From Martelella sp. HB161492 (lineage in GTDB: Bacteria > Pseudomonadota > Alphaproteobacteria > Rhizobiales > Rhizobiaceae), in assembly GCF_013184775.1 (NCBI RefSeq), contig NZ_JAATVV010000005.1, positions 124,001 through 188,000 of the forward strand: DNA of 64,000 nucleotides, read 5' to 3'. The position numbers were made by a program, and so were the translations under genes. A model generated the notes under the pieces. The model had not been told where the DNA came from and did no database searches. It worked only from the letters and a program-made list of their open reading frames with translations. Numbering within the stretch: position 1 is the stretch's first letter; every line of letters begins with the position of its first letter. Positions 1 to 64,000 of the stretch are shown piece by piece.

Positions 1-443
1 GCGCTGTTGAATGAGATCCACTCGGCATTTCCGCCTGCAGCTCTGTGCCAATGCGAGGATTGATGGCTGCGAACCACAATATTCGCGCGCTGGTACGCGT
101 AATTGCGCGGCGGCGTTGACGATTCATAATAAGGCGATTGCGGCCGAGTAACTTCCCAATTGGCATCAAGGCCCGATGTCAATCGCCCGCCATTGGCCTT
201 GTTGAAGCCGGTGTTGAACAGCTGACCAGCGTCCGCACAGGACAGCGTCGGAATATCCTGCGCCATGACGCGGATTGCCGAGAAACACACCGCCAGCGTG
301 ACCAGCAGGGCAGCGCAGAAAACCGCAAAAATCGTGAGATCGACGCCTTCTCTCTGGCGCCCGGACTGCTGCCTGGCACTGGCACGCACAGCACCGCATT
401 CCCGGACGGAACGTCCGGGAAACAGTATTTTTTTCAATGTCAT
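1..443 (-). CDS. Membrane-anchored surface/exported protein, N-terminal part only (runs off the window)
   Basis: An open frame on the minus strand runs from an ATG at 441-443 to the window edge with no stop, about 147 codons, with the GC-rich third positions of neighbouring genes. It starts MTLKKILFPG, has a hydrophobic segment at about residues 36-54 (uncleaved signal or membrane anchor), and then an extracytoplasmic-looking stretch including SCADAGQLFNTGF, LDANWEVTRPQ and NAEWISF. A pattern of 'LFNTG..., D-NW, N-EWIS' is familiar from N-terminal parts of large repeat-containing surface proteins, but I cannot name the family with confidence. A possible weak ribosome site (GGGGAT) lies upstream. 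The C-terminus, and so the function, is outside the window. Confidence 0.6.
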   Translation of the reverse strand, partial: MTLKKILFPGRSVRECGAVRASARQQSGRQREGVDLTIFAVFCAALLVTLAVCFSAIRVMAQDIPTLSCADAGQLFNTGFNKANGGRLTSGLDANWEVTRPQSPYYESSTPPRNYAYQRANIVVRSHQSSHWHRAAGGNAEWISFNS

Positions 444-1004
444 AAGCGAGTATCCCCAACTCCAGCATTCGGATGGACGCGGGAAAGCAGCCAGCGCCTG
501 GCAAGCCAGATGCCGGCGGACTGTTCCCGCCAATGTCTCGAAAGCGTTCCCGCTGCTGAGGCAGATGCGCAGCAGTATCCTTATGAAAGCCCCCAGGCTT
601 GCACTTGCATGCAGAAAAGCCTGTTTCACATCAGATTCGGAATTCGATTCGAGCCGTTAAAACAACGGCCGAAAGCTGCCATCAGGCACAGAGAAGGTGA
701 ATTTGCTAAAATCTATAGTATAGCTAAGTCTATACTTGTATGTTTTTACTGAAATACCATGTTTTACAACTAGGTAAATTTCTCAGTTTATTTTCAACGA
801 GATAACTGGAAGGAAAAGTGGCAGGCCGGTCGGAAATATAGCTGAAATTTTCGCAAGCGGCGCGTCATCGACAGAGCCGGCCGACACAAAGCACGTAATC
901 GCATGTTTGAGGTCACATAGGACCGCAAGGCGCTGCGCTGCACCTTTGGCACAGCGCAGTTCGCCTTGCGGCGTCTGCCGTCAGGCAAAACCGCGCTGCA
1001 GCGC
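444..1004. other. Intergenic region, no supported gene
   Basis: This 561-bp stretch lies between the start of the partial surface gene and the end of pcuAC, which are both on the minus strand. The part around 690-790 is markedly AT-rich and could hold a promoter for the leftward gene. The rest shows only short frames with poor codon use. A large hairpin at 923-971 is listed separately. Confidence 0.5.
923..971. terminator. Large hairpin downstream of pcuAC
   Basis: CCGCAAGGCG (923-932) plus CTGCGCTG (933-940) pair with CAGCGCAG (952-959) and CGCCTTGCGG (962-971), giving an 18-bp stem interrupted only by a 2-nt bulge. It sits just past the pcuAC stop on the minus strand. No T-run follows, so it may be an attenuating or mRNA-stabilising hairpin and not a classic intrinsic terminator. 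Confidence 0.5.
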
Positions 1005-1544
1005 TCAGTTGCCCGTCATGTTCATGCCGGCTTTTCCGTCCGCGCCCGCAGCGACCGACAGAACGGGAAAGTCGACGATGATGGATCCGGCCTTCTCAAA
1101 GGTCAGCTTAACCTTCACGATATCCCCCTCAACCAGCGGCCCATGCAACTTCATGAACATGATGTGCATGCCGCCGGGTGCAAGCGTGACCGTCCCTCCG
1201 GCAGGTATATCGATACCGTCCTTCAGCTGATACATGCGCATGACGTCACCCTCCATGCGCATATTATGCAGCTGCACCTGCCCGGCGATATCCGACTCCG
1301 CCGACAACAGCCGGTCGTCCGTCCCGCCATGATTGGCGATCGTCAGGAAACCGCCGCCGACAGGCGCGCCCGGCAGCGTTGCCCGGGCAAAGGGACTGCC
1401 AAGCACAAGATCGCCGAGCATAAGGGTTTCGCCATCCGTCGAATGCATATCGCCCATCTTCGGCATGGTCTGGGCATAGACACCGCCCTGGCTTGCAAGA
1501 AAGAGCGCGCCGGCCACGGCCAGCTGTAGAAGTCGTCTGTTCAT
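1005..1544 (-). CDS. pcuAC: PCuAC-family periplasmic copper chaperone
   Basis: The 179-residue product has a signal peptide (MNRRLLQLAVAGALFLASQG, cleavage near VYA-Q) and one PCuAC (DUF461) domain. Candidate Cu(I) ligands of the family are visible: H93, M104, H127 and M129, in contexts LHNMRMEGDVMRM and GGMHIMFM. There are extra Met and His residues near the mature N-terminus (MPKMGDMHS) and in the tail (MNMTG). PCuAC proteins hand copper to the CuA site of cytochrome c oxidase in the periplasm. The gene lies 52 bp downstream of a DUF2946 gene on the same strand, a pairing common in copper-handling loci, and the two are probably co-transcribed. The spacing between the second and third ligands is one residue longer than the usual motif. 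Confidence 0.9.
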   Translation of the reverse strand: MNRRLLQLAVAGALFLASQGGVYAQTMPKMGDMHSTDGETLMLGDLVLGSPFARATLPGAPVGGGFLTIANHGGTDDRLLSAESDIAGQVQLHNMRMEGDVMRMYQLKDGIDIPAGGTVTLAPGGMHIMFMKLHGPLVEGDIVKVKLTFEKAGSIIVDFPVLSVAAGADGKAGMNMTGN

Positions 1545-1596
1545 AATGTTTCTCCGTTCGCAAAATCACCGGCCGCAACGCGGCCCTCACACGATG

Positions 1597-2091
1597 TCAA
1601 ACGGAGGCGGGCGGGCCACGCGGACGGGCAGCGCGCACTGGCTCCGCCCGCTTCACCAGTGGAGCCTGGCGGCCGCTCAGAACAAAAACCAGACCGTCAA
1701 AGGCCGGCTCTGCCGCAGCCGGTGGCGAGGGCAGACTGAACACTTTGCCGCGACAAGCATGGCAAGCACCGTGATGGGAATGATCATCCACTGTGCCGCC
1801 TGCGCCGCCGCAGAGCGAAAGCGGTCCAAAGGCACTGAGTCCAGTTTGAAAACCCGCCGCACCTGAAGGCAGAGGCACAAAGGTGAGTATGAAGATCGCC
1901 ACGACGGCAAGTGCCGCCGCCAGCTCGCGGCAGACGGCGCTGGCGCCGTCCTGAACACGGGCCTTTGTCCGCTGCCGGCCAGAAACCGGCACGGCGCGGG
2001 CTCGCACGGACGCCTTGTTCCCGGCGGCATGTTTCCTGCCACACAAGAACGCCACAGCATTCTCAAATGCTCTTAAGGCCCAGTCGCGCAT
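1597..2091 (-). CDS. DUF2946-like small membrane protein with His/Cys motif
   Basis: The 164-residue product has one hydrophobic segment (about residues 58-80, LAAALAVVAIFILTFVPLPS), followed by a metal-binding-looking stretch DDHSHHGACHACRGK that combines three histidines with a CxxC. This arrangement is characteristic of DUF2946-type proteins, which are found beside copper genes such as pcuAC. The biochemical role of the family is not established; a part in periplasmic copper handling is inferred from the neighbour. It is upstream of pcuAC on the same strand with a 52-bp gap. The N-terminal 50 residues are basic and atypical, so the true start could be a later codon. Confidence 0.65.
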   Translation of the reverse strand: MRDWALRAFENAVAFLCGRKHAAGNKASVRARAVPVSGRQRTKARVQDGASAVCRELAAALAVVAIFILTFVPLPSGAAGFQTGLSAFGPLSLCGGAGGTVDDHSHHGACHACRGKVFSLPSPPAAAEPAFDGLVFVLSGRQAPLVKRAEPVRAARPRGPPASV

Positions 2092-2229
2092 CGTCTCCCC
2101 GCTTCGGCCGCGACTGTGCCAGCGTCATTTCTTAAACGCAAGCGCGGACTTTCCCAGGTCACACCGTCTGTGCCAGAACAGAATTCGGCAAAACAATGTG
2201 GCAACGCCGATGTGGAAGGAAACGATTTG

Positions 2230-3255
2230 ATGGACGATGTGTTGATCAGCGTCAGTGAAGGCGAGGCGAACACCCTTGCCATGGAAATCCTCAAGGAGGC
2301 CGGGTTTTCACAGTCCCATGCTGAAGCCATCACCCAGTCGATCATCACGGCCCAGCGTGATGAATGTCATTCGCATGGTCTTTACCGGCTGATCAGCTGC
2401 ACCCGTGCGCTGCAGACCGGCCGGATCGATCCGGCAGCCGAGCCGAGCGTCGATGGCAGCACCGCGCCGGCGATTATCCGCGCCGATGCCCGCCATGCCA
2501 TTTCCCTGCTGGCCTTTCAAAAGGCCATGCCGCTACTCGTCGAACGCAGCCGAAGCCTCGGCATGGCAGCGCTTGCGATCAATAATTGCTATCATTTCTC
2601 CGCACTCTGGCCTGAAGCGGAAGCTCTGGCAGCAGAAGGCCTCGTGGCGATTGTCATGACAGTCAGCCATGCCTGGGTCGCGCCTGCAGGCGGCAATGCA
2701 CCCGCTTTCGGCACCAATCCGATCGCTTTCGCCTGGCCAAGGCCCGGACGTCTGCCTTTCGTTTTCGACTTTGCCACATCCGCAATTGCCCGCGGCGAGC
2801 TGGAACTCTGTCGCCGCGAAGGACGGCCCTTGCCGCACGGCGTCGCTGTCGACCGAGCCGGCAATCCAACCACTGACCCGGAAGCCGCGGCAGAAGGCGC
2901 CATGCTGACATTTGGCGGATACAAGGGATCCGCGCTCTCCGCCATGATCGAGCTGATGGCCGGCCCACTGATCGGCGACATGACAAGCGCCGCTTCGCTT
3001 GCCTATGACAGCGGAACTGTGCCCTGCCACGGCGAAATCATTCTCGCTTTCGATCCAGCCCGTTTCATGGGCAATCACGCACCGCTCCATCTCGCCCGCG
3101 GCGAGGCGCTGTTCGACAGCATTGTCAGCCAGGGCGCCCGCCTGCCCTCGGCGCGCCGCCATCTGGCCCGAAAACGCAACAGCAAGGGACAGCTGCGTGT
3201 CCGCTCAGCTCTTTGGCAGGAGCTGCAAGACATGCCGAATGAACGCCATGAATAA
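2230..3255 (+). CDS. Ldh-family NAD(P)-dependent oxidoreductase (malate/L-lactate dehydrogenase type)
   Basis: The start chosen is the ATG at 2230, preceded by GGAAGGA, giving about 341 residues (MDDVLISVSEG...); an upstream in-frame ATG exists but its extension does not look like the family. The body matches the Ldh_2 fold: EILKEAGFSQSHAEAI near the N-terminus, DECHSHGLYRL with the family's catalytic-region histidine, NNCYHFSALW, FGTNPIAFAWP, and FDFATSA. Members reduce 2-oxo or cyclic imino acids (malate, lactate, delta1-piperideine/pyrroline-2-carboxylate, 2,3-diketogulonate), so the substrate cannot be read from sequence alone. The imino-acid reductases are worth considering because a hydroxyproline cluster lies later in the window. 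A marR-type gene follows on the same strand after 200 bp. Confidence 0.85.
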   Translation: MDDVLISVSEGEANTLAMEILKEAGFSQSHAEAITQSIITAQRDECHSHGLYRLISCTRALQTGRIDPAAEPSVDGSTAPAIIRADARHAISLLAFQKAMPLLVERSRSLGMAALAINNCYHFSALWPEAEALAAEGLVAIVMTVSHAWVAPAGGNAPAFGTNPIAFAWPRPGRLPFVFDFATSAIARGELELCRREGRPLPHGVAVDRAGNPTTDPEAAAEGAMLTFGGYKGSALSAMIELMAGPLIGDMTSAASLAYDSGTVPCHGEIILAFDPARFMGNHAPLHLARGEALFDSIVSQGARLPSARRHLARKRNSKGQLRVRSALWQELQDMPNERHE

Positions 3256-3456
3256 GTATACACTAACATTCTCAACGTGCCCGAAAGGAAAATTCAACAC
3301 GGGCTGCAGCCAGAACAATCTATCATACCGCAACAAAACCGACCGTTCGTGAGAGTAATTTGTTCGCCTATGGTCTCAAACAGTGCACTTAAGCTTTCGT
3401 TTGCGTCAGCGAAACGCTAATTTCATCCCTCAGACTGGATCAGCCGGGAGGCCGAA

Positions 3457-3975
3457 TTGAAAACTCCGATTAATGAAGACCCTGACATGAGTGATGATGA
3501 ACTTGGCTTCCACCGCTGGAACAATTTCGGCCGACTGCTTGACCGGCTCCATGTCGGGTTTGACAAGCTGGCGCTGACCTACCTCAAGGAAGCCGGGTTC
3601 GATCACATGACCGCGGCACAGTTTCACGTCGTTCGCGTGATGCAGCTCGAAGGCGCCAGCGTGACCGCCATGGCCGAACGTGCGGGGATTTCAAAGCAGG
3701 CCATGAGCAAGTTGATCGCCGCCTTTGTCGAGAATGACTTTGTTACCTGGGTCCCAGCCACCGGCCATGCCACCAAGCAGATCGTTGTCACCGAAAAAGG
3801 CCGGCGGCTGATGAAAGAGGCGGTATCAGTCATAAATCGCGTGGAAGAGGTTTTTTTCGCAACCCTCAACGATGAAGAGCGCGAGGTACTGCGCAATATG
3901 CTGCAGCGGGTGACCGTTGCCAATGAGGACATCTCCAACGAGCGCATCAGCAGCTGGAGACGCCGGCGCAGCTGA
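3457..3975 (+). CDS. MarR-family transcriptional regulator
   Basis: The 172-residue product has a MarR winged-helix domain: FDHMTAAQFHVVRVMQLEG, then the recognition region VTAMAERAGISKQAMSKLIAAF, the wing VTEKGRRLMKEA, and a C-terminal dimerisation helix. The start at 3457 is a TTG preceded by a strong GGGAGG ribosome site seven bases upstream; the ATG at 3487 (MSDDELG) is the alternative. Regulators of this family usually respond to phenolic or electrophilic ligands and repress nearby genes. Its target could be the preceding oxidoreductase or the MFS exporter that converges on it. Palindromes GTCAA-N5-TTGAC occur twice just downstream (4038-4052, 4157-4171) and are candidate binding sites. 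Confidence 0.85.
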   Translation: MKTPINEDPDMSDDELGFHRWNNFGRLLDRLHVGFDKLALTYLKEAGFDHMTAAQFHVVRVMQLEGASVTAMAERAGISKQAMSKLIAAFVENDFVTWVPATGHATKQIVVTEKGRRLMKEAVSVINRVEEVFFATLNDEEREVLRNMLQRVTVANEDISNERISSWRRRRS

Positions 3976-4037
3976 TCATCCTGAATGAACAGATTGTAAT
4001 GTTCTGCCTGTTGCCTTCTTGTTGATTATCATCTAGT

Positions 4038-4052
4038 GTCAATATTGTTGAC
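4038..4052. promoter_or_regulatory. Operator-like palindrome, copy 1
   Basis: GTCAATATTGTTGAC is a GTCAA-N5-TTGAC inverted repeat inside the 17-base context GTGTCAATATTGTTGAC. The same 17 bases recur at 4155-4171 with one difference. This size and symmetry fits a winged-helix dimer site, and the adjacent marR product is the obvious candidate binder (inference). Confidence 0.45.
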
Positions 4053-4156
4053 GGTTCGGGCTTAACCCAGTGTTCCGTTCAATGCCAGGGGCAGCAAGCC
4101 GGGATGATCTGCTGATCATCCCGGACCCTCTCCCCATGATTAAGAATGACCAATGT

Positions 4157-4171
4157 GTCAATATAGTTGAC
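4157..4171. promoter_or_regulatory. Operator-like palindrome, copy 2
   Basis: GTCAATATAGTTGAC has the same half-sites as the element at 4038-4052, 119 bp away. No gene start follows immediately on either strand, so its role is unclear. Confidence 0.45.
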
Positions 4172-4284
4172 ATCTCAACTCTCCATCGGCGCGCATAAGC
4201 CGCGTCGAAGGCGGAGCTGCCATCGACTGTGCTATTCAGGGGCCGCGTCGACAGTGCAGCTCCGCCAGCTTTTCTGCGCAAAGA

Positions 4285-4306
4285 GCCGCCGGAAAGCCCC
4301 GGCGGC
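4285..4306 (-). terminator. Hairpin downstream of the MFS gene
   Basis: GCCGCCGG (4285-4292) pairs perfectly with CCGGCGGC (4299-4306) across a 6-nt loop. On the minus strand it follows the MFS stop by about 30 bases and is followed by a short T-containing stretch, so it is a plausible weak intrinsic terminator. Confidence 0.5.
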
Positions 4307-4336
4307 CAGAAAATCACGCTATACGGCTGAGCGGTT

Positions 4337-5542
4337 TCATTCATGTAGTCCAGATGCTGACCTTCGTCCGCTTCGAAGCGCATGAAGCTTGACCAGCACG
4401 GCAACACCAGCGAGCGCAATCCCGGTCAGGCTGACCATTGGCCAGCTGCCGCGCCCCCAGGCGAAGGCGGCAAGCGACGAGCCCAGTGCGCCACCAAGGA
4501 ACATCACCGTCATGAAGAGTGTATTGATTCGACTGCGTGCCGCCGGATCAAGCGCGTAGATGATATGCTGATTGGAGACCAGTGCGCCCTGAATGCCGAG
4601 ATCGAGAATCACGACGCCGACGACGAGCGCAATCAGTGAAGCCGTCAGGCCGAACAGCAGCCAGGCCGCCAGCGCCAGCATCGCGCCCACGATCACGACC
4701 AGATGCGGACCGCGACGATCGGCCAGCCGCCCGGCAAGCGGCGCAGCTAGAATCCCGGCGACGCCGACAATGCCGAACAGGCCGGCGACATCCGCACCAA
4801 GACCGAATTGCGGCGTGGCCAGATAAAGCGCAAGGATGCTCCAGAACGCTGTGAACGCGCCGAACAGCCCTGCCTGAACGAAGGCCGCAATACGCAGGGC
4901 CGGATGCTGGCGCCAGTAATGGGCCAAAGATGCAAGCGCAGCGCGATAACGCATTTTCGACACGGGAGGATGATCCGGCAGGGTCGCCGCCATCGACACA
5001 ACGCCGATAATGGCCAGCGGGACACCAAGCCAGAACATCGACCGCCAGCCTGCAAGCTCGCCGACAAATCCCGACAGCGTGCGCGAAAACAGAATGCCCG
5101 TCAGCAAGCCAGCCATCACGACACCGATCGTTCGCCCCCGGGCAGCATCGCTGGCGAGCGCCGCGGCATAAGGGACAATCTGCTGCGCAACGGCAGCACC
5201 TGCCCCGAGCAAAATGGAGGCCAGCGCGAGAAGGAGCGGTGTCGGCGAAAGCGCGGTCAGGCCCGAGGCAACGGCAATCACAGCAAACTGGGTGATGATC
5301 AGCCGCCTCCGATTGAGGATATCCCCGAGCGGCAGCAGAAAGAACAGACCGGCAGCAAAACCGAGTTGCGTGGCGGTGGGAATGTAGGTGGCCAGCACAC
5401 TGCCGGGGAAATCAGCCTCGATCAGGCCAAGCATCGGCTGGTTGTAATAGACATTCGCCGCCGCCAGCCCTGCAGCAAGGGTCATGGCGTAAAGCACGAC
5501 CGGGGTAAGCCCACCCGGCGACATCCGGCGTTCGGCATTCAT
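4337..5542 (-). CDS. MFS transporter, DHA1-type exporter
   Basis: From the ATG at 5540-5542 the product is 401 residues with about 12 hydrophobic segments. It begins MNAERRMSPGGLTPVVLYAM and carries ANVYYNQPMLGLI in the first loop, a hallmark of a DHA1 subgroup of drug/metabolite exporters, followed by the motif-A-like LPLGDILNRRRLI. A longer open frame upstream overlaps the divergent lysR gene and is not likely used. The gene shares a 102-bp intergenic region with the divergently transcribed LysR regulator at 5645, the usual arrangement for a regulator controlling its exporter. Substrate unknown. It ends convergently with the marR gene. Confidence 0.88.
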   Translation of the reverse strand: MNAERRMSPGGLTPVVLYAMTLAAGLAAANVYYNQPMLGLIEADFPGSVLATYIPTATQLGFAAGLFFLLPLGDILNRRRLIITQFAVIAVASGLTALSPTPLLLALASILLGAGAAVAQQIVPYAAALASDAARGRTIGVVMAGLLTGILFSRTLSGFVGELAGWRSMFWLGVPLAIIGVVSMAATLPDHPPVSKMRYRAALASLAHYWRQHPALRIAAFVQAGLFGAFTAFWSILALYLATPQFGLGADVAGLFGIVGVAGILAAPLAGRLADRRGPHLVVIVGAMLALAAWLLFGLTASLIALVVGVVILDLGIQGALVSNQHIIYALDPAARSRINTLFMTVMFLGGALGSSLAAFAWGRGSWPMVSLTGIALAGVAVLVKLHALRSGRRSASGLHE

Positions 5543-5644
5543 GATCAAAGCCTTTCGTAAAAGAACATGACGGAAAGATATGATTTTAACGCCACGACTG
5601 TTAGTCTTCCGATATGATGATCCGGTATAACGATATGTGATATA
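5543..5644. promoter_or_regulatory. Divergent MFS/lysR promoter region
   Basis: The 102-bp gap is AT-rich relative to its surroundings and contains two direct copies of CGATATG within CCGATATGATGATCCGG and AACGATATGTGATATAATG. Both genes start outward from it, so it should hold both promoters and the LysR-type operator. A specific T-N11-A site cannot be assigned with certainty. Confidence 0.5.
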
Positions 5645-6532
5645 ATGAACACCAATGATCTTCGTGTCTTTGTCGCCGCGGCCGATAGCGGCAGCCTGTC
5701 TGCTGCTGCCCGCAGGCTTGGCATCACACCGATGCTGGCGAGCCGCCGTCTGGCGGCCCTCGAGACAGCATTGTCCGTACGCCTTATCCACCGCACCACG
5801 CGCTCCCTGTCGCTGACACCGGAGGGCGAAAGCCTGATTGGCTATGCCCGCACGATCATTGACAGCGCCATGCAGGCAGAGGCCCTGTTCACCGACCCGG
5901 GACGGGTGACGGGACGGCTGCGAATATCGGCTTCGGTCCCGTTCTCGCGCAAGATCATCGCTCCTCTTGTCCCGTCACTGCTGAACCGCCATCCGGAACT
6001 GAGCCTTGAGATTGACATGAACGACGACATGACGGATCTCGTCGCCAACGGAACGGATGTCGCTATCCGCATCGCCCGGCTGCGTGATTCGGAGATGATC
6101 GCCCGCAAGCTTGCAGACAATCGCCGGCTTCTGGTCGCAAGCCCTGATTATCTTGAAAACGTCGGCCGGCCCCTGAGACTGGACGATCTCGCCCAGCATA
6201 GCTGTCTGACGACGTTTTCAGCGCAGCATTGGTATTTTGAAACGCCAAATGGCAGAAAGCGGCTGAAGATCAACAGTCGCTTTGCCTGCAATTCGATTGA
6301 GGGCGTCTATGCCGCTGCGCTTGCCGGCGCCGGCATCACCGTGCTGGCCCACTGGAACATCGCCGATGATCTTCAGGCGGGCCGCCTCAAGGCCATCACG
6401 CTGCTTGACGATGCCACCCCTGAAACGACAGCGGTCTACGCCATCTTTCCGACCCGGCTGATGCTGCCGCCAAAGGTCTCCGTCTTCATCACAGCCGTCT
6501 CGGGGGTTCTGGCCGGGTTGCAGATGGTCTGA
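5645..6532 (+). CDS. LysR-family transcriptional regulator
   Basis: The 295-residue protein has the LysR HTH at the N-terminus (NDLRVFVAAADSGSLSAAARRLGITPMLASRRLAALE) and an effector-binding domain with LRISASVPFSRKIIAPLVP, LSLEIDMNDDMTDLVANGTDVAIRI and AGAGITVLAHWNIADDL. It is of the CrgA/DsdC-like short type that often controls a divergent transporter or reductase. It is divergent from the MFS gene and its 3' end is 4 bp from the convergent aldo/keto reductase. Autoregulation and control of the exporter are inferred from the layout. Confidence 0.92.
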   Translation: MNTNDLRVFVAAADSGSLSAAARRLGITPMLASRRLAALETALSVRLIHRTTRSLSLTPEGESLIGYARTIIDSAMQAEALFTDPGRVTGRLRISASVPFSRKIIAPLVPSLLNRHPELSLEIDMNDDMTDLVANGTDVAIRIARLRDSEMIARKLADNRRLLVASPDYLENVGRPLRLDDLAQHSCLTTFSAQHWYFETPNGRKRLKINSRFACNSIEGVYAAALAGAGITVLAHWNIADDLQAGRLKAITLLDDATPETTAVYAIFPTRLMLPPKVSVFITAVSGVLAGLQMV

Positions 6533-6536
6533 GCGG

Positions 6537-7517
6537 TCAGGAAAAGCCCATCACCCGATGGGGAATATACGGGGCCTCCAGGCGCGCGATCTCGTCCGGC
6601 GACAGATGAAAGGACAGCGCCGCCACCGCGTCATCGAGGTGGTGCGGCTTGGAAGCACCAACGATCGGCGCGGTGATCACATCCTTGGACAGAACCCAGG
6701 CCAGCGCCACGCGCGCCATCGGCACGCCGCGTTCATTGGCAATCGCGGCGACGACATTCACCACCTCGCGGTCGGCCTCTTCGCTTGCAACATAAAGCGT
6801 CTTGCCAAAATCATCCGTCTCGGAGCGCGCCGTTGCCGTCGCCCAGGGCCGGGTCAGCCGTCCGCGCGCCATCGGGCTCCAGGGAATGACGCCAATACCT
6901 TCGGCAGCACAAAGCGGCAGCATTTCCCGCTCTTCCTCGCGATAGAGCAGATTGACGTAATTCTGCATCGACACGAACCGTGCCCAGCCATTGGCTTTCT
7001 GTGTCGAAAGCATGGTGGCAAACTGCCAGGCATACATGGATGAGGCGCCGATATAGCGCGCCTTGCCGGCCTTCACGACATCATTCAGCGCCTCCAGCGT
7101 CTCCTCGATCGGCGTGTGATAATCGAAGCGGTGGATCTGGTAGAGATCGACATAATCGGTTCCAAGCCGGCGCAGCGAATTGTCGATTTCCTGCATGATC
7201 GCCTTGCGACTCAGTCCGGCGCCATTCGGCCCTTTATGCATGCGGTTGAAGACCTTGGTCGCAATGACAACCTCGTCGCGCGGCAACAGCTCCTTCAGCG
7301 CTCGCCCGACGATCTCCTCCGATGTTCCGTCGGAATAGACATTGGCCGTGTCGAAAAAATTGATGCCAAGCTCGACGGCCTTTTTCAGAAACGGCCGGCT
7401 CTGTTCTTCCGGCAGCGACCAGGGATGGGTGCCCCGCTCCGGCACGCCATAGGTCATGCAACCAAGGCAGAGTGCTGAAACATCAAGGCCTGTGCGGCCA
7501 AGCTTGACATAGTCCAT
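6537..7517 (-). CDS. Aldo/keto reductase
   Basis: The 326-residue TIM-barrel oxidoreductase has the complete catalytic tetrad: D56 (FFDTANVY), Y61, K88 (VIATKVF) and H129 (LYQIHRFD). C-terminal NADPH-binding elements are present (VALAWVLSKDVITAPIVGASKPHHL). It is closest in appearance to the YajO/PhdYeast-like group that reduces aldehydes and ketones with NADPH in the cytoplasm. It converges with the lysR gene, the two stops being 4 bp apart. Physiological substrate cannot be inferred. Confidence 0.92.
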   Translation of the reverse strand: MDYVKLGRTGLDVSALCLGCMTYGVPERGTHPWSLPEEQSRPFLKKAVELGINFFDTANVYSDGTSEEIVGRALKELLPRDEVVIATKVFNRMHKGPNGAGLSRKAIMQEIDNSLRRLGTDYVDLYQIHRFDYHTPIEETLEALNDVVKAGKARYIGASSMYAWQFATMLSTQKANGWARFVSMQNYVNLLYREEEREMLPLCAAEGIGVIPWSPMARGRLTRPWATATARSETDDFGKTLYVASEEADREVVNVVAAIANERGVPMARVALAWVLSKDVITAPIVGASKPHHLDDAVAALSFHLSPDEIARLEAPYIPHRVMGFS

Positions 7518-7850
7518 GATGACTTCCTTACGATTGGGATGCGACGAAAGACAAGACTAAAGCCACAACCAACATGATGCGAATGGCGGGATCAAAATGC
7601 TTGCGAATGACAAAAATACAACTTTTTTCTTTGGATAAACGCCAGAACCGTTCATTATAGCACCTTACATTTCGTCGCCTCTCGCATGACGAGAAAACCA
7701 AGATCGTGTTCAGCACCAGAGCATTGTACATCACGACAACAGGCGCTGGTCGCATTTATGTTTTGTAAGTACTGCTTGTCCTAATTATCTGTAGCAAATA
7801 CCGGATTAAGAAAAAATCGTAGCCAAACCCAACAGTCTGGAGAGGCAAAA
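7518..7850. other. Intergenic region between divergent AKR and Sel1 genes
   Basis: This 333-bp, AT-richer stretch holds the promoters of both flanking genes. A 75-codon minus-strand frame inside it (7528-7755) has no recognisable features and no ribosome site, so I do not call it. A GGAGAGG ribosome site precedes the Sel1 gene at about 7840. Confidence 0.5.
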
Positions 7851-9071
7851 ATGCCTAGAAAAACCCACTTATCAGCCATATGTGCAATCATAATCGCACT
7901 GGCTCCTTCCACCTCTTTCGCTCAGGACACCACTCTTGATGTACCTGCTCTGGAACAACGGGCCAGCGACGGCGCTGTGTCGGCGATGATGAAGCTCGCC
8001 CGAGCTTACAGCGCAGGCGATGGCGTTGAACAAAATTCCAGCAAGGCAACATCATATTTTGAGCAGGCCGCGAAAAGTGGCAATGCCGGTGCCATGATGA
8101 TGGCTGGTCTCGCCTATCACAACGGCGACGGAGTGGCACAGAACAGCGTCGTAGCCGCGGACTATTTCCAAAAAGCAGCCGAAGCTGGGAATGCCGGTGG
8201 CATGGTGATGCTAGGCTTGGCCTATAGCGAAGGCAATGGTGTCCTACAGGACGATGCCAAGGCAATCGATTACTTCCAAAAAGCAGCCGACGCAGGCAAT
8301 GCCGGCGCATTGGTCGCACTGGGACGCGCCTATCAGTCCGGCGCCGGCGTACCCAAGGACGAGGCAAAGGCTGTCGACTACTTTCAGCAAGCCGCGGATA
8401 AGGGCAATGCTGGCGCATGGGTCGCGCTCGGACGCGCTTACCAGTCAGGAACGGGCGTAGCTCAAAATGATGCCAAAGCAATCGAATACTTTCAGAAGGC
8501 CGCAAAAAGCGATAATGTTGGTGCCATGGTTGCCCTTGGACGGGCTTATGCTGAAGGTCAGGGCGCCCCGCAAGACAGTGCAAAGGCTGTCGAGTATTTC
8601 GAACAGGCCGCCGAGAAAAACAATATCGGCGCTCTGATCGCGCTCGGCCAAGCCTATCTCACGGGTACTGGCGTCAAGCAAGATGGCGATAAAGCCGTAG
8701 CCTATTTCACCCAAGCTGCGGATCTGGGAAATGTTGGCGGCATGGCCGCACTTGCCAAAGCCTATAGTGACGGCAACGGCGTTCGGAAAAACATGCCGAA
8801 GGCCTATGAATGGGCAGCAAAGGCCGGGGCAACCCTGTCCACCGGCGGTCTGATTACGCAACGCTTGATCGACCCGAACGGTTTTGTCGAAACTGTTCAG
8901 GGCCAGCTCATCGAGAAAACGTATTATGACGGCCGTGCGAACGGCAGGCTGACGCAAAGCACGATTATGGCGATCAACAAGCTTTGCCGCGACAACGATA
9001 TTGCGCAGCAATGCGCCACCGGGCCGCTTTCACCAACTTCGATCCGCGCCTATGCGCCGTTTCTAAAATGA
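7851..9071 (+). CDS. Secreted Sel1-repeat protein (eight tandem repeats)
   Basis: The 406-residue product has a signal peptide (about 1-24, cleaved near SFA-Q) and eight consecutive 36-residue Sel1 (SLR/TPR-like) repeats covering about residues 40-325. Each follows the pattern GNAGAMVALGRAYQSG-GV-D-AKA-YFQ-AA. A non-repeat tail of about 80 residues ends in RAYAPFLK and contains two cysteines (KLCRDND, QQCATG). Sel1 solenoids are protein-protein interaction scaffolds. In rhizobia the periplasmic Sel1 protein ExoR controls exopolysaccharide synthesis through a sensor kinase, and this gene is near a polysaccharide locus. It is longer than ExoR (about 268 residues) and I do not claim orthology. 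The next DNA downstream is IS debris. Confidence 0.88.
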   Translation: MPRKTHLSAICAIIIALAPSTSFAQDTTLDVPALEQRASDGAVSAMMKLARAYSAGDGVEQNSSKATSYFEQAAKSGNAGAMMMAGLAYHNGDGVAQNSVVAADYFQKAAEAGNAGGMVMLGLAYSEGNGVLQDDAKAIDYFQKAADAGNAGALVALGRAYQSGAGVPKDEAKAVDYFQQAADKGNAGAWVALGRAYQSGTGVAQNDAKAIEYFQKAAKSDNVGAMVALGRAYAEGQGAPQDSAKAVEYFEQAAEKNNIGALIALGQAYLTGTGVKQDGDKAVAYFTQAADLGNVGGMAALAKAYSDGNGVRKNMPKAYEWAAKAGATLSTGGLITQRLIDPNGFVETVQGQLIEKTYYDGRANGRLTQSTIMAINKLCRDNDIAQQCATGPLSPTSIRAYAPFLK

Positions 9072-9088
9072 TCTGAGAAATGTCAGGT

Positions 9089-9120
9089 CCGAATATGCCG
9101 ATCATGCACAGCATATTCGG
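9089..9120 (+). terminator. Hairpin after the Sel1 gene
   Basis: CCGAATATGC (9089-9098) pairs perfectly with GCATATTCGG (9111-9120) across a 12-nt loop, 17 bases after the stop codon. There is no clear T-run, so termination strength is uncertain. Confidence 0.5.
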
Positions 9121-9194
9121 ATCATGTCCCGTGGAGTTCGTTAATCGCGGTCGTCGAGCTTGTCGGAATTGGCGTCACAGGTCAGGCTCTTGGT

Positions 9195-9465
9195 TCTCTT
9201 CGGGGTCGGCAGTTTCCGCATCGAAGTCGTCATTCTTGACGCGACGACGGCGGTCGAGCTTGTCAGGTGCCGTGACTTCCAGAACCTCGACGCGAGCCGC
9301 CTTCATGTACCGCAGCAATCCTGCGCCATCGCTTCCTGAGCGTTCAATCCCGATACATTGCAGATCGCCAAAAGACTTCATCCAGGATAGCATCAAACGA
9401 TACCCATGACAGGTCGTGGGAAGGCTCTCGGTGCCAAGAACGCGGACCTGATGATTGAACCGTGC
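9195..9465 (-). pseudogene. IS110-family transposase remnant
   Basis: Reading on the minus strand from about 9465, the frame gives VRVLGTESLPTTCHGYRLML, WMKSFGDLQCIGIERSGSDG, GAGLLRYMKAARVEVLEVTA and PDKLDRRRRVKNDDFDAETA. This is the N-terminal DEDD nuclease region of IS110 transposases, with E in IGIERSGS and the last D's in KNDDFDAE. Both the start and everything after DAETA are missing, so it is a dead fragment. It sits directly beside another IS remnant and is distinct from the near-complete IS110 at 26-28 kb. Confidence 0.8.
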
Positions 9466-9494
9466 CGGGTTTGCCGGAGACCGTTTGGCTTAAG

Positions 9495-9697
9495 TTATAC
9501 GGCCACCGCTGGTGCGTCCAGCGTGGCATAGTATCGTTTTTCGGCCTTTGCGGGCGGAATGTTTCCGATCGGCTCCAGAAGGCGTCGGTTATTGAACCAG
9601 TCGACCCATTCCAGCGTTGCGAACTCTACGGCTTCGAAGTTGCGCCATGGACCTCGCCGATGGATAACCTCCGCCTTGTAGAGCCCGTTGATCGTTT
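9495..9697 (-). pseudogene. IS3-family orfB C-terminal remnant
   Basis: The minus-strand frame ending at a stop at 9495-9497 encodes INGLYKAEVIHRRGPWRNFE, AVEFATLEWVDWFNNRRLLE and PIGNIPPAKAEKRYYATLDA. This is the C-terminal end of an IS3-family (IS51-like) DDE transposase with the final catalytic glutamate region. It is cut at 9698 by the left end of the next IS3 element, so it was probably the insertion target. Confidence 0.85.
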
Positions 9698-9778
9698 TGA
9701 TCTGCCCCCTTCAAACTGGACCAGATTTGGTTAGAGTTTTCCGGTGCATTTTCCTGGCTGGGAAAGGAGCGGAAGACG

Positions 9779-10044
9779 ATGAAGGCATCGCAGTTTTCGG
9801 ACGCCCAGAAGGCGTTTGTCTTGAAGCAGGGCGACGAGGGTGTGCCCGTTGCGGAGATTTGCCGCAAAGCGGGGATCAGTCAGGCGACCTACTTCAATTG
9901 GAAGAAGAAGTATGCCGGCATGTTGCCGCCAGAGATGAAGAAGCTCAAGCAGCTCGAGGACGAGGAGCGCGTCTGAAGAGGATCATCGCGGACCTGACCC
10001 TTGATCGCGAAATGCTTCAGGATGTTATCCGCCGAAAACTCTAA
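9779..10044 (+). pseudogene. IS3 orfA, frameshifted
   Basis: The frame starts MKASQFSDAQKAFVLKQGDE and contains the IS3 orfA helix-turn-helix (VAEICRKAGISQATYFNWKK) and a leucine-zipper-like stretch (KKLKQLEDE). It hits a stop at about 9974-9976. The expected continuation LKRIIADLTLDREMLQDVIR, ending at the stop at 10042-10044, is found in another frame. A single-base deletion in the GAGGAGCGCGTCTGAAG region explains this when compared with the usual ..LEDENARLKRI.. of relatives. OrfA is therefore probably inactive. Confidence 0.8.
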
Positions 10045-10205
10045 GGCCTGCTCGGAAGCGGGAGATAGTGAAGGGCATGTGCCAGGATTGGGCGATTTCA
10101 ATCCGGCGTGCCTGTGGGGCTCTGGACTTCGATCGATCCACCTACCACTACACCTCTCGCCGCCCCGATCAGGCCGGTCTCGAACGACGCATCCGCGAGA
10201 TTTGC
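10041..10205 (+). pseudogene. IS3 orfB, 5' part (interrupted by IS66)
   Basis: The frame overlaps the orfA stop in the -1 register, as expected for programmed frameshifting, and reads LRPARKREIVKGMCQDWAIS then RRACGALDFDRSTYHYTSRR and ending RIREIC. It is interrupted exactly at the IS66 insertion point. Joining codon TGC (10203-10205) to GAA (13238-13240) restores [17 protein letters not shown] in frame. Confidence 0.85.
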
Positions 10206-10383
10206 GTAAGCGGTGTTTTCCTCGCACATTGACCAGGCGCGGCGGGCCGTTCCGAAGCTACCGCTGCAGCATTGACGGCAACAAAGCGCTATACGCTAAT
10301 TGCGGACGAACTCAGAGAGCTGTCACGAAGGGTTTGTGAAGGTCTAGTAAGGTCGCACAGATGCTTATTCAGAGGTTTCTTCA

Positions 10384-10800
10384 ATGACTTCACGCTGCCC
10401 CTTTTGTACTAAGGACAGGCCTCAAGATGACTCCATCCAGATCGAGCAGGGTAGCGTGTACTTCCTTCGAAGCCCCGACCCGGTGCTGCAATGCGCCGGA
10501 ATGATCATTCCACTCCGACACGTTTCGACCCCGTTCGATCTCACACAGACGGAGTGGAATGACACATTCGAACTTCTTGGCAAGGCAAAGCTGCTGCTCG
10601 ATCAGGATAGCCCTGATGGCTACAACATCGGCTGGAACGTGAACCCGGTTGCAGGACAAACGGTCCCACATGTCCACCTACATGTTATCGGGCGCTTCGT
10701 TGATGAGCCCTTTGCGCAACAGGGAATACGCCATCATCTCAAGAAGCAAGAGAATATACGCAGCTCGCATGTCCGCTTCGGGACCGACAGCAGACCTTAG
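10384..10800 (+). CDS. HIT-family nucleotide-binding hydrolase, passenger gene in IS66
   Basis: The 138-residue product shows the HIT signature VPHVHLHVIGR (HxHxH, catalytic middle His) preceded by GYNIGWNVNPVAGQT and GMIIPLRHVSTPFDL, and an N-terminal CPFC pair. HIT proteins hydrolyse or transfer nucleotides such as dinucleoside polyphosphates or adenylated amides in the cytoplasm; the exact substrate is not readable. The start ATG has AGAGG upstream. The stop overlaps the convergent tnpC stop by 4 bp (10797-10800). The gene lies fully inside the IS66 ends. A 46-codon TTG-start frame (10272-10412, LTATKRYTLIADELRELSRR...) overlaps its 5' end and might be a small gene or a relic; I do not call it. 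Confidence 0.85.
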   Translation: MTSRCPFCTKDRPQDDSIQIEQGSVYFLRSPDPVLQCAGMIIPLRHVSTPFDLTQTEWNDTFELLGKAKLLLDQDSPDGYNIGWNVNPVAGQTVPHVHLHVIGRFVDEPFAQQGIRHHLKKQENIRSSHVRFGTDSRP

Positions 10801-12341
10801 CCGTTTGATCGCCGCGAATAATTCCACGGCAACAGCTCTTCGATACGGCTCTGCCTATGGCCATTGACGATGGCGGTCAGCGTGGCGCTCAGGTAGGCGA
10901 ACGGATCGAGAGAATTTAGCCTACAGGTCTCGATGAGCGAGGCAATGGTTGCCCAGTTCTCTACTCCTGCATCGTGTCCGGCGAAGAGCGCATTCTTCCG
11001 ATTCAACGCAATCGGCCTGATGGTCCGCTCGACGGTATTGTTATCGATCTCGATCCGGCCGTCGGTCAGGAAAACACAGAGGCCATCCCAGTATTTGGCG
11101 ATGTAGGCCAGAGCTTCGCCGAGCGGCGATTTGCCAGCGACGCGGGTGCGATGGTGTGTGAGCCAAGTTCGCATGTCGGCAATCAATGGCGATAATCGTT
11201 CTTGCCGCCCAGCGAGGCGAGTTTCTGCGGGGAGCCCGCGCAGCTCGGTCTCGATCCGATAGAGTTCGCCGATCCGCCTTACGCCCTCTTCGGCAATTGG
11301 CGCTGACCCATTACGCGTGATCTCGACCAGCTTGCGACGGGCATGGGCCCAACAATAGGCAAGCCGGATGTCGAGACTGACACGATCCGGTGCGATCAGC
11401 CGATTATATCCGGCGTATCCATCGACTTGGAGAATGCCCGTGAACCCCTGCAATATCCGCTCCGCATGGAGCCCGCCGCGACCGGGCGCATAGGTGAAGG
11501 CCACACCGGGAGGTGCACCGCCACGCCACGGTCGATCATCACGGGCCAAGGCCCAAAAGTATCCGGTCTTGGTCTTGCGGGAGCCATGATCGAGGACTGG
11601 TGCGCGGGTCTCGTCCATGAACAGCTTCGTCGACCGCTTCAGGTCTGCGATCAGAGCGTCGAAGACCGGGCGCAGTTCGAATGCCGCTCGACCGACCCAA
11701 TCAGCGAGTGTTGAGCGGTCAAGGTCGATACCCTGTCGGCTCATGATCTGGGCTTGGCGATAGAGCGGCAGGTGATCGGCATATTTGGACACCAGCACAT
11801 GCGTGATGGTCGCCTCGGTCGGCAATCCGGCGTGGATCAATCGTGCTGGCGCTGGAGCCTGGGACACTCCATCGGTGCAGGCACGGCAGGCATATTTGGG
11901 ACGGCGGGTGACGAGGACACGGAACTGCGCCGGAATGATATCCAGCCGCTCGGACACGACCTCCCCGATGCAATGCAGACCACCGCCACAGTTGCAGATC
12001 AAGCTATCCGGCTCGATGAGTTCCTCGACACGAGGAAGATGGGCGGGAAGAGAGCCTCGATTGGCCGCGCGTGCTTTGGGCTGCGGTTTACCCGGAGCGC
12101 TGTCAGCCTCGTCTTCGGCACGGATCGCCGCAATGGCCGTCTCCAAGTCTTCCAGTGCAAGATCGAATTGCTCAGGGTCGGCCTTCTCGGATTTGCGGCC
12201 AAAGGCGGCTTGTTTGAAAGCGGCGACCAGTTTCTCCAGCCGTTCGATCCGCTCCTCCTTGCGGACTTCACGAAGCTGGGAGGCGATCAGCATCGCCTTT
12301 AGAGCAGCAATATCGTCTGGAAGATCGACCGCGCCCAACAT
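10797..12341 (-). CDS. tnpC: IS66 transposase TnpC
   Basis: Full-length (514-residue) IS66 DDE transposase. An N-terminal coiled coil (LREVRKEERIERLEKLVAAF, KQAAFGRKSEKADPEQFDLA) is followed by a zinc-finger-like CNCGGGLHCIG and YACRACTDG. The catalytic core contains LFMDETRAPV, ILQVDGYAGYNRL, YCWAHARRKLVE and the terminal EIDNNTVERTIRPIALNRKN with the catalytic Glu. No frameshift or stop is visible, so it may be active. It is the last gene of the tnpABC set and overlaps the HIT gene tail-to-tail. Confidence 0.95.
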   Translation of the reverse strand: MLGAVDLPDDIAALKAMLIASQLREVRKEERIERLEKLVAAFKQAAFGRKSEKADPEQFDLALEDLETAIAAIRAEDEADSAPGKPQPKARAANRGSLPAHLPRVEELIEPDSLICNCGGGLHCIGEVVSERLDIIPAQFRVLVTRRPKYACRACTDGVSQAPAPARLIHAGLPTEATITHVLVSKYADHLPLYRQAQIMSRQGIDLDRSTLADWVGRAAFELRPVFDALIADLKRSTKLFMDETRAPVLDHGSRKTKTGYFWALARDDRPWRGGAPPGVAFTYAPGRGGLHAERILQGFTGILQVDGYAGYNRLIAPDRVSLDIRLAYCWAHARRKLVEITRNGSAPIAEEGVRRIGELYRIETELRGLPAETRLAGRQERLSPLIADMRTWLTHHRTRVAGKSPLGEALAYIAKYWDGLCVFLTDGRIEIDNNTVERTIRPIALNRKNALFAGHDAGVENWATIASLIETCRLNSLDPFAYLSATLTAIVNGHRQSRIEELLPWNYSRRSNG

Positions 12342-12409
12342 GGAGGAAGTCTATCAAATTACGTGTCGGATCGCCGCCGGAATCTCGCAACCGAGTCATC
12401 GTGACGCAC

Positions 12410-12763
12410 CTATTCAATTGCTGTTGGCGCTCGTGTCTCTACGGATCGGACACGACGCCAATCAAGTCTTGCAAACAGCGCTTCGAACTGGGCATGGCCC
12501 AAGGTCATCAGGCGGTCCCGGATGTCTGGCCAGGTAAAAGTGTGCTCCTCCAACCGCTTGTAGGCCATCACCAGACCGCTGCCATCCCAGTAGATCAGCT
12601 TTACCCGATCCGCCTTACGTGATCGGAATACGAAAACCGTTCCTGTAAACGGGTCCTTGTGCAGCTCGTTCTTTACCAGCGTCGCCAAGCCATCGTGACC
12701 CTTACGGAAATCGACAGGCTTAGTCGCCAACATGATCCGCACTCGGTTCGACGGTAAGATCAT
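12410..12763 (-). CDS. tnpB: IS66 accessory protein TnpB
   Basis: The product from the ATG at 12763 (MILPSNRVRIMLATKPVDFR) is 117 residues and has the standard IS66 Orf2 features: RKGHDGLATLVKNELHKDPF, FVFRSRKADRVKLIYWDGSG and YKRLEEHTFTWP. The start overlaps the tnpA stop in an ATGA, indicating translational coupling. Required for transposition in IS66 elements that carry it. The C-terminus is slightly extended (RRVRSVETRAPTAIE). Confidence 0.93.
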   Translation of the reverse strand: MILPSNRVRIMLATKPVDFRKGHDGLATLVKNELHKDPFTGTVFVFRSRKADRVKLIYWDGSGLVMAYKRLEEHTFTWPDIRDRLMTLGHAQFEALFARLDWRRVRSVETRAPTAIE

Positions 12764-13146
12764 GTTAGAACCGCACAAGCTCGCGCGACGGCGGCGATCC
12801 GGGATGCGGACGCGCCTTCTTCCAAGCGGATTGTGACAGCGCCAACGGTGATCTCGGGACGGCTAGCTTTTTTAATGGGCGACTCCGCAATGGGTGGATC
12901 GACGATCATCGTTGCAAACTCCACCGCATCTTCGGGTGCTGGCAGAACCAGCTTGCCCTGCCGCGCCATTGTCCGCCAGGTCGACAGGCGGTTTGGCTTC
13001 AAGCCATGTCGTTCTGCCACTTCGTTGACCAAAGCACCTGGCCGAAGGCTCTCTGAAACGATCTGTGCCTTAACGTCGTCTGGCCAATGCCGATGCGTCT
13101 CACGTCCAGACTTCCTGGTTGTGAGAACCTCCAATGTAGTCTCCAT
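12760..13146 (-). CDS. tnpA: IS66 accessory protein TnpA
   Basis: From the ATG at 13146 the product is 128 residues. It has a helix-turn-helix of the transposase_8/IS66 Orf1 type (HWPDDVKAQIVSESLRPGAL, VNEVAERHGLKPNRLSTWRT) and a conserved tail (EITVGAVTIRLEEGASASRI). A 13-residue longer start at 13185 is possible. It is first in the tnpABC order, close to the right IS66 end. Confidence 0.9.
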   Translation of the reverse strand: METTLEVLTTRKSGRETHRHWPDDVKAQIVSESLRPGALVNEVAERHGLKPNRLSTWRTMARQGKLVLPAPEDAVEFATMIVDPPIAESPIKKASRPEITVGAVTIRLEEGASASRIAAVARACAVLT

Positions 13147-13237
13147 GGAGAAACTCCCGTTGCTCATCCATGGATAGGCGATCACAGATTAAGGCGGCGA
13201 GGACAACGTGGGAGCGGAGCAGCGGTTACAGATTTGC

Positions 13238-13912
13238 GAAACGCGTGTGCGTTATGGGTATCGCCGTGTACAAGTGCTCCTGGAGCGCGAGGGATGGCGC
13301 CCGAACATCAAGCGAACCTATCGCAATTACAGGGACTTGGGCCTGCAACTGCAGAACAAGACCCCGAAACGCAGGGTCAAGGCGAAGCTACGGGAGGATC
13401 GGCAGAAGGCTATCGGACCGAATGATGTCTGGGCGATGGACTTTGTGCATGATCAACTCGCGACCGGCAAGAAACTGCGTGTCCTGACCGTGGTCGATAC
13501 GTTCTCGCGCTATGTTCCGGTTCTTGATCCGCGACATAGCTATCGCGGTGAAGAGGTCGTGCAAACGCTCGAACGGATATGCCGCCAGGTGGGCTATCCG
13601 AAGACGATCCGTGTCGACCAGGGGACGGAGTTTGTGTCTCGCGATCTCGACCTCTGGGCTTATGCCAGGGGCGTGACCCTGGACTTCTCACGTCCGGGCA
13701 AGCCCACGGACAATGCCTTCATCGAGGCGTTCAATGGTCGCTTCCGGGCTGAATGCCTGAACCAACACTGGTTCCTGACCCTTGCGGATGCCCGCGAAAA
13801 GATAGAGGATTGGCGCAGAGACTATAATGAGGTTCGGCCACATGGCGCGATCGGTAACAAAGCCCCGATCACTCAGATGTATTCGGGAGGCGCAACCAGC
13901 CTGCCTCCTTGA
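13238..13912 (+). pseudogene. IS3 orfB, 3' part with DDE core
   Basis: After the IS66 right end and the duplicated target the orfB frame resumes as [20 protein letters not shown] and runs to a stop at 13910-13912. It holds the integrase core: [12 protein letters not shown] (first D), [20 protein letters not shown] (second D) and [15 protein letters not shown] (catalytic E). An in-frame ATG at 13208 lies inside IS66 DNA, so a truncated 234-residue protein could be made, but not a working transposase. Confidence 0.88.
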
Positions 13913-13917
13913 ATGAA

Positions 13918-14013
13918 GCCGGAAAACTCCACCCTCCGCTGGTCCAGAAAACTGGGGCGGTTCAGATTGTTTCAACCCTAGTCGCTGCCGGATGAAGGTT
14001 CAGTGGCAGGTCA
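13918..14013 (+). repeat. 96-bp terminal inverted repeat, left copy
   Basis: These 96 bases match the reverse complement of 25845-25940 at 95 positions (the difference is G versus A in GATGAAGGTTC/GATGAAAGTTC). The first 47 bases are the end of the IS3 element; the last 49 (13965-14013, ending GTGGCAGGTCA) lie outside the IS3 inverted repeat. Identity ends abruptly at 14013. Confidence 0.9.
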
Positions 14014-14110
14014 GTAACAGGAAAAGCTAGTCGCCGAATGTGTAAGCATAACCCCCTTGTCCATGCTATCGAACTGAAAACAAGCTTATTTTTTAGTACG
14101 CAGAGCTTGG

Positions 14111-15223
14111 TCAAGTCAGCAGCCTTTCACAGGCGCTGAGATAATGTTGATGGATTTTCTCGAATGAAAATTCTTCCATATGGCGCCGACGAGCGGCGTA
14201 ACGAGCGGAATTCCATCGCTCGTCGTCACTTGCAACAGCACCGATAGCGTCATCGAGACCAGCTTCATCCTTGAAGTAAAATTGGCCGTCACCTGCAACC
14301 CATTTGTTGAAGCGGTTGTCGTGCGCGATTACGGCGTTGCCTGCGCCAAGCGCTTCTACAAGCGAAGGGTTCGTGCCGCCAACCTGGTGACCATGCAGAT
14401 ATGCCCTGGAATGGAACCGTAATGCAGAGACTGTGGCGGGATCATAGATTGCGCCGGGGAATATCACTTCGTCAGAGGCCGCCCCCTTTACTTCCCTGTG
14501 ATACAAAATCTCTTCCTTGAAGGAGCCAAGTACGACGAGTTTCATGTGTCTCTTTTTACAGGAGAAAGTTCTGACAATTTCAAGAATGGAATTTTCCGGC
14601 TCAATTCGTGCGATCGACACCAGATAACGGCCTGACTCAATGCCGAGGGGTGTAATCAACTCGACTGGAGCATCAGCTATCACCTGGGAAGCATAAGGGA
14701 TAATTTCAATATTTCGGGTACCATGACGGGACAAATGACGCGCGATTTCAGGATGGTCCGCGATTGGTGTGTTACAGATATGAGCACCGACGATTTCGTT
14801 GATCCAAAGCCAGATCTTGGCGTGCAAACTCCATTTGTCGCGCTTCCACTCAATTCCGTCCATGTTCATCAGTACTTTGCGTCCCCAAAGGCGCTGAAGT
14901 ATCGACAGAACTGCTGTATTGTAGCCGAGAACCAGATCTATGCCAGGCCGTTTCAGGACATCCCGAACACATTTCAAGTCGAATTTCATAGTCGAAGCTG
15001 GACCATTGCCGCGAGAGAGTATGTGGACACGATGGACACCTTCCCACGTATCCTCAGAATAGTCCGCTGGCGCACCGGGCTCGTCTTTGTCGTGCTGGCA
15101 ATAGACCGTAACGGTCCATCCCTTCTCAACTAGCCAGGTCGTGAAGTAATGGGCAAATGTCTCAAATCCACCATGTGCCGCAGGAATACCGCGTATGCCG
15201 AGAATATTTAAATGCTTCTGCAC
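14111..15223 (-). CDS. Glycosyltransferase with DUF1972 + GT4 domains
   Basis: The start chosen is a GTG at 15221-15223 with GGAAG six bases upstream, giving 370 residues; a TTG five codons earlier is possible. The N-terminal half matches DUF1972 (NILGIRGIPAAHGGFETFAH), found in rhamnosyl- and related GT4 transferases. The C-terminal half is a GT4 nucleotide-sugar-binding domain with YLVSIARIEPENSI and GTNPSLVEALGAGNAVIAHD, the E-x7-E-like region. It probably transfers a sugar to a growing lipid-linked repeat unit at the inner membrane; donor unknown. It is the gene nearest the left border of the cassette and points toward it. A separate terminator lies between it and the next glycosyltransferase. 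Confidence 0.88.
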   Translation of the reverse strand: MQKHLNILGIRGIPAAHGGFETFAHYFTTWLVEKGWTVTVYCQHDKDEPGAPADYSEDTWEGVHRVHILSRGNGPASTMKFDLKCVRDVLKRPGIDLVLGYNTAVLSILQRLWGRKVLMNMDGIEWKRDKWSLHAKIWLWINEIVGAHICNTPIADHPEIARHLSRHGTRNIEIIPYASQVIADAPVELITPLGIESGRYLVSIARIEPENSILEIVRTFSCKKRHMKLVVLGSFKEEILYHREVKGAASDEVIFPGAIYDPATVSALRFHSRAYLHGHQVGGTNPSLVEALGAGNAVIAHDNRFNKWVAGDGQFYFKDEAGLDDAIGAVASDDERWNSARYAARRRHMEEFSFEKIHQHYLSACERLLT

Positions 15224-15331
15224 AACTATCTTCCACAAAATGGTCTTTGCCTGTCGGGGAACTAGCTCGCACCGGCTTACTAAAATGGCAAAAACGTATC
15301 AAAAAACGATAGGATCACGTCCCTTTTAGGT

Positions 15332-15358
15332 AAGAAAAACAGCGGTCAGACCGCTGGC
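15332..15358 (-). terminator. Rho-independent terminator
   Basis: On the minus strand CCAGCGGTCTGACCGCTG forms a tight stem followed immediately by TTTTTCTT (complement of 15332-15339). It terminates the glycosyltransferase transcript ending at 15492. Confidence 0.75.
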
Positions 15359-15491
15359 TTGCTACTAGAATTGGCACATCTCCACTTGTGATGTGCAAGG
15401 TGGTTGAGTTGGCCGGCTGACCGGCAATGAAACAAATTGGGCTTTGGGTTGAATGATGGCTGTCAAAACAACACATGCCAATTTGGGCGAC

Positions 15492-16604
15492 TTAAGCATC
15501 GAGGACGTCCAGCAATCGTCGGTCGCAAGCCTCCTGGGTAAAACTTGAGACAAAACGCAAATACCCCTCTTTGCCCCAGTTTCTCACAGTTTCGGGAGAG
15601 ACCAGACAAGTCTGAATGACTTTGGAGAGAGCCTCTTCATCTGCCGGGGGAACAAGTGCGCCGGTTTTCCTATCAACGACAATTTCTCGAAGGCCACCGT
15701 GGTTCGTTGCTATAACAGCGCATTCGTATGCCATGCCTTCAATGGCAACGCGTCCAAAAGGTTCAGGCAGCGTAGAGGGGACCACAACAACATCAGCAGC
15801 GATATATTCAGCGCTTGGGTCTTCAACAAAGTCGATCATTTCGACGATATTACCCAGACCTTTCCGCTTGATTTCAGCGGTAAGGTCGTCACGAAAATGG
15901 ACCTGGTCCTTGTAAACACCGCCGACGATACGCACTGACAAACGCTGCCTTACCCCCTCAGGCAATAATGCACAGGCCCCAATGAGTTGGGCCTGCCCCT
16001 TCCAAGAATTCAACCGACCGATGCATAGAAGTTTAAGCCTTTCCGAACCATCATAACGCTGCTTTTCATAGGTAGCCGGAATGCTAAAGCCGTTGTAAAC
16101 AACTGCCTGTGCTTGGTTAGCTGGCAAGCGAAATGCTTCCTTGGCCGCTTCTGAGTTGAACAGCACCTTTGCTCCACTCAAAAGCAGTAGTAAACGGATG
16201 ACCCTCATCGCCAACCCGACGGGTATTTCTCGAACGTGAACCACCACCTTCTTGCGGGTTAGAATTGCGGCAATTAGGAAGTCCAGAACAACTGCGGTGT
16301 CGATATAGATTCTATCGTTTGTCCAAACGTCACGAATGGCGCGAGCCACTGAAGCCAGATTGCGTGGCAGTCCGACTGTGACGTTCTTCGCGAAGTCCGC
16401 CTTGCGCAGAACCCAAAGGGGGCGGCTTTTCGCCTGTTTCAGATTCGCGTCGGCAATAAGCTCATCAATCGGTCCGGTCTCAGGAAGAAGTATCTCGGTT
16501 TGAAAACGGTCAGATCTTTCCAACGCGGCAACCGCTGCAACGAAACTCCTGTCTGAACCGTATTTTTCAACGTTTGGGTGGATACAGAGTATTTTCTTTT
16601 TCAA
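15492..16604 (-). CDS. GT4 glycosyltransferase
   Basis: Start is a TTG at 16602-16604 with AAAGG at an ideal distance upstream, giving 370 residues beginning (L)KKKILCIHPNVEKYGSDRSF; an upstream TTG at 16637 is less likely. The GT-B fold shows an N-terminal GSDRSF acceptor region, VVVHVREIP in the middle, and the GT4 C-terminal domain LLCIGRLNSWKGQAQLI with EPFGRVAIEGMAYECAVIAT (E-x7-E). It probably adds a sugar to the lipid-linked repeat unit. The gene is downstream of ugd1 on the same strand with a 123-bp gap and ends at its own terminator. Confidence 0.9.
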   Translation of the reverse strand: MKKKILCIHPNVEKYGSDRSFVAAVAALERSDRFQTEILLPETGPIDELIADANLKQAKSRPLWVLRKADFAKNVTVGLPRNLASVARAIRDVWTNDRIYIDTAVVLDFLIAAILTRKKVVVHVREIPVGLAMRVIRLLLLLSGAKVLFNSEAAKEAFRLPANQAQAVVYNGFSIPATYEKQRYDGSERLKLLCIGRLNSWKGQAQLIGACALLPEGVRQRLSVRIVGGVYKDQVHFRDDLTAEIKRKGLGNIVEMIDFVEDPSAEYIAADVVVVPSTLPEPFGRVAIEGMAYECAVIATNHGGLREIVVDRKTGALVPPADEEALSKVIQTCLVSPETVRNWGKEGYLRFVSSFTQEACDRRLLDVLDA

Positions 16605-16727
16605 AATTCGACCTTTCTCTGAAATAACGATTAGCAAATCGTATTCTATCTACCCAGAGTGCGGCATTTATTATTCCGCGGTGAATCTTCTAGTTGCCGG
16701 AAAACGGTCTATCAGATGCTTTATGCA

Positions 16728-17894
16728 TCAGTCGGCTCCGAACAAATCACGAGTAAATACCTTTTCCGCGACGTCAGATATTTCGGCGGTCAAGCGGTTT
16801 GCCACGATAATTTCCGCCTCAGCTTTGAAGGCATCCAGATCGCGCAGTACGCGTGAACCGAAGAACTTATCTTCTTCTAGAACCGGTTCGAAGACAATAA
16901 CTTCAATACCCTTGGCCTTGAGCCTTTTCATAATGCCCTGAACGGAAGATTGCCGGAAATTGTCAGATCCCGCCTTCATGACCAATCGGTGAATGCCAAC
17001 AACGCCGGGTTTGCGGGCTATGATCTGTTCGGCAAGAAAATCCTTGCGGGTGCGGTTGGCATCCACGATAGCCGCAATCAGGTTCTGTGGAACCTCTGAA
17101 TAGTTCGCAAGAAGCTGTTTCGTGTCCTTGGGTAGGCAGTATCCACCATAGCCGAATGATGGATTATTGTAGTGGTTGCCAATGCGGGGATCGAGGCTAA
17201 CGCCATCAACTATCTGGCGTGTATCGAGCCCGCGTGACAGCGCATAGCTATCCAGTTCATTGAAGAAGGCAACACGCATGGCCAGATAAGTGTTTGCGAA
17301 GAGCTTGATAGCTTCTGCTTCTGAAGGGTTCGTGAAAAGAATGTCCACGTCCTTCTTTATTGCCCCTTCAAGAAGCAATTGCGCAAATTGTTGAGCCTTG
17401 TCCGAGCGTTCGCCCACAATGATGCGGGATGGATACAGATTGTCGTAAAGCGCCCTTCCCTCTCGAAGGAATTCTGGTGAGAAGACAATATTTTTTGTGC
17501 CTAACTCAGCTCTAATACGCTCCACGTAGCCAACCGGAATTGTCGACTTTATGACGATCATCGCCTTGTCATTGCACTTCAGGACCTGATTGAGGACTAG
17601 CTCGACGCTTGATGTATCGAAGTAGTTATTGACAGGGTCATAGTTGGTTGGCGTAGCGACGATGACAAAATCGGCATTAGTGTAGGCTTCTTGTGGGTCG
17701 ATTGTAGCACTTAAGTCTAGTTTCCTATTAGAGAGGGCATCTTCAAGCTCCTTGTCAAGTATCGGGCAGGTACCAGCATTCACAAGATCTACACGCTTAC
17801 TGGAAACATCGACTGCTACAACATTGTGGTTTTGAGCAAGAAGTACGGCGTTAGAAAGACCCACGTATCCAAGGCCCGCTACAGCAATTTTCAT
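16728..17894 (-). CDS. ugd: UDP-glucose 6-dehydrogenase, cassette copy
   Basis: A 388-residue NAD-dependent UDP-sugar dehydrogenase: Rossmann motif [40 protein letters not shown], and the catalytic C253 in [12 protein letters not shown]. It oxidises UDP-glucose to UDP-glucuronate for acidic polysaccharide synthesis. A second gene at 35739-36905 encodes a protein of similar build with catalytic Cys at the same residue number and the same tail [10 protein letters not shown]. This copy uses more AT-rich codons than the other. It is followed on the same strand by the two glycosyltransferases. Confidence 0.95.
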
Positions 17895-18435
17895 TCCAGA
17901 TACCCTATTTTAAGAATTCGTTTCGTTTAGAAAATTGTTTTCAAGGTCGGCTAGATCGCCTCGGTATATTGCCCTTTTGTCGTATTTTTCCGGTCTTGTG
18001 TCATCTCAAATCAAAAAAGTTCCAATAAAATCTGCCTAGGCAGAGAATCCTAGTTTTCGTAAACGGCTCAGATTGACATAAAAAGCCTCTCTGAATTGCC
18101 CTGAACATTGGGCCAAAAATCCTTGAAAATTTGTGATCGAAGAAAACAGCATAATTGCCGCTATGTAAAGGTAATCTTCCCCCTGAGCAGATTTCCCGGG
18201 CCACCTCTCCGCAATCTGCACATCAGCGTAATCACAATAAAAGCCTCGCCTGCCAATGCGGGTCCTTGCAACATCGTTCAAACCCAGTTTAAATCGCGCC
18301 AGGTGATAGGCTGCCGATTTGGTTGATGCTCGATTTTGATATTGCCCCAAATGATTCGATGACGAACACTTTATTCAATCTGATTCCGATAGACATTTGA
18401 GTACTACATTTGAATTTTTTTGAAAGGTTGATTGC
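17895..18435. other. Divergent intergenic region, ugd / sulfotransferase
   Basis: This AT-rich 541-bp region separates two genes transcribed outward and should hold both promoters. Two minus-strand frames (18001-18204 and 18036-18350) show no family features and no convincing starts. I see no RNA gene. Confidence 0.5.
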
Positions 18436-19308
18436 ATGAGAGAATCCTCTCCCAACTCCCGAAATAGCGTTTTTCTTATTGTTGGTTCGATGAAATCAGG
18501 GACCACATCGCTCTTCAATGATATGGCCAAGCATCCGGCAATATTCTCGCCGTCGGTCAAAGAACCTGATGATCTGGCAGACGATGCCGTACTGACTGAT
18601 GCGGGGCGGAAGAAATATTATAATCTTTTCAAAGGTGCCAAGCCGGATCAATGGATTGGGGAAGCTTCAACTGCCTACGCGAAGTATCCGGACATCAGCG
18701 GCGTACCCCAGCGCGCCCTCGAGATTCTCGGGCCCGAAACAAGGCTGATCTTCATCGGGCGTGATCCGGTGGAGCGGCTCCGAAGCCACTACCGTCACGA
18801 AATTCAAAACCGGAACTTTACCAAACCTCTACGTGAAGTGCTGACGGACTGGCCGATCCTAGAGCGTGTTTCCGATTATGATCTGCAGCTTGCTCAGTGG
18901 CTGGAAGTCTTCAGTCGTGACCAACTACTGGTCCTGAGAATGCAGGATTACAATCGGGAGCCGAAGACAACACTAAACAGAGTGTTCCGCTTTCTCAATT
19001 TGCCAGCGCTTGAAGAGGTTGGGCCAGTCGAAGTTGGAGAAGTAGCCAATAGCTCTGCTGGAAAAAGGCAGCCACACGGACTTATGCGGACGATCATGTA
19101 TTCCGACTTGATGCAGCGTAATATCAAGCCGCTTATCCCGCGAGTTCTTCGAAGCGCCCTGCAAAAATTACTCATACCAAAGGGCGTTAGCTGCTTTGAT
19201 GACGAGCTGCCGCCTGAGATGGAGCAAGAACTCCGCGCACGCATGACGAAAGCGACGAAGAACTTTGAGCAGTTTGCAGCTGAAGATTTACAACGCTATG
19301 CACTTTAG
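18436..19308 (+). CDS. PAPS-dependent sulfotransferase (carbohydrate type)
   Basis: The 290-residue product has the two PAPS-binding signatures of sulfotransferases: the 5'-phosphosulfate loop VGSMKSGTTSLFNDM near residue 20 and the 3'-phosphate motif IFIGRDPVERLRSHYRHEI near residue 115, with the Arg and Ser expected there. Later elements WLEVFSRDQLLVLRMQDYN and VFRFLNLP are also typical. It would transfer sulfate from PAPS to a hydroxyl of a sugar in the cytoplasm, before export. GAAAGG lies upstream of the ATG. It sits inside the polysaccharide cassette and about 9 kb from genes that make PAPS (cysD, cysNC) and remove PAP (cysQ). The natural acceptor, most likely the polysaccharide made here, is an inference. 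Confidence 0.9.
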   Translation: MRESSPNSRNSVFLIVGSMKSGTTSLFNDMAKHPAIFSPSVKEPDDLADDAVLTDAGRKKYYNLFKGAKPDQWIGEASTAYAKYPDISGVPQRALEILGPETRLIFIGRDPVERLRSHYRHEIQNRNFTKPLREVLTDWPILERVSDYDLQLAQWLEVFSRDQLLVLRMQDYNREPKTTLNRVFRFLNLPALEEVGPVEVGEVANSSAGKRQPHGLMRTIMYSDLMQRNIKPLIPRVLRSALQKLLIPKGVSCFDDELPPEMEQELRARMTKATKNFEQFAAEDLQRYAL

Positions 19309-19365
19309 AGCGTCTGGGGCACAGGCTGTAGTTAATCACTTCCAAGGCAAGTTGGGATAATAGAG

Positions 19366-19470
19366 GTGCAGGAGATCGCCATAGAGTGGCTTTCGTCATA
19401 CAACCCCGGACGGCCCAACATTGGCTTTGGCGGAATCAGATCCGCTCAGAGACTGAAGATGGCCGCCTGA
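19366..19470 (+). pseudogene. IS3-family orfB C-terminal remnant
   Basis: The frame reads EVQEIAIEWLSSYNPGRPNI then GFGGIRSAQRLKMAA and a stop at 19468-19470. It corresponds to the common IS3 tail (..ATEWLWTYNNERPNMGIGG..PAQKLKMAA). The following CCCCGCTAAAATGGGG resembles an IS end. Everything upstream is lost. It shows that the cassette itself has had an earlier IS insertion between the sulfotransferase and rfbC. Confidence 0.75.
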
Positions 19471-19702
19471 ATTCTATCGCTGAACCCCGCTAAAATGGGG
19501 GCATTGCAGTTTCCCGAGAAACTTGGCTCTTCGCGGATGGATTCCATGATTAGTATTCAGTCGGTAAAATTAACCTGTATTTCAAAAACAACTTGCGCTC
19601 AGAAGGGGATTTAGCGTCTAAAGGGATCAATCTATTTTATATTATTTACACAGCATGAATTTTCGGTATCAGCAATTATTTCACGTAAATTGGAGTTGAA
19701 CT

Positions 19703-20263
19703 GTGCAGTTCAAAGACACCAAGATCAACGGCGTTAAAATAATTTCGCCGGTTCGCCGTGGCGACCATCGCGGCTATTTCAGCGAAGTGTTCAAAGACAA
19801 CTGGTTTTGCGAAAACGTCGCGGATGTACGCTTTGTACAGGACAATGAGTCCCTTTCCATTGAGCCAGGCACCGTACGCGGCCTTCACTTCCAATTGGAC
19901 CCCTTTGCCCAAGGCAAGCTTGTGCGGTGTATCAGCGGCGCCCTTTGGGATGTTGCCGTTGATCTCCGCCGGGAATCCCCGACTTACGGAAAGTGGTTTG
20001 GTTGCGAGCTTTCTGCTGAAAACGGCACCCAGCTGTGGTTGCCGGCAGGCATGGCACACGGTTTCATGACAATCGCCCCTGGTACGATCATTTTCTACAA
20101 GGTCACGGCACCTTACAGTGCAGAAAACGATCGCGGGCTGCGCTGGGACGATCCGGAAATTGGCATCGAGTGGCCGAATACAGCAAGCCCGATTTTATCT
20201 GAAAAGGATGAGAAGCAGCCACTTTTGCGGGACCTTCCTACATATTTCCATGTCGCTGTATAG
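19703..20263 (+). CDS. rfbC: dTDP-4-dehydrorhamnose 3,5-epimerase, cassette copy
   Basis: A 186-residue cupin-fold epimerase with the family core: [48 protein letters not shown] (catalytic His in GLHFQ), [20 protein letters not shown] and [21 protein letters not shown]. It catalyses the third step of dTDP-L-rhamnose synthesis. First gene of a tight rfbCBDA operon. The AT-rich stretch 19616-19700 upstream (TATTTTATATTATTTACACA) probably contains the operon promoter. A second rfbC is at 35071-35628. Confidence 0.96.
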
Positions 20264-20274
20264 GAGAATGCATA

Positions 20275-21330
20275 GTGCGGGTATTGGTAACTGGAGGTGC
20301 AGGCTTTATCGGTTCTGCACTCGTGCGCTATCTGGTCAGTGAAGTTGGCTGTGAAGTTTTGAACATCGATAAGCTGACCTATGCAGGTAATCTTGCATCG
20401 CTGAAGCCGGTTGAAAACAATCCGAACCACCGTTTCCTTAAGGCTGATATTTGCGACCAGAACGCAATATCTGAAGCATTCGAGAGCTTTAAGCCGGACT
20501 ACGTCATGCATCTGGCGGCCGAAAGCCATGTGGACCGATCGATAACCGGGGCAGGTGACTTTGTGAATACAAATGTGATCGGCACCTTCAATATGCTGGA
20601 AGCGGCACGCCGTTATCGAAACAACCTGCCGGAACCGCGCAAATCCACCTTCCGCATGCTGCATGTTTCCACCGACGAGGTCTATGGATCTCTGGGTGAA
20701 AAGGGTCTCTTTGAGGAAACCACACCTTACGATCCATCGTCACCTTATTCTGCCTCTAAGGCGGCGAGCGACCATCTGGTTTCGGCCTGGCAGAGAACTT
20801 ATGGTTTTCCGGCGGTTATTTCCAACTGCTCAAATAACTATGGGCCGTTCCACTTCCCTGAAAAGCTGATCCCGTTGACTATCCTCAACGTCCTTGACGG
20901 CAAGCCTTTGCCAGTCTACGGCAACGGCGCGAACATTCGTGACTGGCTCTATGTGGAAGACCACGTCCGCGCTTTGTGGCTGATCGTCCGCGATGGTCGC
21001 CTCGGTGAGAGATACAATGTCGGAGGCCGCAACGAGCGTCGCAACATTGATGTTGTCAAACGAGTTTGTTCGATCATGGACGATCTTCGCCCAGAGAGCG
21101 CACCATACGAGGATCTGATTGCTCACGTTACTGATCGACCAGGGCACGATGCGCGCTACGCCATTGACGCAACCAAACTGGAATCCGAACTTGGTTGGAG
21201 GGCGCAGGAAAATTTCGACACCGGCATTCGCAAAACTGTTGAATGGTATTTGAATAACGAGTGGTGGTGGAAACCGCTTCGTGAAGGTGTTTATTCCGGC
21301 GAACGTCTTGGTGTTTTGAAAAAGGCTTGA
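20275..21330 (+). CDS. rfbB: dTDP-glucose 4,6-dehydratase, cassette copy
   Basis: A 351-residue short-chain-type dehydratase starting at GTG with AGGAGA upstream: [15 protein letters not shown] (NAD site), [20 protein letters not shown] (catalytic Asp-Glu), [12 protein letters not shown] (YxxxK), [10 protein letters not shown] and [14 protein letters not shown]. It converts dTDP-glucose to the 4-keto-6-deoxy intermediate. Ten bases separate it from rfbC and its stop overlaps the first possible start of rfbD, so the operon is translationally coupled. Confidence 0.96.
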
Positions 21331-21332
21331 TT

Positions 21333-22226
21333 GTGAAACTGGCAGTAACTGGCAAAAACGGACAAGTCACACGCTCACTTCAGGCGTTGGCGAGCCCAGA
21401 TCTTCAAATTGAGGCCACCGGAAGACCGGAACTGGATCTGGCAGATCCAGGAAGTGTTGTATCGGCCCTGAGCGACGTTCAAGCGGATGCAGTGATCTCC
21501 GCTGCGGCCTACACTGCGGTGGACAAGGCGGAAAGCGAGAGCGAAATTGCTTCTGCCGTCAATCGCGATGGTGCAGGCACCGTTGCAGCTGCGGCGAAAA
21601 AGCTAGGCATTCCAGTTCTTCACCTCTCCACGGACTATGTTTTCGACGGCTGCAAAAACGGACTCTACGTAGAAACTGACGGCTCTGGCCCCATCTCGGT
21701 CTATGGCAAGTCCAAGCTGGAGGGCGAGCAGGCAATTGCCGCGGCGACCCCCAATTTTGCGATGTTCCGTACAGCATGGGTTTATTCAGTCTACGGCAAC
21801 AACTTGGTGAAAGCGATGCTGCGGCTTGCAGAAACCCGCAACGAACTGAATGTTGTGTCAAATCAGGTCGGTTGCCCGACCAGTGCGCACGATTTCGCCA
21901 CCTCACTGGTGGATGCGGCCAAACAAATGATTACAGGTTATGCCACCGAACTACGTGGCATATTTCACCTCGCAAGCTCAGGCGAAATGAACTGGGCGGG
22001 GTTCGCACGCTACATCTACGAACTTCGCGCGGAAAAGACCGGCAAATCGATGCTGGTGAACGATATCCCGACATCGCAATATCCCACACCGGCCAAACGC
22101 CCCGCCAACTCCCGCCTCGGCTGCTCCAAAATAAAATCTGCGTTCGGCATTACGATGCCGGACTGGCAAATTTCCACGCGTCAGGTTATTGAAACTCTAT
22201 TGGAAGAAACCGGAGAAACTTCATGA
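21333..22226 (+). CDS. rfbD: dTDP-4-dehydrorhamnose reductase, cassette copy
   Basis: Start taken at GTG 21333 ([15 protein letters not shown]); a TTG at 21327 overlapping the rfbB stop is possible. The roughly 297-residue product carries the NADPH site [40 protein letters not shown] (YxxxK) and [15 protein letters not shown] at the end, all typical of RfbD/RmlD. It performs the final reduction to dTDP-L-rhamnose. Overlaps rfbA in ATGA. Confidence 0.95.
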
Positions 22227-23086
22227 AAGGTATCATTCTCGCGGGAGGCAGCGGCACGCGCCTTCATCCAATGACAATTGCAATCAGCAAGCAGATCATC
22301 CCGGTGTACGATAAACCGATGATCTACTACCCGCTGACGACGCTGATGTTGGCCGGGATCAACGAAATCCTGATCATTTCCACCCCGCACGATATGCCCA
22401 TGTTCCAGAAGCTTCTGGGCGACGGTTCACAATGGGGGATTTCCCTCAGCTATGCCGAACAGCCAAGTCCTGACGGGCTGGCGCAAGCCTACATGATCGG
22501 CGCAGATTTTGTAGCAGGCTCGCCTTCATGTCTGATCTTGGGAGACAACATCTACTATGGGCATAGACTTCCCGAGCTAATGACGGACGCACAGAACGTC
22601 GATCATGGTGCAACAGTCTTTGCCTACCACGTCACCGACCCCGAGCGTTATGGAGTAGTCGATTTTGATGAAAGCATGAAGGCAATTTCGATCGAGGAGA
22701 AACCGGAGAAACCGAAGTCCAACTGGGCGGTCACCGGGCTTTATTTCTACGATTCTGAGGTCGTTGATATCGTAGCAGATCTCAAACCTTCGGCACGCGG
22801 GGAATACGAGATCACTGACGTCAATCAGCATTATCTTGACCGCGGCAAACTCAAAGTATCCATCATGGGTCGTGGCTATGCCTGGCTCGACACCGGAACG
22901 CCCGAAAGCCTGCTGGAAGCCGGTGAATTCGTCCGAACGCTGGAAAAGCGCCAGGGTTTCAAAATGGCCTGCCCCGAAGAGATCGCCATGGCCAAGGGGT
23001 TCATTTCAAAAGCCGATTTTGCGAAGATTGCTGAAAATTCTGGAAAGGGAGACTATGGCAAATATTTGCGCGCGCTGGCTAGATAA
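22223..23086 (+). CDS. rfbA: Glucose-1-phosphate thymidylyltransferase (intact copy)
   Basis: A 287-residue nucleotidyltransferase with [69 protein letters not shown] and the C-terminal [19 protein letters not shown]. It makes dTDP-glucose from dTTP and glucose-1-phosphate, the entry step of rhamnose synthesis. Length is normal for RmlA. This is the only intact rfbA in the window: the paralogue at 32367-33176 is broken in several places, so both rhamnose operons appear to depend on this gene unless another copy lies elsewhere. Confidence 0.96.
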
Positions 23087-23181
23087 ATTTTGTTGATCTG
23101 AATTGAGATTATCAAAGCTTTGACCACGAATGTGGAGCAGATCAACACTTCTCTTCTGACGCTAAGGTAAGCTGGTTTCAT

Positions 23182-24498
23182 ATGTCATTTGGGTCCGATA
23201 ACGAAGATGATGGAATTGGGCGGGCAGTTTTGCTCGCAGCTTGGCTCGTTGCCATTTCTCTTGACAAGTATGCTGTATTTTTGGGGGCGGTCATCATCGC
23301 CTGGCAGATTTTGAAAACTGGCAAGCTTCAGCTCTCCGGACTTTATGTGACGCGACCTGTTTTGCTGCTCATTATCATCGGCGCGATAAGCGGGGGTTTT
23401 GAGCTCAGGTTCACTTTTTGGGACTACATGCGCGACGCAATTCTATTGTTGCGCGTGCCTTTGATTGCTATAGTGAGCGCCCTCATCGTCGGAAATCAAA
23501 TGTCTGAGCGCAACTTCGCCAGGGCTATTGTCATGGCCGGCACCTTCCTCGCTGCCGTTTATCTTATTCGGTATATGGGCATGGGGGGCGATGAACTGAC
23601 ACGGCGTGCGTTGCAAACTGGTGTCGGTCGCGGTTATGTGCTGGCCGTCTTCGCGATATTTACATTACTATTCGGACCCAATTTACGATGCGTCTCCTTC
23701 ACGAGCATACTATTTAAAACTGGTCTTTCGGCTATGTTGATGTATTCCGTTGTTGCGTCAACATCCCGAACTCTGCTCCTGTTGCTGGCATATTTTTTCG
23801 TCGCCAAAGTGTGGATTGCGCTGAGAGCTCCTTTTGGGTTCCTGCTCAGCATCGTAGTTGGAGTCGTTGCAATTTTGTCCTTCCCACCTGTTCTGGAAGG
23901 TATTGGCCGATTTGTAGATTCACTTGGCAACCCGCAGCTTAGCAGTTTTATCGGTGAGCTTGTGGCCAGCGATTTTGGTAGCTTTTCTCAGATCAACGAT
24001 GCCTACCGTGCATTCGAGGCTTCAAGGGGTTGGGAAACTTTCATCAACGGCAGCAGTTGGTCGTATTTGTTTGGGCAGGGCCTCGGGGCGCGGGTCGATC
24101 TTGGGGTCAGTGTCGTATTGGGCGCTCAATCCGCTAACCTAACAAGCTATACCACAGTTCCATTTGGCCACGTCGCCGGTGTGACTGCCCTGGTGAAATT
24201 CGGCGTGATTGGGTTCCTAATTTACTTCTGGACATTGTTTACACTGTCATGGCTAGGCCCGACTTCCCGCAAGCCGTTTTTCTCTGTAATTAACCATGGC
24301 TCCATCATTTTGTTGGCGCACATATTTCTGACTTTTCAGGGCCTTTTTTCAACGCTCAATCTTTTCACGGCCACACTGGCGCTTGCCTCGGCCAGCACAA
24401 CCCTGCTGCATGCTGATGCAAAACAATCCAAATTGGCTACGGAGCCTGCCACAGGGCAACCCTGCAAGAATACGACAAAGGCGCTATCGCACGCATGA
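23182..24498 (+). CDS. Wzy-like O-antigen/exopolysaccharide polymerase
   Basis: A 438-residue integral membrane protein with about ten or more hydrophobic segments and a larger hydrophilic loop at about residues 240-330, the layout of Wzy/WaaL polymerases and ligases. Sequence is poorly conserved, as usual for the family. SFSQINDAYRAFEASRGWET followed by LFGQGLGARVDLG resembles the loop just before the last membrane segments in this family. It would join lipid-linked repeat units at the periplasmic face. It overlaps the flippase gene by 4 bp (ATGA), which supports the assignment. Substrate specificity unknown. Confidence 0.78.
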   Translation: MSFGSDNEDDGIGRAVLLAAWLVAISLDKYAVFLGAVIIAWQILKTGKLQLSGLYVTRPVLLLIIIGAISGGFELRFTFWDYMRDAILLLRVPLIAIVSALIVGNQMSERNFARAIVMAGTFLAAVYLIRYMGMGGDELTRRALQTGVGRGYVLAVFAIFTLLFGPNLRCVSFTSILFKTGLSAMLMYSVVASTSRTLLLLLAYFFVAKVWIALRAPFGFLLSIVVGVVAILSFPPVLEGIGRFVDSLGNPQLSSFIGELVASDFGSFSQINDAYRAFEASRGWETFINGSSWSYLFGQGLGARVDLGVSVVLGAQSANLTSYTTVPFGHVAGVTALVKFGVIGFLIYFWTLFTLSWLGPTSRKPFFSVINHGSIILLAHIFLTFQGLFSTLNLFTATLALASASTTLLHADAKQSKLATEPATGQPCKNTTKALSHA

Positions 24499-25772
24499 AG
24501 CTCGGAAGCCTCCTGAGATCAATGATGATGATGTTGCTAGGCTCAAGTGGTGCCATGGTCATCAGTTCTCTATCAGTCCTCCTTCTTACCCATTATGTGG
24601 GGCCTGAAGTCTATGGCATCTACCAAGCGGTAGATGCACTCGCTATGATTTTCGCAGTTGGCGGCCTATTCGCAGTCGATAAGGCATTCTTTATCAGCCG
24701 GTCTCGTGGTGAAGATGAGCGAATTGTCGCTATAGGATTGGTGGCCTTGGGCTGCTCCTGCATAGTTGCTCTCGGGGTGCTTTGGCTGCTCATCGAATTT
24801 GGAGGAATGCTCGACGGCGGCATGAGCATTATGATGGGAGCATATCTTCTGTTCTCTATTTTCTCGCGAGGGCTGTTTTCGCTTGCCCGAAGCTACCATA
24901 TCCGTGACACAAGATACCGCAAAGTGTACGTTGGTGAACTGATGCGCGCCATCGGTCTGCTGGTCGGGCGGACTGTTGCAGCATTCACAATGCCAAACCT
25001 CATGGGGTTACTCCTCAGTGGTCTGTTTGGTTCATTCTCGGGCACCCATCGGATCGTACGCGATCTTTACCCCTACATTCGGTCAGGATTTAGGAAAATT
25101 GGTGACCGGCGGTTTCGCGCGATGGCGTTCAAGCACAGGCGCTTCCTGCTGCTTGAAGGGTGGGGGGGCTTCATGCGTCCGCTGGGGCAGAGAGGTATCA
25201 TCATCCTGGTGGCTCCGCTGTTCGGGCCACAGCAAGCAGCGATCGCCTCAATGGCATTTCTATTGTTGCTCCAGCCTCTTCAGATCGCCGTGAACGCAGT
25301 GGTTGATGTCGTTCGCTCGAGGCTTGGACTGGCAATGCGCGGAGTTTCTATGAAGGGGGATCTCAGATATGCGCGGCTGATGCCCATTTGGGTCATCGGC
25401 ATAACACCCCTAGCGCTTATCGCGGGAATTACTCTCATCGAGCTTCTATCGCCGATCATTTTGGGAGATGGATGGCAAGACATCGGAACTGCGTCCATGT
25501 CCATGGCAGCGCTCATATACGGGCTTATGATTGCACGGGCACTGCAATCAGTTTATTCTCAGTTCTCACGACAGGATATGGCATTGCTAATTGACTCAAC
25601 AATGTCAATCGGCAGCCTCTCTCTGATATTTTTGTTTTGGCTATTGGGCCTTCCAATACGGCAGGTCTATTTCTGGACCGGACTCTCTTTGCTACTGTTT
25701 CTGTCGGGTTTTCTGATCCATTTTTACCTCTGGAAGAAAGCGGATCGGGGTTCCGATGAAATTTCTCCTTAA
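24495..25772 (+). CDS. Wzx-like polysaccharide flippase
   Basis: A 425-residue membrane protein with roughly 12 hydrophobic helices and the MATE/PST-family N-terminus (SSLSVLLLTHYVGPEVYGIY). Short charged loops carry arginines (FKHRRFLLLEGWGGFMRPLG, QRGIIILVAPLFGPQQAAIA), typical of Wzx. It would flip lipid-linked repeat units to the periplasm. Start overlaps the polymerase stop; the gene ends 72 bp before the right 96-bp border repeat, so polymerase and flippase close the cassette. Confidence 0.85.
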   Translation: MKLGSLLRSMMMMLLGSSGAMVISSLSVLLLTHYVGPEVYGIYQAVDALAMIFAVGGLFAVDKAFFISRSRGEDERIVAIGLVALGCSCIVALGVLWLLIEFGGMLDGGMSIMMGAYLLFSIFSRGLFSLARSYHIRDTRYRKVYVGELMRAIGLLVGRTVAAFTMPNLMGLLLSGLFGSFSGTHRIVRDLYPYIRSGFRKIGDRRFRAMAFKHRRFLLLEGWGGFMRPLGQRGIIILVAPLFGPQQAAIASMAFLLLLQPLQIAVNAVVDVVRSRLGLAMRGVSMKGDLRYARLMPIWVIGITPLALIAGITLIELLSPIILGDGWQDIGTASMSMAALIYGLMIARALQSVYSQFSRQDMALLIDSTMSIGSLSLIFLFWLLGLPIRQVYFWTGLSLLLFLSGFLIHFYLWKKADRGSDEISP

Positions 25773-25844
25773 TCAAGATCTTAATCGTGTGATTCACTAT
25801 TCCAATGTCCGTCGTCGAATGATTATGGACAGAATGGGGTCGGG

Positions 25845-25940
25845 TGACCTGCCACTGAACTTTCATCCGGCAGCGACTAGGGTTGAAACAATCTGAACCG
25901 CCCCAGTTTTCTGGACCAGCGGAGGGTGGAGTTTTCCGGC
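25845..25940 (-). repeat. 96-bp terminal inverted repeat, right copy
   Basis: Inverted partner of 13918-14013 (95 of 96 bases). It starts TGACCTGCCACTGAACTTTC; positions 25894-25940 are the IS3 right end (TGAACCGCCCCAGTTTTCTG) and 25845-25893 lie outside the IS3 inverted repeat. Sequence to the left of 25845 shows no match to the other side. Confidence 0.9.
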
Positions 25941-25945
25941 TCTGA

Positions 25946-26236
25946 TCACGATGGCGGGCTGGTCGCGCCACCGGGATTATGCAACGCGATCGGGACGTTG
26001 TATCCGATCGCCGAATGAGGACGATCCTCATTGTAGTGTCTACGCCAATCCTCCAACTTTTCGCGCGCATCCGCAAGGGTCATGAACCAGTTCGCGTTCA
26101 GGCATTCCGGACGCAGCTTGCTGTTAAAGGCTTCGATGAAGCCGTTGTCAGTCGGTTTGCCAGGCCGCGAGAAGTCTAGCCTAACCTTGTTCACATAGGC
26201 CCAGAGATCGAGGTCACGGGAGATAAATTCGCTGCC
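25946..26236 (-). pseudogene. IS3 copy 2 orfB, C-terminal segment
   Basis: Frame [20 protein letters not shown] ... PTDNGFIEAFNSKLRPECLN ... HSAIGYNVPIALHNPGGATS, ending at 25946. It carries the last catalytic Glu (FIEAF). It continues the segment at 27854-28036 across the IS110 insertion: TIRVDN-GSEFISRD. Confidence 0.85.
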
Positions 26237-27853
26237 ATAGCACGTCGGGAAGCAGTGCTGTCGATAGGTTATGGCCAGCCGCGGAGCCCCAAATAGCGTA
26301 GTGGGTGGCCATAACCGGTCCCAGGTCTCAACAGTGGTTTTGCTGAACCACACCGCTGAGGAGACAGGTTATGACCATCAACCATACTACATCCGCGACC
26401 TTGCTAGTCGCCATCGACATTTCCAAGCATCGCCACGAGGTGCTGATCGGAATTCCAGGCAAGAGGCGCCGCCGGCGCATGACGGTCACCAATACACTCG
26501 AGGACTTCAGAAGACTGTCTGCGGCCCTAGCCAGCTACGATCTGCCGGTGCGGATCGGGTTCGAGGCGACCGGTAACTATCACCGGCCGCTGGCGCACCA
26601 TCTCGGCCAGTATGGGTTTGAGCTGAAGCTCGTCTCTTCTGTCGGCCTCGCCCGGACACGGGAGGCCCTGCACAACAGCTGGGACAAGAATGACCCGAAG
26701 GATGCTCAGGTTATTCTGCACATGCTCGAGATCGGAGCAGTGCAGTTTTTCCATGATCCCCTGGTCGTCGGGACAGCAGACATTCAGGACCCACGAGATC
26801 GTCTCACGCTCCAAGACCGAGCTTTGGCACCGCATCCTGACGCATTACCTGCCACTCTACTTCCCCGAGGCTGAGCGGTTTCATCGAAGCTCTCGGACCG
26901 ACTGGTTCCTGGCGTTTCTCGAGAAGTATCCGACACCGACGATGATTACGACCATGAACCGGGACGCCTTCATCGCAGATGCCTGGCAGGTGGTTGGCAA
27001 GAAGGTCTCCAAAGAGCGCTTGCTTTCAGACATTTATGCCACGGCCGTCGGCTCCGTGGGGCTGCCCGTGCATCCGGATTCCGACGCCGTTCGCATGTTC
27101 CGCCTTGTCCTTGCCGAAGGCAGAAGCCGTGTTCGCCAACGCAACGAGATCGAGTCCAGGGCAGTCGAGCTGCTCTCCGAGTTGCCGGACTATCAGTTGC
27201 TGACAACCATTCCCGGTATCGGTCCGATCAATGCCATGACCATCTTGGCCAAGGCAGGTGACCTGCGCCGGTTCCGACATCACCGGCAATTCCTGAAGTT
27301 CTGCGGCATGGACCTCGCCACTGTGCAGTCTGGCATGTTCCGCGGTCAAAGCCGGATATCGAAGTACGGCAACGCCCGCTTGCGTCGTACGCTCTGGATG
27401 GCCGGCCAGACTGCCGTTCTCAAGCGGACCAACAGCTTTCGTGACCAGTTCGAACGCTACATCTCGAAAGACCGACACAACGCTCATCTGCGTCGCAAGG
27501 CTTACACCGCGATCGCGGCAAAGATGGCGCGCACCGTACACGCCGTAGTTAAACACGGCGAAGCCTATCGCCCCTTCTTCGAGGGGGTGAGCCCAGGCGG
27601 AAGGACCTCTCTCTGACACGAGCCGTGGAGGCAGGCATCTGACCTCGTAGACAATGTTCGGGCCTTCTGCTTGGGAATTGGGATCTCGTATTAAGGACGG
27701 TGAGGGCCGCCATCGCGCGTACCCTGTGATTTGCTATGGAAGAGATCATTTCTTGACGGCAGAGCCCGTCTGGGCAATCTTGACAAGGCACCCGGGACAC
27801 CGGATGCCCTATGACCTGCTGACCTAAGCAGCCAGATTTTCTCGACATAGGAC
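26237..27853 (+). mobile_element. IS110-family element
   Basis: Boundaries are set by where IS3 orfB is interrupted: GCTGCC ends at 26236 and GTTGTCGAC resumes at 27854, and joining them restores the IS3 reading frame. No target duplication is seen, as is usual for IS110. The 134 bp before the transposase contain inverted motifs (GGTTATGGCCAGCCGCGG ... GGTGGCCATAACC). The single transposase gene is frameshifted. Confidence 0.8.
26371..27616 (+). pseudogene. IS110 transposase, frameshifted
   Basis: The first frame (26371 on) encodes the DEDD nuclease half: LLVAIDISKHRHEVLIG (D), RIGFEATGNYHRPLAHHL (E), SWDKNDPKDAQVILHMLEIG (D, D). The second frame, read from about 26780 to 27616, encodes the rest: THEIVSRSKTELWHRILTHY, LLTTIPGIGPINAMTILAKA and SGMFRGQSRISKYGNARLRR with the serine-recombinase-like Ser region. 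The frames meet near 26780-26800 (ACATTCAGGACCCACGAG), where a small deletion appears to have removed part of the usual linker and shifted the frame. Full activity is unlikely unless frameshifting occurs. Confidence 0.85.
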
Positions 27854-28036
27854 GTTGTCGACCCGTATCGTCTTCGGGTAGCCGCCTTTCCTGCAAATCC
27901 GTTCCAGCGTTTGCACCACATCCTCACCACGATAGATAAAGCGCGGGTCGGTGGCCGGGCTGAAGCGGGAATGGATATCCACAATGGTCAGGATTCGCAG
28001 CTTCTTGCCTGCCGCGAGCGGCTCGTGAAATGTCAA
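27854..28036 (-). pseudogene. IS3 copy 2 orfB, middle segment
   Basis: Minus-strand frame [60 protein letters not shown], with the second catalytic Asp. The upstream DVWAMDF region with the first Asp is missing, so the element is dead. Confidence 0.85.
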
Positions 28037-28071
28037 AATTTCGCAACAACCAAATTCATAAAATTAAAGCG

Positions 28072-28851
28072 TCAAAAATATTTTGCCCAACAGGTGAAAT
28101 ATGGATTTGCGAAATCAGAGTCTTCTTTCTGAGAAACCTTACCATAAGACAGTTTCTTATTATCTATCCCGACCGTTATTCCACCCGCCGCCCGCAGGAC
28201 AGCGTCACCTGCCGCCGTGTCCCATTCCATCGTCCGGCCGAACCGCGGATAAACATCCGCAAGACCTTCAGCAACAATGCAGAATTTCAACGATGACCCA
28301 ACCGATGTAAAGTCAGTCACGCCAATTTCACGCATAAAGACCTCGGTTTCCGAGCTGTTGTGTGAGCGACTGGCGACGGCGATCAGCGCATCGCCTTTCT
28401 CACGCACATGGATCGGACTGGCTGTGGCAATGCCGCCGTCCCCGATCATCAACTTTTCAGCACCCGTCACAGTCGTCCGATAGGCAACCCTCTTGGCCGG
28501 CGCATAAACAATGCCAGCAACCGGAATGCCGTCCTCAATCAGTGCAATATTGACCGTGAAGTCTTCGCGCTTGTTGATAAACTCCTTGGTGCCATCAAGC
28601 GGATCGACAAGGAAGAAGCTCTTGCCCGAAACATCCGGAACCTTGCCGGCGGCAACCGATTCCTCGGCGACGACCGGAATGTCGGGAAAGGCCTTTTCGA
28701 GATGACGGAGGATAATCGCCTCGGCCTTCTCATCGGCGATGGTCACCGGCGAGGCATCGGCCTTGTAGGAAACGTCGATGCCGCCGTTGTAAATCTCCAT
28801 GATGACCGCACCGGCCTCAAGCGCCGCCTCGAGAAAAACGTCCTGAAGCAT
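28072..28851 (-). CDS. cysQ: 3'(2'),5'-bisphosphate nucleotidase (PAP phosphatase)
   Basis: A 259-residue member of the inositol-monophosphatase superfamily with the metal site VAEESV (E), VDPLDGTKEFINKREDFTVN (the DPxDGT motif) and the C-terminal TMEWDTAAGDAVLRAAGG (WDxAAG). CysQ converts PAP to AMP, preventing inhibition by the by-product of PAPS-dependent sulfotransferases and PAPS reductase. It lies 2 bp after cysNC on the same strand, so the operon is cysD-cysNC-cysQ. The C-terminal 15 residues (VSQKEDSDFANPYFT...) are natural for the family; IS3 debris begins about 35 bp beyond the stop. Confidence 0.95.
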   Translation of the reverse strand: MLQDVFLEAALEAGAVIMEIYNGGIDVSYKADASPVTIADEKAEAIILRHLEKAFPDIPVVAEESVAAGKVPDVSGKSFFLVDPLDGTKEFINKREDFTVNIALIEDGIPVAGIVYAPAKRVAYRTTVTGAEKLMIGDGGIATASPIHVREKGDALIAVASRSHNSSETEVFMREIGVTDFTSVGSSLKFCIVAEGLADVYPRFGRTMEWDTAAGDAVLRAAGGITVGIDNKKLSYGKVSQKEDSDFANPYFTCWAKYF

Positions 28852-28853
28852 GC

Positions 28854-30752
28854 TCAGTCCTTTTTCTCGAGATTGGTGAGATAATCCTCGATCCGGCTCG
28901 CCAGCTCAAATGGCTCGTGGCCGACGGTATGGAGATGCAGTTCCGGATTTTCCGGCGTCTCATAGGGCGACGAAATACCGGTGAAGTTTTCGATCTCGCC
29001 GGCCTGAGCCTTCTTGTAGAGCCCCTTGGGGTCGCGCTGGGCGCAGACCTCAATCGGCGTGTCGACAAAGACTTCGACGAACTCTCCGGCATCCATCAGA
29101 TCACGCGCAAGACGGCGTTCCGAGCGGAACGGCGAGATGAAGGAAACCAGCACGATCAGCCCGGCATCGGCCATCAGCTTGGCGACTTCGGCAACGCGGC
29201 GGATGTTTTCAACGCGGTCTTCTGCCGTAAAGCCGAGATCGCGGTTGAGGCCATGGCGAATATTGTCGCCGTCAAGCATGTAGGTGTGCTTGCCCTTGGC
29301 GTGCAGGATCTTTTCCAGCGTATTGGCGACGGTGGACTTGCCGGAACCCGAAAGGCCGGTGAACCAGAGAACGGCCGGCTTCTGCGCTTTCAGCTCCGAA
29401 CGCGCCGCCTTGTTGACTTCGGTCGCCTGCCAGTGAACGTTCTGGGCACGGCGCAGCGGAAAATCGATCATGCCGGCACCAACCGTTGCATTGGTGATAC
29501 GATCAATAATGACGAAGTTACCAGTGGTGCGGTTGTCCTTATAGGCGTCGAAGACGATCGGCGCCTGGGTCGAGATGTTGCAGACGCCGACCTCGTTCAT
29601 GTTCAGCGCCTTGGCCGCTTCATGGGCGAAGGTATTGACGTTGACATGATATTTGAGCGCGGTGATCGTCGCCGACGTGCTGTCGACCTCGGTACGCAGG
29701 ATATAGGAACGCCCCGGGATCATCGGATTGGCATCGAACCAGATCAGCTTTGCCTGGAACTGGTCGGCAACGTTCGGGCGGGCCTCGGTCGCCACCAGAA
29801 TATTGCCGCGGGATACTTCGATCTCGTCCTCGAGCACCAGGGTCACCGCCTGCCCGGCTTCGGCCGAGGGCAGGCTGCCATCCATCGTGACAATGTCCTT
29901 GATCTTCGATGCCTGGCCGGATTTCGCAACCGTGATCGTGTCACCGATCGCCACCTTGCCGGAGGCGAGCTGTCCCGAGAAGCCGCGGAAGTTCAGGTTC
30001 GGGCGGGTAACCAGCTGGACCGGAAAACGCACCGGACGCTCGACAAGATCGGATTCGATCGGCACGACCTCGAGATGTTCCAGCAGCGCCGGCCCGGTAT
30101 ACCAGGGCATGTTCTGCGAGCGCATCGTCACATTGTCGCCGAAACGGGCCGACATCGGGATCGGCACGATGGTCTCGAAGCCAAGATCCTTGGCGAATTC
30201 GAGATAATCCGCAACGATCCTGTCATAGACCTCCTGCGAATAATCCATCAGGTCGATCTTGTTGATCGCAACCACGATATGGCGGATGCCGAGCAGCGAG
30301 GCGATGTAGGAATGCCGCCGGGTCTGACGCAGGATACCCTGCCGGCTGTCAACCAGCACCACGGCAAGATCGGCGGTTGAAGCGCCGGTTGCCATATTGC
30401 GGGTATATTCCTCGTGGCCGGGCGTGTCGGCGACGATGAACTTACGTTTCGAGGTGGCAAAGAAGCGGTAGGCGACATCAATGGTGATGCCCTGCTCGCG
30501 TTCCGACTCCAGACCGTCCACCAGCAGCGCGAAGTCGATGTCCTCGCCAGTGGTGCCGTGCTTGGCGCTGTCACGCTCAAGCGAGGCGAGCTGGTCCTCG
30601 AAGATCAGCTTGGTGTCATAAAGCAGACGGCCGATTAGCGTCGATTTGCCATCATCCACCGAACCGCAGGTCAGGAAGCGCAGCAGCGACTTGCGTTCCT
30701 GTTCGGCGAGATATTCGATCATATCGCCGGAAACGTCGATCATATCGTTCAT
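28854..30752 (-). CDS. cysNC: Bifunctional sulfate adenylyltransferase subunit 1 / adenylylsulfate kinase
   Basis: A 632-residue fusion. Residues 1 to about 430 are an EF-Tu-like GTPase (CysN): [17 protein letters not shown] (G1), [17 protein letters not shown] (G3), NKIDLMDY (G4), then beta-barrel domains. From about 440 comes APS kinase (CysC): [20 protein letters not shown] (P-loop), [31 protein letters not shown] and [11 protein letters not shown]. With CysD it makes APS and then PAPS from sulfate, ATP and GTP. The fusion with an active-looking kinase means the operon delivers PAPS, as in rhizobial NodQ. Its ATG shares one base with the cysD TGA. Confidence 0.97.
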
Positions 30753-31672
30753 CAGAAATACCCCTCGCGCTTCTTCTTCTCCATGGAACCGGCCTCATCC
30801 TTGTCGATGAGACGTCCCTGCCGCTCCGAAGTCCGGGCGGTGAGCATTTCGCGAACAATATCCTGAAGAGTGGCAGCTTCCGATTCGACGGCGCCTGTCA
30901 GCGGGTAGCAGCCGAGCGTGCGGAACCGCACCATCTTTTCCTCAACCTTATCGTCGGGACCGAGCGGCATGCGCTCGTCATCGACCATGATCAGCATGCC
31001 GTCCTTCTCGACGACCGGCCGCTTCTTGGCAAAATAGAGCGGCACGATCGGTATTTCTTCCTTCATGATATACTGCCAGATATCGAGCTCGGTCCAGTTG
31101 GACAGTGGGAAGACGCGGATCGATTCACCCGGTCCGACACGGGTATTATAGGTCTTCCACATTTCCGGTCGCTGGTGCTTCGGGTCCCAGGCGTGCTGGG
31201 CGTTGCGGAAGGAAAAGATGCGCTCCTTGGCGCGCGACTTTTCCTCATCGCGGCGTGCACCGCCGAAGGCGGCATCGAAACCATATTTGTCGAGCGCCTG
31301 CCTCAGGCCGACCGTCTTCCAGATGTGGGTATGCGTGTTTGAGCCGTGATCAAAGGGATTGATATTGCCCTCGACGCCTTCCGGATTGATATGCACCAGA
31401 AGATCGATGCCAAGTTCGCGCGCCATCCGGCTGCGGAACTCATACATCTCCTTGAACTTCCATGTTGTATCAACATGAAGAAAGGGAAAAGGCGGTTTCG
31501 CCGGATAGAAAGCTTTCATCGCTAGGTGCATCATCACCGACGAGTCTTTGCCAATCGAATAAAGCATAACCGGCTTGGAAAAGCTGGCCGCAACTTCACG
31601 AAAAATGTGGATAGATTCAGCTTCGAGACGCTGAAGATGAGTTAAGGACATTTCAAAACCCGATTTGGACAA
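30752..31672 (-). CDS. cysD: Sulfate adenylyltransferase subunit 2
   Basis: A 306-residue PP-loop ATPase: [20 protein letters not shown] (pyrophosphate loop), [39 protein letters not shown] and [20 protein letters not shown]. It catalyses adenylylation of sulfate together with CysN. First gene of the operon. Downstream coupling to cysNC is by a one-base stop/start overlap. The upstream region is IS-free but long (694 bp). Confidence 0.97.
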
Positions 31673-32366
31673 GACGACACTTAAAAATCATCGAAAAATA
31701 CTCATTAACGTCTTCAAGAATTGAAGCGCCAATGTCAAGGCCAAGCTACCGTTTCCTCAACCCACGCGTTTGACGACAATGCAACCCGAAACCAATGACC
31801 AATGCATGCACGAATTCAACCACAACCCCTTTCCTCCAGGGGGCAGGCGATATATTGCGTCCGTGTCGCGCCCGACCTGAAATCACTTGAATAAATAGAT
31901 AAGGTATAGAGTTCGGTTTCGATTCTCTAACTTTTTCGCGCATTGCACAAGTGCTAATAGTCAATTTGTCTCCCACCACCGTTCATCGGCGGCCCGTTGC
32001 ACATTTTCCGTCCTAAGGACGTCTTTTCAGCGGCAGCCGCAGACCGCGCAGGTCAAGGTAAGGCGCGGCTTTCGGCGCTGGCCCGGAAAATTGCGGCAAA
32101 GGCCTGCTTTGATAGAGTTCTCAGGTCATAGGATATAGAGCGTCAGGCCTTCGCAGATATAGACAAAATTGTTTATTTTCCGGACGTTCTGTAGAATGAA
32201 TTACGTCCGGTGCCCGCCGGCTTCCGCCGTCGCAGTCGGCGCAAGCCTCCTCGTCGTGCCGTCTCGATTTCGACCATGAGGACTTGCTCCGGTTCCTGCG
32301 CTGGATCGATTGCGATTTGGCAAAATGCCCGCACCGCCGGTCTCCGGCGGCATTCCGGCCATTTTA
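31673..32366. other. Intergenic region upstream of cysD
   Basis: This 694-bp region lies between the start of cysD and the 3' end of the broken rfbA, both on the minus strand. The part nearest cysD (31673-31970) is AT-rich and should hold the cys promoter. A 77-codon minus frame (31746-31979) and others have no family features. A hairpin at 32334-32350 ends the rfb transcript. I see nothing else. Confidence 0.5.
32334..32350 (-). terminator. Hairpin after the rfbA pseudogene
   Basis: CCGCCGG (32334-32340) pairs with CCGGCGG (32344-32350) across a 3-nt loop, 16 bases past the stop on the minus strand. It is followed on that strand by TGCGGGCATTTTGCC, with only a short T stretch. Confidence 0.5.
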
Positions 32367-33176
32367 CTAGGCCAGCAGACGCATGAGATATTTCCCATAT
32401 TCGGTCTTGCTGAATTTTTGTGCCTGTTCGCTCAGCTGCTCATCGCTGATCCAGCCGGCCCGGTAGGCTATTTCTTCGGGGCATCCCGTCTGCATGCCCT
32501 GCCGTTCCGACAATGTCCGCACGAAGATCCCGGCCTCGAGCAGGCTGCTATGCGTTCCGGTGTCAAGCCAGGCAAAGCCGCGCCCCATAGTTTCAACCGA
32601 AAGCGTGCCGTCTTTGAGATAGCTTTCCAGCAGGGTGACGATCTCGAGCTCGCCACGCGGCGACGGCTTGACCGCCCGCGCCCGTGCACTCGCTTCACCG
32701 TCAAGGAAATAGAGCCCCGTCACCGCATAATTGGACGGTGGGACCTCCGGCCTCTTGAAGATTCCCCGCCCCCTGTAGCGCTCGGGATCGACGACATGGT
32801 ATCCAAAACCGTTCTCCCGGTCATCCTGAACGCGGCACTCTGCAATATTTCCGGCAGGTCATGGCCAAAAAAGATATTGTCACCGAGCACCATCGACGAA
32901 GGAACGCCGGCCAGGAAATCCTCCGCCAGAATATAGGCCTAGACCAGACCATCGGGTGACGGCTGCGTGATATAGGTGAGCGCGATCCTCCATTGGCTGC
33001 CATCACCGAGCAGCTTGCGGAACTGATCCTGATCCTGCTCAGCATCAGCACTGAAAGCGGAAGTAGATCATCGTCTTGTCATAGACCGACATCAGCTGCT
33101 TCGAAACGGCCATGGTCCGCGGATAGAGACGCGTGCAAGAGCCGCCCGTCAGAATGATACTCTTACGCGTTGTCAT
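32367..33176 (-). pseudogene. rfbA: Decayed glucose-1-phosphate thymidylyltransferase (second copy)
   Basis: The ATG at 33176 begins [20 protein letters not shown] then [19 protein letters not shown], recognisable RfbA with substitutions in the signature (GGSGTRLYP changed to GGSCTRLYP). A frameshift/deletion follows near 33060-33070, an in-frame TAG occurs at 32939-32941 within PSPDGLV-stop-AYILAEDFLAG, and another frameshift lies near 32830-32850 after LGDNIFFGHDLPEIL. The last 118 codons (from 32723: TGLYFLDGEASA..., GRGFAWLDTGTHSSLLEAG) are intact. At least three independent lesions make it a true pseudogene. The 5' end overlaps the rfbD stop as in a normal operon, so it was once functional here. 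Confidence 0.9.
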
Positions 33177-34020
33177 GAAGGCCCCCCAGCTTTTCGAGTA
33201 CCACCGAAAGATCGGCTTTCCAGTCCGAACGGGCCAGGCCGAAGGCCGACAGCGACCTGCAAGCCAGTCTAGAATTGGCCGGACGGCGTGCTGGCGTCGG
33301 ATAGGACGATGTCGGTATGTCGTTCACGGTTACGGCCCTGCCCGCCTGGCGAAAGATCTCTCGCGCAAAATCCGCCCAGCTGACATCCGGCGAACCGGAA
33401 AAGTGGTAGATGCCAGATTTTTCCGGCGACACCACCAGCTGCTCGGCGATGACCTTGCATGCCGTAGCAATGGAGGCAGCCGATGTCGGGCCTCCGATCT
33501 GGTCTGCAACCACATTCAGCGTGTCACGGGTTTCCGCCAGCCGCAGCATCGTCTTGACGAAATTGCCGCCGTGAACCGAAAAAACCCAGCTTGTTCTGAG
33601 GACGGCATAGGCGGCGCCACTTGCGGCCACGGCCTTCTCGCCGGCCAGCTTGCTGCGGCCATATGCACCAATCGGCCCGGTCGGGTGATCTGTCCCATAG
33701 GGTTCATCGCCCGCGCCATCGAAAACATAATCCGTGGAAATATGGACGAAAGGAACCGCCATCCTGGCGCAGATTTCGGCCATGGCGCCCGGCGCTGCGC
33801 CATTTACCATCATCGCCGTTGCCTCATCGCCTTCCGCCTTGTCGACGGCGGTATAGGCCGCCGCGTTGATGACGGCCTGCGGCTTCGCCGCCTCGATCGC
33901 CCGCGCGCAGGCGGAAGGATCGGTCAGATCGGCCGCATCACGCCCCAGAAAATGCGCTTCCGGCAGCAACAGCTGGAGCTCGGAGGCCACCTGGCCGCTT
34001 TTCCCGAAGACCAGGATCAT
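33163..34020 (-). CDS. rfbD: dTDP-4-dehydrorhamnose reductase, second copy
   Basis: From the ATG at 34020 ([20 protein letters not shown]), overlapping the rfbB stop in ATGA, the product is 285 residues. It has the NADPH site [49 protein letters not shown] (YxxxK) and [17 protein letters not shown]. It looks intact. Same reaction as the cassette rfbD at 21333, with many differences and higher GC. It is followed by the ruined rfbA. Confidence 0.95.
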
Positions 34021-35060
34021 ACCTTCACCCCGAGCCGCTCGCCAACACCATGACGGGCCTTCAGCGCACGCCACCAATTCTCATTGTCGAGATACCACTG
34101 AACGGTGCGCTCCAGTCCCTCTTCGACCGTGACCGAGGGCCGCCAGCCGAGTTCGGTGCGGATGCGGGTCGGATCGATTGCATAGCGCATGTCGTGGCCG
34201 GGTCTGTCTGTGACGAAAGTGATCTGATCGGCATAGGAGCTGGAGACTTTCGGTTTCTTGCTGTCCAGAATGGCGCAGATCGTCTGGACCAGTTCAAGAT
34301 TGCTGCGCTCGTTCTCACCGCCGATATTATAGCTTCGCCCGCTCTTGCCCTGCTCCAGCACGGTCAGCAATGCGTCGGCATGATCCTCGACATAGAGCCA
34401 GTCGCGAATATTCTCGCCCTTGCCGTAAATCGGGATCGCTTTGCCGGCAAGCGCATTGAGGATGACGACAGGAATGAGCTTTTCGGGAAAATGGAACGGC
34501 CCATAATTGTTCGAGCAATTGGTCAGCACCACCGGCAGGCCGTAGGTCTCGTGCCAGGCGCGCACGAGATGGTCTGACGCCGCCTTTGACGAAGAATAGG
34601 GCGAGCGCGGGTCATAGGCGGTTTCCTCAGTAAACTGCCCCGTTGCGCCAAGAGAACCGAACACTTCATCTGTCGAAATATGGTGGAAGCGGAATCCGTC
34701 AGGCTTGCCTTTCCCTGTCCAGTAGGACCGGGCTGCCTCGAGCATGTTATAGGTGCCGTTGATATTGGTTTCGATGAAATCACCGGGGCCATCGATCGAG
34801 CGATCGACATGGCTTTCGGCCGCCAGATGCATCACCGCGTCGGGGGCATGTGCCTCGAACGCGCTGTCGAGCGCGGCGCGATCCCGGATATCGGCCTGGA
34901 CAAAGCTGTAAAGCGGGCTGCCGGAAACGCTTGCAACATTATCAAGACAGGCCGCATAGGTCAGAGCGTCAAGATTGACGACGGCATGTCCGCGCGCAAT
35001 CGCCAGCCTGACAACCGCCGATCCGATAAAACCGGCCCCTCCGGTCACAAGAATTCTCAT
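34017..35060 (-). CDS. rfbB: dTDP-glucose 4,6-dehydratase, second copy
   Basis: Start at the ATG 35060 ([20 protein letters not shown]) with AAGGAGCG upstream; a longer frame into rfbC is not used. The 347-residue product has [37 protein letters not shown] (YxxxK), [10 protein letters not shown] and [14 protein letters not shown]. Intact paralogue of the gene at 20275. It is 10 bp downstream of rfbC. Confidence 0.96.
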
Positions 35061-35070
35061 CGCCCGCTCC

Positions 35071-35628
35071 TTAAAAAACGAAAGGACTGTCGAAATCGCG
35101 CAGCAGGGGTGCGGCCGCATCCTTTTCCGAAAGCTTCGGTGCAACCCCGTCAAGCGGCCAAGCAATGCCGATATCGGGATCGTCGTAGCGAATCCCGCCA
35201 TCGCTGGCCGGCGCATAATAGTCAGAACATTTGTAGACGATTTCTGTATCCGGCTCCAGCGTCATGAAACCGTGCAGGAAGCCTTCGGGGATCAGCAGCT
35301 GCCTGCCATTTTCGAAAGAGAGCTCAACACCGAACCACTGAGCATATGTCGGCGATCCCTTCCGCACATCCACTGCCACATCGAAAAGCCGGCCACGGCC
35401 GCAGCGCACCAGCTTAGCCTGCGCATCCGGCGGCGCCTGGAAATGAAGACCGCGCACCGTTCCAACAGTCGACGACAGTGAGTGATTGTCCTGTACGAAG
35501 TCGATCTCGATACCGAGGCCGGACATGGTCTTGCCGTTCCAGGTTTCCTCGAAGAAGCCCCGACCGTCGCCGAACCGCTTCGGCGTCAGCAGCAAAAGCC
35601 CGGATAGGCCCGTTTCTTCAATGTCCAA
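35071..35628 (-). CDS. rfbC: dTDP-4-dehydrorhamnose 3,5-epimerase, second copy
   Basis: A 185-residue epimerase with [38 protein letters not shown] (catalytic His), [40 protein letters not shown] and [11 protein letters not shown]. First gene of the second rhamnose operon, in the same CBD-A order as the cassette. Clearly diverged from the cassette copy, so this is not a recent duplication. Confidence 0.96.
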
Positions 35629-35738
35629 TGCAATTCCCCTCTATCTGAACTACTGTGTGCTTTACTATCCGCTCTCTTTCATGTCGAGAGTGGCGGCATC
35701 TGATAATCGGAGCAAGCAACAACAATTGCGGGAGCAGC

Positions 35739-36905
35739 TCAATCAGCGCCGAACAGATCGCGGGTAAAGACCTTTTCGGCGACATCACTCAGTTCCGCCG
35801 TCGCCCGGTTGGCGATGATGACATCGGCCTTCCGCTTGAAACTTGCAAGATCATTGATCACCGGCGAGCGGAAGAAATCCGCCGCATCAAGCGCCGGCTC
35901 GTAAACGATGACCGAAATACCCTTGGCCTTGATCCGCTTCATGATGCCCTGAACCGAGGAATGGCGAAAATTGTCCGATCCGGTCTTCATCACCAGTCGA
36001 TAGACCCCAACGATCTGCGGATTTCTGGCGATGATCTGCTCGGCAATAAAATCCTTGCGGGTCGTATTCGCGTCAACGATGGCGCGGATCAGATTTTGCG
36101 GCACTTCGGAATAATTGGCGAGCAATTGCCGGGTATCCTTTGGCAGGCAATAGCCGCCATAGCCGAAGGAAGGATTATTGTAATGATCTCCAATTCTCGG
36201 ATCGAGTCCCACGCCTTTGATGATCTGGCGGCTGTCCATGCCATTAGCCATGGCATAGCTGTCCAGCTCGTTGAAATAGGCAACCCGCATGGCAAGGTAT
36301 GTATTGGCGAAAAGCTTGATCGCCTCAGCTTCACTCGGATCGGTGAAAAGAACTGGCACGTCCTTGTCAATCGCAGCTTCGACCATCAGCGCCGCGAAGG
36401 CCCTCGCCCGTTCGCCCTGATCACCGACAATAATGCGTGACGGGTGGAGATTGTCATGCAATGCACGCCCCTCCCGCAGGAATTCCGGCGCAAACAAGAT
36501 CTGGTCCGTTGCAAAGCGCTGGCGCATTTCGGCGACGAAACCGACGGGGATCGTCGAGCGGATCACGATCGCCGCTTTCAGGTTCGTCGCCCGCACATCC
36601 GCGATCACCGCCTCGACCGTACGCGTGTCGAAACCATTGGTTTCACTATCATAGTTGGTGGGAGTAGCAATCACCACGAAATCGGCATCATCGAAGGCGG
36701 CCCGGCCGTCGGTCGTCGCAGAAAGATGCAGATCGTGATTTGCAAGATAGTCGGAAAGCACCGGATCGAGGATGGTGCTTTTCTTTTCCATGATCAGCTG
36801 AACGCGATGAACGTCAATATCAAAGGCGACGACCTCATGGTTCTGCGCCAGCAGTACCGCGTTCGAAAGACCAACATAGCCGAGACCGGCAACCGCAATT
36901 TTCAT
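35739..36905 (-). CDS. ugd: UDP-glucose 6-dehydrogenase, second copy
   Basis: Start at the ATG 36905 ([20 protein letters not shown]) gives 388 residues, exactly the length of the cassette copy at 16728. Motifs [26 protein letters not shown] and [12 protein letters not shown] (catalytic C253) are present, and the tail [10 protein letters not shown] is the same. It makes UDP-glucuronate. Codon use is more GC-rich than in the other copy, consistent with this being the older resident gene. It lies 110 bp upstream of rfbC on the same strand and may be co-transcribed. Confidence 0.95.
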
Positions 36906-37037
36906 GTTTGTTCCAGACATGCTATGAAGCACTCGTGACGAGGCCTCATAGCATATCTGTTCTCTGCGACACTACTGCGTCACATTATCAACGCACCTGG
37001 CCGCGCGCCGGTCGGCAGCCTGCGTGCCAGCGCTCTG

Positions 37038-38060
37038 TCAAAAGGCCGAAACCGTTTCTTCCGCCTTCACCGGGCCGGGATAATGGCAGGCAATCCGGTG
37101 ATCGGCAGCCTCACCCGGTGCCACGGCAAGTTCCGGCGCCTTTTCGGCACACAGGCTTGTCGCCCGCAGGCAGCGGGTGCGGAACACGCAGCCCGATGGC
37201 GGGTTCAGCGGGCTCGGCAGGTCGCCTTCCAGCGGAATAATGGCCTTTTCCCGCTCGACCGCAGGATCCGGTATCGGCACGGCAGACAGCAGCGCCTGCG
37301 TGTAGGGATGTTGCGGCCGCGCATAAAGCGCTTCGCTGGGCGCGATCTCCATCACCCTTCCGAGATAAAGCACCATCACCCGCGTCGAAATATGCTTCAC
37401 CACCGACAGGTCATGGGCAATGAACATCAGCGCCAGACCAAGCTCGCGCTGCAGCGCCATCAGGAGATTGATGACCTGTGCCTGGATCGAAACATCGAGC
37501 GCGGAGACCGGCTCGTCGCAGATGATCAGCTTCGGCTGCACGATCAGCGCCCGGGCAATGCCGATACGCTGGCACTGGCCGCCGGAAAATTCATGCGGAT
37601 AGCGGTTGATCTGGTTGGGCAGCAGCCCGACCCGTCCCATCATTTCCTGCACACGCTCGCGGATTTCGGTCTTCGAAAGCCCCTTTTGATGGGTCTTGAG
37701 CGGTTCGGCGATGATGTCGCCGACCTGCATGCGCGGGTTGAGACTCGCCAGCGGATCCTGAAAGATCATCTGGATGTCGGAGCGATATTTCATCATCGCG
37801 TCAGGCGTCAGAGACAGAAGGTCCGTGCCATCGTCCCAGACTGCCTTTCCGGTAGCGGGAACCATGCGGATGATGGCGCGGGCAAGCGTCGACTTGCCGC
37901 AACCGGATTCGCCGACAACACCGAGCGTTTCCCCGGGTTTGAGCTCGAAATCGACACCATTGACGGCGTGCAGTCCCACCGGCTTGGACCAGGGCATCAT
38001 GCCCGGCCGGCGGATCTCGAAGGTCACACGGATATCTTCAGCCTTGATGAGCGTGGTCAT
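37038..38060 (-). CDS. oppF: Oligopeptide/dipeptide ABC transporter ATP-binding protein (OppF type)
   Basis: A 340-residue ABC ATPase: Walker A GVVGESGCGKSTLARAIIRM, signature FSGGQCQRIGIARAL, Walker B KLIICDEPVSALD, H-loop FIAHDLSVVKHIS. It has the oligo/dipeptide-specific C-terminal extension with cysteines (GCVFRTRCLRATSLC) expected to bind an Fe-S cluster or metal. It energises peptide import together with OppD. Last gene of the oppABCDF operon; start overlaps oppD stop by 4 bp. Confidence 0.95.
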   Translation of the reverse strand: MTTLIKAEDIRVTFEIRRPGMMPWSKPVGLHAVNGVDFELKPGETLGVVGESGCGKSTLARAIIRMVPATGKAVWDDGTDLLSLTPDAMMKYRSDIQMIFQDPLASLNPRMQVGDIIAEPLKTHQKGLSKTEIRERVQEMMGRVGLLPNQINRYPHEFSGGQCQRIGIARALIVQPKLIICDEPVSALDVSIQAQVINLLMALQRELGLALMFIAHDLSVVKHISTRVMVLYLGRVMEIAPSEALYARPQHPYTQALLSAVPIPDPAVEREKAIIPLEGDLPSPLNPPSGCVFRTRCLRATSLCAEKAPELAVAPGEAADHRIACHYPGPVKAEETVSAF

Positions 38061-39028
38061 GCGGTAACCTCCTCAATGGGGCGGTTGCAGGCGCGCAGCC
38101 TGCCAGGTGCAAATTCGCTGAGCGGATCAAGATGATCGAGACAGTCTTCACCGGCAAAGTCGCAGCGTGGCGCGAAGGGACAGCCCTTCGGCACCTCCGC
38201 CATATTGGGCGGGTTGCCGGGAATGGAAACCAGCTCGGCGTCATCACGGTCCACCCGCGGGATCGAGGCGATCAGCCCGCGCGTATAGGGATGGCTGGCA
38301 TTGGCAAAGACATCGGATACCGGTCCCTTCTCCATGATCTGGCCGCCATACATGACGATGAGCCGCTCCGCCGCACCGGCAACGACGCCAAGGTCATGGG
38401 TGATCAGGATCAGCGCCATGCCGAAATCACGCTGCAGATCGGAAAGCAGTTTCATGATCTGCGCCTGAACCGTCACGTCGAGCGCCGTTGTCGGTTCATC
38501 GGCTATCAGCACATCCGGCCGGCACAAAAGCGCCATGGCGATCATCACCCGCTGACGCATGCCGCCGGAAAACTCATGCGGATAAAGGTTCACACGCGAG
38601 GCTGCATCGGGAATGCGCACGGCATCGAGCATGCGCACACATTCGGCGACGGCCGCCTTTTTCGACATGCCCTTGTGTAGTGTCAGCACCTCGGCCATCT
38701 GCTCCGACACCCGCATATAGGGGTTGAGCGAGGTCATCGGGTCCTGGAAGATGATGGCCATCTTGTTGGCCCGGATCGGATTGATCACCTTTTGCGGCGC
38801 ATTGAGGATTTCGGTTCCCTCGAAGCGGACCGATCCGGTCGCCTGGCCATTGGCCGCCAGAAGCCCCATCATGGCAAAGACGGTCTGGCTTTTGCCGGAA
38901 CCGCTTTCGCCGACAATGGCGAGCGTCTCGCCACGGTCAAGCGCGAAATCCACACCGCGAACAGCGTGAACCGGTCCGGAATTGGTCATGAAGTCGACCG
39001 ACAGGTTGGAAACGTCTACGAGCGCCAT
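38057..39028 (-). CDS. oppD: Oligopeptide/dipeptide ABC transporter ATP-binding protein (OppD type)
   Basis: From the ATG at 39028 (MALVDVSNLSVDFMTNSGPV) the product is 323 residues with Walker A GESGSGKSQTVFAMMGL, signature FSGGMRQRVMIAMAL, Walker B VLIADEPTTALD, and the C-terminal GCPFAPRCDFAGEDC cysteine region. One base separates its start from the oppC stop. Confidence 0.95.
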   Translation of the reverse strand: MALVDVSNLSVDFMTNSGPVHAVRGVDFALDRGETLAIVGESGSGKSQTVFAMMGLLAANGQATGSVRFEGTEILNAPQKVINPIRANKMAIIFQDPMTSLNPYMRVSEQMAEVLTLHKGMSKKAAVAECVRMLDAVRIPDAASRVNLYPHEFSGGMRQRVMIAMALLCRPDVLIADEPTTALDVTVQAQIMKLLSDLQRDFGMALILITHDLGVVAGAAERLIVMYGGQIMEKGPVSDVFANASHPYTRGLIASIPRVDRDDAELVSIPGNPPNMAEVPKGCPFAPRCDFAGEDCLDHLDPLSEFAPGRLRACNRPIEEVTA

Positions 39029-39029
39029 G

Positions 39030-39956
39030 TCATCGGTCCTTCGGATCGAGTGCATCACGCAATCCGTCTCCGATGAAGAAGAAGGAAAACAGCGTAACGA
39101 TGAAGAAGAAGAGCGGGAAGACGAGCTGCCACAGCGTCCCGTAGCTCATGGTGGACGCGCCTTCCGAAATCAGCGCACCAAGGCTCGTCAGCGGCTCCTG
39201 CACGCCGAGTCCGAGGAACGAGATAAAGCTTTCCTGCAGGATCATATTGGGCACGAGAAGCGTCGCATAGACGATAACGACGCCGATCAGGTTCGGCACG
39301 ATGTGGCGCCTGATAATGGTCCGCGAGGGAACGCCGGTCGCCCGCGCGGCCTCGATGTATTCGCGCCCCTTGAGGCTGAGAGTCTGGCCGCGCACGATGC
39401 GGCTCATCTCGAGCCAGGATAACAGGCCGATGCCGACGAACAGCAGCACCAGCGACCGCCCGAACATAACGAGCAGCAGAATGAGCACAAACATGTAGGG
39501 GATCGCCAGCAGGATATCGACGGTGCGCATCATGGCATTATCGATGCGGCCGCCGAAAAAGCCTGAAATCGCGCCGTAAACCGTGCCGACAAGCACGGCG
39601 ATGCCAGCGCCGATCAGACCGACGGCGAGCGATATCTGTGTGCCGAGAACGGTGCGGGCGAAGAGGTCACGGCCCAGATCATCGGTCCCGAAAAAATGGC
39701 CATTGGCGAACGATGGCCCGCCGTCACGGGCAATATCGCCCATGACCATGAAATCGATCTCATCGATCGGAAACCGGGCAATCAAAGGCCCGAATGCGGC
39801 GAAGGCCAGCACGAAGGCCAGAAGACAGAGGCCGATGACGCCCTGTCGGTTGCGGAAGAAACGAAGCCTGGCGTCGGCCCATGGCGAGCGGCCCTTGACG
39901 GCCGTTTCCGTCATGGCGGACGCCAGACTCGCCATCTTGGTCTTTTCGATCATCAT
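39030..39956 (-). CDS. oppC: Peptide ABC transporter permease (OppC type)
   Basis: A 308-residue permease with an N-terminal OppC-N domain (FRNRQGVIGLCLLAFVLAFA), about six membrane helices, and the cytoplasmic EAA loop EYIEAARATGVPSRTIIRRH. Three bases separate it from oppB. It forms the channel with OppB. Confidence 0.95.
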   Translation of the reverse strand: MMIEKTKMASLASAMTETAVKGRSPWADARLRFFRNRQGVIGLCLLAFVLAFAAFGPLIARFPIDEIDFMVMGDIARDGGPSFANGHFFGTDDLGRDLFARTVLGTQISLAVGLIGAGIAVLVGTVYGAISGFFGGRIDNAMMRTVDILLAIPYMFVLILLLVMFGRSLVLLFVGIGLLSWLEMSRIVRGQTLSLKGREYIEAARATGVPSRTIIRRHIVPNLIGVVIVYATLLVPNMILQESFISFLGLGVQEPLTSLGALISEGASTMSYGTLWQLVFPLFFFIVTLFSFFFIGDGLRDALDPKDR

Positions 39957-39959
39957 CGG

Positions 39960-40886
39960 TCAGTACCTGATCTTCGGATCGATCCAGGCATAGAGGATGT
40001 CGACCACGAGGTTGAACAGAATGGTGAGCGAGCCGAGCAGAATGGTGATCCCCATCATGACGGCATAATCGCGATTGAGAGCCGAATCGACAAAGAAAAT
40101 GCCGATACCACCGGTGGAGAAATACATGTCGATGACAACCGAACCGGTGATCATCACCACAAAGGTCGGCCCCAGATAGGAAATCACCGGCAGAAGCGCG
40201 GGTTTCAGCGCATGTTTCACCACGACGCGATGCATCGGCAGGCCCTTGGCCTTGGCCGTGCGGATATGGTTGGAATTCAGCGTCTCCAGCATGGAAGAGC
40301 GCGTCAGACGCGCAATCGAAGCCATGAAAGAGGTGGAAAGTGCAATGACCGGCATGATCATATAGACCGGATGCTCGAGCCCTTTCCAGCCACCGCCGGG
40401 CAGCCATCCGAGCCACAGCGTGAAAACCAGCACCAGGATCGGCGCCATCACGAAGTTGGGCAGGACCTGCGCGCCGACGGACACGCCGACGGCAAGGCTG
40501 TCGAGCCAGGAATTATGCTTCACAGCGGCAACGACACCGAGTGTGACACCAACCAGCACAGCGACCACGAACGAGATCGAGCCATAGGTCAGCGTGACCG
40601 GGAAACCCTGGGCGATGATCGAATTGACGGTCTGGTCCTGATAGACAAAGGACGGGCCGAAATCGAAACGCGTCAGAATGCCCCAGATATAGTCGACAAG
40701 CTGCTTCCAGAGCGGCTGATCAAGACCGTATTTCGCATTGATATTGGCGAGCACCTGAGCCGGCAGTTCCCGTTCAGACGTGAACGGGCCGCCCGGTGCC
40801 ATATGCATGAGCACGAAGGAGAAGACGATCAGCAGAAGGATCGTCGGTATCGCCACCAAAAGGCGCTTGAAGATGTAAGCAATCAT
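39960..40886 (-). CDS. oppB: Peptide ABC transporter permease (OppB type)
   Basis: Start at the ATG 40886 (MIAYIFKRLLVAIPTILLLI) gives 308 residues. Features are MAPGGPFTSERELPAQVLAN near the N-terminus, about six helices, and the EAA loop ..IRTAKAKGLPMHRVVVKHAL. It lies 139 bp downstream of oppA, and the gap contains short inverted repeats that may adjust expression relative to the binding protein. Confidence 0.95.
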   Translation of the reverse strand: MIAYIFKRLLVAIPTILLLIVFSFVLMHMAPGGPFTSERELPAQVLANINAKYGLDQPLWKQLVDYIWGILTRFDFGPSFVYQDQTVNSIIAQGFPVTLTYGSISFVVAVLVGVTLGVVAAVKHNSWLDSLAVGVSVGAQVLPNFVMAPILVLVFTLWLGWLPGGGWKGLEHPVYMIMPVIALSTSFMASIARLTRSSMLETLNSNHIRTAKAKGLPMHRVVVKHALKPALLPVISYLGPTFVVMITGSVVIDMYFSTGGIGIFFVDSALNRDYAVMMGITILLGSLTILFNLVVDILYAWIDPKIRY

Positions 40887-41025
40887 GGGCGGAACCCAGG
40901 CTGGGCACACCCGCTCTTCCTGTCTGCCGATCAGGACGGCGTCTCAAGCGGGACATGCAGGATAACAGGGTCAATCCTGGCCGAGCGGGTGACGGCGAAG
41001 CGCCATCACCCGCTGGCACAAAGGA

Positions 41026-42636
41026 TCACTCGGCGACGCGATAGACGTCCTTGGCATACCAGTTCTGCAGAACGTTCTCGACCGGCAGCCCCCTGATATC
41101 CTTCGGAACCATGACGTCCGTCATGTAGAAGTAGATCGGGATCAGCGGCATCTGGTCCGCAAGAATCTCCTCGGCCTTGTTGTAGTCGGCCTGCGGATCT
41201 TCCGCCGTCAGCGAATGCGCCATGACAGCATCATAATCTGGATCGGAGAATTTGCCGTAATTCATGCCGCCCGAGCGGAAATAATCGAGATAGGTCGAGG
41301 CTTCGTCATAATCGCCGCACCAGGCATAGCGCCCCATCTCGTAGTCGCCATTGTGCAGCTTGTCGAGATAGACCTTCCATTCCATGTTATCGAGCGTGAT
41401 CTCGACGCCCAGCTTCTTCCAGAACTGCTGGGCAGCAATGGCGATCTTCTTGTGATCGTCAGACGTGTTGTAGGACAGGGTCAGCTTCAGCGGATTGTCC
41501 GGGCCATAGCCGGCTTCCTTCAGCAGATCCTTGGCCTTGGCAAGGCGCTCGTCCTGGGTCCAGGTCGAATATTCGGTGACCGGCGGGGTGAAATCGGCCG
41601 TCGCGTCATAGGTCCAGCTATAGGCTGGCTTCTGGCCACCGCGCAGGATGTTGTCGACGACGACATCGCGGTCCATTGCATAGGAAAGTGCCTTCCTGAC
41701 GCGCACATCCTTCAGCGCTTCCGGTCCCTTGTCGGAGAGGTTGAAAAGATAGGCATAGGTGCAGGAATGCGGAACGGCGAAGGCCTCGTCGGGATGCTCT
41801 TCCTTCAGGCGCGGATACTGGCCGCCGGGCATTTCGACATAATCGAATTCACCGGCGAGGAAACGGTTGAGCGCAGCATTCTTGTCGTTGACGGCAAGGA
41901 ACTCGACCTCGTTGATGACCGTATCCTTGTCATCCCAGTAATTCGGGTTGCGCTTCAGCGTGATATCCTGACCGATCTTGTCGTCGGTGAGCATATAGGC
42001 GCCGTTGCCAACCAGATTGCCGGGCTGGGTCCACTGGTCGCCATATTTTTCCACCACCGACTTCAGCGTCGGGAAGGTCGAGGCGTGGGTGGTCATCTTG
42101 ACGAAATAAGGGATCGGGCTTTCGAGCGTCACCTGGAATGTGTGATCGTCAACAGCCTTGACGCCGAGATCGGCAGGCGGTGCGTCACCGGCAACGACCT
42201 TCGAGGCGTTCTTGATGTTCATGAGTTCGGCATACCAGGCATAGGTCGAGGCGGTTGCCGGGTCTACGAGACGCTGCCAGGCATAGACAAAATCATCGGC
42301 CGTGACAGGGTCGCCATTCGACCATTTGGCTTCCGGACGCAGATGGAAGGTATAGACCAGTTTGTCGGGGGAGAGTTCGTAGCTGGTGGCGACACCGGGA
42401 ACGAGATTGCCGGCATTATCCTGATTATAAAGCCCTTCGAAGAGCTGGCGGATAATCGCTGAGCCCTCAACATCGCTGTTCTTCTGCGGGTCCTTGGTCT
42501 TGTTGGCATCGAGCAGCCAATAGGTCAATTTCTGATTGTCGGACAGTTTTTCGCCCGGCTTCGGGCTGGCGGCAAAGGCCGGAGCGGCAAGCACCAGCGC
42601 AAGGCATGCGGAAAGCAAAAGCTTCTTTTTCATCAT
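41026..42636 (-). CDS. oppA: Peptide ABC transporter substrate-binding protein (OppA type)
   Basis: A 536-residue SBP_bac_5 protein with a signal peptide (MMKKKLLLSACLALVLAAPAFAA) and family landmarks NDPVTADDFVYAWQRLVDPA, QDITLKRNPNYWDDKDTVIN and VRVRKALSYAMDRDVVVDNI. It captures oligopeptides in the periplasm. GGGGAG precedes the start. First gene of the operon. CGDYDEASTYLDYFRSGG near the C-terminus is typical of E. coli-type OppA. Confidence 0.95.
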   Translation of the reverse strand: MMKKKLLLSACLALVLAAPAFAASPKPGEKLSDNQKLTYWLLDANKTKDPQKNSDVEGSAIIRQLFEGLYNQDNAGNLVPGVATSYELSPDKLVYTFHLRPEAKWSNGDPVTADDFVYAWQRLVDPATASTYAWYAELMNIKNASKVVAGDAPPADLGVKAVDDHTFQVTLESPIPYFVKMTTHASTFPTLKSVVEKYGDQWTQPGNLVGNGAYMLTDDKIGQDITLKRNPNYWDDKDTVINEVEFLAVNDKNAALNRFLAGEFDYVEMPGGQYPRLKEEHPDEAFAVPHSCTYAYLFNLSDKGPEALKDVRVRKALSYAMDRDVVVDNILRGGQKPAYSWTYDATADFTPPVTEYSTWTQDERLAKAKDLLKEAGYGPDNPLKLTLSYNTSDDHKKIAIAAQQFWKKLGVEITLDNMEWKVYLDKLHNGDYEMGRYAWCGDYDEASTYLDYFRSGGMNYGKFSDPDYDAVMAHSLTAEDPQADYNKAEEILADQMPLIPIYFYMTDVMVPKDIRGLPVENVLQNWYAKDVYRVAE

Positions 42637-43034
42637 CCATGTCTCCCCTGTTAATATCGTGCAGATGATGTCGTTCAGGATTACACGGCATCATCTGAAT
42701 AGTCTGTTCCCGCCGAACTTTATCGAGCAGGTCGAAAGCAAGTCATAGGCGTAGCGTCCAATTCCATGCAAGGAAAAACGAATAAAACCACAGATTTGAC
42801 ATGAAATGACCGTCAGGCTGACACAAGGCGCAACTTTCGTAAAAAGTCGCCACAGAAAAGCGACCTCTTTACATTTATCAACGCATGCATGCCAGAAAGT
42901 CTGCACTTAAGTCGACGCGACAATGCCGCACCTTAGCAGAAATCCAGACATCTTCTGCAAGCAATTGACCGCTCTTGCGGAAAATCGTGAACTGTCCTTA
43001 TCAAGAATCTTGCCAAAATTCCGGAGCCCTTCTC
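42637..43034. other. Divergent intergenic region, oppA / OYE
   Basis: The 398-bp region holds promoters for two outward-facing genes. A 71-codon minus frame (42691-42906) has no ribosome site or family features. I see no RNA gene. Confidence 0.5.
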
Positions 43035-44138
43035 ATGTCAGCCAGGCTTTTCTCACCGATCGCACTCGGGACTTGTCCGTTGAAAAACAGGATCGTTATT
43101 GCACCGATGTGCCAGTATTCCGCCGAAGACGGTCGGATGACGGACTGGCACATGATGCATTATGGCAATCTTGCCCAGTCCGGCGCCGGAATTCTGACCA
43201 TTGAGGCGACAGCGGTCCTGCCGGAAGGGCGGATTTCCTACGCCGATGTCGGTCTCTATGACGACGCCACAGAGGCAGCGATGGACAAGGTCCTGCGGGC
43301 GCTGCGGCGCTGGTCCGACATGCCGGTCGCCATCCAGCTTTCCCATGCGGGCCGCAAGGCTTCGAGCGCCAGGCCATGGGATGGCGGCGGCCAGATCGCC
43401 AGCGCGGCGACCCATGGCTGGCCAACGGTCGCGCCCTCGCCGCTGGCCTATCAGCAGAATTACGAGGCGCCGCATGCGCTCGACAGGAATGATCTTGCCC
43501 GCATCCGGCACGCCTTTGCCGCAGCGGCCCGGCGCGCGGCCCGGCTTGGCATTGATGCCATCCAGCTTCATGGCGCCCATGGCTATCTTCTGCACCAGTT
43601 CCTCTCCCCGCTGACCAATCAGCGCAGCGACGATTATGGCGGCACGCCTGAAAACCGGATGCGATTTCCGCTGGAGGTTTTTCATGCCGTGCGTGACGCC
43701 TTTCCGGCCGAACGTCCCGTCACCATGCGTCTTTCCGCCACCGACTGGGTTGATGGCGGCTGGTCGCTCGACGACACCGTCGCCTTTTCCAGGACGCTTG
43801 AAGCGGCGGGGGCGTCAGCGATCCATATATCGAGCGGTGGACTGTCCCCGGCGCAGAAGATCACGATCGGTCCCGGCTATCAGGTTCCCTTTGCCCGGAC
43901 TGTGCGCGATGCGGTTTCCATTCCCGTCATTGCTGTCGGCCTCATCACCGAATTTGCACAGGCCGAAACCATCCTGCAGAACGGCGATGCCGACATGATC
44001 GCCATCGCCCGCGCGATCCTTTATGATCCGCGCTGGCCTTGGCATGCAGCCGCGCATTTCGGCGAAACCATCACCGTTTCCGGTCAGTACCTGCGCTGCC
44101 AGCCGCGCCAGTACGCTCACCTGTTCACCAGAGGCTGA
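43035..44138 (+). CDS. Old Yellow Enzyme-family NADPH:flavin oxidoreductase (YqjM-like)
   Basis: The ATG at 43035 (MSARLFSPIALGTCPLKNRI) gives 367 residues. Features of the thermophilic-like/YqjM class: C26 in VIAPMCQYSAEDG (the redox-tuning cysteine), IQLSHAGRKAS (substrate His), AIQLHGAHGYLLHQFLSPLT and NQRSDDYGGTPENRM, and the FMN-phosphate site near GDADMIAIARAILYDPRWPW. These enzymes reduce alpha,beta-unsaturated carbonyls, quinones and nitro compounds. It converges with the lysR gene (6-bp gap) next to a quinone-type detoxification set. Confidence 0.93.
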   Translation: MSARLFSPIALGTCPLKNRIVIAPMCQYSAEDGRMTDWHMMHYGNLAQSGAGILTIEATAVLPEGRISYADVGLYDDATEAAMDKVLRALRRWSDMPVAIQLSHAGRKASSARPWDGGGQIASAATHGWPTVAPSPLAYQQNYEAPHALDRNDLARIRHAFAAAARRAARLGIDAIQLHGAHGYLLHQFLSPLTNQRSDDYGGTPENRMRFPLEVFHAVRDAFPAERPVTMRLSATDWVDGGWSLDDTVAFSRTLEAAGASAIHISSGGLSPAQKITIGPGYQVPFARTVRDAVSIPVIAVGLITEFAQAETILQNGDADMIAIARAILYDPRWPWHAAAHFGETITVSGQYLRCQPRQYAHLFTRG

Positions 44139-44144
44139 GCGCCA

Positions 44145-45053
44145 TCAAAGCGGCCTGATGCGCGTCACATAGCTTTCGAAGAAATCCGAAAAGCGGGCGA
44201 CTCGCATCGGCAGGCGCTCATAAGACGGATAATAAAGGGTCAGCCACAGCTCAGGCGGCAGCCAGTCTTCCAGGATCTGCATCAGCCGCCCGGCCTGCAA
44301 CGCCTCTTCGACGATGAAGAGCGGCAGCAGGGCGATGCCGGCGCCATTTTCAGCCAGCGCGGCAATGAGATCGCCATTATTGCTGGCAATGAAATGGCCG
44401 GCGCGGACCTTTCGCTTTCGCCCGGCGCTGGCGAGATCCCAGGTCTCGGAGACCGCATCGGCATCAAAGGCGAGACATGGCATCTGGTCCAGCTCTTCCG
44501 GCGTTTGCGGACGGCCATTGGTGGCGATGAAGCCCGGGGAAGCCACGAGTACGCGGCGTACCGGGCAGATCTTGCGCCAGATCGACGACTTGTCGTCGGG
44601 CGGACCGGAAATGCGGATGGCCAGATCGAAAGGTGCGGTCATGATGTCGACAAAGCTGTCGGTCAGCGCGACCGAAACCGTGATCGCCGGATTTTCAGCC
44701 CGAAAACCCGAAACCACATCGGGCAGGATCCGCTGGCCGAAGGAGAGCGGACCGTTGAGCCGGATCAGACCCGCGACGGCCTCCGCTTCCGCCCGCACCG
44801 CCTCGGCTGCCGCATCCATGGCATCCACCAGCGGCCGCATCCGCGCCGCATAGACGGCCCCGGCCGACGTAAGCGAGACCGACCGCGTCGTCCGCAGGAA
44901 CAATTGCACCCCGAGCCGCCCCTCAAGCGCGGACACCGCCCGCGTCACGCTCGGCGCGGTCATGGAAAGCTCGCGCGCGGCGGCAGCAAAAGCGCCGTGT
45001 GCTGCGACAGCGAGAAAAACGCGAATATCGTTCAGATCTTTCATGACGGTCAT
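44145..45053 (-). CDS. LysR-family regulator of the adjacent dioxygenase operon
   Basis: About 302 residues from the ATG at 45053 (MTVMKDLNDIRVFLAVAAHG), alternative ATG 45044. LysR HTH: AAARELSMTAPSVTRAVSAL, then LRTTRSVSLTSAGAVYAARM, and an effector domain with GLIRLNGPLSFGQRILPDVV and GAGIALLPLFIVEEALQAGR. It is transcribed away from the VOC dioxygenase gene with a 120-bp shared promoter region (AT-rich at 45050-45110), so it very likely controls that operon. The open frame continues upstream on the antisense of the neighbours, but that extension is not real. Confidence 0.9.
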   Translation of the reverse strand: MTVMKDLNDIRVFLAVAAHGAFAAAARELSMTAPSVTRAVSALEGRLGVQLFLRTTRSVSLTSAGAVYAARMRPLVDAMDAAAEAVRAEAEAVAGLIRLNGPLSFGQRILPDVVSGFRAENPAITVSVALTDSFVDIMTAPFDLAIRISGPPDDKSSIWRKICPVRRVLVASPGFIATNGRPQTPEELDQMPCLAFDADAVSETWDLASAGRKRKVRAGHFIASNNGDLIAALAENGAGIALLPLFIVEEALQAGRLMQILEDWLPPELWLTLYYPSYERLPMRVARFSDFFESYVTRIRPL

Positions 45054-45173
45054 TATTGCCTTTTTTGCAATAATATTCTCTACTTTATTACCATTCTCTT
45101 TCTGCTCCCTCAGCCCCATCTTGCCACCAACAACGCGGCGGCAAACGCCCCGGCAAGAGATAAGGACAGGAAC

Positions 45174-46106
45174 ATGCTTAAAGAGATCAAGGGCCTGCAT
45201 CACATCACCTCCATGGCGAAAGATGCTCAGGAAAACAATGACTTCTTCACCCGCGCGCTCGGCCTTCGCCGTGTCAAGAAAACAGTCAATTTCGATGCGC
45301 CTGATGTATACCATCTTTATTACGGCGACGAGGTCGGTACGCCCGGCTCGGTGATGACCTATTTCCCCTTCCCGCATATCGCCGCCGGCAAGCCTGGTAC
45401 GGGTGAGGTCGGAGAAACGCTGTTTGCCATTCCGAAGGGCTCGATCCCCTTCTGGCGCGCGCGTTTTGAAAAGAGCGGCGTCGCCATTCTTGGAGAGGAA
45501 GAGGTGTTCGGTGAAAAGCGTCTGCGGATCGCCGGACCCGACAGGGACGGCTTTGCTCTGGTCGAGGTCGACAATGACCATCGCGAAGGCTGGCTGAAGA
45601 GCGACATCGGCGCGGCAGAGGCCATTCGCGGCTTTCATGGTGCCACCATGCGGCTGAAGGATGACGGCGCGACCGCTGAACTGCTTGGCTTCATGGGTTA
45701 TGAGAAGATCGATCAGAAGGATGACTGGACCCGTTTCGCCATTCCCGGCGGCAACGGCGCCGACGTCATCGACCTGCAGGCACTGCCGTCTGCTGAGCGT
45801 GCCCGTCAGGGCGCCGGATCGGTCCATCACATTGCATTCGCCGTCGAAGACCGCGCTGCCCAGCTCGAAGTCCGCAAGGCACTGATGGATACCGGCTATC
45901 AGGTCACGCCGGTGATCGACCGCAACTATTTCTGGGCAATCTATTTCCGCACGCCGGGTGGCGTGCTCTTCGAAATCGCCACCAACGAGCCCGGTTTCGA
46001 TCATGATGAGGATACTGCTCATCTCGGCGAAGCCCTGAAGCTGCCAGGCCAGTACGAGGCCTATCGCGCCAAGATCGAGGAGATCCTGACCCCGATCGCC
46101 GACTGA
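45174..46106 (+). CDS. Ring-cleaving dioxygenase of the VOC superfamily (MhqO-like)
   Basis: A 310-residue protein with two vicinal-oxygen-chelate modules: IKGLHHITSMAKDAQENNDF (N-terminal metal His), GFHGATMRLKD, VHHIAFAVEDRAAQLEV, and GVLFEIATNEPGFDHDE (metal Glu). AAGKPGTGEVGETLFAIPKG is characteristic of the MhqO/MhqA-type hydroquinone-specific dioxygenases. Expected to cleave hydroquinone- or catechol-like rings with Fe(II) in the cytoplasm; exact substrate unproven. AGGACAG precedes the ATG. First gene of a three-gene set with a hydrolase and a pirin. Confidence 0.88.
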   Translation: MLKEIKGLHHITSMAKDAQENNDFFTRALGLRRVKKTVNFDAPDVYHLYYGDEVGTPGSVMTYFPFPHIAAGKPGTGEVGETLFAIPKGSIPFWRARFEKSGVAILGEEEVFGEKRLRIAGPDRDGFALVEVDNDHREGWLKSDIGAAEAIRGFHGATMRLKDDGATAELLGFMGYEKIDQKDDWTRFAIPGGNGADVIDLQALPSAERARQGAGSVHHIAFAVEDRAAQLEVRKALMDTGYQVTPVIDRNYFWAIYFRTPGGVLFEIATNEPGFDHDEDTAHLGEALKLPGQYEAYRAKIEEILTPIAD

Positions 46107-46160
46107 CAAAACGCCGTGGAAGACGGGGGAAACCCCGCCTTCCGGCTGAAGGAGACGAAA

Positions 46161-46769
46161 ATGCTTGATGAGACCTATGAGACCTATGAAAAGCCGGCAA
46201 CAAACCGCGACGCGCCGCTCGTCTTCACCTTTCATGGCACGGGCGGCAACGAGATGCAGTTTTCCGGCCTTGTCGGCGAAATCCTGCCGGACGCGGCGAT
46301 CATATCGCCGCGTGGCGATGTCTTGGAATTCGGCGCTGCCCGTTTTTTCCGACGCACCGGCGAAGGCGTCTATGACATGGACGACCTCAACCGCCGCACC
46401 GAAAAGATGGCGCGGTTCATCGCCCTCCACCGGGCTGCGAATGAAGGCCGGCCGGTCTATGGCATTGGCTATTCCAACGGCGCCAATATCCTCGCCGCCG
46501 TGCTGTTCAAACATCCGGGTCTTTTCGACCGCGCAGCATTGCTGCATCCGCTGATCCCTTTCGAACCGGAGAAGAATTCCGGCATGGCGAATACGAAAGT
46601 CCTGGTGACGGCGGGACGGCGCGATCCGATCTGCCCGCTGCCGCTGACGGAGCGGCTGACGGCCTTTCTCGATCATCAGGGCGCGATCGTCACCAGCAGC
46701 ATTCATGATGGCGGTCATGAGATCAGACCCCAGGAGATCACGGCAGTCGCAACCTTTCTGAAGGCCTGA
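46161..46769 (+). CDS. Alpha/beta hydrolase, phospholipase/carboxylesterase family (MhqD-like)
   Basis: From the ATG 46161 (MLDETYETYEKPATNRDAPL), with AAGGAGACG upstream, the product is 202 residues. Features are FTFHGTGGNEMQF, nucleophile elbow YGIGYSNGANILAAVLF (Ser), acid in TAGRRDPICPLPL (Asp) and HDGGHEIRP (His). The pairing with a MhqO-like dioxygenase matches the mhq quinone-resistance modules described in Firmicutes, where both are induced by quinones. The gap to the dioxygenase is 54 bp. Confidence 0.88.
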   Translation: MLDETYETYEKPATNRDAPLVFTFHGTGGNEMQFSGLVGEILPDAAIISPRGDVLEFGAARFFRRTGEGVYDMDDLNRRTEKMARFIALHRAANEGRPVYGIGYSNGANILAAVLFKHPGLFDRAALLHPLIPFEPEKNSGMANTKVLVTAGRRDPICPLPLTERLTAFLDHQGAIVTSSIHDGGHEIRPQEITAVATFLKA

Positions 46770-46820
46770 TCACCCCTCAATTGACCCACCCCGTAACGGG
46801 GCGGGTGCAGGAGACAGACA

Positions 46821-47516
46821 ATGGTACTCATTCATGACAGCATGCATCGAGGCCATACCCGTCAGGGCTGGCTCGATAGTTTTCATACCTTTTCCTTTGG
46901 CGGTTTTGCCGATCCGACCCGCATGGGCTACGGCGCCCTGCGCGTCATCAACGAGGACCGGATCATTCCCGGCTCCGGTTTTTCCGCCCATGGCCATGAC
47001 AATATGGACATTCTGACCTTGCCGCTGTCGGGCGCGCTGCGCCACAAGGACACGATCGGCAATGTCACGGTGATCAGACCGGGCGAGGCACAGCTGATGT
47101 CAGCCGGCTCGGGCATCCGTCACGAGGAAATGAATGCCTCTGACGATGAGACAGCCCATTTCCTGCAGATCTGGATCATTCCGGAAGAATTCGGCGGTGC
47201 GCCGACCTATCAGCAGATCGCATTGCCGGAAGAGACGCGCGACTGGTCGCTTTTCGCCAGCCGGGACGGCGGTAAAGACATGCTGAAACTGATCTCGGAC
47301 ACTGCGATTTCGATCGCCGCACCGCAGGAGGGCGATCGTCTGACCGTCACACCGAAGCCCGGACGCCGGCGCTTCGTGCAGATTGTCGAAGGGCTGGCGA
47401 CATTGGAGGGCGAACGGCTCAATCCGGGAACCGGACTTCAGATCGGTACGGAAGACATCGGACCGATAGACTGGGTCACCGGCGGCAAGGCACTGCTCTT
47501 CGACCTCAAGCAATAG
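46821..47516 (+). CDS. Pirin-family bicupin protein (YhhW-like quercetinase type)
   Basis: A 231-residue pirin: WLDSFHTFSFGGFADPTRMG, then the metal site FSAHGHDNMDILTLPLSGAL with further HKD.. and SAGSGIRHEEMNASDD, and a second cupin half (RRRFVQIVEGLATLEGERLN). YhhW-type pirins can oxidise flavonols such as quercetin. Third gene of the lysR-controlled set, 51 bp after the hydrolase. Ends 45 bases before a strong bidirectional hairpin. Confidence 0.9.
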   Translation: MVLIHDSMHRGHTRQGWLDSFHTFSFGGFADPTRMGYGALRVINEDRIIPGSGFSAHGHDNMDILTLPLSGALRHKDTIGNVTVIRPGEAQLMSAGSGIRHEEMNASDDETAHFLQIWIIPEEFGGAPTYQQIALPEETRDWSLFASRDGGKDMLKLISDTAISIAAPQEGDRLTVTPKPGRRRFVQIVEGLATLEGERLNPGTGLQIGTEDIGPIDWVTGGKALLFDLKQ

Positions 47517-47561
47517 CCTCCCAAGGCTTGAGCGTTTCCACGATCTCCGGGAACGCTCTCA

Positions 47562-47603
47562 CGCACCGGCCCGAACATTAGTTTCGATTTTCGGGCCGGT
47601 GCG
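47562..47603. terminator. Bidirectional terminator hairpin
   Basis: CGCACCGGCCCGAA (47562-47575) pairs perfectly with TTCGGGCCGGTGCG (47590-47603), 14 bp with a 14-nt loop, between two convergent genes. A smaller hairpin (GAGCGTT/AACGCTC, about 47530-47558) precedes it. Confidence 0.7.
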
Positions 47604-47616
47604 TTGACGTGTCGGC

Positions 47617-48594
47617 TCATGGCACCAGAAAGGTGAACGGCTCACGCGCCTGAAACAGCCCGGCAACATCGCCGCCCGGCGTGGCTGGATCGCCAAGGCC
47701 AAGCTTCATGGCAGGCGCACCGGCTTCAAGGTCGAAATCATCAAGCGTGATCCAGAAAACCGAAGGATTGATCACCGAATCGAAGAAATAGCGGCGCGTC
47801 TCATGGTCGATCACCGTACGCCACAGCGTCGAGGCAATATTGGGCTTTTCCGGATCGGCCATTCCGAGCGGCGTGCTGACAGCGCGCATCTGCGAAAAGA
47901 CGGATGCAAGGGCTGCCCGCTGATCGGCAAATTGCGGCGTCGATTTCAGATTATAGCTGGCACGCGCGAAACGGTCGGCCGCAGCGATGGTTCCGGGCAG
48001 GAAGTTCTTGCCGCCGACCAGATCCCAATAGCTGTTGATCGCCAGTTGCTGGTCATAGACCGGCGAATTGGTCATGACCTTGAAGTCACGGCCGTGATGG
48101 ATCGTCAGCCTGCCGCCGACGAATTCGAGGATCGCCGAATCGCCGGATGCATCGGACAGCGCCAGGTGCACCGTTGCGGGCTTGCCATTCGGCGCATCCG
48201 CACTGACAACCGTCAGCGGATCATCCGCCATTGCTGCAACGGCCTCTTCGACCGTCGCGAAGTTGTCGAGCATATATTGCAGCCAGGCACCCGCAGAAAT
48301 GAGCGGCTTGTTGCGCGTAGCAGGATCGCCGAAATCCGACTCGGCGAGATAGAGCATATTGCCGGCAAGTCCCGCCTCATTGAGGCCGTCGGACGTTGCC
48401 AGATTATAGATGCTGACAATCGCCGAACCATAGCGTGAGGTCCATTCCACGGAGGCCTCACCAAGCCCGCCATCCCGCTTCAGACCGCGTGGGAAAACCC
48501 AGAAATCCGTCTGCATATGGACATCGCTCCAGTCCATGTTGCGGCCGGTGATATAGGCGCCATTGCCAGTCTCATAGAATATCCGCGTGCACAT
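47617..48594 (-). CDS. Linear amide C-N hydrolase, choloylglycine hydrolase / penicillin V acylase family
   Basis: A 325-residue Ntn hydrolase whose N-terminal nucleophile C2 follows the initiator Met (MCTRIFYETGNGAYITGRNM), with R18 and D21 at the canonical positions (GRNMDW). A later Asn in VMTNSPVYDQQLAINSYWDL and Arg in LPGTIAAADRFARASYNL are also expected of the active site. No signal peptide, so it is cytoplasmic unless exported otherwise. In environmental Gram-negatives, family members hydrolyse penicillin V and some long-chain acyl-homoserine lactones. Convergent with the pirin gene. Confidence 0.9.
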   Translation of the reverse strand: MCTRIFYETGNGAYITGRNMDWSDVHMQTDFWVFPRGLKRDGGLGEASVEWTSRYGSAIVSIYNLATSDGLNEAGLAGNMLYLAESDFGDPATRNKPLISAGAWLQYMLDNFATVEEAVAAMADDPLTVVSADAPNGKPATVHLALSDASGDSAILEFVGGRLTIHHGRDFKVMTNSPVYDQQLAINSYWDLVGGKNFLPGTIAAADRFARASYNLKSTPQFADQRAALASVFSQMRAVSTPLGMADPEKPNIASTLWRTVIDHETRRYFFDSVINPSVFWITLDDFDLEAGAPAMKLGLGDPATPGGDVAGLFQAREPFTFLVP

Positions 48595-48650
48595 GCGCTC
48601 CGCCTCCCCAAATCGCTTCGTCGTTTCATGCTGACGCTATACAGTTTACC

Positions 48651-48688
48651 CGCCTGACGGAAGCCAAAAGCGCGGCTCCCGTCAGGCG
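48651..48688 (-). terminator. Terminator hairpin after the MDR gene
   Basis: CGCCTGACGG (48651-48660) pairs with CCGTCAGGCG (48679-48688) across an 18-nt loop, about 45 bases beyond the stop of the gene at 48735 on the minus strand. No long T-run. Confidence 0.55.
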
Positions 48689-48734
48689 CGATTTGACGCG
48701 CCGTCGCCATAGGTCCGAATGGGCGCGGCCTCGG

Positions 48735-49712
48735 CTAAGGCTGCAGCAGGATCTTGCCGGGGCGACCGGGCACAAGTGCTGCCTTTGCAGCATCTGCGAC
48801 GGCATCAAGCGGAAAAATACCGCCGACTGGCAGCGGCAGAGCATCAGCGACAGCAAGGCGCAGCAATTCACCGAACAGCGCAACCTTTTTTTCCGGCGCC
48901 ATCTCGTCGCTGACCTTTTTGCCCCAGAACCCTTTCACCGTCAGCTGCTTGAAGATGAGCGTGCCAGAGCTGAGTGCCAGCGGCGCGCCGGTGGCCGTGC
49001 CGAAGGTGACCAGCAGCCCGTCATCGCCGATGAGATCGCAAAGCGCCAGTGCCATTTCGCCGCCGACGGAATCAACGGCGGCCTTCGCGCCCTTTTCGCC
49101 TACCAGCGCCAGCGCCTTTTCCTGCCAGCCCGGCAGATCGGTGGCGATGATATTCTCCATTCCGAGCGCTTCCAGCTCGGCCACAGCCTCCTTGCGGCGG
49201 ACAAGATTGACGGTCCTGACGCCCCGCGCCTTTGCAAGCGCGGCAAACACCTTGCCAACCGCGCCGTTGGCCGCCGTCTGCACCACACAATCGCCCGGCG
49301 CGACATCAACGAAGTCAAGAAGCGTGATCGCGCTGAAGGGCATGGCAACCAGCTGCGCGCCGATTTCATCGGACACGGCATCCGGCAGGGGAATAATCGA
49401 GCCAGCCGATGTGGTGACATAATCCGCCCAGCTGCCGGCAAGCCCGGCGGCGGCGACGCGCTTGCCGATCAGCCCGGAATCCACGCCCGCGCCGACGGCC
49501 TCAATGATGCCGACGGCTTCCGAGCCGCCGATGGCCGGCAAGGCAGGCTTGACGCCGTAGCTGCCGCGCACGGTCCACAGATCGTGATTGTGGATCGGAG
49601 ACAGCAGCACCTTCAGCAACACCTCGCCAGCACCGGCCTCAGGGCGTGCCACCGTACCGGGTTTCAGGACTTCGGCCGGATCGCCAAAAATATCGTGGAT
49701 TGCAGCCTTCAT
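48735..49712 (-). CDS. Zinc-independent MDR oxidoreductase (quinone/enoyl reductase type)
   Basis: A 325-residue medium-chain dehydrogenase/reductase: GEVLLKVLLSPIHNHDLWTV, GSEAVGIIEAVGAGVDSGLI, and the NADPH site CVVQTAANGAVGKVFAALAK (AANGAVG). The structural-zinc cysteines of classical alcohol dehydrogenases are absent, as in quinone oxidoreductases and enoyl reductases. It sits divergently from the GntR gene (210-bp gap) and may fall under its control, but its role is not clear. Confidence 0.88.
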   Translation of the reverse strand: MKAAIHDIFGDPAEVLKPGTVARPEAGAGEVLLKVLLSPIHNHDLWTVRGSYGVKPALPAIGGSEAVGIIEAVGAGVDSGLIGKRVAAAGLAGSWADYVTTSAGSIIPLPDAVSDEIGAQLVAMPFSAITLLDFVDVAPGDCVVQTAANGAVGKVFAALAKARGVRTVNLVRRKEAVAELEALGMENIIATDLPGWQEKALALVGEKGAKAAVDSVGGEMALALCDLIGDDGLLVTFGTATGAPLALSSGTLIFKQLTVKGFWGKKVSDEMAPEKKVALFGELLRLAVADALPLPVGGIFPLDAVADAAKAALVPGRPGKILLQP

Positions 49713-49859
49713 CGTCTCGTGCTCCTTTGGGTTGACGACACAGAGTGGTTTTGCCCAGCGGCATCATACCAACACCGGTTGTCCCGTATTTAAGCCGGCA
49801 CTTGCGCCGTATCAAACCGCGTCTTGCCGGATTTTGACATGAAAGATCAATGTCGATTT

Positions 49860-49869
49860 TTGTCGACAA
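49860..49869. promoter_or_regulatory. Candidate GntR operator TTGTCGACAA
   Basis: A perfect 10-bp palindrome in the context ATTTTTGTCGACAATTTGTG lies 53 bp upstream of the chosen gntR start. A near copy (TATTCTGTCGACAAGTTGCA, palindrome core TGTCGACA) lies at 53191-53198 before the hydroxyproline epimerase gene. Size and symmetry fit an FCD-type GntR dimer. Confidence 0.5.
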
Positions 49870-49922
49870 TTTGTGTTCAGAATTTTATGAAGAAACAGGC
49901 AAGACGGAGCGCAGGAACCCAG

Positions 49923-50636
49923 ATGACGGCAGAAGAACATCCAATCGAGAAGGTCAAGACGCGCGGTTCAGGGACACAGAAAGTCTACGAGGCACTGCGC
50001 CATGAGATTCTGTCGATGAAACTTGCGCCGAGTTCACCGCTGGATGAAGTCCGCCTGTCCGATCGCTTCGGCATGTCGCGCACGCCGGTTCGCGAAGCGC
50101 TGCTGCGTCTTGCAGGCGAAGGTCTGGTGACGACGCTGCCCAACCGCAACACCATTGTCTCGGCGATCAATTTTGCCGATCTGCCCCCCTATTTCGATGC
50201 TCTGACGCTGATGTATCGTCTCTCCATGCGCGGCGCGGCGACCAAGCGCGACAAGCCAGCCATGGAAAAGATGCGCGCCTGCCAGAATGATTTCATCGCC
50301 GCCGTCGAGGCGCAGGACGCCTTTGCCATGATCGAGGCCAATCGCGAATTCCACGTCGCCACGGCCGAATGTGCCGGCAATCCTTATTACACCGCTTTTT
50401 TCGCCCGGCTTCTCGATGAAGGCCGCCGCATTCTCAGGCTCTACTACCAGACCTTTGATGATCGTCTGCCGCGCCAATATGTCGACGAGCACGAGGCGAT
50501 GATCGCAGTGATCGAAAATGGCGAAATTGAAGAGGCCGACCGGCTGGCAATTGCCCATGCCGACCAGATCGTCCGTCAGATTCAGGAATATCTCGCCCGC
50601 GATACCGGTCAGGCCCGCGGGCTGAAACTCGGCTAA
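49923..50636 (+). CDS. GntR-family regulator with FCD domain
   Basis: Start at the ATG 49923 (MTAEEHPIEKVKTRGSGTQK), with AGGAA upstream, gives 237 residues; upstream ATGs exist. The winged helix is LDEVRLSDRFGMSRTPVREA LLRLAGEGLV (read across two segments), followed by an FCD ligand-binding domain with metal ligands expected in EANREFHVATAECAGN, DEHEAMIAVIENG and AIAHADQI. It leads a same-strand series of hydroxyproline genes and is the likely local regulator, answering to an amino acid or keto acid. Confidence 0.9.
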   Translation: MTAEEHPIEKVKTRGSGTQKVYEALRHEILSMKLAPSSPLDEVRLSDRFGMSRTPVREALLRLAGEGLVTTLPNRNTIVSAINFADLPPYFDALTLMYRLSMRGAATKRDKPAMEKMRACQNDFIAAVEAQDAFAMIEANREFHVATAECAGNPYYTAFFARLLDEGRRILRLYYQTFDDRLPRQYVDEHEAMIAVIENGEIEEADRLAIAHADQIVRQIQEYLARDTGQARGLKLG

Positions 50637-50731
50637 CGCATCGTTCCGACCGAAAATCGGCAATGATCGCATGACAGAATAAAATAGCACCTTGCGTGGC
50701 CCGCCGGACCGCGCCTCCGGGGAACAAGACA

Positions 50732-51991
50732 ATGTCAGAAAAACAACAGCTTGATTGTGTCGTCATTGGCGGCGGAATCATCGGTGCGCTGAGCGCATTG
50801 CAACTCATCAGAGATGGTCGCAGCGTCACGATCCTGGATAAGGAAAGCGTCGCCGCCGGTGCCAGTCAGGGCAACGCAGGCATCCTCGCCTTTCCGGAAA
50901 TCACACCGATCGCCGCGCCCGGCGTTACCTGGAAGGCACCCGCCTGGCTGATCGACCCGCTCGGCCCGCTGTCGATCCGCTGGCCCTATGCGCCGAAGCT
51001 GGTACCGTGGTTCTGGCATTTCTGGAAGGCGAGCTTCCGCAAAAATTACGAGCGCGGCATTGTCACCCAGACGGCGCTGATGAAGCTTTCCATGCTGGCC
51101 TATGAAGCCGTCAGCACTGAAGAGGCGCTCTCACCCTTCTTCATCAATTCCGGCACGCTGGATCTCTATGACAGCGAAAAAAGCTTCAATGCTGCCGCTC
51201 CCGACTGGGCCCGCAAGAAGACCGCCGGTTTTAGCTTCAAACGGGTTGGCCGTGCCGAAATCGAGACCCTGCAGCCGGGCCTCGATTCCCGTTTCAGACA
51301 TGCGATCTGGTCGGAAGGCGGCATGCAGATTGCCGATCCGGGCGATTTCACCCGCGCCGTCGTAGCGCTATGCCAGGCAAGAGGCGCCACATTCCTGCGT
51401 GCAACGGCCAAGGCCCTCGCCCCTCGCGAAAACGGTGTCGATATCCTGATGGAGGACGGCACCACCATCGCCGCCGCCAATGCCGTGGTGGCGGCCGGTG
51501 CCTGGTCGAACCATCTGGCTGCAAGCCTTGGCGAAGCCGTTCCGCTCGACACCGAGCGCGGCTATAACACGACCCTGCCGCTGCAGGATTTCGCCCTCAG
51601 TCGGCAGCTCTATTTCAACGATCACTCCTTCGTCGTCACGCCACTTTCCGCCGGCATCCGTGTCGGTGGCGCGGTTGAGTTCGGTGGTCTTGACCTTCCC
51701 GCAAACTTTGCCCGCTCCAAGGCGTTGCTGAAGCTTGCCACCCGCTTCCTGCCGGATCTGAAGACAGAGGGTGGTGTCGAATGGATGGGCTTCCGGCCAT
51801 CCATGCCGGATTACCTGCCGGTGATCGACCGTTCGAAGAAGGCGCCCGCTGTCATCTACGCCTTCGGCCACGGCCATCTGGGGCTGACACAGGCCGCCGC
51901 CACCGGTCGGCTGGTTGCCGCGCTGGCTGCCGCCCGCACGCCTGAAATTGACATTGCCAATCTGCGTTTCGACCGATTCCGGATTTTCTGA
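50732..51991 (+). CDS. lhpB: FAD-dependent D-amino-acid dehydrogenase, probable cis-4-hydroxy-D-proline dehydrogenase
   Basis: The ATG at 50732 (MSEKQQLDCVVIGGGIIGAL) follows GGGGAAC and gives 419 residues. FAD motif VVIGGGIIGALSALQL, then AAGASQGNAGILAFPEITPI (DadA-like), and C-terminal FRPSMPDYLPVIDRSKKAPA with GHGHLGLTQAAATG. DAO-fold dehydrogenases beside a hydroxyproline epimerase usually oxidise cis-4-hydroxy-D-proline to the cyclic imine, feeding electrons to the respiratory chain at the inner membrane. The specific substrate is inferred from context. Confidence 0.85.
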   Translation: MSEKQQLDCVVIGGGIIGALSALQLIRDGRSVTILDKESVAAGASQGNAGILAFPEITPIAAPGVTWKAPAWLIDPLGPLSIRWPYAPKLVPWFWHFWKASFRKNYERGIVTQTALMKLSMLAYEAVSTEEALSPFFINSGTLDLYDSEKSFNAAAPDWARKKTAGFSFKRVGRAEIETLQPGLDSRFRHAIWSEGGMQIADPGDFTRAVVALCQARGATFLRATAKALAPRENGVDILMEDGTTIAAANAVVAAGAWSNHLAASLGEAVPLDTERGYNTTLPLQDFALSRQLYFNDHSFVVTPLSAGIRVGGAVEFGGLDLPANFARSKALLKLATRFLPDLKTEGGVEWMGFRPSMPDYLPVIDRSKKAPAVIYAFGHGHLGLTQAAATGRLVAALAAARTPEIDIANLRFDRFRIF

Positions 51992-52045
51992 GCCAGAACC
52001 CGGACCGCATAACCGACAATCGGATGAGAGAAGAAGGACGCCATC

Positions 52046-53176
52046 ATGGGTTTTGCACTGCCCGCCGTCACCATTGACCACAAGGCGCATCTTGCACGCC
52101 TGCGCGAAAGCCTCGACAAAAGTCCCTGCTCCGGCGTGCTCTTGGGTTCGACATCCAGTCTTCGCTATTTCACAGGGCTGGAATGGCATCAGAGCGAGCG
52201 CCTCGTCGGTGCCCTCGTCACCGCCGACCGGCTGACCTATATCGTGCCCGGCTTCGAGAAATCGCGGGTCGAGACCCTGCCCCGCGTCGACGCGGACATC
52301 GCGATCTGGGAAGAGGAAGAAAGCCCGGCTGCGCTGATCGCCCGCCTGTTCGGAGCCAGCGGCACGCTGGCGCTTGATCCCGATCTGCCGCTCTTTGTCT
52401 ATTACCCGCTGGCGGCAGCGATGGGCCCGGCACGGCTTGCCGATGGCAGCGCCATGATTTCAGCGATCCGCGCCGCGAAATCCGCCGACGAGATTGCCAT
52501 CATTCAATATGCGATGAATGTCACACTGGAAGTGCAGAAGCGCGTTCACAAGCTGATCGAACCGGGCATCCGTGCCTCCGACGTCGTTTCCTTCATTGAC
52601 AGAACCCATCGTGAGCTCTGCGGCGCCGGCAATACTTTCGCCATCGCCTCCTTTGGCACGGCAAGCTCTCTGCCCCACGGCGCCGATGGCGACCAGACCT
52701 ATGCCGAAGGTGACGTGATCCTGATCGATACCGGAACGCAGGTCATGGGCTATCAATCCGATCTGACGCGGACCTATGTGAAGGCGGAACCGACGAAAGA
52801 ATTCGCCAGGATCTGGGCCATCGAGCGCGAGGCGGAACAGGCGGTGTTCGACGCGGCAGCGCCGGGCGTACTACCCGATACGCTGGACGAGGTCGCCCGC
52901 AAGGTGATGATCGCGCACGGTCTCGGCCCCGATTATCATCTGCCGGGATTGCCGCACCGAGCCGGTCACGGTCTCGGCCTCGATATTCACGAAGCACCCT
53001 ATATCGTGCGTGGCAACAAGGTGCCGCTGGCGCCGGGCAATGTCTTTTCCGACGAGCCGATGATCGTCGTTCCCGGCCAGTTCGGTGTCCGGCTGGAAGA
53101 CTTTATCCGGATTACCGAAACTGGCGCAGAATGGTTTACCACACCAGCAAAGAGCCCAACCGAACCCTTTTCATAA
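52046..53176 (+). CDS. M24-family metallopeptidase (Xaa-Pro aminopeptidase/prolidase type)
   Basis: A 376-residue protein with a creatinase-like N-terminal domain (about 1-135) and an M24 catalytic domain with all five dinuclear-metal ligands visible: DTGTQVMGYQSDLTRTY (two Asp), LPHRAGHGLGLDIHE (His), DEPMIVVPGQFGVRLEDFIR (two Glu). M24 enzymes of this type cleave bonds next to proline. Between a hydroxyproline dehydrogenase and epimerase it could release proline or hydroxyproline from peptides such as collagen- or extensin-derived ones (inference). Confidence 0.9.
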   Translation: MGFALPAVTIDHKAHLARLRESLDKSPCSGVLLGSTSSLRYFTGLEWHQSERLVGALVTADRLTYIVPGFEKSRVETLPRVDADIAIWEEEESPAALIARLFGASGTLALDPDLPLFVYYPLAAAMGPARLADGSAMISAIRAAKSADEIAIIQYAMNVTLEVQKRVHKLIEPGIRASDVVSFIDRTHRELCGAGNTFAIASFGTASSLPHGADGDQTYAEGDVILIDTGTQVMGYQSDLTRTYVKAEPTKEFARIWAIEREAEQAVFDAAAPGVLPDTLDEVARKVMIAHGLGPDYHLPGLPHRAGHGLGLDIHEAPYIVRGNKVPLAPGNVFSDEPMIVVPGQFGVRLEDFIRITETGAEWFTTPAKSPTEPFS

Positions 53177-53189
53177 AGGGGCTTGTATT

Positions 53190-53199
53190 CTGTCGACAA
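53190..53199. promoter_or_regulatory. Candidate GntR operator upstream of the epimerase gene
   Basis: CTGTCGACAA matches the palindrome at 49860-49869 at nine of ten bases, and the 20-bp contexts are alike (TATTCTGTCGACAAGTTGCA). It lies 88 bp before the epimerase start, so it may add control by the same GntR at an internal promoter. Confidence 0.45.
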
Positions 53200-53286
53200 G
53201 TTGCATACGTCTTTTGGGCCGGGTCTGGTGAATGACCCGCCCTGGATTTCGCCCGTGATGACGGGCCCGAGGTTTTGGACACACCC

Positions 53287-54282
53287 ATGCGCAATACATT
53301 TTTCTGCATCGACGGCCACACGGCCGGCAATCCGGTCCGTCTTGTGGCTGGCGGTGCGCCGCTTCTTTCCGGCGCCAACATGTCAGAGCGCCGGCAGGAT
53401 TTTCTCGCCCGCTTCGACTGGATCCGCACCGGGCTCTGCTACGAGCCGCGCGGCCATGACATGATGTCAGGGGGGTTCCTGTTTCCGCCGACGCTGCCGG
53501 ATACCGATGCCGGCATTCTGTTCATCGAGACCTCGGGCTGCCTGCCGATGTGTGGCCATGGCACCATCGGTCTTGTCACCTTCGGTCTTGAAAACGGGCT
53601 CATCACACCGCGCACGCCCGGCAAACTGAAGCTCGAAGTGCCGGCGGGCATCATCGACATCGATTACAAGGCAGACGGCAACAAGGTCACATCGGTGAAG
53701 ATCACCAATGTGCCGGCCTATCTCGCCGCCAGCGGCATCGAGATCGACATTGACGGCATCGGTCCGCTCACCGTCGATGTGTCCTATGGCGGCAATTACT
53801 ACGCCATCATCGAGCCGCAGGGCAATTACACTGGCCTTGATGATCTCGGTGCATCGCGGATCGTCGAACTTTCATCCCGGGTCCGCATCGCCATGCGCGA
53901 AAAGGTCAACCCCGTCCATCCGCTCGATCCGACCATTGCCGGCGTGTCCCACGTGATGTGGACCGACAGGCCGAAACATGGTGGTGACGGCCGCAATGCC
54001 GTCTTCTACGGCGAACGCGCCATCGACCGCTCGCCCTGTGGCACCGGTACATCGGCACGCCTGGCCCATCTGACGGCCAAGGGGGTGCTGAAGCCCGGCG
54101 ATACTTTCGTCCATGAAAGCTATATCGGCAGCAAATTCATCGGCCGGGTCGAAAAGGCGACGTCGCTGAACGGGACCGCCGCCATTATCCCCTCCATTGA
54201 GGGGTCTGCCGTTTCCACCGGCTTCAATACCATCTGGATCGACCGAGAAGACACATTCTGGCAGGGTTTCCAGGTCAAATGA
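53287..54282 (+). CDS. lhpA: 4-hydroxyproline 2-epimerase (proline racemase family)
   Basis: From the ATG 53287 ([20 protein letters not shown]; a TTG at 53275 is possible) the product is 331 residues. Both catalytic cysteines of the racemase/epimerase pair are present: [20 protein letters not shown] and [16 protein letters not shown]. The Cys/Cys pair argues for an epimerase or racemase and against the Cys-to-Thr trans-3-hydroxyproline dehydratases. It interconverts trans-4-hydroxy-L-proline and cis-4-hydroxy-D-proline, the first step of hydroxyproline breakdown. Confidence 0.93.
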
Positions 54283-54358
54283 CCCTGCCCGCCGGCCGGA
54301 CACCCCCACATTTGCCCGGCCGGCAGTATCACCTTACATTAAAATGAACGAGGAAATC

Positions 54359-55879
54359 ATGACGCTTACCGGAAAACTGCTGATCGGCGCTGAAACGAGA
54401 ACCGGAGAAAACGGCACGCTCACCGCGATCGAGGCTGCGACCGGCATGGCTCTGCCGGAGACGTTTGGCGGCGCATCGCTGAAAGACCTCAACGATGCCG
54501 CAGCCCTTGCCGCTGCCGCCTTCCCGCTTTATTGCGAGACCGCCGCAGAAGAGCGCGCACAGTTTCTTGAAAGGGTCGGCGAAAACATTCTTGCCATCGG
54601 CGACGCGCTGATCACCCGGGCCATGGCGGAAAGCGGCCTGCCGCGCGGACGCCTTGAAGGCGAGCGCATGCGCACCGTCGGCCAACTGCGCCTGTTCGCC
54701 TCCGTTCTACGGGACGGCAAATATCTGGACCTGCGTTTTGATGCCGCTGATCCGGCCCGCACACCGCCAAAGCCGGATCTGCGGCTTCGCAAAATGGCGA
54801 TCGGCCCTGTCGCCGTCTTCGGTGCTTCCAATTTCCCGCTTGCCTTCTCCGTTGCCGGTGGTGACACCGCCTCGGCACTGGCAGCGGGTTGCCCGGTCAT
54901 CGTCAAGGCGCATCCGGCCCATCCCGGCACGTCTGAACTCATCGGCCTGGCGCTTCAGAAGGCGGTTGCCGATTGCGCCATGCCGGAAGGGACCTTCTCC
55001 ATGCTGCATGATGCCGGCTACGAGATCGGGGCCGCTCTGGTCGCCGATCCACGCATCAAGGCTGTCGGCTTTACCGGCTCGCGGCGCGGCGGCATGGCCC
55101 TGATGAAGATCGCCTCCGAGCGCAAAGTGCCGATCCCGGTCTATGCGGAAATGAGCGCCATCAACCCGGTGCTTCTGTTCCCCGCAGCCCTTGCAACGCG
55201 CGGCGAGGCGATCGGCAAGGCATTTGCCGGATCGCTGACGCTTGGCGCCGGCCAGTTCTGCACCAATCCCGGCCTGATCCTCGCCATCAGGAGCGAAGGC
55301 CTTGATGCCTTCAAGACCGCAGCGGCAACGGCGCTGAGCGCGATTGCAGCCCAGACCATGCTGACGCCCGGAATCTGCAACGCCTATCGCGAGGGAGTGA
55401 CGAAGCTTCAGGCGCATCCCGGCGTCACCCAGCTGGCCGAAGGGCTTTCCGGTTCACCGCAGCAGGGCAGAGCCGCTCTCTTTGAAACCGATGCGAAAGC
55501 CTATCTGTCCGAGCCGCATCTGCAGGACGAGGTCTTCGGTGCTGCGGGGCTGATCGTCGCCTGCGATGACATGGCAGAGCTCGCAGCAGTGCTGGAAGGG
55601 ACAGAAGGACAGTTGACGGCTGCCCTTCACATTGACGCCGACGACTATCCGGCCGCCAAAACGCTGATGCCAAAACTCGAAGCCATTGCCGGGCGGCTTC
55701 TGGTCAATGGGTTTGGCACCGGTGTTGAAGTATCACCAGCCATGGTTCATGGCGGCCCCTACCCGTCGACCTCCGATGTGCGCACGACCTCGGTTGGAAC
55801 ACTCGCGATCGACCGGTTCCTCCGGCCCGTATGCTATCAGGACATGCCGGCAGAATTACTGCCCGCCGTGCTCGCCTGA
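54359..55879 (+). CDS. Aldehyde dehydrogenase, probable alpha-ketoglutaric semialdehyde dehydrogenase
   Basis: The ATG at 54359 ([20 protein letters not shown]), with GAGGA upstream, gives 506 residues. ALDH features are [71 protein letters not shown] (general-base Glu) and [17 protein letters not shown] (catalytic Cys). This NADP-dependent type performs the last step of the hydroxyproline pathway, yielding 2-oxoglutarate. The pathway's deaminase (dihydrodipicolinate-synthase fold) is not in this stretch and is presumably elsewhere. Confidence 0.9.
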
Positions 55880-55899
55880 ACCTCAACGGCACGGATCAA

Positions 55900-55919
55900 G
55901 AGCCCGGCATGCCGGGCTC
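55900..55919. terminator. Bidirectional terminator palindrome
   Basis: GAGCCCGGCATGCCGGGCTC is a perfect 20-bp palindrome between the convergent stops of the aldehyde dehydrogenase gene (55879) and the SAHH-like gene (55925). Confidence 0.6.
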
Positions 55920-55924
55920 CATCG

Positions 55925-57037
55925 TCATCCAAAATCAGCGCAGGCCCGGCCCCAGATCGGATCGGGCAGAAGGTGGACGCCCGCCTTCGCCACTTCGCCA
56001 TCACGGACAATATGGCCGATGCCCTCTGCCATCACCGCAAGCGTGATATCGAAGGAATTGAGGCTGTCGCCCTCACCGGCGGTGAGATTGGCCATGGCAC
56101 CATTTGCCAGCAGATGCACCGTCCTGCCGGAAGCAAGGCGGTGACTGGTGACATAGGGCACCGGTGCTTCGCAGGGCAGTGCCAGAAGCGGTTCAAGCTC
56201 TATTTCATCGATGCGATGGCCGGAATTGAGCAGGAAACAGCCATCGCGCAGCCTCTCGATAACGCTGAAGGGCAGAACATGATGGCCGCCGGTACCGGTG
56301 ACAATGACATCGGCGCGCGGCGCCAATTCTGCCACCGAACCCGTCTGCCAGCCATCATAGCGCGCCTGCAAGAGCCTGCCCGGATCGATCTCGGCGACCA
56401 TCACCGTGCCGCCGAATGCGCGCGCTGACGCCGCCAGCCCCTGCCCCACAGAACCGTAGCCAACCACCAGAACATTCTTTTCATGCAGGCTCAGAAGTGT
56501 GCGGCTAAAAAACGCGTTCCAGGTTGTCAGACCAACCATGTGGCGGTTGTGAAGCCCCTCCTTCACCGGCACATCATCCCAGTTGAAAATAGGCCAGGGC
56601 GGCAGCTTGCCCTTCAGCCGGTTGATGCCGGATCCCGTCGCCTCAAGTCCGCATCTGACATCGGGAAGCGCCGTACCGGTCTCCATCAGGTAATGGGTGT
56701 AATCTGCCCCCATCTCTGACAGGTGGGTCGGGCCGAATGCGATACCGCCTGCGATCGCATCCGACCAGGCCTCGGCCGGCATGTCCTTCCATGCCGCAAC
56801 ATTTGCGCCGGAGGCGCGCATGTGAGCGACGACATCATCGCGCACCGTGGCCGGGTTGCAGGTCGTGATGTAAAGGCTGGCCCCACGCCGGCAGAGCCCA
56901 TAGACCAGCGGCAGCATCTTCATGTCGAGATGCATGCTCATGGAAAGCCGGATCGCGGAGAGATCGGGTAGATTGGCGATGGCGCGGGCAACGCGCGGCA
57001 TGTGCCGTGAAGCCCAGTCAAGCGTAATGTCAGTCAT
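55925..57037 (-). CDS. Divergent S-adenosylhomocysteine hydrolase-like protein
   Basis: The ATG at 57037 (MTDITLDWASRHMPRVARAI) gives 370 residues, shorter than true SAHH (about 430-470). The NAD-binding half is clear: NVLVVGYGSVGQGLAASARA (usual GYGDVGKG) and CFLLNSGHRIDEIELEPLLA (usual NxGHFDxEI). In the substrate half, the usual DDGGD element reads SEMGADYTHYLMETG. The usual KSKFDN motif reads VPVKEGLHNRHMVG, so by my alignment the catalytic Asp is replaced. The C-terminal K-x-x-HYRY is absent. It may act on a different substrate or have lost the hydrolase reaction. Convergent with the hydroxyproline operon. Confidence 0.75.
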   Translation of the reverse strand: MTDITLDWASRHMPRVARAIANLPDLSAIRLSMSMHLDMKMLPLVYGLCRRGASLYITTCNPATVRDDVVAHMRASGANVAAWKDMPAEAWSDAIAGGIAFGPTHLSEMGADYTHYLMETGTALPDVRCGLEATGSGINRLKGKLPPWPIFNWDDVPVKEGLHNRHMVGLTTWNAFFSRTLLSLHEKNVLVVGYGSVGQGLAASARAFGGTVMVAEIDPGRLLQARYDGWQTGSVAELAPRADVIVTGTGGHHVLPFSVIERLRDGCFLLNSGHRIDEIELEPLLALPCEAPVPYVTSHRLASGRTVHLLANGAMANLTAGEGDSLNSFDITLAVMAEGIGHIVRDGEVAKAGVHLLPDPIWGRACADFG

Positions 57038-57308
57038 GAGGCACTCCTGTATCGCTCCGTTCTGGCACAGCAATAGCTCATTTTAAAAGCGAAAGATTTG
57101 ACATCAGCTCGGCCATTCGACGCGCAGCTCGATCGTTTCCCAACTGAAGGGCGTCAGCACCACGACATTGCGCGGGTGCGATATCAGTCTGCATTGTTGA
57201 ATTCTTGAAAATTGGACCAAAAGCTCTGAATCAATGACAGGACTTCCGTCAAGGATAACCAGCAGATAATACTCCTGATAATCTCGAATCAGACGCTGAG
57301 GAATGTTT

Positions 57309-58427
57309 ATGAAAAAGGCGCTCATTACTGGCATAACTGGGCAGGATGGTTCCTATCTTACCGAGTTCCTGTTGGACAAGGGGTATGAAGTGCATGGCAT
57401 CAAGCGCCGTGCCTCGCTTTTCAATACACAGCGTATTGACCATCTTTATGAGGACCCTCATAGCGGCTCAGCAAGGATGAAACTGCATTACGGCGACCTT
57501 TCAGATACATCTAACCTCACGAGACTAATCAGCGACATTCAACCTGATGAGGTCTATAATTTAGGTGCACAGTCACATGTGGCAGTCTCCTTTGAGGCGC
57601 CGGAATACACCGCCGATGTTGACGCAATTGGAACGCTTCGGCTCCTCGAGGCGATACGCTTTCTAGGGCTTGAAAAGAAGACCCGTTTCTATCAGGCATC
57701 GACATCAGAGCTTTATGGTCGCGTGCAGGAGAGTCCGCAACGCGAGACGACGCCATTTTACCCGCGATCCCCATACGCGGCAGCAAAACTCTATGCCTAC
57801 TGGATAACGGTAAACTATCGCGAATCTTACGGTATGTATGCCTGTAACGGCATCCTGTTTAATCACGAGAGTCCGCGGCGCGGTGAAACTTTCGTCACGC
57901 GCAAGATCACCCGCGGTTTGGCCAATATTGCGCTGGGCTTGGAGACTTGTCTCTATATGGGCAATATCGACAGCCTTCGTGACTGGGGACATGCCAAAGA
58001 CTATGTGCGCATGCAGTGGATGATGTTGCAGCAGGAGCAACCGGCTGACTTCGTGATAGCAACTGGAAAACAATATTCGGTCCGAGAATTCATCACCTGG
58101 GCAGCGAAAGATCTTGGTATTGAGCTGAAGTTCTCTGGTCATGGCGTCGACGAAATCGCTACTGTTGCCGCTGTGGCCGGCGACATGGCACCGAATGTGA
58201 AGGTTGGCGACATTGTCGTGCGTATCGATCCGCGCTATTTCCGTCCCGCTGAAGTTGATACTCTTCTTGGCGATCCCTCCAAGGCCAAGGAAAAACTTGG
58301 CTGGGTACCGGAAATCACGGCTCGAGAAATGTGTGCGGAAATGGTGAGTAATGACCACAAGGCTGCTCGTCGCTTCGCACTGCTGAAAGAGCATGGACTC
58401 GAGGTGCCGGTAAGTCTCGAGAGTTAA
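57309..58427 (+). CDS. gmd: GDP-mannose 4,6-dehydratase
   Basis: The ATG at 57309 ([20 protein letters not shown]) has GAGGA six bases upstream and gives 372 residues. Features are the NADP site [50 protein letters not shown] (catalytic Thr/Ser and Glu), [20 protein letters not shown] (YxxxK), [20 protein letters not shown] and [13 protein letters not shown]. It makes GDP-4-keto-6-deoxymannose. No fcl (fucose) or rmd (D-rhamnose) gene follows, so the final sugar is undetermined. Codon use is a little more AT-rich than in its neighbours, and it is isolated from the polysaccharide loci at 14-37 kb. Confidence 0.95.
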
Positions 58428-58962
58428 CTCTCTCTCGCAGGATACTCGAGTGAAACGCGCCAAACGTTCCTCTTGCGATCCACCAGCTCGCTTCAGCGCC
58501 TTACCCAAAGATCGATGATCTGCACTCAGACAGTCATCCGGGTCAAGGAACCGAGGTAGGGCAAAGGGACCCGATTTTCCGCTTCCGGGCTGTCATCCTG
58601 ACAATCATTTCGGACCTCACCTGATCATCTCCGGATAGCCCCCTGGCAAAATCGGATACTTCTGCCCCGTGTCAGCTTGTCTGGAAGCCATTCGCGGCAT
58701 ACAGACAAGCGGCGGATCGATTCCGGGTATCTCGACCGGCCGATAGTCAACTTCGAAGCATTTTTTTCATCGGAGATCTTAGCCGAGAAGATGCCCAAGG
58801 CCTACTTTAGTCTGCAGGACATCGTCTAGAAAGGTGCACTCAGCTGTACCAGTGAGCGACGGCACACACGATATTGGCTGAAGTTGAGCCAACGAACCGC
58901 GCTCCGTTCGCAATGGCAGCGACCAAGAAGAGCTTCCATCATTCAGTTTTCCCCAAGCTGCG
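58428..58962. other. Intergenic region after gmd
   Basis: A 535-bp stretch between convergent gmd and the ABC permease gene. A minus-strand frame at 58779-59087 overlaps the permease gene and is not credible. I see no family signature, RNA gene or clear IS end, although the lack of any gene next to an orphan gmd suggests deletion debris. Confidence 0.45.
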
Positions 58963-60192
58963 TCACTCCGGTTTGGCGGGCGCCAGGGTCCCTGGGCTGA
59001 AGGCGCCGCCGAAGGGTGACGGACTGGCGGGGGCCGCAGGGGCGGTTTTGTCCGCATCGGGTACCAGTGCGCCTGAACTGAAAGCACCGCCGAAAGCAGA
59101 GCCGCTGCCGCCGGCTGCAGGTGCAGCCTGCTCGTTCACGCGCTGCTGTTCGAGTGCTTTGGTGCGGGCGCGCTGTTCTTCCATCAGCTGCTGCTGCCGG
59201 GCACGCTTGTCATCGATGACCTTCTGCTCGCAGACGGAGGAATCATAGCGGCTGCCGGAGAAGAACAGCAATCCGGCAAACAGCGCCAGAAGCGCGAAGA
59301 CACCGGCCGGATGCGTGAGAACGCGCAGTACCGGATTGGCATAGGCGCGGGATTTCTCCGCCTTGCCGGACAGGATCAGCGTGCGCCGCCGCGCATAGGC
59401 TTCGTGCACGATCGCACCGATCAGCGTGATCGAAATGATGATCACGGCCAGCGCCGAGAGCGAAGGGTCGGTTCCGAGCCGAACCTTCGAGGCCAGCGCG
59501 GTGGTGAAGGTGTTGCCGGACAGGATGGTGAAGACGGTGGTGTTGTAGTTCTCGAACGAGGCCAGCAGCGTCAGAAAGGCGGCCGAACCGATCGCCGGCC
59601 CGAGAAAGGGCAGCAGGATCTTGCGGAAGGCCTGGCCCGGTGTCGCGCCGAGATCAAGGGCCGCCTCGGTCAGCGTCGGATCGAAACGCTGTAGTCTGGC
59701 AATGAAAACCAACATCGCATAGGCCGCGATGAAGGTTACCTGACCGGCAAGCGTCAGGAAAATACCATTGAAGAACAACGAGTCATACGACGCACCGAAG
59801 AAGCGTCCAAGCGCACCCCAGAAAACGATGGTCGAGATCCCGAGCACCACACCGGGGATCAGGATCGGCACGATCAGCACCGTATAGAGCGTCGAGCGCA
59901 GCCGCGGGCTGACCTCGGAAAGGGCGATCGCACCGGCGAGGCCGAGCGGCACGGCGATCACGACGACGCCGAAACCGATCACGGCACTGGTCAGAAGCCC
60001 GCTCATCAGCCGGTCATTGGCAAACAGCACATCAAACCAGTTGGTGGTGAAGCATTCCCAGGGGACAATGCGCGGAAAGGATGATGAGTTGAACGCCGTG
60101 ACCACCATGATCACCAGCGGCCCGAACAGGAAAGCGAAAAAGAGAAGCGAATAAAGCGTCGCGAATAGGCCGCCGCCAGTGCCACGGTTCAT
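58963..60192 (-). CDS. Spermidine/putrescine-type ABC permease (PotC/PotI type) with C-terminal extension
   Basis: The ATG at 60192 (MNRGTGGGLFATLYSLLFFA) overlaps the upstream permease stop (ATGA) and gives 409 residues against about 260-290 for the family. The first 270 are a normal six-helix permease with the EAA loop EAALDLGATPGQAFRKILLP. Then follow an extra hydrophobic segment (about 296-313, AGVFALLALFAGLLFF), a charged Gln/Arg-rich coiled-coil-like stretch (EQKVIDDKRARQQQLMEEQR) and a Pro/Ala/Gly tail with two copies of FGGAFSxGxLxP. A seventh membrane pass would place the tail outside. The extension is in frame with no sign of fusion junction errors. Confidence 0.88.
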   Translation of the reverse strand: MNRGTGGGLFATLYSLLFFAFLFGPLVIMVVTAFNSSSFPRIVPWECFTTNWFDVLFANDRLMSGLLTSAVIGFGVVVIAVPLGLAGAIALSEVSPRLRSTLYTVLIVPILIPGVVLGISTIVFWGALGRFFGASYDSLFFNGIFLTLAGQVTFIAAYAMLVFIARLQRFDPTLTEAALDLGATPGQAFRKILLPFLGPAIGSAAFLTLLASFENYNTTVFTILSGNTFTTALASKVRLGTDPSLSALAVIIISITLIGAIVHEAYARRRTLILSGKAEKSRAYANPVLRVLTHPAGVFALLALFAGLLFFSGSRYDSSVCEQKVIDDKRARQQQLMEEQRARTKALEQQRVNEQAAPAAGGSGSAFGGAFSSGALVPDADKTAPAAPASPSPFGGAFSPGTLAPAKPE

Positions 60193-61112
60193 CGGCCGAT
60201 CTCCGCGACCGAGACCTTGAAGATCTTCATCATCAGCGTGACAAAGCCGATACAGACGCCCAGCAGGATCACAGCATAGGCAGCGCCGCGCGGCCAGTTC
60301 GAAGCCTCGTTGAACCACTGATAGATCACCTGGGTGAACCACAGACTCGACGGCCCGCCGAGGATCTGCGGTGCGGCAAGCGCACCGGCAGTCAGCATGA
60401 AGACCATGGTGGCCCCGGAGGCGATACCGGGCTTGGCAATCGGCAGCACAACGCGCCAGTGCACTCTGATCCAGCTCGCCCCCATATCCCGCGCCGCCTC
60501 GATCTGGTTGCGGTCAAGCGCTTCGACGGCGTTGTAGATCGGGAAGATCATCAACAGCACATAGGCATAGGTGAGACCGGAATAGAGCGCCACATCAGCA
60601 CGGATAAAGTCGATCGGCTGGTCCCAGAGCCCTGCCGTCATGCCGATGCCGTTGATGAGCCCGGTCGCGCCAAACAGCACGCGGAACGCAAAGGCGCGCA
60701 GAATCTCGTTGACCCAGTAAGGCACGATCAGACCGACGACCATCAGCCGCGCGGCAACGCCGGTGGCCGAGTGGGCAAGGATAAAGGCCACCGGATAACA
60801 GATCGCCACGTCCATGATGGTGACGAAGACCGCAGCGATGATGGTGCGCAGCAAAATGCCCATATCGAGCGTGTTGAGGCCGGCATCATTGCCGGTCAGG
60901 AAATAGCTGTAGTTTTCGAGCGTGAAACTATCCTTCGGTCCGCCAACGTCGCTGGCCGCCAGATTGTGCGAGAAGGAATAGTCCAGCATCGCCAGCTGCG
61001 GCAGGAAGATCAGGAATACGACCCAGAAAAACACGCCGAACCCGACAAACAGTGCCACGCCAAGGCCGTGGCGTGAGGAGAAATCGTTCCAGGCCGCTTT
61101 GAACCGCTCCAT
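60189..61112 (-). CDS. Spermidine/putrescine-type ABC permease (PotB/PotH type)
   Basis: Start at the ATG 61112 (MERFKAAWNDFSSRHGLGVA), one base after the ATPase stop, gives 307 residues with about six helices, an EAA loop (EAARDMGASWIRVHWRVVLP) and PYWVNEILRAFAFRVLFG, typical of PotB-like proteins. It forms the inner-membrane channel with the extended permease at 58963. Confidence 0.93.
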   Translation of the reverse strand: MERFKAAWNDFSSRHGLGVALFVGFGVFFWVVFLIFLPQLAMLDYSFSHNLAASDVGGPKDSFTLENYSYFLTGNDAGLNTLDMGILLRTIIAAVFVTIMDVAICYPVAFILAHSATGVAARLMVVGLIVPYWVNEILRAFAFRVLFGATGLINGIGMTAGLWDQPIDFIRADVALYSGLTYAYVLLMIFPIYNAVEALDRNQIEAARDMGASWIRVHWRVVLPIAKPGIASGATMVFMLTAGALAAPQILGGPSSLWFTQVIYQWFNEASNWPRGAAYAVILLGVCIGFVTLMMKIFKVSVAEIGR

Positions 61113-61113
61113 G

Positions 61114-62202
61114 TCACACCCCATCTGCCGGCAGCACCGTTGCGCGCGCCGCGTTGAAGGAAACATGGATCTGGCCATTGCCATCAGGGCTCAGCGACGG
61201 GCCGAGGCCGTTGACCCGGCTGACACGCAATTCCGTACCGGCAGCCTGGAGGAAGAGGTGGCGATTGGAGCCTTCGAACTCCTCCTTGGCAATCTTCGCT
61301 GAAATCATGTTCTCGCTGACGCCGGGCTCAGCCGGTTCCAGCAGTTCGGGCCGGACGAAGAGAACACAGTCCTCACCAGGTTTGTAGCGCCGGCCGCCGG
61401 CCGCACGGCCTGCCAGCAGACCGAAATTTGTTTCCAGCATGGCGATGTCGCCGGTCTGGCTGGCGATTTTCCCGGCGATGGCATTTGTTTCACCGACAAA
61501 GGAGGCAACAAAGGCCGTCTTCGGCCGGTTATAGATGGCCTCGGGTGCTGCCACCTGTTCAATGACGCCGGAATTCATCACCGCAACCCGGTCACTCATG
61601 GTCAGCGCCTCACCCTGGTCATGGGTGATATAGATGAAGGTCAGTCCGACACGCTGCTGGATGGCCCGCAGCTCACTGCGCATGTGCTGGCGCAGTTTCA
61701 GATCCAGCGCCGACAATGGCTCGTCGAGCAGCAGGATATCGGGTTCGACCGCCAGTGCGCGGGCAATGGCGACGCGCTGGCGCTGACCGCCGGAAAGCTC
61801 ATGCACCTTCTTGTCGCCCTGCCCCGGCAAGGCGATCATATCGAGCAGTTCGTCAGCGCGCTTGCGGCGGTCCTTCTTCGAGATCCCGCGCACTTCCAGA
61901 GGAAAGGCAATATTGTCGGCAACACTCATCAGCGGGAACAGGGCAAGGTTCTGAAAGATCAGCGCGGTCGGCCGTTTGTTCGGTCCGATATTGCGCATGT
62001 TCTTGCCTCCGATCATCACCCGGCCTTCGGTCGGCTCGACAAAACCCGATATGCATCTGAGCAGAGTCGTCTTGCCGCAGCCGGACGGACCGAGGAAGGA
62101 AAAGAACTCGCCGCCCGATATCTGCAGGTTGGCATTGTCCACGGCGGTGAAAGAACCGAAGCGGATCGACACGTGATCGAGAACGACGTCTTTGCTGCTC
62201 AT
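61114..62202 (-). CDS. Spermidine/putrescine-type ABC ATPase (PotA type)
   Basis: A 362-residue ABC ATPase: Walker A FLGPSGCGKTTLLRCISGFV, signature ELSGGQRQRVAIARAL, Walker B ILLLDEPLSALDLKLRQHMR, H-loop YITHDQGEALTMSD, and a C-terminal TOBE domain (about 285-360). Energises import of polyamine-like cations. It lies 185 bp downstream of the binding-protein gene. Confidence 0.95.
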   Translation of the reverse strand: MSSKDVVLDHVSIRFGSFTAVDNANLQISGGEFFSFLGPSGCGKTTLLRCISGFVEPTEGRVMIGGKNMRNIGPNKRPTALIFQNLALFPLMSVADNIAFPLEVRGISKKDRRKRADELLDMIALPGQGDKKVHELSGGQRQRVAIARALAVEPDILLLDEPLSALDLKLRQHMRSELRAIQQRVGLTFIYITHDQGEALTMSDRVAVMNSGVIEQVAAPEAIYNRPKTAFVASFVGETNAIAGKIASQTGDIAMLETNFGLLAGRAAGGRRYKPGEDCVLFVRPELLEPAEPGVSENMISAKIAKEEFEGSNRHLFLQAAGTELRVSRVNGLGPSLSPDGNGQIHVSFNAARATVLPADGV

Positions 62203-62387
62203 GAGAACCCTTGAAAAATCATGGTCGGCGGGTCGTGACGCCTCGCATCATCACGCCCCGCCTTCGCGCATCTCCCGGATCTTCATCCAGACATGCAACC
62301 TAATCGACAAGAACGGCGCTTCCGATCCCGGATGCCGGCAACCGTGAAAATGGCTGCCGACCATGCGCATCCTTGGCGTCTGAAAGA

Positions 62388-63521
62388 TCAGGCGCTCATG
62401 AATTTATTGGTAAATTCCGTGCGCATGTCGGCATACCAGGGGGCTTCTGCCGGCCAGGCATTGAGATTGGCCAGAGCATCACCCGGATAGGCATCGGCGA
62501 AGTTCTGCGAATAGGTGGCGCTGGCAAAATCGGCAGCGCCGATCACCGGCGAGTTGTAACCGTGGAAATCAATCGCCTTGCCGGCCAGTTCAGGCGTGTA
62601 GGCGGCTTCGATAAAGGCATAGATCTGGTCGATATTCTTCGCACCCTTCGGCATGGCCATGCCGTCGATCCAGGCCATCGCGCCTTCGATCGGCGCGCGG
62701 TACATCACCGGCTCACCATCGGTCTTCAGCGCCAGCGGCGGTCCGTCCCAGGTCTGGCCGACAATCACGCCCTCGTTCAGGAGGCCAGCCTTCTGGGTAT
62801 CGGCGTCATTCCAGATGATCTTGATGTTCTTCTTCTTGGAGATGGCGATATCGGTGACCTTGGTCCAGACTTCGGTCATCTTCTCCGGCGTTTCATAAGC
62901 CGCCCACATCGAGCCTGGCTCCAGCTGGCCCATGCGTTCCAGCGCCAGGCCAAGGCCGAGGATCATCGAATGGCCGCGACCCATGGTCTTGCCGGCATTG
63001 GCATCGTCCCAGACATCGTAATAGCTCGGAAACTCGCCAGCCGGTGTAAACAGGTCGGTGCGCCAGCCAATGCCTTCGGTTCCCCAGATGTGCGGAATCC
63101 AGCAGCAGCCACCGAAATTCCAGTACTTCTCGCCAATTGCCATCGACGCCTGAACATGGTCGATCGGAACCCGGTTCATGTCGAAAGGCTGAAGCAATTC
63201 GGCCGGCTGCCATTGCAGATTGCGATTATTGGTTGGCGAGACAATATCAAAGCCCTCGCCATTGGTAGCCTTGAGCTTGTTGAGCAGTTCTTCATTCGAG
63301 CCGATGCCGGTGAAATTGATCTTGATCCCGGTCGAGCTCTCGAATGCGTCGACGAAGACTTCCGGCAGATAGTCCGACCACATCATGATGTTGATCTCAC
63401 CAGACGAGGCAAGCGCCTTGGACGAGATGATGGCCGGCATGGCAAGCCCTGCGCCAACGGCCGCCGAGCCCTTCAGAAAGGAGCGGCGGGCAATCGGTGC
63501 CTTGGTAATGAAATGCGACAT
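62388..63521 (-). CDS. Spermidine/putrescine-type ABC substrate-binding protein
   Basis: The ATG at 63521 (MSHFITKAPIARRSFLKGSA) follows GGGGAAC and gives 377 residues. It has a twin-arginine signal (ARRSFLKGSAAVGAGLAMPA), indicating Tat export, then the PotD/PotF-like fold: EINIMMWSDYLPEVFVDAFE, STGIKINFTGIGSNEELLNK and NEGVIVGQTWDGPP. First gene of the operon; the true ligand could be a polyamine or another small cation. A MocR-type gene is divergent upstream. Confidence 0.92.
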   Translation of the reverse strand: MSHFITKAPIARRSFLKGSAAVGAGLAMPAIISSKALASSGEINIMMWSDYLPEVFVDAFESSTGIKINFTGIGSNEELLNKLKATNGEGFDIVSPTNNRNLQWQPAELLQPFDMNRVPIDHVQASMAIGEKYWNFGGCCWIPHIWGTEGIGWRTDLFTPAGEFPSYYDVWDDANAGKTMGRGHSMILGLGLALERMGQLEPGSMWAAYETPEKMTEVWTKVTDIAISKKKNIKIIWNDADTQKAGLLNEGVIVGQTWDGPPLALKTDGEPVMYRAPIEGAMAWIDGMAMPKGAKNIDQIYAFIEAAYTPELAGKAIDFHGYNSPVIGAADFASATYSQNFADAYPGDALANLNAWPAEAPWYADMRTEFTNKFMSA

Positions 63522-63782
63522 GCTGTTCCCCTTCGATGTCGTGTCCTGATGCCGGGCGACCCTCGCCCGGTCTTTGCCTGTGTGCCCGCGAAGGCGCGGT
63601 CTTGATGCCATTTTCCGCCTGCGTGCCCATGGTGGAAAAATGTTATGTGCCCGATGGTTGACGGCTTAGAGCCACGGGGGGAAAACTATGGGGCCAGTCG
63701 CGCTTTCCGCGCAACAATCCCAACCTTGGTCCAGCATTGCTTCCATTGCCAGCCAGCGTGAGGGCGCATAACGTCGAAAACC

Positions 63783-64000
63783 ATGATCGAACAGTTTTTC
63801 ACCACGCCGCTGGATCCGGGCAAACGCCTGCAGCAACAAATTCAGGAACGCTTGATCGAGGCCATTCTTGCCGGCGCTCTGCCCCTGCACGAGCCGCTGC
63901 CAGCGACGCGGGTGATGGCCCGGCGGATCGGCGTTGCGCGCAATACGGTGACGCTTGTCTATGAGCGCCTTGCCGAGGACGGTTTTCTGAAACCGGTCAA
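63783..64000 (+). CDS. MocR/PdxR-type GntR regulator, N-terminal part (runs off the window)
   Basis: The ATG at 63783 begins MIEQFFTTPLDPGKRLQQQI and continues to the window end without a stop (72 codons). The GntR winged helix is visible: QERLIEAILAGALPLHEPLP, ATRVMARRIGVARNTVTLVY and ERLAEDGFLKPV. The LDPGKRLQQQI...LPATRxMARxxGVxRNTV pattern is that of MocR-type regulators with a C-terminal aminotransferase-like domain, which would lie beyond the window. It is divergent from the polyamine-type operon (261-bp gap), which it may regulate. Confidence 0.88.
   Translation, partial: MIEQFFTTPLDPGKRLQQQIQERLIEAILAGALPLHEPLPATRVMARRIGVARNTVTLVYERLAEDGFLKPV

Follow-up and report, generated by a model that had tools for sequence, protein, structure and literature searches.

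A sulfotransferase-bearing cassette beside the only cysD-cysNC genes found in Martelella sp. HB161492 and the sulfated, rhamnose-containing polymer predicted from it

The window, a 64,000-nucleotide stretch of the genome of Martelella sp. HB161492, contains a cassette of ten open genes that probably directs the synthesis of a sulfated, rhamnose-containing polymer of the Wzx/Wzy type. The substrate, the sugar composition and the sulfation of this predicted product are what we infer from the genes, their motifs, their copy number and their synteny. The cassette spans 11.8 kb (14.0-25.8 kb of the window), and its GC content is 0.50 as opposed to 0.57-0.60 in the surroundings.

Three of the genes are on the reverse strand: a glycosyltransferase of the rhamnosyltransferase-like DUF1972 type (14111-15238, PF09314 51 bits), which is 63% identical to a gene in a cluster of another Martelella genome (G011) and scores far under the cut-off of the Cps2T beta-1,4-rhamnosyltransferase model (149.6 versus 500 bits); a GT4 glycosyltransferase (15492-16637, PF00534 116.7 bits); and ugd1 (16728-17894, PF03721/00984/03720), of the UDP-glucose 6-dehydrogenase type, which passes TIGR03026 (339 bits, cut-off 189.8), misses PRK15057 (636 bits, cut-off 757) and may produce UDP-glucuronate. 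On the forward strand are the sulfotransferase gene (18436-19308), rmlC1 (19703-20263, 59.6% identity to G011 rmlC), rmlB1 (20275-21330, 73.8% identity to G011 rmlB), rmlD1 (21327-22226, about 51% identity to rmlD frames of the Asticcacaulis loci L121 and L123), rmlA1 (22223-23086, 68.5% identity to G011 rmlA) and genes for a Wzy-like polymerase (23182-24498, 438 aa with many hydrophobic spans) and a Wzx-like flippase (24495-25772, also with hydrophobic spans), separated by successive gaps of 394, 11, -4, -4, 95 and -4 bp. The identities of the last two are tentative: neither protein matched Pfam, NCBIfam or PHROGs; the Wzy-like protein matches locally, with E values of 4e-4 and 8e-4, two plasmid proteins labelled 'O-antigen ligase family', and the Wzx-like protein, for which no plasmid match was found, aligns over 385 aa with a PF13440 protein of a relative (G002) at 20% identity. 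Single-sequence structure prediction gave unusable models (pLDDT 47 for the Wzx-like protein, 35 for the sulfotransferase). No initiating sugar-phosphate transferase was recognised within the cassette; two genes of the initiating type (PF02397) are found elsewhere in the genome, on contigs C49 and C1.

The borders of the cassette are formed by IS remnants. On the left, an IS66 element (10797-13185) is followed by an IS3-type frame (13208-13912); on the right, an IS3-type remnant (25946-26353) is followed by an IS110-type element of two overlapping frames (26371-27616, forward strand, PF01548 and PF02371). The cassette lies between two inverted arms of 386 nt, the left one (13628-14013, forward strand) consisting of the 3′ part of the IS3-type transposase frame (rve/rve_3) and the IS end, and the right one (25845-26230, reverse strand) being an IS3-type remnant. 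The last 90 or so nucleotides of the arms are nearly identical, and over their whole length they are 78% identical, indicating related rather than identical IS copies. Two inverted, related IS copies around a cargo are the arrangement of a composite transposon; a complete transposase is absent from the flanking copies, the right frame being a 135-aa remnant beside the IS110-type element. Horizontal acquisition of a Wzx/Wzy-type polysaccharide module is the best explanation of the cassette.

The sulfotransferase (290 aa) passes the curated cut-offs for membership among the PAPS-dependent sulfotransferases in profile searches (PF13469 43.8 bits, cut-off 27; PF00685 40 bits, cut-off 22). In an alignment of 26 sequences including its own, G17, K20, T23 and R109 are invariant, S117 is conserved in 92% and E76 in 85%. 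It contains both cofactor motifs, the lysine loop of the 5′-PSB and the arginine/serine motif of the 3′-PB. An earlier note on this DNA, made from its letters alone, had placed a sulfotransferase with both motifs among genes for rhamnose, UDP-glucuronate, Wzy and Wzx, and that description is borne out, with Wzy and Wzx as its weaker part. Among solved structures, its sequence comes nearest to 3rnl (E 5.8e-17) and to heparan sulfate 3-O-sulfotransferases (E 2e-5 and weaker). It is the only sulfotransferase found in its own genome with PF00685, PF13469 and PF09037, and thus the single candidate PAPS user among these families; PF03567 was silent in this genome and in the controls as well, and is uninformative. 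A scan of the genome_contigs set found no relative, and the highest identity to any row of the sulfotransferase tree is 32%, the protein belonging to no well-supported small group and carrying a long-branch warning. One sulfotransferase orthologue shared across Martelella is rejected, as a BLAST search (E 1e-3) of the orfs at the cysNC loci, both those of Martelella and those of the genome_contigs set, gave no match to it.

In the proposed pathway, RmlA1-RmlD1 would supply dTDP-rhamnose and Ugd1, judging by its family, UDP-glucuronate; the two glycosyltransferases of the cassette, together with an initiating sugar-phosphate transferase from elsewhere in the genome, would assemble a short lipid-linked repeat; the sulfotransferase, acting in the cytoplasm, would use PAPS to sulfate a sugar in this repeat; and the Wzx-like flippase and Wzy-like polymerase would complete the surface polymer. 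The PAPS would come from the single cysD-cysNC of the genome, shared with cysteine synthesis, and CysQ would clear the PAP. APS would pass to a CysH of the APS reductase type, with only the CysC domain committing sulfate to PAPS.

Sulfated-polymer loci of this type are already known from pSymB of Sinorhizobium meliloti, the capsules of Cobetia and Vibrio, and synechan; with these rhizobial, marine gammaproteobacterial and cyanobacterial precedents, calling the polymer rare was an overstatement. On pSymB, as in the window, homologues of cysD, cysNC and cysQ (77%, 73% and 64% identical) stand in a row (nodP2-nodQ2-cysQ, 786634-790210). An HMM search located sulfotransferase-like frames at 803172, 810685 and 817644, assumed to be the three sulfotransferases that the source lists, with 13 glycosyltransferases and Wzx1, in a Clr-regulated cluster for which it proposes a sulfated polysaccharide (PMC5498481). 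The matched pSymB sulfotransferase is only 31% identical to that of the window, and apart from a partial match to rmlB (31%), the rml operon has no match in pSymB between 750 and 848 kb. The gammaproteobacterium Cobetia marina KMM 1449, whose capsule is reportedly exported by a Kps ABC transporter and not by Wzx/Wzy, resembles the window in the genes that it combines. Its cysN/C, cysD and cysQ are in one operon, dTDP-rhamnose genes and a sulfotransferase are in the cluster, and its sulfated capsule is described as chemically characterised (PMC11766843). The capsule cluster of Vibrio sp. KMM 8419, for which the report gives a solved structure of the sulfated polymer, a sulfotransferase near a rhamnose operon, mobile elements and second copies of cysC, cysN and cysD (PMC11641403), differs from the window in its ABC transporter and in that its cysDNC is a second copy. 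Synechan, encoded by the xss genes of Synechocystis pSYSM, is a sulfated, rhamnose-containing exopolysaccharide of the Wzx/Wzy type like the predicted polymer, although its host is a cyanobacterium. The terminal sulfotransferase of its cluster, taken to be XssA from the gene order, aligns with that of the window (29% over 230 aa, E 6e-27), and loss of xssA is described as stopping bloom formation and suppressing EPS accumulation (PMC8205485); the terms PAPS and cysC are absent from the main text of that paper, and the 31-kb stretch of pSYSM has no match to cysD, cysNC, cysQ, rmlA or rmlB.

Homologues of the sulfotransferase also occur close to rml genes on plasmids of Roseobacter denitrificans (32% identity, about 8 kb from rmlABCD) and Cereibacter sphaeroides (34%, adjoining rmlABCD). 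The Roseobacter region also has an oligosaccharide flippase, glycosyltransferases and a nucleotide-sugar dehydrogenase that shares 67% identity with ugd1; neither stretch (25-31 kb) has a match to cysD, cysNC or cysQ. A Rhodovulum stretch contains sulfotransferases, glycosyltransferases and a flippase, with no rml match. These neighbourhoods in polysaccharide regions, together with that in the synechan cluster and the shared direction of the sulfotransferase and rmlCBDA-wzy-wzx, argue against an active enzyme that sulfates some other target (LPS core, a lipid, a glycopeptide or a small molecule) and owes its place in the cassette to co-transfer only. That alternative is unlikely; it draws on the breadth of the families PF13469 and PF00685, on the divergence of the sulfotransferase, and on the reported sulfation of LPS by LpsS in S. 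meliloti.

Sulfate activation and PAP removal are encoded just past the right IS border, as the earlier note stated, by three intact genes on the reverse strand (28072-31672): cysQ, for 3′(2′),5′-bisphosphate nucleotidase (28072-28851, TIGR01331 287.9 bits, cut-off 228.8); cysNC, for a fusion of the ATP sulfurylase large subunit and APS kinase (28854-30752, PRK05506 1057 bits, cut-off 715); and cysD, for the ATP sulfurylase small subunit (30752-31672, TIGR02039 527.6 bits, cut-off 396.6). The presence of CysQ and an intact CysC domain were rightly called: the latter scores 239 bits as APS kinase (PF01583) and contains GLSGSGKST and SFISPF, presumably its functional motifs. The claim that this PAPS supply is dedicated to the sulfotransferase did not survive, since cysDNC is the only copy found in the genome (one strong CysC match, no second CysD and no Sat-type sulfurylase) and is conserved in the genus: all 13 Martelella genomes have cysNC, and in 12 of them the window sulfotransferase has no match. 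With IS sequences lying between them and their reading directions opposed, the sulfotransferase and cysDNC are not co-transcribed here. By comparison with the rhizobial nodPQ type, cysD-cysNC-cysQ near a sulfotransferase and polysaccharide genes (14111-25772) was found, the adjacency being secondary; an extra cysDNC copy beside a housekeeping one was not found in this genome, unlike in rhizobia, which a review credits with two complexes, NodPQ and CysDN (PMC6192434). Copy number and synteny need to be checked before PAPS operons are called dedicated.

The CysH of this genome passes the APS reductase model TIGR02055 (268 bits, cut-off 235.3) and misses the PAPS reductase model TIGR02057 (147.7 versus 254.2 bits); because it also passes PRK02090, named phosphoadenylyl-sulfate reductase (256.9 bits, cut-off 154), we can only infer its preference for APS. 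An APS-reductase-type CysH would not need CysC, so the retained CysC domain suggests a use of PAPS besides cysteine synthesis. CysC retention by itself is no report of sulfation, since cysNC is kept even in the four genomes (G005, G008, G009, G010) where no sulfotransferase was found with PF00685, PF13469 and PF09037; a 219-aa frame of G010 was left uncounted because it has no Pfam match, only a phmmer match to the sulfotransferase of G006. The conservation of cysDNC in relatives lacking the cassette is half of what the earlier note named as contrary evidence; the other half, that the operon serve only cysteine synthesis, fits poorly with a CysH that appears to be of the APS reductase type.

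Comparison across the genus strengthened the association of sulfotransferases with cysDNC that the earlier note proposed. Four of the 13 Martelella genomes have sulfotransferases within 10 kb of cysNC (the present one, two in G001, one in G006 and two in G011), those of the three other genomes recurring beyond cysQ, and the remaining nine have none at the Pfam level within that distance. In G011 the order on one strand is cysD-cysNC-cysQ-sulfotransferase-GT4-(membrane protein)-wzx (PF01943)-sulfotransferase-rmlC-rmlB-rmlD-rmlA-DUF1972 glycosyltransferase. These sulfotransferases are divergent; the conserved cysD-cysNC-cysQ of Martelella is a recurrent neighbour of differing sulfotransferase-bearing polysaccharide genes. 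It is improbable, in our estimation, that cysDNC-cysQ serves cysteine synthesis alone, with CysC kept by fusion or inertia and the IS-bounded cassette silent or decaying. The occurrence of cysNC with or without detected sulfotransferases, the broken IS copies around the cassette, and a row of cysD, cysNC and a cysQ-like frame in Rhizobium setariae L144, where no sulfotransferase was found in 22 kb, would accord with such a relic. Against it stand the ten open cassette genes, the conserved catalytic residues of the sulfotransferase, the decay of a resident rmlA rather than the cassette copy, the probable needlessness of CysC for cysteine synthesis, and the recurrent sulfotransferases beyond cysQ.

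The adjacency of the cassette and cysQ was produced by an inversion. Relative to M. alba, where gmd directly follows cysQ, the block 28086-57096 is inverted, and one breakpoint falls where cysQ ends (3′), between the IS block and that gene (28020-28085): homology of the IS block stops at 28019 or 28029, depending on the comparison, and that of the M. alba cysQ end starts at 28086. The former neighbour of cysQ, gmd (GDP-mannose 4,6-dehydratase, 57298-58427, forward strand, PF16363 513 bits), is by the other junction. The adjacency therefore gives no evidence for one ancestral operon, and a sulfotransferase-cysDNC operon ancestral to this site is rejected for the window. Misassembly at a repeated IS sequence is an improbable alternative: the genome is a draft of 52 contigs and one junction is an IS block 99.3% identical over 420 bp to a block of M. 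alba, but both products of a single inversion are present and the reciprocal junction (57096-57298) matched no searched stretch at E 0.01, a weak null because about 47 bp of the query that are homologous to M. alba also went undetected in that search.

In this strain the rhamnose-type module occupies a place taken by other genes in relatives, and the inversion put it beside cysQ. At the level of the genus, core metabolism and sulfation would draw on one sulfate activation supply while the adjoining sulfotransferases differ; the locus is also a small testable module of one sulfotransferase, ten cassette genes and one PAPS source. There is demand for sulfated polysaccharides from bacteria as materials resembling heparin, and such polymers may have a part in tolerating salt, binding metals and making contact with hosts. 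A more speculative possibility, to which we give rather less than even credence, is that cysD-cysNC-cysQ is a fixed PAPS hub of Martelella, around which sulfotransferase-bearing glycan modules are exchanged with the help of IS elements, making the resident rmlA dispensable here. Lineages that keep one activation supply would then change from one sulfated surface polymer to another, fucose-type (gmd and an epimerase) or rhamnose-type (rmlCBDA). The resident rmlD2, rmlB2, rmlC2 and ugd2 (33163-36932, reverse strand) are open frames collinear with those of M. alba. Next to them, rmlA2 (32367-33176, reverse strand) has decayed: its homology is split over two frames, each of the three frames contains stops and only the last 118 aa are open, while the M. 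alba copy (292 aa) and rmlA1 of the cassette are open.

The sulfotransferase gene (window 18436-19308) belongs to a cassette of ten open genes (~14.0-25.8 kb) bounded on the left by IS66 and IS3-type elements (10.8-14.0 kb) and on the right by IS3/IS110-type elements (25.8-27.6 kb), in a genome of 5.28 Mb and 52 contigs. A DUF1972 glycosyltransferase, a GT4 glycosyltransferase and a UDP-glucose dehydrogenase are encoded on the minus strand of the cassette; on the plus strand are the sulfotransferase, rmlC, rmlB, rmlD, rmlA, a Wzy-like protein and a Wzx-like protein, in that order and with successive gaps of 394, 11, -4, -4, 95 and -4 bp. The cassette has a GC content of 0.50 against 0.57-0.60 in its surroundings, and its outer arms are an inverted pair of IS3-type ends (386 nt, 78% identity). 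Past the right IS group lie cysQ-cysNC-cysD, intact and on the minus strand. Orfs and profile matches bear out the earlier note's observation of these genes beside a sulfotransferase cassette, and the functional reading drawn from it, a sulfated rhamnose-containing surface polymer, is likely on this sequence evidence. Near the left IS island, window 7851-9071 encodes a 406-aa protein made up of numerous similar repeats, Sel1-like on visual inspection.

Beyond cysD is a second, resident set of genes, consisting of a decayed rmlA2 followed by open rmlD2, rmlB2, rmlC2 and ugd2. The homologous pieces of rmlA2 are spread over two reading frames, and each of the three frames contains stops, indicating more than one lesion; the counterpart in Martelella alba (292 aa) is open, as is the cassette copy rmlA1. 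The decay of rmlA2 would fit takeover of its function by the acquired module.

The sulfotransferase passed both PF13469 and PF00685 in the profile search, and among PDB sequences it matched 3rnl (E 5.8e-17), with heparan sulfate 3-O-sulfotransferases as weaker matches. A sulfotransferase frame was recovered in 28 of 29 order-level loci; when 25 of these frames were aligned with the window protein (26 sequences, three frames of at least 340 aa being excluded), K20 and R109 were invariant, S117 was present in 92% and E76 in 85%. The order sample contains matches in 56 of 397 genomes (this one counted), and plasmids contain matches in 143 records, all below 60% identity, nine of which span at least 80% of the query. 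No second sulfotransferase was found in the genome with PF00685, PF13469 or PF09037. The sulfotransferases of other Martelella species were considered as orthologues of the window protein and rejected on the basis of BLAST of locus orfs and a tree.

The PAPS supply, which the earlier note called dedicated, is instead shared. In this genome PF01507 matches CysD and CysH only, PF01583 matches CysNC and, marginally (26.4 bits), a 188-aa frame, and PF01747, for which controls were positive in 5/14, has no match; therefore CysDNC is the sole sulfate-activating system as far as tested, and it would also supply cysteine synthesis. CysH passed the APS-reductase model TIGR02055 and failed the PAPS-reductase model TIGR02057; it also passes PRK02090, a model named for PAPS. 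It contains the CC and CxxC cysteines typical of APS reductases. According to passages of a review, rhizobial CysH prefers APS, and a nodPQ mutant of Mesorhizobium loti no longer makes sulfated polysaccharides (PMC6192434). Because CysH is APS-reductase-like and there are such rhizobial precedents, CysC appears to be best accounted for by sulfation. All 13 Martelella genomes retain cysNC, however, four of them with no sulfotransferase detected by PF00685, PF13469 or PF09037, whereas the window sulfotransferase was matched in only one of the 13. Thus, of the counterevidence envisaged earlier, namely a cysDNC operon kept in relatives without the cassette and serving cysteine synthesis only, the first part was found and the second is at odds with an APS-reductase-like CysH, which would make CysC unnecessary for cysteine. 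Two partial cysNC copies in Martelella limonii (loci L077 and L078), 83% identical to the window cysNC and each truncated by a contig start, suggest that this genome carries two copies.

The synteny search that had been proposed showed that sulfotransferases recur near cysNC. Non-Stf0 sulfotransferases (PF00685/PF13469) number nine in seven of the 13 Martelella genomes (two each in M. alba and G011; one each in this genome, M. limonii, M. lutilitoris, M. mediterranea USBA-857 and G007), four Stf0 rows that also match PF13469 being left out. Six of the nine, from four genomes, are located on the cysQ side of cysNC at a distance of no more than 10 kb, and three lie elsewhere. With this genome excluded, three of six sulfotransferase-bearing genomes have one beside cysNC, for which the chance is ~2e-6 given a ~22 kb target per 5 Mb genome and assuming independence. 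The five Stf0-type sulfotransferases (PF09037), found in five of 13 genomes, are never beside cysNC; one (G002:C1:2017866-2018581) was read as two pieces whose coordinates overlap and is apparently frame-split. Nine of 13 genomes have no Pfam-level sulfotransferase within 10 kb of cysNC, M. limonii being visible on one side only as its cysNC copies begin at contig ends. The neighbouring genes differ: cysD-cysNC-cysQ-sulfotransferase-GT4-(379-aa hydrophobic protein)-Wzx-sulfotransferase-rmlC-rmlB-rmlD-rmlA-DUF1972 glycosyltransferase on a single strand in G011; cysDNCQ-gmd-epimerase-glycosyltransferase-GT4-sulfotransferase, with another sulfotransferase farther along, in M. alba; and cysDNCQ-GT4-gmd-(RmlB-related frame)-GT4-sulfotransferase-hexapeptide protein-pyruvyl transferase in M. 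mediterranea USBA-857. Differing sulfotransferase-bearing genes beside one PAPS operon are an interesting pattern at the level of the genus.

The adjacency of sulfotransferase and cysQ is present in the window, but comparison by BLASTN with M. alba, the nearest relative among the genomes compared (CysNC 98% identical, flanking DNA ~85%), indicates that it is secondary and arose by inversion. Window 28086-57096 corresponds in four pieces to M. alba 55609-23279 reversed, and the window gmd (57298-58420) corresponds to M. alba 55690-56812, immediately after cysQ in that genome. Since gmd lies beyond cysQ in M. alba and also in M. mediterranea USBA-857 and G010 (same strand, one intervening frame, a GT4 in the former), the window lineage is where the inversion most plausibly took place, one of its breakpoints falling between cysQ and gmd. 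The cassette would previously have been ~29 kb farther from cysQ. A misassembly could possibly produce the same order, but the junction at gmd had no match to the searched stretches, in a search that was insensitive. The window gmd is a remnant of the polysaccharide locus found past cysQ in M. alba. It is an orphan (57298-58427), with no usual epimerase partner among frames of at least 250 aa up to the window end. The IS block at 25845-28029 matches M. alba 19453-21654, 1.6 kb off the other end of the inverted block, with 95% identity (99.3% in the last 420 bp) against ~85% for the flanking chromosome, which suggests recent exchange of this block.

The window locus belongs to a kind of system already known from pSymB, synechan, Cobetia and Vibrio. 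On Sinorhizobium meliloti 1021 pSymB, homologues of CysD, CysNC and CysQ occupy 786634-790210, and sulfotransferase-like frames are found at 803172, 810685 and 817644; an excerpt of PMC5498481 proposes a sulfated polysaccharide for a pSymB cluster that matches this stretch by position. The terminal sulfotransferase of the synechan region is a homologue of the window protein, and the polymer is described in part of PMC8205485 as having rhamnose and sulfate at 1:2. Capsules of Cobetia (PMC11766843) and Vibrio (PMC11641403), as excerpted, have gene sets like that of the window and solved chemistry. A sulfotransferase homologue adjoins an rml operon on a Cereibacter plasmid and lies ~8 kb from one on a Roseobacter plasmid; in a Rhodovulum stretch, which encodes sulfotransferases, glycosyltransferases and a flippase, rml genes were not matched. 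In literature on Martelella sulfotransferases and exopolysaccharides, judged at title level, no report of a sulfated polysaccharide was found.

Other arrangements were seen among the compared cysNC loci. In Asticcacaulis sp. AC466 (L115, 8177-15520), the gene order is cysQ-like frame (judged by eye)-cysD-cysNC-rmlC-rmlB-rmlD-rmlA, all in the same orientation; cysNC and rmlC are 43 bp apart, and an RgpF-type rhamnan gene comes farther downstream; no sulfotransferase was found in the 22-kb stretch searched. In another Asticcacaulis locus (L121), cysD and the rml genes are divergently oriented. Eight loci of Pseudomonas, Cupriavidus and Ralstonia (L138, L153, L160, L163 and L166-L169) have a sulfotransferase-like frame of 395-521 aa on the strand opposite cysNC, at a distance of ~2-6 kb, with weak matches (E 6e-8 to 2e-4).
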